51,642 bases of DNA from the NCBI GenBank assembly GCA_910890315.1, contig CAJVGD010000023.1:1-51642 (forward strand), given 5' to 3'. The first letter of the stretch is position 1. Every line of letters starts with the position of its first letter. Shown piece after piece: positions 1 through 51,642 of this stretch. This DNA comes from Serendipita indica DSM 11827 (lineage: Eukaryota; Basidiomycota; Agaricomycetes; Sebacinales; Serendipitaceae). The position numbers were made by a program, and so were the translations under genes. The notes under the pieces were generated by a model. It had not been told where the DNA came from and did not search any database. It saw only the letters and a program-made list of their open reading frames with translations.

Positions 1-13
1 ATGCGTCAACTCT

Positions 14-788
14 TTGCTCAACGCTTCCATACCAAGCAAATTCTGGCAGATGGAAGGACAAAAAACTTCAAAGGACATGTCTGACCCGAATCTTCTCAAA
101 CATCGGACCTCTGTGGTCTGTAAAGGACTGATCAATAAGGACAAGCTTGACCCTGACAAGCCGGCGGATCGAGAGACCATAGAGAGAGAAGAACACCACC
201 GAAAGGAGACTCTCTCGTCGCCGTTCGGTAAGAATATTGCAGTTGGAAGCACTTTATTAAATCGATATCACAGAAACATCTCAACGTCTAGATGTTGTCA
301 GCAAAGATCAGGGGCTAAAGAATTTGCTGCTCTTGTTGATATGAGCACACCTGGAATGCAGAGTGACGAGGAGTCTGACGCCGAGGGTGACTGACAATCA
401 AAATTGGGGTGGCGCAGTGTGAACTTCACACATTTACTCCATTTTCTAGATGTACTACGAGTGTCCAGTAACCTGTGACTACTTGCTCAAACCGCGGAGA
501 AAGGCAGCAAAACTGGAAGAATCCGAACAGACCTGCCAAGCGAGCGCAATAAGGCACCAACAGGACTCCCAGTTGAATGCTAGGCGCATTCTGGACCAGT
601 CAAGGCCGATGGGTTGGAGCATGTACTCCGTGCAGTCCCAAGAAACAACATTGGGGGATCTTCCATCTATGAAATATTATGACCAACGAGTCAGAGTTTC
701 CAGGAATAGTGCGCTGGAGGTGGCATGGAAGAAGCACAAGGCGGAATGTAGCGACTGTCGAACTGATGATAGTGGAACAAGTTCGTAA
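14..788 (+). CDS. Unrecognised ORF pair, possibly the 3' end of one gene
   Basis: Two open frames (14-394 and 450-788) lie in tandem and could be exons of one gene entering from the left edge. The first is hydrophilic and ends in an acidic Asp/Glu tail. The second holds a Cys-x3-Cys pair near its start and a basic Lys/Arg-rich region, with another Cys-x2-Cys close to its end. A TTTTCTAG stretch just before 450 resembles a 3' splice site, but I found no donor that joins the two frames in phase. No family is recognised. Either ORF may be fortuitous. Confidence 0.22.
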
Positions 789-806
789 ACAAAGCGTGGA
801 TATCAA

Positions 807-2815
807 AAAAATGTCGTTATCTATGAAGAAACCCTTTGTTTGAAAACTAAAGCAAGGTATAACTTACAAGAGAGCGTAAATGCATAAGACAGAGACGCGA
901 CGAAATGCGAAAGAAGGATGGATGAGTAATTCTCATAAACTATGAGACCTGTCAGGTGTTTGAGCTTGAGGTCGAGAGTGTTCACTGCAAGAACCGAGCG
1001 AATCTGTACAGGCGTCGTCGTAATGGGGAGCATTGGCCTCTATTCGACAACAGGGTAGGACTTACGAGGTATATGCCTCCCAATTGACGTCAAGTTCTGA
1101 GAAAACAATCAATTTGAGTCTCGCTGAGCATGATTCACACACCATGAACGTGCGCGGCGTCTAATCTCAATTATTTGATGCCCTATATCTCCTCTCTTCA
1201 ATTATAGGCGCCGTTGACCAGTCTAGCGTTCCATGATGGGCGTGTTTGCTTCAGAAGAAGGTTGGGAATGGACTACAAGGCTAATACAGTGACTATTGAG
1301 AGGACATTTAGGCTTGAAACGATTGAGGGATGAGCACCTACATGACTATCTGCGCGGGCGGGCAGACAAACCCTCGCCCATCCAGTGTATAGTCACCGGG
1401 AGGTCGACTATGTGGCCGTGAAAGGCCTAAGCATAGTATCTATTAACCATAAACCTCTTAATCAGGCCGAATACTTGCAGAATCGGACCAGCAACATTAG
1501 TTCGCTGTTATTGGTGCACTACCGGGCTATTCGTGGCTCCTGTTCTCCTCAAACGGTATTCGTGAGCTCATTTACCTCGTATTGATCCCTTCGTACTCAA
1601 AGGCCATCGGTTCTACCACGTCCAATCGCGTAAGCAGTGCGTTTGTGCTCGAGGTTCAGAGCACATGTCTTGAGGCATTTTTTAAAGCTTCTTCCCGCAT
1701 TCGTGTACCATATTTTGCAGTAAAGGCAGAGCTACTGCCAAGCTGCACGGCGCTCATAGTGGCGGAGCCAAGTTATCGAATCACAGCATCCGTTTGTGCG
1801 ACGCTTTGGGCGCACTTTGCTAGTTGTGGAAACGCTACAGACACCAGAAAGACACATATATAGAGCACTATATTCACAATTCCTCATTTTCTTAGAGCTA
1901 CGACAATTTGCCGCTCACAAGGTCTCTCTGGAACGGGTCTCATTAGGTGCCTTACAAGGCAATTGCCTTGCAAAGCACTTTCTAGTTTTCCGACAGGAGC
2001 TTCCACCTCTGCCTCAAAGACCGCATGACTATTGACGAGCTGTAGTGCGACACCACTGACTCGGCAGCAGGCCTCGATAATATTGCTATCCGGTTAGCCC
2101 GCGGGGCAGAGGTATAAGCCCTGTTGAACCAAATAGTATATAAATACATGGGTGACTTGTCTCTTCATATTTGTGATTTAGTTCAAATAACCCGAGTCGC
2201 GCTCTCAAGGCCGCTCCACAGTTTGGCTTCTTAAGTCTAATGACGTCGGTGTGCCACTAGTCTATCGATGGTCATCCTTTGTACGACGTTTACAGGCTGA
2301 ACAGGGAGATAGTGAGCGTGAGCTGCATAACGGCATAAGGAAAAGTCTAGAAAGACTCTGAGTGGTAAATGTAAGATACATAGGATAACTCGCCTTGTAC
2401 AAGGCGGCTGAAAGACTTGAACCCACAGAAGCGACAAAGTATCCTGACAAAGGCAACTCGAGAGTTCTATAGGACGCGGCGTATAGCCATGCATGCGACA
2501 AGTAAGTAATTAGAATCAGAGAAGTCCAATTGGTATCCTCGGCAAGAAACGCAATGCCGTCCGAGCCTACAAAGCATCCGTGGAGCGACTATTGCCTTGT
2601 TCGGGAAATAGGACGGAATATACATTGGAGAAGAGATCAGGGACTGGCTAGGAAGAGTTGCAAGAAGAGAAGTCAACGTCATCGTAGTCAGTCAGAAGCC
2701 GGTTCAACTCAGTGGAGTCGTTAGCGTTAAGCTCCATAGATACCATTACCTAAAAACAGCGTACGGATAAGCCTCTATATTAGGTATTCTGACAATATGC
2801 AGGAAGTCAACGACA
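807..2815. other. About 2 kb without a recognisable gene
   Basis: Only short open frames without domains are visible on either strand. No tRNA or rRNA signature was seen. The missing first exon of esterase copy 1 should lie in the right-hand part of this stretch, but nothing like its signal peptide or N-terminal strand can be recognised, so that piece was lost or badly eroded. Confidence 0.5.
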
Positions 2816-2821
2816 TTGGCG

Positions 2822-4111
2822 GATGGCAGAGTCAATATTTGTCTAAGAGAATCACCCGCCCGCCGTGGGTGGAGGTTGGAATGCGGGCCAATCAGGATCT
2901 GCGTGTACGTAAAACGGCCCCAACATACCTTTAGTGGCTTACATATTCCAGTAAACAACATGACGTCGTGGGCGGTAGCTCATCCCGAGGTGGTATTTGT
3001 GTCTTTCAACTACCGGCTCAACATTTACGGCTATGCAAACTCTCCCGCCATTTCCAAAGCGGATACGAATGCCGGCCTTCGAGACCAACGCACGGCTGTG
3101 GAATGGGTCGTCGCGAACATCATAGCGTTTGGAGGAGACCCGACTCAGATCACGCTTGGAGGTCAATCCGCCGGTTCGGGTAGTATTGGAACGTACATCT
3201 ACGCATATGCGTCACGTCCTCTCATTAGAGGCGCTATTCTCATGAGCGGCCAGGCAGCAACGACGCTCACCCCTCCTCCCATCCCGATTCCTGGCGTCCC
3301 CGCCGCTGGCTCCAATCCGTTCCCAGACGTTGCAATCGCACTCGGATGTCCTCTTCAAGGAGACAAATACAAAGCACAACTCGACTGTGTCCGTACAAAG
3401 AGTGCGGAGCAGCTCATGGACGCACTCAACTTTACCAACACGCTCGGCGTCTCTCCATTTGTCGATAATACGACGGTGTTCACAAAGGCCGAGTACAAAT
3501 CTAGGGGGCGTGCAGGAAACTTTGCGCGAATCGTGAGTGCTCGCGAGACAGATGGGGTGTAACCATTGATCCTTTATTAGCCATTGCTGACAGGCACCAC
3601 TGATAAAGAAGGTGACATCTTTGTCTTGGACAGGACAACAAACACCCTCAACGAAACTCTTTCGGATCTATTGACGTTGTCCGTCTTTAGGTGCTATGAT
3701 AGCCAGCAATCCAAGTACAATCTTTGACACCTCGGATGGGCACTGCTAACATGCATATCCAGGTACTCGTCGTCACTGACCTCGGTCTATCGATATAGAT
3801 ACATGGCCATCTTCCCTGCCCTATCTCCACCGCCTCTTCGCGCCTGGCATACGTCGGATCAGATCGTTCTCTTTGATGTCTTTCCAGGTCTCGCTCCAGC
3901 AGCGACCCAATATCTACAAAAGGCTTGGACCGCATTCATTGTCAACCCCAGCAACGGCCTGCTGTCACTTGGCTGGAAGAAGTATCAAGGCCCTGGAAGT
4001 AATACCCTCGTCGACGTATTAAAGAACAGCACCGATTTACAGCACCCAATCGACCTGGAAGATCCGACGTCTTTCGACTCTGGATGTGCGGCATTAGGCC
4101 TTGGATTATAG
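2822..4111 (+). pseudogene. Type B carboxylesterase copy 1, 5'-truncated
   Basis: An alpha/beta-hydrolase of the carboxylesterase/lipase type, homologous to the two copies downstream. It lacks a signal peptide and roughly the first 100 residues. Only the end of exon 1 is left, with the oxyanion-hole GGGW motif encoded just before a donor at 2905. Exons 2952-3532, 3581-3714 and 3763-4111 then read in frame through three introns of 47-48 nt placed exactly as in the other copies. The nucleophile motif GGQSAGSGS, the acid in DKEGD and the histidine in WHTSDQ are all present, so the catalytic triad survives although the front does not. It is probably a pseudogene made by an incomplete duplication or a 5' deletion. 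An unannotated upstream start cannot be excluded. Confidence 0.75.
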
Positions 4112-4757
4112 CGTGTGATGCAACGGAATTCTCATTCCTTCTTCGTCTCTTAATCAGATGCTTTTGTGGATTTATATGCATACTCCCGGAGGGGCTGACT
4201 TTAAACTTGCGCTCTCGGAATCGTCCGCAAAACTGGCCGATTCCAGATTCCTGCACTCTAGGGCGATATTTTTGTAATGTTTTCCTACTACGAACTGCGG
4301 ACTGGCCGGGTTGGACAGGTGAAGAGTGGATTCTACTACTCGCACTGCTACACGAGCCTTCGTTTTGCGTAAAGCTCTTCTTCGTAATATATTTCCTCTT
4401 CGAAGATGTCGTACACTATTTCGACGTATCAATAGTGGTCAATTTCAAACTCTTCGTAGCACAACCTCTCCAACGTAACTGCGAAAATGTCGGTAAGACA
4501 TTCGGGACTGTCAAAAAAGGACTCAATTCACGTGAATAATGGCTCAAACTCGTCAGCACATAGCGAAATGGTTTACCCTGTCCTGGCGACGCTATGAATG
4601 GTGCATTATATCGGATGAATCGAAGCATTGTTGATCCGTCGTGTTGTGAGTCTACAAGACACTTTTTTGGGTTGAAATTGACCCCTGTCGCAGCAGAGAA
4701 CTGTGAGAAAAGCACTCCTGGACCGCGAGAAACGAAAGGGCTCAACAACCAGCGGCG
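4112..4757. other. Intergenic spacer and promoter region of esterase copy 2
   Basis: No gene is seen here. The 4084-4539 open frame overlaps the end of esterase 1 in another frame and has no recognisable domain. Confidence 0.5.
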
Positions 4758-4763
4758 TATAAA
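4758..4763 (+). promoter_or_regulatory. TATA box of esterase copy 2
   Basis: TATAAA lies 44 nt upstream of the ATG at 4802. Copy 3 has the same motif at nearly the same distance, supporting both start sites and a shared core promoter. Confidence 0.65.
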
Positions 4764-4801
4764 GGTCGCTGACAAAAATTTGTAAAGACTTCCTGCGCAA
4801 C

Positions 4802-6404
4802 ATGGCATCCACAGTTCTCCGGGTCGTTACTTTCTGGCTTACCCTCGCCGCAGCTGGCCTTGTCCGGGCGGCTGTACCAGTCGTTCAAACGTCTTCGGGC
4901 AAAGTACAGGGAAAGGCCGTCTCGAATAAGACCAATGCATATCTCGGCATCCCGTATGCTCAACCTCCAGTTGGACCTCTTCGTTTCCTGGCACCGAAAC
5001 CGCTCTTCACCCCCTTCGCCGTGCGGAACGCGACCACATTTGGGTTTTCGTGCATTCAATTTGGGTCCAGCTCCCCTTCTGCAAGCGAAGACTGTCTCAC
5101 GGTCAACGTCTGGGCCCCGTCGTCGCCCTCTCGAAAACTCAAACCAGTCTTCATTTGGGTTTATGGGGGAGGCTGGAACGTTGGGGAATCTTCATCTCCC
5201 TGTATGTAATCAAGTATAAACGTGCTATCTCTGAAATTTTCCAGACAATGACCTGACCTCGTGGTCAATCGCCCATCCCGAAATCGTCTTCGTCTCTCTC
5301 AACTATCGAGTCAACCTTTACGGGTATGCAAACTCACCCGCACTCTCAACTGCGGACACGAATGCCGGTCTTCGAGACCAACGGGCCGCTGTCGAATGGG
5401 TGTTTGCCAATATCGCGGCATTTGGCGGAGACCCTGCTCAGATCACGCTCGGAGGGCAATCTGCAGGTTCGGGTAGCATTGGAACATACCTCTACGCATA
5501 TGCTTCACGACCGCTCATTCGAGGCGCTATCCTCATGAGTGGACAGGCAGCGACAACCATGACCCCTCCTCCCGTCCCGATTCCCGGTGTTCCAGCCGCG
5601 GGGGCTAATCCATTCCCCGATATTGCAACGGCCGTTGGGTGCCCTCTTCAGGGCGCAACTATAAAGCTCAACTTGACTGCGTCCGCACCAAAAGCGTGGC
5701 ACAATTGACAGCTGCGCTGACCTCTACCAACACTCTTGGTGTCTCTCCCTTTGTCGACAACACCACCGTCTTCTCGGTTCCGGAATACAAGTCCAGAGGC
5801 CGTGCCGGAAAGTTTGCAAAAATTGTGAGTAAATCGCGACGAAGTTTTTGTGTGTGACGATTGACCTGCCGGTAGCCACTGCTGACTGGGACTACCGATA
5901 ACGAAGGCGACATTTTTGTTTTGGATAGGGCGACCAACACGCTCAACGAGACTATCTCGGATCTATTGACCCTATCTGTCTTTAGATGCTATGACAGTCA
6001 GCAGTCCAAGTGAGTGTTGTGTGACTCCTGCAGTAGGATGCTGATATGAGTCCAGATACTCTTCGTCGTCTGTGCCCGTATATCGTTATCGTTACATGGC
6101 CATCTTCCCGGCGCTCTCTCCACCACCTCTTCGCGCCTGGCACACGTCGGACCAAATTGTTCTCTTCAATCCAACTCCAGGTGTTTCGGCAATGGCGACG
6201 GATTATCTGCGAAAGGCTTGGAGTACTTTCATCGTAGAACCCACCAATGGTCTTGTTTCTCTCGGCTGGAAGAAGTACCAAGGTCCTGGAAGCAAAACTC
6301 TTGTCGACATCTTCAAGAACAGCACCGACCTACAGCATCCGATTCAACTTGAGGACCCCACGAGTTTTGACTCGAGGTGCGCGGCGTTAGGCCTCGGGCT
6401 GTAG
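4802..6404 (+). pseudogene. Type B carboxylesterase copy 2, with a one-base frame change
   Basis: A secreted ester hydrolase by family: an N-terminal hydrophobic signal peptide, the type B motif around EDCLTVNVW, the oxyanion-hole GGGW, the nucleophile Ser in GGQSAGSGS, the acid in DNEGD and the His in WHTSDQ. Exons are 4802-5201, 5245-5824, 5876-6009 and 6056-6404, with introns of 43-51 nt at the positions used by copies 1 and 3. Near 5650, just after the CPLQG segment, the frame shifts: the total is 1463 nt, one short of a multiple of three, and the aligned stretch is one base shorter than in copy 1. If real, the product ends at about 5708, before the catalytic His. Everything after this point is well conserved in the other frame, so the change is very recent or an assembly error. 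Confidence 0.8.
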
Positions 6405-6724
6405 GTTATTATGATCCAATCAGATTTCGCTTCGTCCCCTCGTCCCCGTCACCTCGACGTTTAAACTCGGAGAAATTGACATCTACCACATGGGAATCTA
6501 GGTACTATCAGCACGAAAAACTGCATCCGCGTGTCATCGGATGGTTTAAACCTCGCCGGTTAGACTTGCGCCGACCGGCTCACCAACCTGGAACTCTTGG
6601 CGGCGTCTCGCAAAGGATGTCCAAGGAGTTTTTCCCTGACTTTTGAACACTCGCCTAACTGATGGCCGGCTCTCGGAGTTTTAAGGATGGTCACGGACGC
6701 CTTCCGACCAAGCCCACAGGAGTC

Positions 6725-6730
6725 TATAAA
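6725..6730 (+). promoter_or_regulatory. TATA box of esterase copy 3
   Basis: TATAAA lies 43 nt upstream of the ATG at 6768, matching the arrangement at copy 2. Confidence 0.65.
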
Positions 6731-6767
6731 GGGTAAAGGCGAAGGCCAAACGACATCGTAAATATTC

Positions 6768-8379
6768 ATGGCTCGATTCCTCATCGAATTATTTGCAGCA
6801 TTCCTCTTTTTGGCCGCTGCTGGCCTTGCTCAACAGGTGCCAATCATCCAAACCACGGCAGGGAAGATTCAAGGAAAAGCAGTCTCGAATGCAACCAACG
6901 CATATCTCAACATTCCATATGCTCAACCACCCGTCGGACCGCTCCGTTTCCTTGGCCCTCGGCCTATCCTTACACCATTGACGCAACGCAACGGAACAGC
7001 GTTTGGCAACTCGTGCATCCAAATTGCGGCTCCGACCCCAATATATACAGTCGAGAGTGAGGATTGTCTTTACCTCAATGTATGGACGTCGCCATCTGCG
7101 ACATCCAGACTTCGGCCAGTCTTTATATGGTTGTACGGTGGCGGCTGGAACTCTGGAACTGCCAGTGGATATTGTGCGTATCTGTTGCTTGGAATGCGGC
7201 TAATCTCTTTTTTTTTTCAGTCAACGACCTTACCAGCTGGGCAAAGGCACACCCTGAGATTGTGTTTGTATCGATAAACTACCGGCTCAACTTTTACGGC
7301 TATACAAACTCTCCCGCTCTCTCCTCTAGAGATACCAACGCTGGGCTCCGTGATCAGCGAGCAGCGGTCGAGTGGGTAGCGGCAAACATTAGAGCGTTTG
7401 GCGGGGACCCTACCCATATCGTCATCGGTGGTCAGTCTGCGGGAGCCGCCAGCGTAGCGGAGTACCTATATGCATATCCTCTGCTTCCTCTCATTCGTGG
7501 TGCTATCACTATGAGTGGCCAGGCAGCTCTTGCCAATGTCCCAGCGGCGGGCAATATTCCAGGCTTACCGAGTCAAGGCCCGAATCCATTCCCGAAGATA
7601 GCCTCCTCTGTCGGATGTCCGCTAATCCAAAACAACTATGCGGCTCAGCTCGACTGCGTGAGAACGAAGACCGTGGCCGAGATTACACAGGCCATCAGCG
7701 CCAACAATGTATACGGAATATCCCCTTTTGTCGACAATCAGACGTTGTACACGACTGCAGAGTACAAAGCTAGGGCAGGGGCTGGAAGATTTGCTCGCGT
7801 GGTGAGTATCGATCGGCTCTTCGTTTGCCTCCTGACAATCAATATATAGCCATTATTGACCGGAACGACGGAGAATGAAGCCGATCTCTTCGTCATCGAT
7901 CGCACGACAAACACGCTGAATCAAACGCTCTCGGATTTGATTACTCTCGGTGCTTTCCGGTGCTTGGATGCGCAACAAGCAAGGTGACGATACACTACTA
8001 TTAGTCTTGCAAATTCCTGAGCATTATCAGCTACTCTTCAAAAAAGGCTCCAACCTATCGTTATCGATATATGGGAGTCTTTCCAACCCTATCGCCATCC
8101 CCACTCCGCTCGTGGCATGCGTCTGATCAGGTAGTCCTTTTCAACGGTGCGCCATATCTCCCCTCAGTGGCTGTCGAGTACATGCAACAAGCTTGGAGTA
8201 CATTTATCGTAGATCCCAACAATGGATTGCTGTCATTTGGTTGGCAAAAATATCAAGGATACGGTACAAAGACGTTGGTGGACATCTTTCGCAACAGTAA
8301 TGATCTTTCCCATCCTATTCAGCTCGAGGATCCGACGTCGTTTGACGCCTCGTGTGGGGTACTCGGACAAGGGCTGTAG
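6768..8379 (+). CDS. Secreted type B carboxylesterase, copy 3 (intact)
   Basis: Predicted 489-residue extracellular carboxylesterase/lipase that would hydrolyse ester bonds; its substrate cannot be told from sequence. Exons 6768-7173, 7221-7801, 7850-7983 and 8031-8379 total 1470 nt and stay in frame. It begins with a signal peptide (hydrophobic run FLFLAAAGLA) and has the type B signature EDCLYLNVW, the oxyanion-hole GGGW, the nucleophile Ser in GGQSAGAAS, the acid in ENEAD and the histidine in WHASDQ. Length and motif order are normal for fungal members. It is the only fully open copy of three tandem paralogues and is more diverged from copies 1 and 2 than they are from each other, which suggests the 1/2 duplication is younger. 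Confidence 0.88.
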
Positions 8380-9124
8380 GATACCGACTTGAATGTATTG
8401 AATGAGTCTCATTTGTCTAAATTATTTAATCCTTTTCCCTTCATGAACTTCTCCTAACCGGAATGTAGTCTTTGCTGACAGTAAAAACTGTCACATTTGC
8501 CATCGATGATCGTTTTAATCTCGTACCGGAATTGGTCATCTCACGATCTCTTGAAGAGGGCTATAGGATGGAGACTTGTCAGAAACCTAAACCTACCCCT
8601 GGACGACTCGTTACTGGTCTGCTGCTGATACTCGCCCGCGAGCATTACTTCGGGAGGCAACCACATGACCGGTAAGCGAATCACCAACTTTAGAGTACCT
8701 GAGCCCCTTGCCGACCAAAGGATACCATCTGGGTATTGCGGATGCTTTTGTGGCCATTGCCCGTAATCAACGCTCTTGGTGAGAAGTTTGATGCCATTAG
8801 TCCGGTGGCTTACCTTTCCTTCATTCCCGGCACCTTGCATGGTTCTCCGCACTGCAACTGTTTCCGACGGCTTCACTTCCCCGCAAATGGCCACGGCGCC
8901 ACCACGATTGCTACGGCATTGCTCCCGACTGTCCGATACTATCATTGAATCCCTGCTTCTCGATAAAAATAGAACTTATCACCCGCTCAGGCTATCGCTG
9001 AACCGAGCTGAAGAACCACCTGTTCACCTGTTCACGAGGCTTCACCTGACGATGCCTACCGTGTTTATCCATCCCTTTGTCCGGGAAACTTACAGCCCTT
9101 CTACCGGAGAAATTTCCACTGTGC
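8380..9124. other. Intergenic region before the cutinase
   Basis: Short overlapping frames on both strands have no recognisable domain. The right end serves as the cutinase promoter. Confidence 0.45.
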
Positions 9125-9131
9125 TATAAAA
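9125..9131 (+). promoter_or_regulatory. TATA box of the cutinase gene
   Basis: TATAAAA lies 88 nt upstream of the ATG at 9213, the start that gives a signal peptide after splicing. Confidence 0.5.
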
Positions 9132-9212
9132 GCCAGGTGCTCTCCCCATCGTGGCCACCAAGCCATCTCTTTGACTTCCGCAAGGTGTGACAAATCTATA
9201 CCCCCGTCCATC

Positions 9213-10027
9213 ATGTTCAAAAAGCAGATTATCGGTTGGTCGATCATATTCCCTTATAAAAGACTAATTGCGGCTCCAGGGATCCTGTTCCTTGCCCTCT
9301 CGGCATTGGGCGCTCCAGCTTCAGACCTTACTGCTCGTCAATCTTGTTCTTCATTGCAACTTGTCCACATTTCTGGAACCACTGAAGTAGGCCTTGGTAC
9401 CGTCGGTACGCCATTGGCTGCCGCACTTGCAAGCGCTGTCCCAGGGTGCGCCTTGAAGGTTCTCCAGGATTTATGTTCTCACTTTATCTAATAGAACGAC
9501 TACTCACTCGGTCACATATGATACCAGCGCCGAATATGTAGTAACGGTAGCTGCGGGTGCAGCCATCACGGCATCCTACATCACAGCTCAAAGTGCCCGC
9601 TGCCCTAATCAGCGTTTCGTTTTGAGCGGATATTCCAAGGGAGCTCTTGTAGTCCATAGTACGCATGGAAAAATCTCTTAGATGGTCGATATCTCACCGC
9701 TTTTAGGCACCACGCTTTCCAGCTCCCTCAAGGCCAAAGTTGTTGCTATCCTCGTCTTTGGTGACCCAGCGCGCAATATCAATCAGCCGTGGCCGATAAA
9801 TTCTCCCTCGGTTGATCTTGCACCTCGCGACGGCAGCTCGAGCTCAGAATATTGCCAGTTTTTGCAATACGGGGGACGTCTTTTGCTGGCCTGGTGGAAT
9901 TTCTCTTGCCGCGCATCTTGCCTACCCAACAGACGGAAGGTAGGGTGTTCAACTGGAAGAAAACAACGAAGCTAAATTGTCTTATAGCATTGGAGTCGCA
10001 GCCAACTTTGTCAAGGCCAGGGCCTAG
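9213..10027 (+). CDS. Secreted cutinase (carbohydrate esterase family 5)
   Basis: Small secreted serine esterase of the cutinase/acetylxylan esterase family, expected to cleave cutin or related plant esters outside the cell. Six exons (9213-9234, 9280-9445, 9495-9658, 9707-9810, 9848-9939, 9988-10027) total 588 nt, giving 195 residues in frame, normal for cutinases. The spliced product has an N-terminal signal peptide, the nucleophile Ser in GYSKGA, the FGDP strand, the catalytic Asp in CNTGDVFC and the catalytic His in LAAHLAY. The family normally has Gln where this protein has Lys in the nucleophile motif. The fourth intron is only 37 nt but keeps phase and restores the conserved C-terminal motifs. 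It converges with the GH53 galactanase, with a gap of about 0.2 kb. Confidence 0.82.
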
Positions 10028-10235
10028 ATATCTGATGTTCAGCAGTGTCGTTGAATACCAATCTCGCTGGTTCCTAAAAACACATTTACTTCTGCGCGAT
10101 TTTTCTGTATATTTTCTTCGTCGGAGCATGAACGTCGTTGAGGGGTAGCGATCCTCGTCAGGTCCATAACCGACATTCTGCCAAAGTAACCATGTTACGT
10201 CTCTCTGGTATATAGAGCGCAGCTAACATTCGACA

Positions 10236-11750
10236 TTATGACTTGTACATATTGACAGAGCTCCGCGGAGATGCCGTGGGGACTTGTCCGTTCCATGTTG
10301 CGGCAAACAGGGTGTTGTCTTGACAGGCAGAGCCGAGTCCAGAGCTGATTTACGTCAGGGATGCAACATGAAGAATGTAGTGAGCACCTACTTTGTCAAC
10401 CAAGTCGGTTCCCAATAGAAGACACCCTTTCCAAGCCCGTTCGGTAGCCCGCAAACAACTTGGGCAACCTTTTGCATCCATTGTGTCTGCCCACTAGCAC
10501 TTGCTGGAATGCTGGGCTCCGACAGAGTGACACCAGAGCAAGACGCGGGCCAATCCGTCTCTGCGACAATGATCGGGCGACCATAACGGTTGGCCATATT
10601 GGTGAGTGTCGTCTTCAGTCTCGATAACGTAGCAGATGTATCTAGGTGCTTGTTAGATAGGCTATAAAGGTCCTGTCATGCCCCCACCGTAGAAGGGGTA
10701 GAAAGAAACGCCAATGTAGTCGACCTTGTCGAGCGTTAAAGCCCCTTGCACTTGTATATTGTCCCACCACCATTGCTGGAGGCTCCAGTCCCAGCCATTG
10801 TCGATATGGATCATAATCTTCGGTGGGCTGCTAGTATTTCCCGCGAGAGCCCCGCTCCGACCAGAGTTGAGAAGCTGAGAGAGCGAGTTCCAATTCGGTG
10901 TCTTTCCCGTCGGCCAAAGCAATCCTTGGCGAATCTCATTTCCGATCTGAATCATGTCGATGTTGACGCCCGCATTCTTGAACGCCGTCACGACGTCTTT
11001 GGTATATGTGTAAATCTTAGTGTTGAGTGAAGAGAGGTCACTAGGCCACCCCGATGGCAGAGTTTGATGCGCGGGATCGGCCCAGGTGTCTAATAGATGT
11101 GAGATCGAGGCATTGTTACGGAGAGAGCGCACCCGAGTAGTGCAAGTCGATGAGAACCTTCATTCCGGCGTTTTTGGCTCGCTTTGCCAGGGCAATCGCA
11201 TAGTTGACTGAGTAGTCTCCTGCCGTCCAGATTCTCAATCGTGCATAGTTTGCACCTCCACTGGCGAGAATCGTAACAGCATCTGATTTTTGGCCAGATG
11301 CGTTGAGAAACGTCGGCGTTCGCTCTTTTTCCATCAATGCGAGCGACGATATGTCGTGACCTTTGAACGAGAGGCAACCTATGGGCATAATGTCAAATAA
11401 CTGCATGCAAGGATGAATATTCGCACTCGTTGAGCCGCCAGAGCTGGCAGACCCTTGCGTGCTAGACGGGGCACTACTAGAGGAGCTTCGCGTTGTGGTT
11501 GCTCCTCCTCCACCGCTACCAGGAAGACATTGAGAGTACCATTCGTTTGAGTATTGGCACGTATATCCGGAGACACAGGTCTTTGGACCGCTATACCCAG
11601 ATCCGCCTGCGATACGCGGTCAGCCATCTGTAAGACCATCGACTCGTATGAGTTACCGCATTGACCATAGGCGGGGGACTGTGCCGAAGCAGACAGCGCA
11701 ACCGACAGAGTAATGACTGCGAGCGAGAGCGACCGCATTGCAATGCTCAA
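10236..11750 (-). CDS. Secreted endo-beta-1,4-galactanase (GH53) with N-terminal CBM1
   Basis: Arabinogalactan endo-beta-1,4-galactanase that would cut the galactan side chains of pectin. Exons on the minus strand are 11657-11750, 11427-11606, 11133-11378, 10688-11089, 10392-10641 and 10236-10344, 1281 nt or 426 residues in frame. The ATG at 11738 is equally likely and places the signal peptide at the very start. Order: signal peptide, a CBM1 cellulose-binding module (QCGG, then Cys-rich to [10 protein letters not shown]), a Gly/Ser/Thr linker, and the GH53 barrel. Catalytic acid/base Glu is in IGNEIRQG and nucleophile Glu in VAETDWP; HYSDTWADP is a typical family motif. Every intron is 43-50 nt. 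A CBM1 in front of GH53 tethers the enzyme to cellulose near its pectic substrate. Confidence 0.9.
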
Positions 11751-12259
11751 GAGGACGTCGTTAACGAACCATATGAGGCCCCTTTATGGATCCTTGGCCC
11801 CCTGGGCGATTGTAGGCGTGAGCCAATCGTTGAAAAGTCACGCCCGGTGCGACGCGTTTGCAATGTGCTGTGGCCGGCGTTCTGCCGAGTGCATTCGTGG
11901 AAACGAGTTGCGGAGATGTAGTTGACCCGCGAATTCAAAGTAACCACGTCCTGTATGTGCGGAGATGGACGAATCCAAAAGCCGGAGAAATTAGCGCGGG
12001 CCGAGGCAACATGGACTCCGTAGTTGATCCTCACCCATTCGCGTCAATACGTGTTCAAACAAACGATGCAACATCGTCACATGTCACCATACGCTAGCAT
12101 CGATCCAGGAACAGCGACCCAGCGGCAAAGCAAGCGTCAATAAATTATAACAGGCGATTGGATTAGCTTCTTTGTTATGAAATTCGGATGTTATTGCTGA
12201 AATTTTGAGGCGAAAGTCGGGTTTGGGGCGCTCATACAGAGCCGGCCTAGATTGCTACC
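11751..12259. other. Upstream region of the galactanase gene
   Basis: No supported gene. A CATAAAGG element on the minus strand (around 11782) could be its TATA-like box. Confidence 0.35.
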
Positions 12260-13086
12260 CCTCGTGAAGAAACTCACTCTGCGTCAGACCCAACACACGA
12301 TGACCTATGGAATCAGTCTATAGTACAGATCTTCTTGTCCCAGAGATCATCCGTTACTGCTTGAATAGCGCTTGCTGTCTTCGAATCCTGAACGTCCACG
12401 ACCCACTTGAGAGCTCTGCTCTGTTCCACGGGTTTTTACAACAGAAAATGTCCTTGAATCAGTATCTAGATAAGACTCACGTCCTGAGTGACTGCGAAAT
12501 TGGGGACCCGCTTCGAGCTTTCTGTAGCATGTCTGTTGGATGGAGTGGACTAGCGGTCGTGGGTATCTTGTCCCCCGGAACAAGCCGTGGTGTTGGTTCT
12601 TCAGCTCGCTCCAGTCAAATCGACCACCCTCAAGGGTCCGCCGGCTCTCGATGACTGCCTAGCCCTGGTACCACCCCGAATCATCCACTGCAAAAATCCT
12701 GCGAATAACTTGCACTTCAGTTCCTCGTGCGTCTTCAGGCATCGAGACTTTACTCAGGGAAATGGTTCGATCCATAAACGGAAAATTCAACCCGTCAATC
12801 AGGCCGAAGCCTGGATCTGGGGGAGAAGTCCAACAGCCTAGGCGTCTTCTCAATGTACTTTTCACATAATCAAGTTATGTCAAATAAGATGTCGGCGCTA
12901 AGCAAATCCTTGAATCATAGCGCCTAGAAGCGAGAATGGGCATAGAAATATCACCTGACCTAATTTCGGTCTATCAAGAATTATGAAGCTGGCGCAGGCT
13001 TTTTGAAAAAGGGTACGCACCTTTTCAGCCGTCCATGCTAGCATCCAGCACAGACTAGGATATCGCATTTGTCGTGGTGGATTCAT
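12260..13086 (-). CDS. Doubtful minus-strand gene with several exons
   Basis: Several open pieces on the minus strand sit next to plausible splice sites. A start at 13086 opens a frame that ends at a good GTGCGT donor; a longer piece spans about 12659-12865 and continues past a TAG in the same frame to about 12430, where a GGAC/GTGAGT donor appears. The pieces are rich in Arg and Trp and read like real protein, but I recognise no domain and could not phase all introns. It may be a small host gene, a pseudogene or chance. Confidence 0.28.
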
Positions 13087-13309
13087 GTTGGGAGAGCAGC
13101 CCGTTTACTAATGAGATATAGACATTTCTGTATCGTATGACATCTCGGTATCACACCAGAGCAGCCGAGGCCACCATGGCGCTTTCAATCAGACTTGAGA
13201 TGAATACAAAGCCAGTGATATTATGGGGTCGGTCTAGAAGTGAAGAATGTCAGAGGAGGGGAGGACGGTGATAGAGGAGATCTGGACCACGACAAGACTC
13301 ACCAACGCC

Positions 13310-13316
13310 TATAAAA
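13310..13316 (+). promoter_or_regulatory. TATA box of inhibitor-like copy 1
   Basis: TATAAAA lies 76 nt upstream of the ATG at 13386; the paralogue at 15797 has the same motif 75 nt upstream of its ATG. Confidence 0.6.
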
Positions 13317-13385
13317 GACCGAGGGGACAAGTACATGTCTGCCCTGTGTCTCACCAGATACTCATAACCAGCGACATATTTTACA

Positions 13386-14017
13386 ATGGCACTTGTCCCT
13401 ATCGTCAATTCAGGCAAGTACAAGATTAAGAACGTCAAGTTTGGCGCCATCCGGGACGACGAGGGTTCCTTGGGGGCAAAAGGCAACTCCAAGTCCGAGG
13501 AACTTGTCGTAAGTTTCTATTGCATCTAAATGGGAAATTTTTCTCATTCATTTCCAGTGGACTGTCACTCTGAACCCCGACAACTCGCATACCCTTCATG
13601 CCATCTCCGCGAATGCACCCGCTATCGCTGGAGGGCCCGTCACCGAAGTTTCGAAGCGTTTCTATATCAGCCTCGAGAACCAATCTGCCCAGGGCGTTCA
13701 TTGGTTCCTTCAGCCAGTTTTGATCGGCTCTGATCCCCGTATCCTCTATGCGTACGATAAATGCTATTTCGTGACTATCCCTCGCTTACATCTGTACCCA
13801 TAGCATCTACGAACCCGGTAGGAGGGGCCACTGGGAACTGTGTAGCGCAGACAAGAAGGAGCCTGTAGGTTCATTTTCATCTACGCTGACATAATGACTA
13901 ATCTAATTACAGGTGAAGCTCAACAGGGAGCCTCATGATGACGAGAACAAGCCTGTTCCGACACACTTTACTCCGGAGGCCCTCTGGGTCTTTGAGCATG
14001 TAATAGGCGACGAATAG
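13386..14017 (+). CDS. Small cytosolic protein, probably beta-trefoil I66-type protease inhibitor, copy 1
   Basis: Four exons (13386-13508, 13558-13751, 13804-13864, 13913-14017) give 160 residues in frame. There is no signal peptide and no transmembrane segment. The opening SGKYKIKNVKFG, the central WTVTL strand, the RFYIS / IHWFLQP-type strand and the ending FTPEALWVFE recall the mushroom I66 serine protease inhibitors (cospin/cnispin), which fold as beta-trefoils and start with a similar YKI strand and end with a PTELWEI-like motif. The match is by memory of the fold pattern, so the inhibitor role is an inference; a lectin-like beta-trefoil is the main alternative. A paralogue with the same exon sizes lies 2.4 kb downstream. 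Confidence 0.6.
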
Positions 14018-15721
14018 GCTCGAATATAAAGTTTTATTTATTGCTATAACGTCTCATTGAGTTGACTGAAGCTGCTAGTACGATGATTCCTTTCTGCAAG
14101 CGTACATGTCACACGAATCGAGGGGTTCTGTGATTCAAAAGAGCTAGAGTGACTAATTTATCATACTTTCATCAACGGTTCAATGGCGGAGACGTCGAGG
14201 GAGCCGAAAGTCCGTTGGCGCCTTGGTCCGAGTAGTTAGGCATATATACACGCTTACAAGTGAGAAAGTGGCCTCAATAAAGTTTTATCTAGGTAAAAAT
14301 CTAGCGAGGCTATTGAAGCAGGGCGTGGCCAGTGCCAGCTACCCATGTCCGGGACAAGCATAGTAGAGTTTCTGTCTGTGTTATTGCAATTCATATAGGT
14401 CAAGGCGATTAGTCTGCATAGAAGGAGACAGGACAAAGAGTTACTGGATTAAACCAGGGCGACCCAGGCCATTCTCGCGTCCTCATATCGGTACCAGGCT
14501 GCCGACACGGGTTAGAGAGGTGATGAATATAAACAAATGAGAAGCTAAAGGCCGCAATCCAGACTGCAAGCGGCCTCCTCAGAATCTACGGGACCAATAA
14601 GAGGGATTATTGAGAGTGTTCCAGTGTAGACAAGCATAACTATATAGAATATTCGACTGAGCTCCAATATGAAGTCTCAAATTCACACCGATGAAGCTCA
14701 GCAACGAGTACAGTGACTACATACAACGGAGCTGTTCCAACCAACCAACTTGCCCTTTCCAGAGGTCATTTGAATATTCGAGCAGAATATGGCACAGATC
14801 CATCCAAACGAGAGGGAACTTACTGCTACATCGTCATGTTAATGATGCGATCGGTTCTCTGAATACTTACGGATAATGAGCAGTTGCAAGCACACGCAAG
14901 TCTTATGAATATGTAGAAAATTCTGGAAAGCATCATAAGTTCATTTCAACTGACTTCCTATCGCTACCTTGTGTCAATATGGTGGATCCGTCGCAGACCT
15001 GCACCTATGCCTGCCGGCCTAGATCCTTTCGCCCTATCGTGGCACCTCCGTCGGCATACAGATACCTCGTAAACTGAATTCAATGAAATAACACTTCGTA
15101 TCTACTCATTCCTAGTGATTTATAAGTCCCGAACTGCCCGCTTCAACGATCCTCGAAATGCCTTGTGGCTCCGGCGTCAATTCCCAAGCTTCGAGACCCC
15201 CTTCTAAGAGCTAGACGCACACGCCGATGGGTGTTCAGTCTGTACATCATGCAAAGTTCTGGGCCTCGGTGAGGCCTCACAGCCCGGGCGCCTCCGAAAT
15301 ACAGTTCCACATGGTTCCACATAGCCAATTGAAGGCAAGGGCCAAACGATTTCTGGACTCCTCGCAACCAGAGTAGGAAATTGCATCCCGGGAAGATGCC
15401 TATGTGACAAACCACTAGAACGCTACACACGCTATTCAAATCAAGTACAGTCGACCATGCCACTGGCAAATGTCCGTTCGAGGCGACCTGCATATTCCTC
15501 ATGGATTTATGCCACGAAACCCATAATTATGATTGAAATTCATAGTCTCTACGTCCCAAGCGATCTCGATATCACACCAGACCCGTCTAGGCTTCTCACG
15601 GCGCTACATTCTTGACTGAAGATGGATACAAGGCCAGACAGATAGGGTCTAGAAAACAAAAAATGAGGACGGGAGGGCGGCAATACATAATGGCCTGGCT
15701 GCGATTGGAATCCGCAAACGG
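14018..15721. other. Spacer between the two inhibitor-like paralogues
   Basis: No gene is supported. The last part (about 15540-15720) resembles the promoter of copy 1 (about 13120-13300): both contain a TCTCGRTATCACACCAG-like block, then a GGTCTAGAA block, then the TATA box. The duplication therefore included the promoter. Confidence 0.45.
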
Positions 15722-15728
15722 TATAAAA
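15722..15728 (+). promoter_or_regulatory. TATA box of inhibitor-like copy 2
   Basis: TATAAAA lies 75 nt upstream of the ATG at 15797, as in copy 1. Confidence 0.6.
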
Positions 15729-15796
15729 GAGTGAGGACTTGGGTATTCTCTGTCCACTGTCTCACAAGAAATCAACACTCAAAGATCTACTACAAA

Positions 15797-16433
15797 ATGT
15801 CTCTTATGCCCATCGTCAACTCTGGTCAGTATAAAATCAGAAATCTCAAGTTTGGTGCCATCCGTGAGGACGAGGGTGCGCTGGGAGCGATAGGTAACTC
15901 GAACTGTGCAGAGCTCGTCGTATGTTCTTAACCACCTCTAATTAAATTGCTTCTCTAACACTTTCTCAAGTGGAACGTTACTTTGAACCCGGACAACTCA
16001 CACACCCTTCAGGCTGTGTCTGCAAAAGCCGCAGCTGTCATTAGTTGTCCAGTCACTGAAGTCCCAAATCGCTTCTATATCAGCGTCGAGGAAGAATCCG
16101 CGCCGGGAATTCATTGGTTCCTCCAGCCAGTGCTGATTGGTTCCGACCCTCGTATTCTCTACGCGTACGTAATACATCCTGTCACGGATATTTGACACTC
16201 ATATTGTCTGATAGTATCTATGAACCCGGCAGGCATGGCCACTGGGAACTTCTAAGTGCAAACAAGAAGGAACCTGTAAGCTCGCTCGAATCCTGGATCC
16301 ATGGATATGTAAACTTTGTTTTATGTAGGTTAAACTCAACGAGGAACCGACTGATGATGAAAACAAGCCAGTTCCCACCCATTTTACTCCAGAGGCACTT
16401 TGGCTCTTCGAGTATGTCGCAGGTGCTGAGTAA
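15797..16433 (+). CDS. Small cytosolic protein, probably beta-trefoil I66-type protease inhibitor, copy 2
   Basis: Exons 15797-15919, 15971-16164, 16215-16275 and 16329-16433 have exactly the same sizes (123, 194, 61, 105 nt) as copy 1 and give 160 residues. The proteins agree over most of their length, including LNPDNSHTL, QPVLIGSDPRILYA and KPVPTHFTPEALW. Differences gather in the central part after SHTL (AKAAAVISC against ANAPAIAGG), which could be an exposed loop. No signal peptide is present. Introns differ in sequence and by up to five bases in length. Function as in copy 1: protease inhibitor likely, lectin possible. Confidence 0.6.
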
Positions 16434-17506
16434 ACTAGAAGTATATAAGGAACCTTTTGATGCTACATCCTTTATCTAGTGGAGGCGAACCTGCCCTTGG
16501 TCATTAGGGATTGAATAACCAGGCTCTCCTGGTCCGAATTGGCGGGAAGGTGGCCCAACTACCCCGTAAAGAGAGCACATATTGAAATCAGACTCTAGAA
16601 AGTGGATTCATGGTATCTTGATCACGATGGTTTCCATTTGAATGTACCGTTGACATACACGCGCAGCTGTTAAGAGGCAAAGAATGGATCAAGTCAGCCG
16701 TGGTCAACGTTCACAATTGAATAACTGGGGACTCAAGGCTACGCTCTGATCTTGTGGTATTTATCGACTGCTCTGACCGAGGACAAGCAAGCCTCTCGAC
16801 TCGACTGCATATGAAGTAAAGACGGCCACCAAATCACCTGGTTGATCCCTCGGTGTTGAAGGTTTACCCTTTGACTCTTAGTGCTCACTAAATAGACTTA
16901 GCCAATAGTAATAGCTCACGTCGTAACTCAATGTATTTAGGGACGTGGGACGATGCGGCCGGACCTTACTGGTCTTGCCTCTCACTTCATGCGTCCTAGG
17001 TTTGCCACACTATATACTGGTCTTGCCTCTCACCTCACGCGTCCTAGAATCAACGGAATCAACATATTTCAGACTGATTATGAGATGTATGTCTCCTATG
17101 TAATTGGCTAATTGGTTGTGATGGAATGAGGGAATGATGCCGTCTACCCATTCTAATGGTGCCCAGATAGTCATGTCGGCTACAAGGTGTGCCAAGTCAG
17201 GGCAAAGAGCCTCTCCAAAGTGACTTTTGTCCCCAACAAGCTCTTTGAGCAGAATCAAGGTCTCTTCAAGGTACCATCCCCTCGTTAGAGTGTCAAACCA
17301 AGCCGCATTGTATCTGAGATACAGTGGGCTCTAAAACTGTTCCAATGTTGGTCACAGGTGGCTTGTCGGCCTGATTACTCAATATCTCCATGATCTCTGC
17401 ATCATATTCTCAGGCACTCTGCAGGAGCGGCAAGGCAAATCAAATTTTATTGTCCCCACTTGGCAATAGCACCATTTATATCCTAGGCTGATACATTCAC
17501 TCATAA
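16434..17506. other. Spacer with a small repeat and a possible F-box protein fragment
   Basis: A minus-strand open frame at 17010-17258 (LLKELVGDKSHFG, then CPDLAHLVADM) resembles the leucine-rich part of the F-box/LRR proteins elsewhere in this window, but has no start or domain context and is probably a relic. An imperfect repeat of about 31 nt (ACTGGTCTTGCCTCTCAC core) occurs at about 16968 and 17016. Confidence 0.3.
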
Positions 17507-20500
17507 CTATGAGCTTGTTCGAACTTTGGTCCACAATGTCCCACACTGGAAATTAGTGAAATCAAGTTTGGTCGCTCTAAGGTGACTTGAAGTGGGCATA
17601 GTCAGAACAAGACATGGGTGCTCCAGTCCATGACGATTATTAGGTGGTACCCAGAAGAGGTATTGACCAGAAGACTCCACCCATCCGTCGGGCAGCAAAG
17701 AACAATCACCAAATCTAGGTATAAAGAGAACTGGAAAAAACTTGATATGGCCAGAGAAACGTGTTCTATTTGATAGATTACCTACATTTAGCGTACGGTC
17801 AGTCACCATAACAAACTGACACTACAAACCAAAGAGATATTCAGAATCGACTCACCATTGTCCGAACTCGAGATTTGAATTGTCCTACTAATGGAGCCAG
17901 AGACAACTTGTGTGCCATCTGGTGAGAATGCGACAGCGTTCGCCGAGTATTCATGACCTTGGAGTGGCTCTCCCAATGGCTGGCCAGTCTCTGCATCCCA
18001 CTGTCGAATTGTGCTGTCCCTTGAGCCAGAGACGATTCGTGTGCCATCTGGTGAGAATGCGACAGCGTTCACCGAGGATTCATGACCTTGGAGTGGCTCT
18101 CCCAATGGCTGGCCAGTCTCTGCATCCCACTGTCGAATTGTGCTGTCCCTTGAGCCAGAGACGATTCGTGTGCCATCTGGTGAGAATGCGACAGCCATGA
18201 CCTCGTCTTCATGACCTTGGAGTGGCTCTCCCAATGGCTGGCCAGTCTCTGCATCCCACTGTCGAATTGTGCTGTCCCTTGAGCCAGAGACGATTCGTGT
18301 GCCATCTGGTGAGAATGCGACAGCCATGACCTCGTCTTCATGACCTTGGAGTGGCTCTCCCAATGGCTGGCCAGTCTCTGCATCCCACTGTCGAATTGTG
18401 CTGTCCCTTGAGCCAGAGACGATTCGTGTGCCATCTGGTGAGAATGCGACAGCAATGACCTCGTCTTCATGACCTTGGATTGGCTCTCCCAAAGGCTGGC
18501 CAGTCTCTGCATCCCACTGTCGAATTGTGCTGTCCCTTGAGCCAGAGACGATTCGTGTGCCATCTGGTGAGAATGCGACAGCGTTCACCGAGTATTCATG
18601 ACCTTGGAGTGGCTCTCCCAATGGCTGGCCAGTCTCTGCATCCCACTGTCGAATTGTCCTGTCCCTTGAGCCAGAGACGATTCGTGTGCCATCTGGTGAG
18701 AATGCGACAGCGTTCACCGAGGATTCATGACCTTGGAGTGGCTCTCCCAATGGCTGGCCAGTCTCTGCATCCCACTGTCGAATTGTCCTGTCCCAAGAGC
18801 CAGAGACGATTCGTGTGCCATCTGGTGAGAATGCGACAGCCATGACCTCGTCTTCATGACCTTGGAGTGGCTCTCCCAATGGCTGGCCAGTCTCTGCATC
18901 CCACTGTCGAATTGTGCTGTCCCTTGAGCCAGAGACGATTCGTGTGCCATCTGGTGAGAATGCGACAGCGTTCACCGAGGATTCATGACCTTGGAGTGGC
19001 TCTCCCAATGGCTGGCCAGTCTCTGCATCCCACTGTCGAATTGTCCTGTCCCTTGAGCCAGAGACGATTCGTGTGCCATCTGGTGAGAATGCGACAGCGT
19101 TCACCGAGGATTCATGACCTTGGAGTGGCTCTCCCAATGGCTGGCCAGTCTCTGCATCCCAGCTGTCATGAATTGTGTCTGTCGAATTGTGCTGTCCTAG
19201 AGCCAGAGACGATTCGTGTGCCATCGGGTGAGAATGCGACAGCCATGACCTCGTCTTCATGACCTTGGAGTGGCTCTCCCAATGGCTGGCCAGTCTCTGC
19301 ATCCCACTGTCGAATTGTCCTGTCCCAAGAGCCAGAGACGATTCGTGTGCCATCTGGTGAGAATGCGACAGCGTTCACCGAGTATTCATGACCTTGGAGT
19401 GGCTCTCCCAATGGCTGGCCAGTCTCTGCATCCCACTGTCGAATTGTGCTGTCCCTTGAGCCAGAGACGATTCGTGTGCCATCTGGTGAGAATGAAACTG
19501 CTGTGACACTACCCTGGTGACCTAGCAGCGTTCTGGGAAGCTCACGAAATGTTTCTTCAAGCCCTCTGGTCACAATTAACGAATTCATATACTCCTTTAA
19601 ACCCTCCGTATGAAGTACTGACTTCCGTGGACTGAATGGGAGAGATGAGATGTAGATGTGTGGTGCGCTGTCTTGGATTGGTACAGAGAATGCCATCAAA
19701 AACCGTCTGATGTCATTCATCCGACCTCGGATCTCTTGCTCAAGCTATCTGTTGCTTTAGTAATCGGAAGGTCTCAAATAGTCCACGCACGCTCTTATGT
19801 TGCGTCGCAGCTCGCATTCCAGATACTGCCCGCATGACTCCTCCAGTTACGCTGAGGATCTCCATCCAATAGAGTGCGAATGGACTTTTGACTATACGTG
19901 CCAGCTCATTCCTTAGCCTGCGGCCCCAGTCACCGTCCATTGCGGCCACATGGAACGGCCAGTGCAAACTAGCATAGCGAAGCCTCCGCGAAATGAATTT
20001 CGCCACCCGGGCGTCAAGGTCTGTAATCTGCCTATTCAGATAGAAGGATGACTCGATTTGGCAAATATTAAACTTGAGCCCCTCCTTGCGCGATTTGAGA
20101 GTGTGAAGACACCATGATGCGGCTTGGCCATGTGCACGCGCGATGTTGATAAGATTCCTGTCGCAATCACCGATAATTTCGGTGCCACAGCGTCGTCGAA
20201 GATATTCAAAAAAGGTGGGGTGACGAAACTGTATCGAGTGCGTGATCGGATCCTCCTTAAGTACACTTCCCAGAATCCGTACCAGCGCTTCGGCACTCCC
20301 TTGTCCTTTGGTATGCTGAACAAGATCTTCCAAGTCATGGGTGGTGAGTGGTTCGAACGCAGCAAGCAGCATACCGAGCATTTCAATGATAACTGGTTTG
20401 GATGCTCGGTCAATGCGCTCGAAGACGAGGTCGTATACCTCGTCGATGGCTCCAGGCTGATCAATAGACGTCAGGCGATCATATATGGCCGCTGTATTGA

Positions 20501-22595
20501 CCGCAGATGATTCATCATCGAGCATCCGACACGCAGTGCTCGCCCAAATGAACAGCCCCTTGGCCTTATCAACCAGTCGCTGGATCTTATCTGGCGTCAG
20601 GCGCCGGCCAAGCAATCGATGGACGTATATCGCAACGTCATCGATGTTGTCGCGGTGGCTAGCATCGTGGAGCCGATCTGTCAGCTTGGCCTTGATAGAA
20701 AGAGGTTCTAAAACCCTTTCGACCACAGGGTCTGGTCGACTTGTGATGAATATCCGAAGATTCTTGCTCTCCTGAGCAGCAGAAGCGAGAGTCTCAACCA
20801 GTTCTTTTCTCTGTGCTCCAGACTTGCATTCGTCAAGTGCATCTAAGACGAGGACTACTTGCGTCTGTCGATGCTGGAGTGGGTCGGTGATGAGCATTCG
20901 AAACTGTTGATCAAAAGAGGCTCGTAGGAGAGCAGGATTCCGCTTTACTATCTCCGCAATCGGTGTCCCAAGCTCCGGAATATGTTGAGCGAGTTCCCTC
21001 GCCATGGTCGAGCAAAACTTTTCGGTGTCTGAGCTTTCGCTGCTTGCCATGGAGAAGAAGAATCCGCCGCCTAAGATTCCTTGCTTCTTCCACTTCTCCA
21101 TTGCAGTCATCGCGACGGTCGATTTTCCAGAGCCAGCTATATCACATAGCCAGAAGATCGGTTTTTCTGATGAATCGCCATCGGCCCATTGCGAGATTGT
21201 CTCGAGGACAGCCTGGCGAGTTCCTTGTAGACAGGTGGTATGGACAGAGGATGGGGCGAATGCGACTACCGGCAGTTGAGATACGAAAAGCGCGTCGTCT
21301 TGAGAATATTAGTAAACCTTCGTGTACACGAGATAGTTCATACCTGGTTGAGGGATGGTTCCTCCTTCACGACGGCTACTCGTGGGTCAGGAAAGAATCA
21401 GCGATGAGTATGTTACGAACTGCGCAAGTTATTCTCCATAAACCATTTTTGTGCACGGCATCGGGGCGTTCTCAGCGCACTCCGTGAGATAGTAAGCAAC
21501 TGCTTGGTAATCTTCACTCTCTTCCGTCTGGAATCTGACAAGGTTCTGGTGATCGCTATGGAGTACGACCGCAATAGCGTTTTGATCGCCAGCGATCACC
21601 GCCGAGTGATACGGAACATTCTATAAGCCAGTTAGCACCCACCCATAAGACGATTTAGCGCACCTACCAAATGTATCTGCTGTTCGTCGGCTCCGGTGCT
21701 GTATTCCTCGCAGAAGAAGACGCTGTTTATCTTTTTACTCGCGGTGAGATACAAGCTCTGGATGTTTTCGAGTTCATCCGAGTGAGCGTGAAGGTTCTTG
21801 ACAATGACTTCTGTCGATTCCATACATGGTGCTGCCAGGCGAACGATCTTCTTAAGGAGCGTTTCTTCTACGCCGGAATGCGGGGTTCCAAAGAAGAGGA
21901 TGGAATGGGTGGATACCACGATATTTCGTAGGCCGTCTTTTGATTCCAGGTCCTCATTGTTGCATATGACAAGCGCCTATGAGACCGTCAGGGTCAAAAT
22001 GTAGTGGACATCCTCGGACGAACCCATTTGAGAATGATGCCTCCCAAATCGTGAGCAACAAAGATGATGGGGCGCTAGGGTGATTAGGGAAGAAGGCACC
22101 GGTTTACGGATGCCACTCACTCGAGGAGCATCTTTACGCTTCCGTAAAATAGCTTGAGCCAGACCGACGGCGTGGCGGCGCATAGTCTGGGTCGATACGC
22201 ACTCCGTACTGTGAGTGTCGGCGTCGTAGCCATAGGTCAGGATACGGGCACGAGGCAATGAGGACGGCAAGAATTGGCGTAGCCAAAGAACGCCATCGTC
22301 TGTCATCCAAGTCTTTTCTCTGTGACCATTCAAGCCGTGGATTGCTATGATACTGGAGTTGGGAGGTCAGCACGAAGCGACTACAGTGCCCCGAATGTGC
22401 TTACTCGACGGTGGGATCCTCTGGGCATACCAATTCCAGGAATCCAAGGTCTTCCTTCTTGGTTTTGGACGTAGAGGATTTCGATGTTCTAGGATGTTCA
22501 CTTGCAGCAGTCCGATCGTTCAGTCGTTGCCAAAGTCGGGCAACATGATTTAGGCCTCGTGGAAATGGCCGTGCTTTGCCTTGCTCTTGTGACAT
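17507..22595 (-). CDS. NLR-like receptor: SesB-type esterase, NACHT, 13 WD40 repeats (one frame change in the repeats)
   Basis: A fungal STAND/NLR-type signalling protein of the allorecognition/immune class. Exons on the minus strand: 22405-22595, 22121-22352, 22024-22074, 21668-21976, 21457-21620, 21344-21375, 19791-21298, 17856-19744, 17507-17781. Introns are 45-81 nt and all keep phase. Domains: alpha/beta-hydrolase (SesB-like) at about residues 60-290 with AIHGLNG and [13 protein letters not shown] from about 350 with Walker A GSGKST near 382 and Walker B LVLDALDE near 478; WD40 repeats of 43 residues; and a C-terminal DGWV / LFWVPP tail typical of the family. The expected nucleophile Ser in the esterase GxSxG is Asp (AHDLGG). 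In the third WD40 repeat (around 19160-19200) a net 16-nt insertion changes frame; read literally, the product stops near 19166 after about 1020 residues instead of about 1540. Confidence 0.85.
17860..19530 (-). repeat. WD40 array: 13 tandem 129-bp repeats, nearly identical
   Basis: Each unit is 129 bp (43 residues) and codes a full WD40 blade (GHE.., [24 protein letters not shown]). Most units are identical except at codons after GHE (SS, YS or DE with VNA, VMA or VIA) and before the TIRQ strand (RDR, RDS or WDR). The first ([11 protein letters not shown]) and last ([11 protein letters not shown]) units are more diverged, as expected when inner units are homogenised. Because 129 is a multiple of three, long repeat-made open frames also appear on the opposite strand and are artefacts. 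Confidence 0.92.
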
Positions 22596-23043
22596 TGTGC
22601 GCTCTTGAGTTGTTCAAACAGTCGATAGTGTCGTCTGAACGGGCCTTAGGACGTGCTGTAGGGGTCTTACGGTCCTAGAGGTGTCGGGAGCAAGCCTCAT
22701 TGTTTCCAGACGAACCAGCAGGATGACCGGTCAGTAGGCTGATATGAATCGTCCAATCGCAGTTCGATTCGATAGACGCCAGAGTCTGATTGGTGTGTGA
22801 CTTTGTATTCGGATAAGATGGCAACTCAGGATAGCGGTACTAATCGTGTCCACCAGCATGCGAGGACTCGCTGGGATCTGGCAATATATGGCCAAAACGA
22901 GTTGACCTTTGTTTGACCAAGTGTTCGCGCCGACCGCGACTCTGTAGTCTGCGGCTCTCGGTCCATTGCGCTGCGAGTTGTACCAATGTGTACAAGAAAT
23001 TCTAGTATAATACATACTGATTCCTTTTCTACCGCAACTGTGC
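22596..23043. other. Upstream region of the NLR-like gene
   Basis: No supported gene or clear TATA box was found. Confidence 0.35.
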
Positions 23044-23460
23044 CTAGGGAAGCGTCCTTCGTGACTCTTCTACGGCTAGCTGCTCACGATGCGACTCTTT
23101 CGCCTTGAAAGTATCAACATTCGAGTCCTCAGCCCACCTCAAATCGACTCCCACTTCTTTGGCGTCGATCCGCTCCAGCGTTGGAGATTTGAGGCCGTCA
23201 TCTAGCAGCCGCAGTCTGGCCCTATTCGACGCGGAGTGACCTTGGTATCGCTCGTTCAATCATCATGAGTGCGTAGTCTCATTCTACTCGACGCTCGACG
23301 TCTCCACGCGTTTCTGGACTTGCTGGCTAACATATTCGAGGTCGAATACATCTTTCGAGTCAGACATGAACTGTATTTAGTACCAAACGTGTGTTTTCTA
23401 GTCAAGCAGCGCCTTTCGGGGTCAGTCGTTATGCTTGCGAGCGTCCTGGACAAGAGACAT
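23044..23460 (-). CDS. Possible small minus-strand gene or gene end
   Basis: An open frame at 23044-23259 is charged and helical-looking (RLRLLDDGLKSPTLERIDAK) and ends with TAG. An exon candidate upstream starts after a good branch/acceptor signal (GTACTAAATACAG near 23370) and reads MSDSKDVFDLEYVSQQVQKR, then a GA/GTAGAA donor (around 23277) could lead into the first frame. The family is not recognised and the first exon was not found. It may be the end of a gene whose upstream part has decayed. Confidence 0.3.
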
Positions 23461-23540
23461 GGTCACGATGGGTGGGAAAAGGACGTCATTTGAACGCTCC
23501 AGTAGACATGCGCCTGCAGAGATATGTTTCGCGATAGCCA

Positions 23541-25505
23541 TTGGATCCAGTGCGAACGTCGACGCGCTACTGCGCGCAGTGTCAAGATTCGCAGCGCGGC
23601 GGATGCACATCTCCTCTTGTATGCAGTGGCACGTGTCTGTTCCACTCGTCCAACACAAATGCATGCGCCATCCCCATCCATAATCTCCTACGCGGTGTCA
23701 ACGAGGAAACATCCCAGGTAGATTGGCGATGGGAGATCTACAAGGCACTCCGCTCTGCATTGGCCAGAGTCTCTTTTCCCTCGTCTTCATTCAACCACCC
23801 ATCATCACCCTGCTGGCACACAGTCTCGGCCCTCGCTCTGCGCTATCGTCCTCCTCTCCATGGTTATACCCATGCACCCAGTCACCACCAACACGCATAC
23901 TCCATGTCAGTCGGTTACAACGTCGACGCGCTTCCTCACTATGCAACCCCGCATCCACCAGCCCACCCTCCTAGGTCGAACTCGATGAGCGAGGCGGGTC
24001 AATACCAGGCGCCATGCCATACATACGATTATTCTCCTCGATCACCGCTATCTCATTGTCCAAACTACTATCCACCGCCCGGAGAACCGCACCCATCTCT
24101 TACTAACGCCCGCTCTCAATCGTACAATGGCTCTCCCCAAACACCTATCAATACCATCCTCCACCTGCGCATCATCCTCCCTATTACCGTGAACCGGTCA
24201 TGACTCAGCCCGACAGTCCCTCGGAAATGCACATGATGCGTTAAATGTCATACCCACTCGCCGCACCGCAGACATACGACCATCCATTTGCATACCAGCT
24301 ACCGACTCTCACTCCAGCGCCCGCCGATGCAGCGCCAACTCAACAGTTGCCCACCCCACCTGCCCAAAATCCCGAGCATCGTTATGCTGTCCCCGCACCT
24401 CCACACCTGCAGGTACCAATTCATATACGCGACCTATTCGGGCTCTGTGGATAATGGACATGCGTACGGATCACCCAGTCCAGCAAATGCGGGCGTGCGT
24501 AGTCCACCCAGTGGTGTAGTACGAACAGGGCGAAAGCTGCGTAGATAGGATGAGCCCGAGGAACGTGGGTCCATAGACGCTAGGACCTCTCACTTTTCGC
24601 CCTATCGTCGTCCCATTAACCTCGCCAACGTCCAGCCGCGGAGTTTGCTCCGTCCAGTGGTCATTTCGATCCGTTCCATCCACCTCTTATCGAGTCAGGT
24701 CAGCAATCACGCGCGTCTTCGATACCGAGTAAGACGTGGCAAAACGGTTTCTTGAACGAGGCTGACTCGACGACAGGCAACGCCTCTACACCTCGGCCTG
24801 CGAGTGATTCGCATAATCAACCCCCTGGACCACATCAGATTGGGTATACATATGAACGCGATCCCTCCTGGTCAACCCAATGGTCCACCGAACACCCCTC
24901 GGTCTCCTTATAATCCCAGAGCGCATATGCCATGCCCGCCGACGGAAGAACGCAATTTCGTAATCCAAGCACCTCGACAGAAAACTAAATACCACCTCAG
25001 CCAAACACTGGCGGACATTTCCAACCGCAACTTGAACCGCTCGCCAATCCAGACGGCTCGCCTCCGTTTACACATTTCTGTTCTTCCTCTGGAACCGATA
25101 TTGCAAACGTCACCAGCGCGAGTCGTGAGTCTAGTTGTAGCCTATAGACGTCTCATTGACGCAACGCCAGCAGAGGGCTCGACGTCGTCAAACGGGACAA
25201 CTCGCAAGCGCTCACGTTTCGTCTTCATCGGCACCACTAGCCAAATTGGACATGAACATTACAGGCGGGAGTACGACGAGTCAAACGAGCGCAACATGTG
25301 CAACGGGTGGTGCCGTTAGTTCAAAGTTGGGCCCACTCACGCCTCGACACATCATTCGCGTGACCTGCATGACGAACGTGTGATCGAGCTGCTCAGTCGT
25401 GTCGCTACCGGGACGACTACGCCAGTCGCGACTGCACCCGAACAGTCGATGGCTGGAGCCGGGGATGGCGGGACTGCAGGCAACCTGACAGACTCAAACG
25501 ACTGA
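23541..25505 (+). pseudogene. Fragmented Pro/Ser/Tyr-rich protein gene (regulator-like)
   Basis: Several plus-strand frames in succession (about 23541-24203, 24245-24454, 24600-24900, 24804-25319, 25330-25505) code low-complexity sequence rich in Pro, Ser, Tyr, His and Gln, such as SPRSPLSHCPNYYPPPGEPH and LPTPPAQNPEHRYAVPAP. The last piece ends as a credible C-terminus (ERVIELLSRVATG, then stop at about 25505). Such composition is common in fungal transcription regulators, but no DNA-binding domain is visible, so the family is unknown. Several frame changes separate the pieces. I read it as a decayed gene, though unspliced introns or assembly indels may account for part of it. Confidence 0.4.
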
Positions 25506-26219
25506 TATTGGTGAGACCCCCTTTCCTACTCGTATTTCTCAGACGGCTTGGTAACACTTGTGCAGACTTCTTGTGACTCGACACGGACTTTTCGTACCTA
25601 GTGGCGTACACCTCTCATGGACTAGTGGTTCTCTCAAAGCCGTGTCATCGTACCGTTCTTGTCTAATACATTTACCTTTTGTATGCCACTGTTAGTGTTT
25701 CGTACTGTATGCAGAATGCAATATGTCTTCTTGATATCAAGCCTCCGTTGCGATAACAGTCTAGTGGCAGACAATCTCTTTGTGATTGTAGTATCGCCGT
25801 CTGGCAGTCTATGAGGCAGCGATCATACGGGTGGTCAGGAGTCAAAAAAACGCTGACATTGGAGTCGAACTATACCACTTAAAGCGTCTACAGCTCAGCA
25901 AGAGCAACTACGAATGTCTCTGTTCTCCTGTCCCCGATACCAGCCCTCTGGGCATCGGCAGTGCTCAAACCCGAGGTGTATACAGTACAATGACATGATA
26001 CTCCCCGCGAACGAGATGAATCGGTCACCCTCTTCCGATTCTCCTCACCTGTCACCTTTTGGCATCGCCAAACTTCCCCATAGTCCTAATACCCTAGCAT
26101 CTATCACAGCACCGCTCAAAGACATCAGCATCGACCTTGTTCGTATCGTTGCATTTTGGTTTCCTACATATCCTCTGTCGTCCAGTCATCTTGTTCTGTT
26201 GTACCCTACAGTGGCTCCA
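25506..26219. other. Spacer left of the LTR element
   Basis: One short frame (25914-26324) runs into the LTR and has no recognisable domain. No sequence here continues the F-box gene found on the other side of the element. Confidence 0.4.
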
Positions 26220-26647
26220 TGTAAGGTTTTTGGTGAGAGTGAAGACGTTGTGAACGTCGAGTCGAGACTTTGTATTCAAGGAACGATGAATAAAGTCGAC
26301 TTTAGACGAAAAGAACCTGTGTAACGCGTGTATATTGAGGACGGTTACAAGGGAGTACAAGTCTACTCTTCTGATACGAGAACGGTCAAGTACTACAGGC
26401 TATATAGAGGGTGTGGAAATAGATCGGAAGGAATGGAGGAACTGAGGATGTAAATCGGGACGAGCAGAAGGCATCTGACTCAGGTATAGGGGTAAAAGAG
26501 TGACGATGGTCAGAGGACCATAAGGAACAGAACGGGAACAATGTAGCGAATGGAGATGGTAACTAGGACAAGGACTAATGCGATGAAGAATAATCCTTGA
26601 TTCGCACGAGGTAGCAGCGTCGTGCAGAGCAGACGCGCGAGCCTACA
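26220..26647 (-). repeat. 3' LTR of the Ty3/gypsy element
   Basis: 428 bp, bounded by TGTA..TACA, identical to the copy at 34973-35400 except for about one base. A G/A-rich polypurine-like tract lies next to its inner edge on the minus strand. Confidence 0.93.
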
Positions 26648-27400
26648 TACGCCCTCCAGTCCTTGGACTAGGCTATCGCTCAGTGAGCGGGGTTGTAGTA
26701 CCTTGAGAATTCTCTCATACGAGGAGGTGGATACGTATCCATGTGCGGGAATGCGTGATGGACGAACTTTCGACCGCGAGGATGATGATGATGTTTGTAG
26801 GGCGCCACCCATTGAGTGTACGGGGTTCCTGAGTGCGCGGGTCCGTGGTATTGCGTCACGGGCACGTCTAATTCGGATTCCGGGCCGTTCATCACGACGT
26901 CTACCATGCGAGTGAGTCTTTGTTGACTTTGAGCCTCTCATATTATGCTGCTCACCACCATCATTCGACACTTCTTCTTGCTTTCGGCAACGACGTCGCG
27001 ACGGGCGAGAAGAAGGCGTTCGAGTAGGAGGTGCCTTGCCGAGCGAAGGAAGCAGTTGCGAGACCGGTTCCTCCTTGACGGAGGGTTCGGGTGCATTGGG
27101 AGCTCGTGTATAATCAGATCGAGTTCTGAAACGTTCCATGAACACACCATGAGAGACGTTGCTTTTCGCTTTAAGCTTTTCCACAGCTCTTTCGAGGTCG
27201 TGGATCCGCTTCTTGACGATTTCGAGCTCTCCAGCTAGGACAGGTTTGAGCTTTGCGGTGACAGATGCGGAAACGCGGGGAATAATAACAAGCGTCTCAT
27301 CATCGACAGGTGTATCGTCAATGATTGGCTGTGTTGTAGTCACCAGTTCAGTGGGGGAGTCGACTGAAGACATGGTGGCTCGACGCGAGGAATGAGAACA
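26510..27400 (-). other. C-terminal extension of the element's pol, ending inside the LTR
   Basis: After the chromodomain-like segment the element's frame continues for about 300 codons: an acidic stretch, a probable coiled coil (EIVKKRIHDLERAVEKLKAK), an Arg/Ser-rich part, and a strongly hydrophobic end that would span a membrane and is coded by LTR sequence. Whether it is functional is unknown. Confidence 0.5.
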
Positions 27401-30400
27401 AATGGGTACTGTTTGTGAGATAGCTGAGGTGGGTTCGGGCTTTATAGCCACAACCGCTACGCGTATTTGCGCGTCATTGGGAGTCTTTCCCTGTCCTTCA
27501 GCCAGCCCTTCGATTGTTTCGACCCCTTGCGCCTCTAGGTAACGTTCCATCGCTGCCAAGGCTTTGATTGTAGCGTATAACTCCCAGGATTTATCCCCAG
27601 ATTTCCATAGTACCTCGAATATAGCTCGTTTGCCCTTCCCTTCGTGTGACACGATCTTATCTACCGGCCACTCCGAAGGTTTTCCAAAGCCAGTCACATG
27701 CTCTAAGGTGCGTCCCGGGAACTTTCTATCGTCATTAGGAATGTGTATACGCAGCAGCGATGCATGAAATACAGGGTGTATTCCTCTCTGCTTCAGTTCT
27801 GCAGGTAACTCAAGCCTAAACGACGCTCCAGGTACGATAACCTTCACTATCTTGTATGGCCCAATGTACTTAGGTATCAATTTCCTAGCACGGCCTTTAG
27901 GGATAGAGAGGTTCTTCGTTGATAGGTACACAAGATCTCCTTCGGCGAATGGAGCCGGTCTGCGGTGTTTATTCGCTTCAGAGGTTTGTTTCACTCTCGC
28001 AGATAGAATGGCGTCGTGCGCGCTCAGAATAGCCTCACGAATTTCAAGAGCTCGTTTCCTGACGCCCGGATAAACCGTTTCGTCAGTGGTAAGCATAGAG
28101 CGCGGCATTTGTCCGTAATTTAGGAAGAATGGCGAGTATCCCGTGGACACTGATCTAGCCAAGTTCATAGCGAATTCAATGGCAGGTAACTTCGTCGCCC
28201 AGTCTCTCTGATGGTCTGATACGGCTTGTCTGAGCATTGTAGTCATTGTGCGGTTCGCTCGTTCAGTCGCCCCATCGGTTTGAGGGTGGAACGAGGTGCT
28301 AAGCCGGAGTTCGACACCGATCAGGCGGTGTAACTCTGTCCAGAACGTGCTTGTGAAGTATGAATCTCTATCGGATATAATTCGCTCCGGAAGACCATGT
28401 ATTTTATAGACTTCTTCGAAAACAAGTTCGGCAACATCCTTGGCGGTGTATGTCTGTCGCATAGGTACTAAGTGCACCATGGAGGTCAAATGATCAATAA
28501 TAGTGCATATCATGTCATATGAGCTATCCCTGTTCGAGGAACTCGGGAGTGGTCCGACAAAGTCAATTCCAATTGACTCCCAGGCACGCTTCGGGACTTC
28601 AAGTGTCTTTAATAGTCCAAAAGGTTGCGTGGGAACTGCTTTCGAATGTGCACATGTCGTACATGAGCTGCAGTACTCGGAAATATCCTTACTCATTCCT
28701 TTCCACCACACGTTCTCTCTGAGGTAACTTAGAGTCTTCTCAGCGCCTAAGTGGGCTAGAATCGAGTGCGCGTGTGTGATTAGGATTTCTCGGACTTTTC
28801 TTCCTTCAATTTCGACGTCAGGTATGCACAGGACTCTTTTTCCGTCAGTTTTATGATACAGGAGTCCATCATCGAGCATGAAGTGATTGTATCCAACAGG
28901 ATTCTCGGCAATTGGCGCAAAGAAACTGTCATCACTGTAACGACCACGGAGTCCACCTGGAAGGCTAATTCCTTCTTCCGCTTGGTTGACTAGGTACGTT
29001 AAGCTCGGAGAAATCTCTGGTAGATCATCGACATCATGTGTTTGGTTCACAGCTGTCGGTTGGGTCGTCTTGGGTATGGCCGGCTCTTCACTACACGGAC
29101 TTTGGCGTCTGTCAATCTCGGAGAATTGGTCGCGTGCCTCGCGCGCTTCATTTTCTGACGTGGGATTAGGCGTTTGATTCGGCAAATTGACTCCGATCAC
29201 GCTAGGATTAGAGTTAACAGTGCGTTTTGGCGGCTCCTCATCACTCGCTGAGTTCTCTTCAGATTCAGGGGAGAGTTCACGCGTAAATATCGGCCGTTTT
29301 GGCGTCGCTGGCTTTGGTGTAGTCAGTTCGGCCCGAGGGGCGTCGCCCTCCACTGTCGCTCCGACAGTTTGCCCTTGATTGCGCGCTTTTTGCGCTCGCG
29401 TGACAGCAAATGCCGCCATCTGGGCCTGTACAGGTTTACCAGTATAGAGTGGCTTCGATCTGGCCATACGACCGCGGATTATCTGTTCAATTTCCTTGGT
29501 CTCCTCTTTGCTCATAGGTCGTGTTACGTACTCGCTGTCAGTGCGGATGATTCCCTTTGGTTCATCCGAATATATTCTGGATAAACCATCCGCAATGCAG
29601 TTTTCGCCACCAGGCACGTATGAAATCTCAAAGTCAAAGTGAGAAAGTTCTTCTAGCCATCGTTTCTGGCGTGCGTTCAGCGATCTCTGCTTAAATAGTG
29701 CGCCGAACGGTTCATGATCTGAATACACTGTGAACTTTGTGCCATAAAGAATGTGCACGTATCGTTTTAGTGTGGTGACTATTCCAAGGAGCTCTCGGTC
29801 ATGCGTAGGGTAATTTTGTTCAGCAGGGTTGAATTTTCCCGACCAAAACGCGAGAACGCGTCCGGATTCGATATCTTTCCCTGCCAAATTACTCCGCCAG
29901 CCCCTGTCAACGACGCATCCACATGGACACCAATTGGATCAGCTCCGGGTTTCCGGTCGGCAGTCTCACGACGGTTCCCTCGCCACTTGCAAATAATGCT
30001 TTTGACCTCTTCAAAGGCTCTCTGCTCGGTAGCTCCCCAGTGCCATGGTTTATTTCCCTGCAATTTCGACAAGACGGCTAAGGGTATTGCCACACCATGA
30101 CAGTCTCGAGCTAAATACTGAACCATTCCAGTGAACGCTGCCACTTGTTCAGGAGTCGTTGGTGTCTTCCAGTTCTCAATCCGGTCAACCTTGTGCGGGT
30201 CCATTAGGATTCCTCGTTCGTCAATGACGTGTCCGAGTACCTTTAATGGTCTGGCAAAGAACTGGAGCTTCTCGACTGAGGTAAGGTATAGTTTCTCTTT
30301 CCTCAGGACATTAAGCACGGTACGGATATGCTCAATATGCTCTTCCACCGTATTAGAGAAGATGATGATATCGTCTAGGTATACGAACATGAATTTCCCT

Positions 30401-33400
30401 GCATATGGAGCGAATAACGAGTTCATGAGCGTTTGGTACGTCGCTCCTGCATTACAATCTCCTTGCTGCATCACTTCACTGACCATAGTGCCATCAGGCG
30501 TGTTAAAGAGAGTCTTCCACACGTCGTCAGGATCAACTCGAATCTGTTCGTACGCATCACGTCCATCAATGAGTGACTTATGCTGATATGGAGCGACAGT
30601 CTCGAGGATTGTTTGTATGTCAGGTAGTGGAGATGAGAGTTTGATTGTATTCTGGTTAAGTCTCTGCTTCGCAAACACAGTCCGTAGGCGTTTCTCGCCA
30701 TTTAGGCCTGGTTTCTTCGGTATGAACAACATGGGGACAGCGCTACTTCCAGTGGCATATTTCCACCGACCTGTACGAAGGTATGTGTCGCGTTTGCGCT
30801 CCCATTGTTCCTGGAAGGCTTGAGGGCATCGAGATGGGATGTATAGTAACTGAATTGACTCGTCTTTCAGTGGTATTCGATGATTAACGACTCGATACGG
30901 CGGAAGTGGCGTCTCGTCAGCCGATTTGCACAGGTCAGCCGCCTCTAGTCGCATCATTTCTCTAACCCTCTCAAGATTTTTATCGAGTATACGAGCGGCT
31001 TGTGATGATATTCTCGCCGTGTCATCGCCTTGAATAGGCTTCGATTTCACGCTCTCAAATGCGAAGCGGGTTGGGTTAAAACCGACTAAAGCTTGATGCT
31101 GGAATAGAAACGGTGTACCGAGGATAATGTCATATGAATCTATGTTCATGACATCAAATCGTCTCGATTCAGAGATTTCCTCATACTGTAATTTAACAGT
31201 AGCCGTCGCGTTTATCTTACCACGAGATCCTCTGACTGCCAATTGCACCGATAATGGCACTTCAAGGTTGTCATACGGAATCTTCAGCTGGTCTACGAGA
31301 GTAGTGGATATAAAGTCGGCCATAGAGCCCGAATCTACGAGCATTCTAACCGGATTGCCATTGATAAATCCATCTAAAACGCAAGGCTTCGGCGTGCATC
31401 TTTCGATATCTCGAGTTTTTGCTGCGTTACGCTCAATGAGGGTGCCATTTCCCTGTCGTGCGGGTCTTCCCCGTCGCGATTTCACCTCTCCGGTCATGTG
31501 TACGCGGAGATGTGCCTGATTTTCACTTTCCTCAGGGTCGCTTTCTTCGCCATTTGGCGGAATTGCGCCGTCGTCTCGGCTGAATCTCGCTAACAATCTT
31601 GTGAATCGTTCTCTGAATGGCAGTGCGTCGTCATCTGCGAGTTCGCTGTCGCTACAGGGCGATATTCTCTCGGAATCAGAGTTTGAATCGTCTATGAAGG
31701 GCCTGTACGTTGTCATTGCGTCTCTGAGTTTCGCATATTGACTATCTATACTAGACTTTGTCTCGAACAGTTCGTCGGACTCTGAGTCTGAACTGTCAGG
31801 CTCGTCATCGTGCATTTCCACATCGGAATCTACCGGCACAGGTATCAGGGCTGGTAAGTCATCGTCTTCTGAGGGTACTTTATTGATTATTTCCCGCTCA
31901 AGTATGTCAAAATCATAGTCGCAAGCCTGAATCTTTGCGTCCGGTTCTAGCAAGTGAGCCCATTCGGTTCTCTGTGAGTCTGCGTACTCGTAGTAACTTC
32001 GGCAGATATCAAAGTCTTCATCGTGTAAGTCCATAGCAGTGAACGACCACTCTAATCCGAGTAATAGGTCATCGACAATGAAGATACCGGGGCAATCTTC
32101 CATGGGTTCCACGATAAATCGCTTTCCCTCATACCCAATGGCATCATGCACAATCGGGATGTCATGGAGCCCGGTCTCTAGTTCGCCTTCGGCCCATATC
32201 TGGACTCCAAGGTTTCGACATTTAACCGTATTCCGGTCTGGTTCGGTCACTGGGACAAATAGCATGCTTCCGCACATCAAATTCGTCACATCCTTGGCCT
32301 GGGCATCGATCTGATCAAAGGTAATACTCCCGGATATCAGTTTTGGGGGCCTAAGCTGATTTCGCTTCGGGCAATCATGCGCTCTATGTCCAGTTTCATG
32401 ACAGTTGAAGCATTGACCTTTAGCTCGGTGCTCTTCCATCTCTTCAGCAGTTAAACGACGATGCGTCTGCTTTGAGGTGTTAAAGTCACCCTTCCGCCCT
32501 CCAGTCGAAGTATGCTTCGATTTCTGACCACCGTAAGTTTTTCCTCTTCGATCTCTGGTGTCATTTGGACGAGGTTTGACATTCCTTGCGCTATCCTTCT
32601 TTAGGATCGAAGCAGTTCGGATCATCCGAGACTCAGTTTTGTCTCGTTCAATCTTCATCTGCTGTTCCTTGCGCTCAATACGCTCTGCAGCCTCTTTCAG
32701 CTGTTCAAACGTCGACTGCTCACGCGAATATCCCTCTCTACACCACTCAATGCGAATGGTAGGTCGCGCACCGTCCCAGAACTGTCTGATCTTCTCCTTC
32801 TCGCTTATGTCGCCTACAGGCTTCGCGAGGTCTCTAATTCGCTGGGACCATGCACGCACCGAGAGAGTACCCTGGTATGACTTCGCAAATCGGTCTCTGA
32901 GTTGCTCTATGATGTTCGACGGAAATAGCTCGTCAAAGAATAGTCTAATGACTTGATCTTGCGTCCATTGTTCAATCTCTGGCGATACAATCGACATGAA
33001 GGTGCGTCTCGCTTTCCCTTCGAGGAAATTCGAAAGTGTTGACACTCTCATGTCCTCTGGTACGGCGTGATTCTTGTACCACAAGTTCACATCGAAGAGC
33101 CATGACTCAAAGATATCGATATTCGCATTACCATTCCATTTCTCCGGCGGTAATAGCTTCAGGGCTGACGCTATCTTAGCGCGGTGAGCCTCTTCAGCTT
33201 TCTCTCTTCGCCGTCTACTGTTCTTTGACTTCTTACGCTTCCCTTTAGATCTTCCAGCGGCACTCACCTCTGAGTCAGAAGACGATGGTTCGTCAGAACT
33301 CGAGGAACTGCTGTCGCTCGGGTCGGGTGCATTAGCCAGGGCATTGGCCGGTGTTTTCGCCGATGAATCGGCTGTTGTACTGGCTATGCCGGCGTTTGTG

Positions 33401-34972
33401 CTTGGATTCGGGGCGCTGGCTGTCATCGGCGGTATGGTTGTCGTAACCGTCTTCGAGGTATCCACTTTCCCGGTATTTGCTCCGAAACCACTCGGATAAA
33501 TGATTCGAGACGGTTTGGACACGGTACTAGTCGCTTTTGGTCGCGATGGCGTCGCCATTTGGGCAAACAGGTATGTTGACGGATTAATCTGCTCCGAAGG
33601 CGGGATACTCAATGGTATATTGGTGAGAGGAACTACTCGTGGGACTTGCGAGCCCTCACGGATAATCTCGCTGACTGTTCTCTCGTTTCCAGCTTTGGCT
33701 CGTAGCTCATTTGCTCGCTCATTCGCTGGTCTCCGAATCGGCGTTGACATCACATTCATTTGTGGCCGCATGATGAATTCACTGCCTTCCTCGCCTTCAG
33801 AAATTGACTCAATTGTCATGTGTCGACCGGACCGATGTCTTTCGGGTCTACCCGGTGGTCTCTCAGACGCCTGGGCATGCTGTTCATCCAGCTCGTCTTG
33901 GATACGTTGCGCCACTTGGCGGTCATGTTCAATCAGGGCTAGCATGTCAGCTTCTAGCGAGCCTGCCTCAGGGGCAAATCGGACCGTCCCATCACGAGAG
34001 GTCATCGGAGGTAACTCGGTGGCTCTAAATTTGCCTTTCGCTGCCGTGGAGAATCGTTCAGGCTCAGGATCCGCTTCGGAGGGGCCTTGCAATGACTCCC
34101 TATCAGCGATTCGTGGTCCCGGTGCCGGCACACTCGGGTTCAATTGGGACAGTGGCATCTCTAAAGAGGCCAGAAACTCTTCTTTGGTCTTGCCTTGGGC
34201 AACTTCCCATAGCGCAATCAGCGCTCTTTCTTTATCCCATTCATCATCGATGCCTATCAGTCAGAGACACGGATTCTTGATCAATATGACTGTCTTTATC
34301 CTTGGGAACTACGCCCTCTTCGTCAGAGATAATACCATAGTCGTATCTGACGGTGGTATTGTCGCCTCCCTCGAAGCTCAATGGGAAGTGCTTCGGGCCG
34401 GTGATCGGCGACGTTCTTGAACCTTCGGGACTCCCAGTCCGAGTCCTGGCTATGCCCGAGGTTTCTGAATCACTGTTTCGCATCCTTCTCGGACGCACTA
34501 TCCTAAACTCTGACGGTCGTGTTTCAGAGTGGGGCTCGGCTGTCCTACCCACTTCTGACTCTAATGCGAACGGAGATACAGTCTGGTCCGGTTCGCCTGT
34601 GGCCTCATCCAAGATCGAGGCGACATTCTGTGCACTGGTATTCGCTATTTCGGGTGATCCGACTATAGCTCTCGCCCGCAGGCGCTCAGGGTATTCCTCC
34701 ACTGGACGTGGCTGAGTTCGACCCTTCTGGCTAGCCATTTCTTTTTGGATTTTATGCGCGCGTAAATAAAATGAAAGATGAAAGATAAGAGATCAAAATT
34801 TTTTGTTTTTGGGCTTTTATGAATATAATCAGAGGAATGAACGTCTCTGGTGTAGAAATAGATGATACGAGGCTTTGTCCGAGTCGAGAACGGAACAGAA
34901 TAGACAACACGAGGTTGATAAAGCCGGTGATCAGTCGGCTAGATCGGATATATACGCGATTGGGTTCAAAAA

Positions 34973-35400
34973 TGTAAGGTTTTTGGTGAGAGTGAAGACG
35001 TTGTGAACGTCGAGTCGAGACTTTGTATTCGAGGAACGATGAATAAAGTCGACTTTAGACGAAAAGAACCTGTGTAACGCGTGTATATTGAGGACGGTTA
35101 CAAGGGAGTACAAGTCTACTCTTCTGATACGAGAACGGTCAAGTACTACAGGCTATATAGAGGGTGTGGAAATAGATCGGAAGGAATGGAGGAACTGAGG
35201 ATGTAAATCGGGACGAGCAGAAGGCATCTGACTCAGGTATAGGGGTAAAAGAGTGACGATGGTCAGAGGACCATAAGGAACAGAACGGGAACAATGTAGC
35301 GAATGGAGATGGTAACTAGGACAAGGACTAATGCGATGAAGAATAATCCTTGATTCGCACGAGGTAGCAGCGTCGTGCAGAGCAGACGCGCGAGCCTACA
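34973..35400 (-). repeat. 5' LTR of the Ty3/gypsy element
   Basis: 428 bp with TGTA..TACA ends. The five bases outside it do not match the five bases outside the other LTR. The expected primer-binding site just inside does not start with TGG, so tRNA priming of the usual kind is not evident. Confidence 0.93.
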
Positions 35401-35401
35401 C

Positions 35402-36450
35402 GGTTCTAGCGTCATCGCAACAGCGCACCAGATCTGCAAAACGATGGGGGATGTAGGAAGATGCTCGTTATGACAGATAATGTATCAGAGCTGACTTCGA
35501 GCGTCTGAAGCGATATAGAGGAAAGCCACCCAATCGGTTGGGCGAAAGAGCAATAAATGAGACCAAGTTCCTGGATCTTCCCGCTGGCCAGCAACTTGGT
35601 AGGCAGAGCTGATATGTAGATGCCTCTCATCTCCAGCGCTCTTAATCGTTTGCATGCGACTAGCCAGTCGTCCAAAAAAGTCAAGTTACTCTGGTGCGAA
35701 ATGGAGATCTTCTCGAGAAATGGTAGTGTCGGGGTAGCCCTCGGTTTGATTTTAGTCCTCAGAAGAATTCCATCAATGTCTAAAACTCGGAGATTTTGGA
35801 AAGAGAGGAGTTGCGCATGAAATTCTCCTTTGTAAGCCTCCCCATGGAGCGCCAGGTGTGACAGACGGAGATGTCTCCCGGGCTCAATGAGCAGAAATGG
35901 GTGAGGGGCCGGTCCAGTAAGTCCACTTTTCACAGAATACGTGACCAAAGGGGCAATGAAGAGTCTCCAGAGACTCGATTAGATTGATAATTCGGGCATA
36001 AAGATGAGTGATGGGCGCCGACTGCCGCATCGACTGCCATTGGAGTCTAAGGACCCTGACGAGCGACCTAACGAGGTGTTGGTTGAGTAATGCGTTGCAA
36101 AAAATCTCCGCCTCTTTCCTGTTGTCAATGTAAACACTGCGACAAAAGGTATTCCATCGCTGGACCATGCCATGCGCGGCAAATTCGCGCCAAACCCAAT
36201 CTGGGTGGAGTCTCCATCTTGGGCCAGATGGAGTAATTATACCGAGAAGATGGCCGAAGATCTCCAGCAAAATTTCTGCAGGGAGTTGAGGGCCGTAGTG
36301 CTGAGTGCATTTGAGTCGACTTCTTCCGAAAGTTATCAGATTTTTATGAGAATTTGTGGGAAAGTAAGAACCTTGATGGCGGCGGAGAACGACCTATGCG
36401 CTGGGCTGAGCTGCGTTTCAAGCGCTTTGGGAATCGCCGCGTCCTTATGT
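35402..36450 (-). pseudogene. F-box/LRR protein gene, damaged and shortened beside the LTR
   Basis: Minus-strand gene whose product would be an F-box substrate receptor of SCF ubiquitin ligase. The F-box core LPAEILLEIFGHLL starts near 36290, followed by leucine-rich segments (NLIESLETLHCPF; LLSFQNLRVLDIDG; KLLASGKIQELGLIYCSF) as in the large basidiomycete F-box family. No ATG was found in frame with the F-box, and near 35940 the reading passes to a second frame without a plausible intron. The frame ends at about 35412, only a dozen bases from the LTR and earlier than the family normally ends, so the C-terminus was probably removed with the element's arrival or a later rearrangement. Confidence 0.6.
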
Positions 36451-36799
36451 TTGCTGAAGATCATCGAGCCTTGTATTATCCAGTTAATTATTTAATGAAA
36501 TTCAGACCAGACGAGGCGAAGTTCAAGGTGCGTGCGTCGTTTCTGTTTCGAACACACTCGAGTAAAGTATGGATAGTTGAGTGGTAATGGAATGGCATAG
36601 GCAATAGAAACGGGCGGTTCCGAGGCGCGCGTCTCTTGAACCCCTACCACTTTCCCGACTATGTTTAAGAAGGCGACCAAGGTCTTGCTATATTTTATTT
36701 GCCACGAAACGGAACCAGAATCCACTTTGGTACGCTTATTCTAATCTTCAATTCCTCACCTGACGCTTGGCATCGCCGAATAGCAACCCAAATTAACAG

Positions 36800-38118
36800 T
36801 AAATGAGAATAACGTAGCTGCCACTCTGCCAAACGAGCTATTGTATCTCATATTCTCGCATCTTCCATATGATCCGCTCTATGACGACTGGCCGCGCTGG
36901 CCATTATCCTCTCCCGCTCATGCCTTGCCGTTAGTATGTCGGCATTGGAGATACCCGGCGACATCATCACTATATGCCGCCGTCGAACTGCGGACCATTG
37001 CCCAGGTCCGCTCATTCTATCGAACGATTCTTCAATTCCCGCATCTTGCGCCACTCGTCAAGACTCTGTTCTTACCTATCCACCCGCGGAAGCCCTGTCC
37101 AGCCTCGGTGGTAGACGAATGTGATAGACTGATGCGCCTTTTGCCATGCTTGGACGAAACGTCGTATCAGCTGGACTCTCACCGTATCAACTTTCCAAAC
37201 ACGGCTGGTGCAGATAATCAAAACAAAAACGCACTTGTTCGCTATCTAGGTCTCGCCGCATGCATAGCGCAAGTCGGGCCCGGATTTCCCGACATATCGC
37301 GTGAGTTTGGAGGCCTACGGTGCTTACTTCTCAGCGGATTCCGAATTCGCCAGCGTGTCGACCCTGCGGTAACGCCACCTCTTCTACAACTCGAAGAGAT
37401 TACCATTGTGGGCGACGATAGCTTCCCTTACCTCGACGACTGGCTCTGCGGCTCGCCCCGTCTGCGCACACTTTGCGTGGCATCCATCTGGGATCAACAG
37501 CCATCTCCCCCGGTGAGAGTCTTGAGGACAAAGCGAATTCATTACATCGCCATCGCTGGGTGCTACACGGATCATAGCTACCACCTATCGTGGCTCGGCA
37601 TTTCCGACGCTCTCCGGATTTTAAACGTCTCTGCGGACGTCTTCCATAGTACCTATCCGCAGTTCCCGACCGAATTAGCGGAGATGAAGATTTGGGTTGT
37701 TAAGGGGATACCCCTCAACACAGACATGTTTATCCAATACCTTGAGGGTGGCCCAAGGATTGGAAGACTGATTCTCGAGGTGGATGTCCACCTGGAGAGC
37801 TTTTCAAACGCAAAGGAAAAGATCATCGAGGTCTGTAAGCGGAAAGAGATTCCGCTATGCATTGACGTTGGACAATGTGACTGCGAAACGGGTGTGTTAT
37901 ATTCATATGTATCGGTTTTCCGAATATTCTGACGGTTTTCAGAGATAAAGCCAGAAGAACCTCCAGAAATCCCGAAAGGAAAGGTTTCTCAGTTATGGTT
38001 GCAGACACTGGCGGCTGCGAAACATATCATCGGAAAGCAAAAGGATCCAGTCGTCAGTGACGAAGAGAGGGCAATCCTTGAGTGGGAGACTGATCAGCAG
38101 CTGCCGGCCAGTTCCTGA
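36800..38118 (+). CDS. F-box/LRR protein
   Basis: Probable substrate receptor of an SCF-type ubiquitin ligase. The frame holds an F-box start TLPNELLYLIFSHLPYDP with the conserved LP..L...IF pattern, LVCRHWRYPA as the second helix, then about 300 residues of irregular leucine-rich repeats (PPLLQLEEITIVGDDSFPYL; GSPRLRTLCVASIW; DALRILNVSADVF). A 51-nt intron at 37892-37942 leads to a last exon (37943-38118) ending TGA, with a charged tail. The frame is open upstream to about 36783 without an ATG, so a first exon before a TTAACAG acceptor near 36798 is likely, but I could not place it in phase. It is divergent from the damaged F-box gene at 35.4-36.4 kb. Confidence 0.7.
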
Positions 38119-38435
38119 TCCATCCATTGGCCGGGTTTGTGGACCTCAAACGGTGTTTTTTACGTATGCATCTCATACTTGAGTAGCGACTTAGTATCGT
38201 TGTTTATCCCACCAGAGAGACGTTTGCCTCAGACATTTCTTAAGCCCTTCCCTGAATACTACCCTTCTGGGTGCCCGCAGTACGAACACTGAGCGGCGCT
38301 AATCAGATATTATGAAGCAGACGGCAATTGTATAACACCGCCGTTCTCTACAAGTCACAACCTTGATGAGACGCACATATATTTTCCCTGAATCAGACCC
38401 TTCTCTTTCTCAGGCTTTGAAACTTGGACCCGCCC

Positions 38436-40263
38436 ATGGCAGAACCGACCAAAGTGGTGATTGTTGGCGCGGGTAAGGCTATCATAAACGCTGGTTACTT
38501 CTAACATCCGAATAGGATGGAATGGGTTGATGGTGGCGAAGACGTACCTGAAAATTAACCCAGCTATTTCGCTTACAATTCTCGAGGCGGAAAGAACGCT
38601 CGGTGGAACATGGTCCGGTGACCGTGTCTACCCAGAATTCCACACACAAGTCCCCTATGGTCGCTACGAGTCATGTGACTTTCCAACACGCCCGCCAGCT
38701 GCGCCGCGTGCAGGTGGAACTTCATTCCGTCCTTCGTGTCCACGAATACCTCGTAAGTTTGCGCAGCAGCGATTCAATATTGCAGACAAGATAACCTACA
38801 ATACTTCAGTCGAGCATATACAACGTCATGAAGATGGGAAGGGATGGAAACTCGACATCTGGAGAGAGAACGGTGAGCGAGAGGTTATCATCTGCGATAA
38901 ACTCGTCGTCGCAACTGGTGTCCACTCGCTACCAAATGTCCCAGATATTCCGACTTCAACGGAAGAGCCCTTTGTTCCCTTGTCGTTTCACTCTCGTTAC
39001 GTCGGCCGGCACTACGACGATATCCGTTCGCCGTCTGTGAACGTTGTCACTATCTATGGCGGAGGAAAGTCTGCATATGACGCTGCTCAGGCAGCATTGA
39101 ACGCAGGGAAACATGTTCACTGGGTAATACGTACAAGTGGATCAGGAGCAGGCGCACTTGCCTTGCCTGAAATTAATGGCAAGCCAGCCACCGACATGCT
39201 CTTCACACCCGCGATGGAGTTCAACAATCCGCATCCGATGAGAAACACTTGGTGGGATTGGTTTTTCCATAGTGGCGGTAGTAGGATTGGATATTGGCTT
39301 CATTGGGCTGTAGCTGGCTTGGCGAGTCGAATGATGCTCAGCAAGTGGAGATACGACGAAGGAGTTATGAAGAATCTTAAGCCACCGTTTGTGGATCGCA
39401 TGTGAGTCATTGCTTCAAAGTGAGGTGACCAATTATGATAAACGACGCGCGATACTTCTGGCACAATTCTTCCGTTCTCGCATTACCAGGACCCGAACTA
39501 ATAGATAAAGTCCGGAACGAGGATGGAATCACGATTCACCGCGCAGATATTACTCGACTGTCCGGGCGCACCATACACCTGGCAAATGGCACAACACTCG
39601 AGACGGATATTTTGATCTACGCCACTGGGTACAACATTCATCATACCACATTCTCGGAACGTGACTCTTGGGAGTTGGGACTTCCAGTCAGAATTGACCG
39701 CATACCCGTGATTGCGCCTGGAACATCATGGCCTACAGAATCCATGGAACGGGCCGACCAAGAGGTTCTACAACGCTTCCCTCGGCTTCGAAATCCACCT
39801 GTGAAGTCCAAGAAACCGACATGGACGCAGTATAGAATGTACAGATACATTCTTCCCTTTGAGCTACTTAGGAGGCGTGACAGATCCCTCGCTTTCGTTG
39901 GCTACATGGGAGGAGGAACGATTATCGGCGCGGATGTCAGTGCGTTATGGGCTGTTGCGTGGATGGAAGGAAAGTTGGAGATCACGAGGGACCTTGAGGA
40001 GATGATCAAGGAGTCCGAAGTTCTCAATGCCTTCTTGAAGCGTCGATACATCAATGCGAGTCAAGAGGCTCCATACTTGCCTTTCGACGGCACGGTGGTA
40101 CGTTCGGTTCTCGTTTGAGTATTCAGAACCTAACCATATCTAGATTATTCGCGAAATGATGAAGGAACTTGACGTTCCCCACCCAAATCTGGGCGCTTGG
40201 ACACCGCATTTCCCTTCTGCATATAGGGGTATAGTAGAGACTTGGCTAGCTAAGAATACCTAA
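38436..40263 (+). pseudogene. FAD-dependent monooxygenase A (group B FMO/BVMO-like), probably damaged
   Basis: Predicted flavin monooxygenase that would use FAD and NADPH to oxygenate a small molecule. Exon 1 is 38436-38472 and exon 2 38516-39401; the last exons end at 40097 and run 40144-40263. Motifs: FAD Rossmann GAGWNG, the FHSRY segment, NADPH Rossmann YGGGKSAYD, and the ATGY motif of the FMO superfamily. Two oddities: at about 38728-38760 three single-base losses relative to paralogue C cluster together, replacing the expected FIPS.RVHEYL by an unrelated patch while restoring frame; and the intron after DRM has a good GTGAGT donor at 39402 but no in-phase AG acceptor before RYFWHN. It also lacks the second intron present in copies B and C. 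Confidence 0.72.
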
Positions 40264-40557
40264 GGCGCTCCATGTGTACATTATCTAGTGGTCAACGAGA
40301 CTTGAACTTGACCGCATTGCCAAGCTGATGAAATATGATTGGACACTTTATCATCTGTTAAAGGATATCTTTTTCAGTGATTTAGTAGAAAAACCACCAT
40401 CCTTTGTCCACTGGAGGATCGACTCTTCAACATTGCTCAGACAATTCTACAACGCCACCGGTTTGGGGATAATTAGTGATGCGTCTTCATAGAGAATCGT
40501 ACAGATATAAGACTGGATGAGAATGTTTGTGTAATTCAGTCCATCTTGTTCACATCC

Positions 40558-42472
40558 ATGACGGAGGAGACTCGTCCTCGTGTTGTCATTGTTGGAGCTG
40601 GTCAGTATTCTCTTCAGTATGTTATAATCATCATCTGACTCTTTCTCTTTGCAAACAGGTTGGAGCGGCATCACACTCGCGAAAACGTCAGTATTCATAT
40701 ATGCACGGATAGCGCATTCTAACACGGCCAAGGTACCTGCAGCTAGATTCCGAAACCCCAATCACGCTTCTGGAAGCGGAGAGAACGCTTGGAGGAGTAT
40801 GGTCCGCTGATAGAGCTTACCCAGAGCTCCAGACCCAGGTACCTTATGGACGCTACGAGTCTTGGGATCTACCCATGTCTCGTACAGACGGCGTCAAACC
40901 TGAGCGAGCAGACTTTATCCCGTCATGCCGAATGCACGACTACCTTGTGGAGCTGGCACAAAAATTCAACGTCATGGACAAAATTCGGTTCAATATCTCT
41001 GTCACTCATATTGAGAGACATGAGAATGGCGTTCAATGGAAACTTCGCGTCACAGATACCTCCAAGGGAGCTGAAGAGGAGATTATCTGCGACAAACTGG
41101 TCATCGCCACGGGCGTACATTCGTTGCATAAGATTCCAGATATACCATCTGAGAATTTCACACCTCTCACGATTCACTCGCGGTTCGTTGGACAACATTA
41201 TCACGACCTGCATTCCCCAGACATCGAGGTGGTGACGGTATATGGCGGCGGCAAGTCTGCATACGACGTGGTTCAAGCTGCATCGAATGCAGAAAAAGAT
41301 GTACATTGGGTGATACGAACCAGTGGAGCCGGTGTTGGTGCCATTGTCGGGCCAGAGTTTCTGGGACAATCGACCGTCGACAGCCTGTTCACTCCTGCGA
41401 TGGATTATCTGAATCCGCACCCGTTGCGTGCTTCTTGGTGGGACCGGTTCCTCCACAGTGGGAGGAACCGGTTTGGATATTGGCTCCATTGGGGTATAAC
41501 AGGTCTTTTCAGCAATATCTTTACCAATTTGTGGAGGTATGACGAGAATGAGAGGCTCAGAAGTCTCAAACCTCCATTTCTGGATCGCATGTACGTTGCA
41601 CCTTCCCCGCTGGAGTAGTTGTTGATGGTAATGCCTAGTATATATTGGCAGAATGCACCATTGCTCGCCGTATCAGGCCCAGAATTGATCAAAAAGATAC
41701 GTGCAGGAGACGGTATCAGTATTCATCGGGCGGAAATCGTCAAACTCTCCGGGCGGACCATCCATCTCCACGATGGTTCGTCATTGCAGACCGATGCCCT
41801 GGTCTACGCCACAGGCTACAGCATTCACCATCCCATATTCTCACAAAAGGATTCATTCGAACTCGGTTTACCTGTTCGCATTTCTCAAATACCCACCATC
41901 GCGCCCGATGCCTCGTGGCCGACGCAGGATATGCTTGATGCGGACAAAGAGGTCCTCGAGCGGTTCCCTCGTCTACGTGATCCACCTATCCAGCCCAAGA
42001 GTCCAGAATGGACACAGTACTGGCTCTATCGCTTCATTGTCCCATTTCCACTACTTCAGAGGAATGATCGGTCATTAGCCTTTGTTGGGTATTTGGGCGG
42101 GGGAACTCTCAGCCTCGTGGCGGATGTGAGTGCCCTTTGGGCCGTTGCTTGGCTGAGTGGACGACTGGAGATCAAGAGGCCGTATGAGGAGATGGTTCAG
42201 GAATGCGACTTGCTCAATGCGTTTCTCAAGAGGCGTTGTATCAACGCAAGCCAAGCGGTTCCATATATGCCGTTTGAAGGGCTCACGGTATGTATATCGG
42301 TACGTAATTCGTAGCTGGCTAACGTTGGAAGCAGCTTATGAAACAGATGCTGGACGAGCTCGGTCTTGAGCCGCCAAACTTGGGGGTGTGGAGACCGCAC
42401 TTTCCAAAGGCGTACAAGGGGATTACGGAGACGTGGTTGGCAAAGAATGCCGAGTATACCCAGAGACAATAG
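40558..42472 (+). CDS. FAD-dependent monooxygenase B (group B FMO/BVMO-like), intact
   Basis: The one fully open member of three local paralogues: exons 40558-40600, 40659-40686, 40733-41590, 41639-42287 and 42335-42472 total 1716 nt, giving 571 residues. It has the FAD-binding GAGWSG near the N-terminus, an LEAERTLGG strand, YPELQTQVPYGRYES, the IHSRF segment, NADPH-binding YGGGKSAYD at about residue 240, and YATGYSIH near 420. No signal peptide is present, so it acts inside the cell. The substrate is unknown: N-oxide, sulfoxide or Baeyer-Villiger chemistry are all possible for this group. Introns are 46-58 nt. Confidence 0.87.
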
Positions 42473-43003
42473 GTCACCCGTCGCTTGGTTGTAGTCACCA
42501 TAACTCTTGTAAAATAGTGAAATGCTGAATAAACATGGCTAGACCCCCAGTTTTGCGTTTGTGGCCGGTCGCCCCCGTGTCGCTTGCTTGGCCTCGCCGG
42601 TGTCAGGCCATTTGCCCAACTCTTGACCTTCTCCTCGACCGCCCTTTTCTTCCCACTCTTTTCTCTCGTATGTTTTCTTTTTCAGCAACAACTTGTGCAT
42701 TTCCTGACTCTTCCTTTTCTCCCGGCTCGCTTTTTTGGTGTCTCGCTGCCGCGGTGCTGTCTCGGGCTCAGTGGCCGTTGGGTATACTGCCGTCGAACAG
42801 TGCGACGAGCACATTCGAGACGATTTCAGTAAGCATAAACACCCTTTCCGTCCCCATGAAACGCAATCCCTGACGAATCCCGATTCAGTCTCGGTCCACA
42901 ACACGAAAATCGACGATTAATCTCCTCCGACGACCGGCATCTGCAATCCCAAGCAATATCGTCATACGTTCCAAGTTACTCTCCCCTCAAATCCAGTTTC
43001 ATT
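42473..43003. other. Spacer between monooxygenase B and the GH5 gene
   Basis: Pyrimidine-rich sequence with fortuitous frames on both strands; the right end carries the GH5 promoter. No gene is supported. Confidence 0.45.
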
Positions 43004-44949
43004 ATGTTCGGAAGGCGGTTACGTTCCGTATGTCCGCACCTCTCGCAGTTATGATTCCTAACAGCCGGTCAAAACAGGTTTTGTTTGCATTCCTATGTGT
43101 GTCGCCAGTGCTCGCTTTACCCGAATGGACGCCTCCGCTCAGCACGCGTGGCCGTTATGTCGTCGACGCGACGGGCGCACGCTTCAAACTCCATTCCGGC
43201 AACTGGCACGGTGCATCTGGGACTTGGACCGGAGTTGGTGACCAAAACAACGATGACAATTCACACTATAACGAAAACTCGCACAATCTGCCGCTTGGCC
43301 TACAGTACATGCCCATCGACACCATTCTCGACGCTTTCGAATCACTCGGTATCAATTCCATTCGCCTGCCGTTTAGCAACCAGATGATCCATGACCCGAC
43401 GCCCATCCTGGATTACTGGGTTGCAGCCAACCCGCAGCTCAGGGGCATGACGCCTCTCCAAGTCTACGTAGAGTGCGTCAAAGCGCTTACTTCCAGGGGT
43501 TTTGCGGTTATCCTGAATAACCATACGAATAAGAATCGATGGTGCTGCGGTGTAGGTGATGGAAACGAACGGTGGAATGAGAGTCAGACGACGCAACAGT
43601 GGGCAGACGATTGGGTGATGATGGTCAAGCTCTTCAAGGACAATCCGCGCGTTGTCGGTGCCGACTTGTACAACGAAGTCCGACGAGACGTCCTCATTGA
43701 TCCAAACTGGGGTTGGGTGGTCCAGTGGACTGGCCGCATCACAATGGGCAGGCGATCGAATTCTCACAGAAGCGAATCCGGATATTCTCATCATTTATCG
43801 AAGGCATCAACTGGGTCGGCCTTCCTGTTGATGGTCTTCCACATGGACGACCGACGCTTAGCGGCGCAGCCACCATCAGCCATACGCTCGTTCAGTCGGA
43901 CAAGTTGGTGTATGCGGCACATTTCTATTCGTATACAGGACCCAACCACAGCGGCGCGTTCGGGATAGGAGAGACCCATGATCCACGCTATCGAGATCTC
44001 AATCTGCAGCAGTTGAGGGATGTCGTAGAGTCGTCAGCGACATTTGTCGTCAACCAGCCGGACAAGCACTTTACACGGCCTCTTTGGGTGCGTTCTCCAT
44101 GCTCCTTTACTCGTTTCCTTACGCCTTTGTAGATCAGTGAGTTTGGTATTCCAGGACGCGGAATCATATCCGATGCGGACAGAAACTGGTTCGACAACTT
44201 CCTCTCCATTCTCAAGACCAACGACCTCGACTACGCCTTCTGGCCACTGATCGGTTATCTACGCAACGGACAAGGCAACGGTTGGGCGTTGATCAACTAC
44301 GACCTCTCGAACAACCGCCAGGATTCGCTTAATGACGGCAATGACTGGCGGCGTGATCGATGGTACGACCTTGTCAACGCCACGACACTCAAAGAAGTGT
44401 CAACAACTCGACCAATTGGCGGATGATCAACGTTGACCGCGGTGACTACATAAAAGTAGCACTATTGTCAACAAAAAATGGGACTGGGATAGCGGCGCAC
44501 GAAAGGCGTGTACGGACAACTTGCGGCTGATTGGCCTCCAGCCGAAGTCTGCATCGTGGGCTCTGTGCAGATGCAGTCTATGGTTCCCAGCTGTGGAACT
44601 CTGCGAGAGACACCGTCGTCGTGACCAACGAGCAATACGTTAGCACGGACTGGGCCTCACGATATACAAAACTTCAATGCCCACCTGATCACTTTGTGAT
44701 TGGATACAATTTCCGCGGCTCCAGGCCAAGTTCTGTTGTCTGTGCAAAGTCGGACAGGCAAGGTGGGCTAGGAGGCGGGGACGAACAATGTGGTTCGATC
44801 GTGGTGACTCGCGAGAGAAGTGGTGGTGGCGGCGACTTTGCGGTCCAGGATTACAAGGGCAGTGTGCCGACGACGAGTACATTGCTGGTATCGCGTATAC
44901 AAACCGCGTGGACGGGGGCGCACCCGCAGCGTTGTATTGTCGGTCGTAA
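43004..44949 (+). pseudogene. Secreted GH5 glycoside hydrolase with Cys-rich tail, many small frame changes
   Basis: A cellulase-type family 5 glycoside hydrolase. The preferred start at 43004 joins across a 47-nt intron (43018-43064) to a hydrophobic signal peptide (VLFAFLCVSPVLA). Barrel motifs: INSIRLPF, ILNNHTN, the acid/base Glu in LYNEVRRD, and after a 45-nt intron (44088-44132) the nucleophile Glu in ISEFGIP. A C-terminal part from about 44.4 kb has two Cys-bounded units (CPPDHFVIGYNF..VCAK and QCADDEYIAGIAY..LYCR) and ends at TAA 44949. The conserved sequence is spread over three frames, with about seven changes, yet the total length remains a multiple of three and I see no internal stop that is not due to frame. 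Either young decay or assembly indels. Confidence 0.72.
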
Positions 44950-46025
44950 GTCATTGAATTTCTTTTGTTTGATCCATCACCCTCCCTGCTACTCCTACCT
45001 TGTCCCATAAACATTCCATCTCCATTTGGGCCAAATGCCCACCACGCTCTTTCATATCATTCACGGTCTCTCCTGCATTCACGATACGCAATTTCTACGA
45101 CTCGACGATCTTTTCTCTGGGCTCATAATCACGCCTGTCCTTCACTCTGTTGTTTATACCGCTCGAGCCATGCTCGAATGACGTCTACAAGTAGTGTTTG
45201 ATGCAATTGCTTGGTTCCCATCGCTTGCGATCCGAAACCCTCCTGTTCCTTCCCGTTGATTAGAATCCGCTGATTCATCCACGTCTTCCCTTCCCCTCTA
45301 TTCAAATGTCAAACTGCAAGGAACAAGCTAACGCGGTAACCCCACGCAGGTCCTTCCACTCGGCGTCGTCGGCCCTTCGCAGCTCCGGATCACCGGCGCC
45401 GGTTCAGCTCTTTGGCGTAGTGCTCGGCGTGATTTGGCTGCGGTGGTTCTTGGTCATCTAGGTGGTTGCGGGGATGCATTGTGGTAGGAAACTGCTGGGT
45501 TCTTCCTCGCCTTCCATCCGGATGCGCGCATCCCGTAATGGGCGCGTGTATTTCATCGACAAAATCAACATCACGTCCTTTTTGCTTCTTCAATGTCACC
45601 ACCTTCAGTATCACTATGGACACCCATACCTTTCAAATCAATCACTCTCACGATAACTTATCTTCCTTTTCACTCAGATCCTACGAGTTGGTTAATCATC
45701 CTGGCTTTCTCCTGCAATTCTTTCTCTTCACACCTCATTCATCTTTTCCTTCGCGCAAGTGCTGTCGCGTTGGATTCCCTCCCCTTTATTTCAATATTGC
45801 GCTCAATCTCCGGCTCTCACTCACATCTATCCAACTCGAACCGCATCTATCCAACTCCACTCGCATCTCTCTTCAATCCAACGCATCTCCGCTTGGCGTC
45901 AACTCTTTCTCACCTTCACTCTATGGCGATTCCTCTCCTCATGACGGATCCTGCTCACGACGATCTTACGGCTTGTACATTTTGGTTGCTCTCTAAATAG
46001 ATCTGTTTCCCCACCAACTGGGTCC
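44950..46025. other. Pyrimidine-rich spacer
   Basis: C/T-rich sequence gives long but compositionally biased frames (up to 176 codons) in several phases on the plus strand. None has a domain. The stretch separates the GH5 gene from the convergent monooxygenase C. Confidence 0.45.
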
Positions 46026-47908
46026 TCATGAGTGTACAGCGAGCCATTTCTCCACGATTCCGCGGTAAAAGATGGGGTATCTAGGTGTCAAGGCACCCGC
46101 TTCGGGTAGCGATACCTCGAGCTCTTCCAGCATATAATTAAGAATCTACTCTTGCATTAGCTCCGATTTTTAGTGAAAACGGAACGTGACTCACCGTCAT
46201 CCACTCGAATGGGAGGTATGGGATCTCTCGACCGGCATTGAGATACCTTCGTTTGATGAACGCATTGAGGAGGTCACATTCCTTTTCCATCTCATCCATA
46301 TCTCTCTCGATGTCTAGTTTGCCCGTCATCCATGCCACAGCCCACAATGCGCTGACATCGCCTATGATGCAAATTGCTGCTCCTTGCAGGTAACCGACAA
46401 AGGTGAGAGATCTATCCCTCTTCTTCATCAAAGGAAAGGGGAGAATAGAACGGTAAAGACGGTATTGCGTATAGGTTGGTTTCTTTGGCTCGACCGGTGG
46501 GTTTGAGAGGCGAGGGAATTTGGCCAAGACCTCTTTATCTGCCTCTTCCATGGCTTGTGTCGGCCACTGTGCGTCGTGGTTCCCAGTAAGTGAAGGGATA
46601 TGGGAAATCTGGACAGGGAGCCCAAGTTCGTAGGCGTCTTGTTCTGAAAAGATGGGTTGATGGATGCTATATCCAGTGGCATAGATAAGCATGTCCGTGG
46701 TCAATGTCGTTTGATCTGCAAGGTGAACATGTCTCCCCGATAATTTTGTAATGTCCGCCCGGTAAATCGTGATACCGTCGCCGCGTCTGACTTTATCCAG
46801 GATATCCATCGTTGGAACCGCGAGTAAGAGACCATTGTGCCAGTACATGCTGCAAAAACGTCAGTGGAGGATTGCGAGGAAGAAGCATAACACCCACACG
46901 CGGTCCACGACGTCCGGTTTGAGCTTTCTCATTGCATCGTTCGTCGTAACCATCTTTCCAGTGACGACTCTGCTCATGAGCCCAGAAATCGTCAATGCAG
47001 CCAATATCAAACCAGTTCTTGCCGCTGTGGAAGAACCTGTCCCACGTGTCCCGAAGCGGATGAGGATAGTTGTAGTCCATCGCAGGCGTAAAGATGATGT
47101 CGCTGATCGAACTGCCGCCAAACTCTGGAGTGTATTGCACCCATACCGGCACCGCTCGTCCGGATTACCCATTGTACTGTTTCCCCCTTTAGCCGCGTGC
47201 ACAGCATCATATGCAGACTTTCCTCCGCCATACACGGTGACTACCTTGATCTCTGGTGAGCGCATTTCCTCATAGCGCGCTCCAAGGAATCGTGAGTGAA
47301 ATGTTGGAGGCTCAAAGCTCTCTGAAGGAATATCTGGAATGGTAGGAAGGGAAGTAAGACCCGTCGAGATGACCAACTTGTCGCAAACGATCGTCTCTTG
47401 TTCCCCTCTCTCGTTGAGCACGGTAAGGGTCCAGCGTACTCCATCTTCATGACGCTGCACGTGTTTCACAGAGACGTTGTACCGAATCTTGTTGGCGATA
47501 TTAAACTTGGTGGCAAACTCCTGCAAGTATTCGTGGACACGGTTCGACGGAATGAAATCGGCTGGCTCGCGTTTTGCGTTTGGTGGTCGCGTCATTGATA
47601 AGTCGCAAGACTCGTACGCTCCATAAGGTGCTTGAGTATGCAGTTCCGGGTACACACGGTCGGCCGACCACGTCCCGCCCAAAGACCTCTCGGCCTCGAG
47701 GACGGTGAGCGAGATGGTGGGATCAACCTGCAAATATCTGCCCAATGTAAATACCTTTACGCTAATCTGTTTGTAAGAGACAAAAGACTGACGTTTTCGC
47801 CACGGTCAGCCGTTCCATCCTAAATCCGAGAGACGTGTTCATTCAGAAGTATGACGTGGAATAACTTATTTGCTGACCTGCACCAATGACAACTTTGTTA
47901 CTGGACAT
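46026..47908 (-). pseudogene. FAD-dependent monooxygenase C (group B FMO/BVMO-like), with frame changes
   Basis: Third paralogue of the monooxygenase group, on the opposite strand. Exons 47878-47908, 47793-47819, 46898-47737, 46195-46849 and 46026-46145 match copy B intron for intron. Motifs: FAD-binding GAGWNG, RVYPELHTQAPYGAYES, FHSRF, YGGGKSAYD and YATGYSIH. Exon 2 is 27 nt instead of 28 and so shifts frame right after the FAD motif. Exon 3 uses three frames between about 47190 and 46960 (GETVQWVIRTS, then SDIIFTPAMDYNYPHP, then SGLMSRVV) before returning to the first. The residues on each side are well conserved. Probably a recent pseudogene, or an active gene with assembly errors. Confidence 0.75.
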
Positions 47909-48489
47909 GGTAGGGACCAAATTTGTGCTCGAGCTCTGAAATGAGACCGCGCTTATTCGCAGCAAGGGTCGCCAAGGCCCGCAGTCAGAAGTCCAATTCA
48001 AATTGCCATGGCGCTCCTTAGCAATGCAAATAGATAGGGTCAAGGCCAGCAAAGCTTACGTACATCCATCTGGGGAGATTTTGAGTACTGTCAATCTCAT
48101 TCCTCTGCCACCCATAGGTCGCTTTTCATCTCCTCGTCCTCTTCACGTTGAACGATGGTTTTTCCCAAAAGATCTGGGGCAGACCACCTCCGGCGAATCT
48201 TAAAGGAAAGAAACGACTCGCTCGCCGGTTTATGATCTGCATCACTTTAGCGCCATCTTAGATTGAACGAGTAGGAGCACTCACGACTACAGTTACAGTA
48301 CGCATCCCAGGCTCGAGCGGCACCCTCGCGGCGCACGCTTCCACCAAGGGTTGGCGGTACGTCTCAAAGTATTGTGGGGAATGATACTTCCACGATGAGC
48401 TTACCCAGCTTTGGACCGCGTTCGATATAGCTAATGAACTCAGGCATGAGCAGCTTTCGCGACTCGTACGTCCACACGCGCAGCTCGTC
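47909..48489. other. Upstream region of monooxygenase C
   Basis: No gene seen. Confidence 0.35.
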
Positions 48490-49450
48490 CAGTTTCATTG
48501 GGAAATCAAAGGCGAGTTATTGAAAACTTCGGGGGTGATGAACCTTGGTAAGTGTTCCAAGGCAAGAGCCATTGTGGACCAAGTGAGTCGAAAAGTGGAC
48601 AGTATATGAGTGCGAGGAATGTGATGTTTCCTCGTCGTAACAATTCCGTTGGGGATCTTGTCTCTCTGTGATGCTAAAAGTCCCCAACGTCTTTGGATTT
48701 GGGCATGCGAGAAAATAACAGTCAGGAGGCCAAACATGTTGCTCATCCCAATTGTATCTCCTCGAGATAGGGCAAGGGGAGAGTATATGGACTAAGAGGG
48801 GTCAAATGGTTGAGGAAGGGTGATCCGACGAGGTAGAGACATCGGAGATGGCGAAGTGCGGTGATTTGGCTGGGCAACTCCTTTGGGTAGTTGATATTCC
48901 CAAAGAGGAGAGAAAAGTGAGTCCGTGAAAGCGCGAAATGTCGACGGTAATGTAATGTATACCCTGGGCCTATTCGATCCAAAGCAGCCTGAGTTTGGCA
49001 AGAAGTTGGTATTCCAGACAAAGTCGCAGTAGAGTTCGTCGAATTTCGCAGCAGTGCGATCACACGGAGGAAGAAGGCACTCACAAACGGCGCACAGTCC
49101 GCCGTGAAGCGGTTGGGAGAATGAGCGTCTTGACGAGGCTCTTTAAATCTCTCTTAGAGGCCCTCTGTGAGTCACTTTGGGTGAGTGCATGATATAGCTT
49201 TTGGGTTTGATAGAATGTATATGTGCAAACGGTCGTATAGAGTGCGGCAGTAGCCGGTCCACGCCATTGCGTACAGACCAGTGGAATGGTGGAAAGTAGG
49301 TGTTCTCAATAGACATTCGAGGCCAGTCGTTGTTCATGTACTCCTCGGAAGATTGTAGAAAGACGATAAGAAGGATTTCAGGTGGGAGGAGCGCCGCCTT
49401 CGACGTGTTTTCGCGCTGATAAACAGTAAGTTTAACATCTATGGTTCAAT
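48490..49450 (-). pseudogene. F-box/LRR gene remnant
   Basis: On the minus strand an F-box-like start ALLPPEILLIVFLQSSEEY lies near 49410, followed in another frame by WTGYCRTLYDRLHIY (the conserved region after the F-box) near 49260, and at 48743-49084 a leucine-rich segment (ITALRHLRCLYLVGSPFLNH). The pieces are in the right order for one gene of the same family as those at 35-38 kb, but frame changes and missing repeats suggest a pseudogene. Confidence 0.5.
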
Positions 49451-49779
49451 GTAAAGGGTTGAAGATGGTAAAGCACGCACCCGACAGGATAGACTCATTC
49501 TGCGCGGCCTTGATAGGTAAGCCGAGGTTGTATTTTGATACCACGGCGGTGTACCGACGGACTGAGAAGAGAAGTTTAACGCGGCTCATTATGAAGAGTC
49601 GTTGATAGGTCAGGCACTTTGGCCAAGGAAGACGGAGCGAACTTAAGATGGCATCAAGCGCCCAAGCTGTTTACAGGTCCTGTTGCTGTACTGATATCGG
49701 TCAACAGTATAGTTCAGTTCTAGATACATGTATGATCAAAGACGGCCAAGAAGAAGTCATTTACTGGATGATGATCTCT

Positions 49780-51620
49780 ACATCCCTTTGATGCTTAGCC
49801 TTCATTGCAGACCGAAACTTCTTTAGCACAGTATCGCTGACTCTACAGTCCACTATCGTCAGCCTCGTCAAACGACTCAACGGGATATCGTCCGTCGGGG
49901 TAAACTCAGACAACCTCTGAGCCGGTAGCCGAAATTGTCAGCGATTCAATCTCCTTAAATGCTTGTAGGGCAAGTATCGCGATGTTGATGTCCTCCGCGA
50001 TTAATGCTGTCCCCTGAAGTACTAGCCGTGATGGTCAGCTCGCGTATGCCAGGCGCATGTTCCTTTGTGATACTCCACGCTCCGATATCAAATGGATGCT
50101 GGATGAAGAGTTTGAGGATCTTAATTTGGGCATGCGAACGACGTCTTGAAGGGTGACATATTCGCGAATCGGACATTCGAGGTTTTGAGAGAAGGGACGG
50201 TCGTATGCGTTGTTCCGTGCGACTTTAGAATCGAAGTGTTGATTATATACAAACTCTCCACTTTATCTGCTGCGGAGAGACAAGTTTGCATATCCTCCTT
50301 CGCCAATTGGAATTGGTCACCATGAGTGTCCGTAGGTTTGACACCGTTCGCTGTAGAAGAGATCTTGGAAGGAAGTTGTGGGAGATTGCGAGGCTTACTC
50401 CAACGCCTTGGAGAATCTCCGTTTCTTCGAGTACCTCGTAGGGGACCTGAGACCGGATTCCGCTCCGTATAGAGTATGGATGAGGATGAACCGTCAATCA
50501 TGCCGAGTAACTGGAGCAAGCTCACGCAGGAATGTGTCATGCTCGGTCACGAAGTAGGCTGAACATTGTCAATCACTTCAAACGCTTCGTATCGCTTGAA
50601 CGTGAGTTGCAGAAAGTCCAACAGATGAAACCGAAAGCAAGCTTTGCCTTTGTCAGGGTATAAAAGGCATTATCGTACGTGTAAGCACGTGGAAGCAGGT
50701 TTCCTAATCGTGCAGCGCAGTGGCGTGCGGTCCTTTGGTGCGAGGCTGATATAGTCATGGTGTGGGATCGCGATAGGCTGCCATATGGCTGGATAACTCT
50801 CTACGATATCCCGCCAGAATTGACAGACCGAGCCGAGTTTGAACGCAGTAAGGGTGGCTTCCCTCGCCTGTACCCTCGTTCAAGCGATGCTTCTTCTTGC
50901 TCCATATTCACCAGGAAAATCTGTCGCCATATCTCGACAGGAATTCGTCGTCATTATCGTAGGATATCCTGCTTTCTCTCCATATCCCTGGTATATTGGG
51001 ACAAGAGAGAAGAAAGTCGTTCGGTGCAGGCAGCGAGCGTGGATAGGTACGTACGCTCAGCGATGAGAACGTGTTCGCACTCTGGTATTTTCTTCTCAGC
51101 ACCAGCAACTCGGCTTCCAACTCGTGAAGAAGCTGGGTGGAAGTTGCTGCTTGACGGCACTACCGCACTCGATCACCTCGTTGAAGATTTCCGATGCTTC
51201 ATCGTAAGGAGCATCAGTACTTGTGCTCGCTGTGATGGCGTCGAGGGAGCAAGCTTTCGCCTCGCGACGACGGCGCATTTATCCTGAGAATGCACGCTTC
51301 TCAGACTAGTCGCTACTTGCACCGCATCTGAGTATCTTTTCATCACCTTTTGTCTCCTCTCTGTCAATAACGAGGCGCTCAGTTCATTTTCAGGAGCGCG
51401 TCGTGCGTTCGTCTTGGGATATAAGATTCTGGATATAGTCGCGCTCCTTTGGTGTAGGAATGCGTATCTGGCTCCATCCCAGGATGGATAGACGTTCAAG
51501 GTCGCCGGATGGTGCAGGCATGCTGGCGTGGTTGACGTTGGCCACGTCGACGAGTAGTCCAGAGCAGAAGAACCCTTAGGAAGACAGTCAAGGGAACAGT
51601 GGCGCTGACCCCAGAACACC
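49780..51620 (-). pseudogene. Second degraded minus-strand locus, probably F-box related
   Basis: Short minus-strand frames occur in succession: a Ser/Lys/Arg-rich piece at 51173-51619 (QKVMKRYSDAVQVATSL), a piece around 51000-51200 with EASEIFNEVIECGSAVKQQL and ELEAELLVLRRKYQ-like helices, one at 50573-50758 (TLTKAKLAFGFICW), and one at 50121-50540. The helical N-terminal pieces and scattered Leu-rich pieces recall F-box proteins with an N-terminal coiled coil, but no F-box core is visible and frames do not join. The plus-strand frame at 50757-51287 overlaps and looks fortuitous. Confidence 0.3.
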
Positions 51621-51642
51621 CGAGGTTGCTGGCTCTTCTGAG

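What the first reader, a model, noticed from the sequence alone, without database searches (positions are those of the whole stretch)
17860..19530. Homogenised WD40 array whose units differ at a few positions only
Thirteen 129-bp units are almost identical, yet the codons just after GHE and just before TIRQ alternate between a few choices (SS/YS/DE; RDR/RDS/WDR). In fungal HET-E/HNWD-type receptors, known diversifying positions lie on one face of the WD40 ring and repeats are reshuffled by concerted evolution. This array has the same look, so it may be an active allorecognition or pathogen-recognition gene in this basidiomycete.
Basis: partly seen in the sequence, partly recalled or inferred. 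Interest (0 to 1): 0.75.

Follow-up and report, generated by a model that had tools for sequence, protein, structure and literature searches.

The report
Broken fungal receptor with near-identical repeats
This is a fungal immune-type receptor gene whose sensor is built from near-identical repeats that differ mainly at contact points on one face, as in known self/non-self receptors, but the copy shown here has its reading frame broken in one repeat.

Summary
The array is real. It is the sensor of a fungal NOD-like receptor: DUF676-type alpha/beta-hydrolase, NACHT, WD40, on an inferred nine-exon model (22595–17507). Variation among the ten core units falls in two short blocks. Five of six amino-acid-variable codons coincide with the seven hypervariable sites of Podospora HET-E/HET-D (register set by spacing and loop position) and map to top-face loops of a confident 7-blade model. 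Eight bacterial WD40 arrays vary, on average, most at nearly the same sites. Sites of the two blocks occur in all four combinations, as reshuffling would give. But synonymous and non-synonymous diversity are equal, so positive selection is not shown. The N-terminal domain is not HET and has Asp where Ser is expected. No strain, expression or ligand data were reachable. Whether the frame break is a null allele or an assembly error cannot be told; both are published for such arrays. Verdict: new member of a known kind, probably a recognition receptor; allorecognition unproven.

The parts
17507..22595 (-). NLR gene, inferred nine-exon model: 22595-22405, 22352-22121, 22074-22024, 21976-21668, 21620-21457, 21375-21344, 21298-19791, 19744-17856 (frame broken inside), 17781-17507. 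The 32-nt sixth exon is the least certain; no transcript was seen
   Evidence: the joined exons are open for 989 codons from the ATG to the end of unit 2 (0 stops), and again from unit 4 to the stop (512 aa). No join was made across unit 3
21457..22595 (-). N-terminal DUF676 (SesB-like) alpha/beta-hydrolase domain; elbow motif AHDLGG within exon 22074-22024, Asp in place of the expected Ser
   Evidence: PF05057, E 2.5e-4, 21.0 bits vs cut-off 20.3, residues 65-247, profile positions 8-187 of 217. Motif read; its catalytic meaning is recalled
19791..21298 (-). Exon with the NACHT/NPHP3_N nucleotide-binding domain; P-loop GSGKST 21134-21117, Walker-B-like LVLDALDEC 20852-20826
   Evidence: PF24883 E 1.4e-27, PF05729 E 1.1e-12; motif coordinates
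19394..19522 (-). WD40 unit 1, differs from the core consensus in codons 2-10 only
19120..19264 (-). WD40 unit 3, 145 nt, frame-breaking; extra length at roughly 19160-19205
   Evidence: 18 gap columns and 2 mismatches against the best-scoring intact core unit; the other 12 units are all 129 nt
17959..19393 (-). Core of the array: near-identical units 2 and 4-12 (unit 3 lies among them)
17830..17958 (-). WD40 unit 13, second half diverged; its last part runs into the inferred last intron (17855-17782)
17507..17781 (-). C-terminal exon (...[16 protein letters not shown]...), possibly a divergent closing blade; not shown
   Evidence: open frame after splicing; no Pfam match reaches beyond residue 47 of the 125-aa piece; (hhalign) gives no support for a blade

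Best explanation
The array is the sensor of a fungal NLR: alpha/beta-hydrolase-like effector, NACHT switch, WD40 propeller(s). Shown: the domains, the homogenised core with diverged edges, variation confined almost wholly to two blocks per unit, and the loop placement of the blocks in a model. Inferred: unequal crossing-over and gene conversion keep the scaffold uniform while a few loop blocks (codons 4-7 and 22-25) are swapped among units, so that each allele shows a different mosaic of contact residues on the propeller face. Binding of a non-self or modified-self ligand there would release the NACHT domain, cause oligomerisation and switch on the N-terminal domain, probably towards cell death. 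The copy in this assembly cannot make the full protein as read; it is either a null allele or an assembly error in a repeat that is hard to assemble.
For: NACHT and WD40 and DUF676 in one gene model with no stop outside unit 3. 5 of 6 amino-acid-variable codons are among the seven HNWD sites (hypergeometric P 1.3e-4; the other 42 rotations of the pattern reach at most 3), including all four strong ones (site lists from passages). By the published sequence rule (passages), codons 5, 7 and 23 are the top-face hotspots R1-2, R1 and D-1. AlphaFold2 of 7 units: pLDDT 96.9, pTM 0.92; variable codons at the d-a loop/start of strand a and in the b-c loop, the two loops named for the Podospora sites (passage); best PDB matches include 5yzv and the highly repetitive 2ymu. 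16 of 55 biallelic site pairs show all four combinations, every one between the two blocks. Eight bacterial WD40 arrays rank positions 5, 7, 4, 23, 3, 25 as most variable on average when anchored only on H2 and W30.
Against: Frame break in unit 3. No excess of non-synonymous change; inside the blocks 2 of 5 synonymous and 8 of 19 non-synonymous sites vary (counts derived). No ligand, expression, strain or phenotype data. The register to the Podospora numbering was set by spacing and loop position, not by an alignment to a HET-E sequence, and sites within a block are linked, so the P values are optimistic. The cryptic fourteenth blade that would complete two 7-blade rings has no profile support, and the ten-unit model, made without an alignment, is less certain (pLDDT 82.5, pTM 0.72). 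In two of the eight bacterial arrays (L010, L014) only two of our five block positions are in the top five.
Confidence: 0.72

Rival explanations
1. The frame break is an assembly or consensus error; the real gene is intact and its unit number may differ from 13.
For: Published: WD40 arrays of this type are not recovered confidently from short-read assemblies (section), and a single-base deletion in one long-read allele was judged a likely misassembly (passage). Here the changes are mostly length changes packed into one unit (18 gap columns, 2 mismatches; the other 12 units are all 129 nt), while the rest of the gene model is open.
Against: Real disruption occurs: stop codons supported by read mapping in one Podospora strain (passage), and high-confidence broken-off fragments next to 320 of 7,329 mapped repetitive propellers in one survey (section).
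Confidence: 0.5
2. A real null allele or young pseudogene, decaying after loss of usefulness.
For: Unit 3 breaks the frame; NWD pseudogenes are known in Podospora (passages); pN about equals pS.
Against: 0 stops in 989 codons before it and none before the natural stop after it; the other 12 units keep their 129-nt length.
Confidence: 0.45
3. A recently amplified ('nascent') propeller whose variation is neutral, not recognition-driven.
For: Highly repetitive propellers arise continuously by blade amplification, and two fungal phyla supply 84% of the eukaryotic cases in one survey (passage); pN about equals pS.
Against: Variation is not spread along the unit (10 of 12 variable sites in 24 of 129 nt) and sits on the known contact sites. 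Unlike Npun_R6612, reported to have no synonymous substitutions (passage), there are three synonymous variable sites, two of them inside the blocks.
Confidence: 0.12
4. A WD40 scaffold protein for symbiosis or signalling rather than a non-self receptor.
For: Expansion of such protein-binding families in Piriformospora indica was discussed as possible host communication (passage).
Against: [quoted passage not shown] an effector-type domain precedes the NACHT here.
Confidence: 0.1

Closest known systems
Podospora anserina HNWD receptors (HET-E, HET-D, HET-R)
   Same: NACHT plus a homogenised WD40 array; variable positions coincide (our codons 5, 7, 23, 25 taken as 7, 9, 25, 27 of the 2007 numbering, by equal spacing and the same two loops)
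   Different: N-terminal DUF676-type hydrolase domain instead of HET; 13 units where functional het-d/e alleles usually have 11 (abstract); no shown excess of non-synonymous change; frame broken here
Other fungal NLRs with high internal repeat conservation (2014 survey, PMC4986451)
   Same: Meets the survey's cut-off (over 85% identity over at least 100 aa); 21.6% of WD repeats of fungal NLRs did so (passage)
   Different: SesB-like effectors are reported as almost missing from basidiomycete NLRs (passage of the 2022 survey PMC9815663); if the host is a basidiomycete, the combination is unusual
Bacterial repetitive WD40 proteins (PDB 2ymu; plasmid arrays L007-L014). That 2ymu is the Nostoc WRAP protein is recalled
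   Same: Repetitive WD40 blades, 11-16 per gene in eight plasmid arrays; on average the same most variable positions
   Different: Bacterial; some with caspase, TIR, NACHT or NB-ARC annotation; 46-64% identical to this array in the 30 listed hits; units 58-85% identical among themselves over 31 residues, so most are less uniform

Membership tests
Fungal NLR (NOD-like receptor) | Central NACHT or NB-ARC domain | tested here: met
   NPHP3_N 1.4e-27, NACHT 1.1e-12
Fungal NLR (NOD-like receptor) | C-terminal superstructure-forming repeats (WD40/TPR/ANK) | tested here: met
   PF00400 1e-135; model
Fungal NLR (NOD-like receptor) | N-terminal effector or signalling domain | tested here: met
   DUF676 just above its cut-off (21.0 vs 20.3 bits), on a spliced model
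Highly internally conserved WD40 NLR | Repeats over 85% identical over at least 100 aa | tested here: met
   minimum 86%, mean 93% among 10 core units
HNWD family (HET-E/D/R) | HET domain at the N-terminus | tested here: not met
   three families up to E 0.1 on the N-terminal 316 aa, none of them HET; DUF676 instead
HNWD family (HET-E/D/R) | Variation at the four/seven known codon positions | tested here: met
   5 of 6 variable codons in the set of seven, 4 of 4 strong sites; register set by spacing and loop position, no HET-E sequence aligned
HNWD family (HET-E/D/R) | Positive diversifying selection at those codons | tested here: inconclusive
   pN 0.044, pS 0.038 over 10 units; few units and no strains
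HNWD family (HET-E/D/R) | Repeat-number polymorphism among strains | not testable with these tools
   No genome held; no relatives in viral contigs
HNWD family (HET-E/D/R) | Triggers incompatibility on meeting a non-self allele | not testable with these tools
   Needs crosses or fusion tests
SesB-like/DUF676 alpha/beta-hydrolase | Profile match over most of the domain | tested here: met
   profile positions 8-187 of 217, E 2.5e-4
SesB-like/DUF676 alpha/beta-hydrolase | Serine nucleophile (GxSxG elbow; recalled) | tested here: not met
   AHDLGG read on the exon; no family alignment was seen
14-blade double propeller (as modelled for HET-E) | 14 blades in two 7-blade rings | tested here: inconclusive
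   13 units counted, one broken; extra C-terminal blade unsupported

The most novel reading that the evidence does not exclude
A basidiomycete NLR that couples an atypical, possibly non-serine alpha/beta-hydrolase effector, of a class reported as almost absent from basidiomycete NLRs, to a homogenised WD40 sensor in which diversity is stored as two short loop blocks that recombine independently within each unit, giving a combinatorial contact face. Every unit boundary from unit 2 onward also reads AAG|GT, so a unit (including the broken one) could in principle be skipped by splicing without losing the repeat register.
Probability: 0.2. Interest if true: 0.6.

Novelty: new member of a known kind. 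Interest (0 to 1): 0.38.

Why it matters
If it is functional in other strains, it would extend the HNWD way of making diversity (uniform scaffold, shuffled contact residues) to a different effector and, probably, to basidiomycetes. In the listings and passages that I saw no basidiomycete NLR shown to act in allorecognition was named; no paper was read whole, so this is not proof of absence. The match of variable positions in one fungal gene, the Podospora genes and eight bacterial arrays agrees with the published view that repetitive WD40 proteins vary at their contact hotspots (passage). The frame break is a warning about judging such genes from one assembly.

Tried and rejected
Host genome search: none held. 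Relatives by NACHT exon in viral contigs: 3 stretches, none confirmed; by the array and by a 26-nt pattern in viral contigs: none. Genome contigs: 6 of 22 stretches confirmed, all Caballeronia, not used further. PDB relatives of the N-terminal domain by sequence: 0 up to E 1. C-terminal exon as a WD40 blade: no Pfam match beyond residue 47 of the piece, hhalign probability 0.05%, so kept as a guess. Excess dN/dS: tested and not found. Super-repeats of several units: identity at lags 1-8 stays between 0.94 and 0.97 with no clear peak. The first complete run on bacterial arrays used a template that left the suspected positions free and was therefore biased; one search repeats it with two anchors only and gives the same top five (5, 7, 4, 23, 3), 4 of them among our five block positions. 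Per array, the top five hold 4 of our five positions in L007, L008, L009 and L013, 3 in L011 and L012, 2 in L010 and L014. These eight arrays were chosen by hand from 30 listed of 298 matching plasmid records.

Full report
What is there. The window holds one NLR-type gene on the minus strand around the array. Joining exons at inferred GT-AG introns of 45-81 nt gives an open frame of 989 codons from the ATG at 22595 to the end of the second WD40 unit, and a second open stretch of 512 aa from unit 4 to the stop at 17507. No transcript supports the introns. The domains are a DUF676-type alpha/beta-hydrolase, a NACHT domain with P-loop GSGKST, and the WD40 array.

The array. Thirteen units run from 19522 to 17830. 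Twelve are 129 nt; unit 3 is 145 nt and shifts the frame. Ten core units are 91-100% identical in DNA and at least 86% (mean 93%) in protein; three pairs are identical in DNA. Unit 1 differs from the core consensus only in codons 2-10, and unit 13 at codon 6 and then mainly from codon 17 on: the array is uniform inside and diverged at both edges, as unequal crossing-over or gene conversion would leave it.

The variation. Among the ten core units 12 nucleotide sites vary; 10 of them lie in codons 4-7 and 22-25, 24 of 129 nt (Fisher P 4e-7; in 6 of 20,000 random placements some two 12-nt windows hold as many). Amino-acid changes occur at codons 4, 5, 7, 23, 25 and, once, 42. The Podospora work names codons 7, 9, 25 and 27, in pairs around a position under purifying selection (passage), and a set of seven, 10, 11, 12, 14, 30, 32 and 39, in another numbering (passage). 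I set the register by the equal spacing and by the loops: pair 7, 9 is placed in the d-a loop and pair 25, 27 in the b-c turn (passage). The sites are then our 5, 7, 23, 25 and 3, 4, 5, 7, 23, 25, 32. A HET-E repeat recalled from memory agrees, but none was aligned. Five of our six positions fall in the set of seven; the other 42 rotations of our pattern reach at most three. Because the register was fitted and the sites are linked, these P values are optimistic.

Structure. Seven consecutive units fold with high confidence into a propeller (pLDDT 96.9, pTM 0.92; strands at 6-11, 17-22, 27-31 of the unit), closest to 5yzv and 2ymu. Codons 4 and 5 lie in the d-a loop, codon 7 at the start of strand a, codons 23 and 25 in the b-c loop. 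By the published rule (passages), 5, 7 and 23 are R1-2, R1 and D-1, the top-face contact residues. A ten-unit model made without an alignment is weaker (pLDDT 82.5, pTM 0.72).

A further comparison. In eight bacterial plasmid arrays, chosen by hand from 30 listed of 298 matching plasmid records, the five most variable of 29 free positions on average are 5, 7, 4, 23 and 3, with 25 sixth. Four of these five are among our five block positions (P 0.001). Six of eight arrays have three or four of our five in their own top five; L010 and L014 have two. An earlier run gave the same top five but with a finder that favoured it. A published study of highly repetitive WD40 proteins also notes diversity at the hotspot sites (passage), so this is a general property of such arrays and not special to allorecognition genes.

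Reshuffling. 16 of 55 pairs of biallelic sites show all four combinations, every one of them between the first and the second block. Many of these pairs are linked and not independent. As the blocks differ by up to several bases, recombination within units is likelier than repeated mutation, but the latter is not excluded.

Against the reading. Synonymous and non-synonymous diversity are about equal overall (pN 0.044, pS 0.038); inside the blocks 2 of 5 synonymous and 8 of 19 non-synonymous sites vary (derived). The blocks look like linked sequence types passed among units. This neither shows nor excludes selection on the residues; ten units of one allele are too few.

The broken unit. Against the best-scoring intact core unit, unit 3 has 18 gap columns and 2 mismatches, while the other 12 units are all 129 nt. 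Published work on het-d and het-e reports both outcomes: arrays not recovered confidently from short reads (section), a likely false deletion in one long-read allele, and stop codons supported by read mapping in another strain (passages). Disrupted repetitive propellers are known elsewhere too (320 of 7,329 with a high-confidence fragment nearby; section). I cannot decide between them.

The N-terminal domain. It matches DUF676 over most of its length but only just above the cut-off, and its elbow reads AHDLGG, with Asp where the family has Ser (recalled). It may be a pseudo-enzyme, or may use Asp as some alpha/beta-hydrolases do (recalled). A 2022 survey states that SesB-like domains are almost missing from basidiomycete NLRs, while annotating only 23% of basidiomycete N-termini (passages).

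Blade number. HET-E is modelled as 11 conserved plus 3 cryptic blades, two rings of seven (section). Thirteen units plus one cryptic C-terminal blade would also give 14, but the cryptic blade has no support here.

Conclusion. The gene is a new member of the known kind 'fungal NLR with a homogenised WD40 sensor'. It works, most likely, like HET-E at the sensor end, but it is not an HNWD gene because no HET domain was found. Allorecognition and pathogen recognition cannot be told apart from this sequence.

Noticed in passing
window 26510-34260 (-): Gypsy-type LTR retrotransposon coding region (gag, protease, RT, RNase H, integrase matches) split between two frames that overlap at 29779-29938, near the RT/RNase H junction.
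   Followed up: no
window 2771-3562, 5235-5708, 7061-7849 (+): Three reading frames with carboxylesterase-family matches in tandem.
   Followed up: partly
window 38488-39405 (+), 40713-41618 (+), 46861-47805 (-): Three reading frames with flavin-dependent monooxygenase-like matches, and a GH5 cellulase-family frame at 42874-43968 (+) between the second and third.
   Followed up: partly
window 10662-11619 (-): Glycosyl hydrolase family 53 gene with a fungal cellulose-binding domain.
   Followed up: partly
window 13800-13872 and 16211-16283: Two copies of a 73-nt stretch, 79% identical, suggesting a pair of small related genes; the second, spliced by eye, has no Pfam match. It resembles a fungal protease inhibitor (recalled).
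   Followed up: partly
window 19393-17958, each unit start: Every unit boundary from unit 2 on reads CCAAG|GTCATG, so the array carries AG|GT at the same place in each unit.
   Followed up: no
L007-L014: WD40 arrays on bacterial plasmids: L008 is annotated as caspase family, L009 as TIR, L014 as NACHT, the rest as WD40 repeat or hypothetical protein; recombinase, integrase, invertase/transposase or TnsA-like genes lie within the fetched stretch of L007, L009, L013 and L014.
   Followed up: partly
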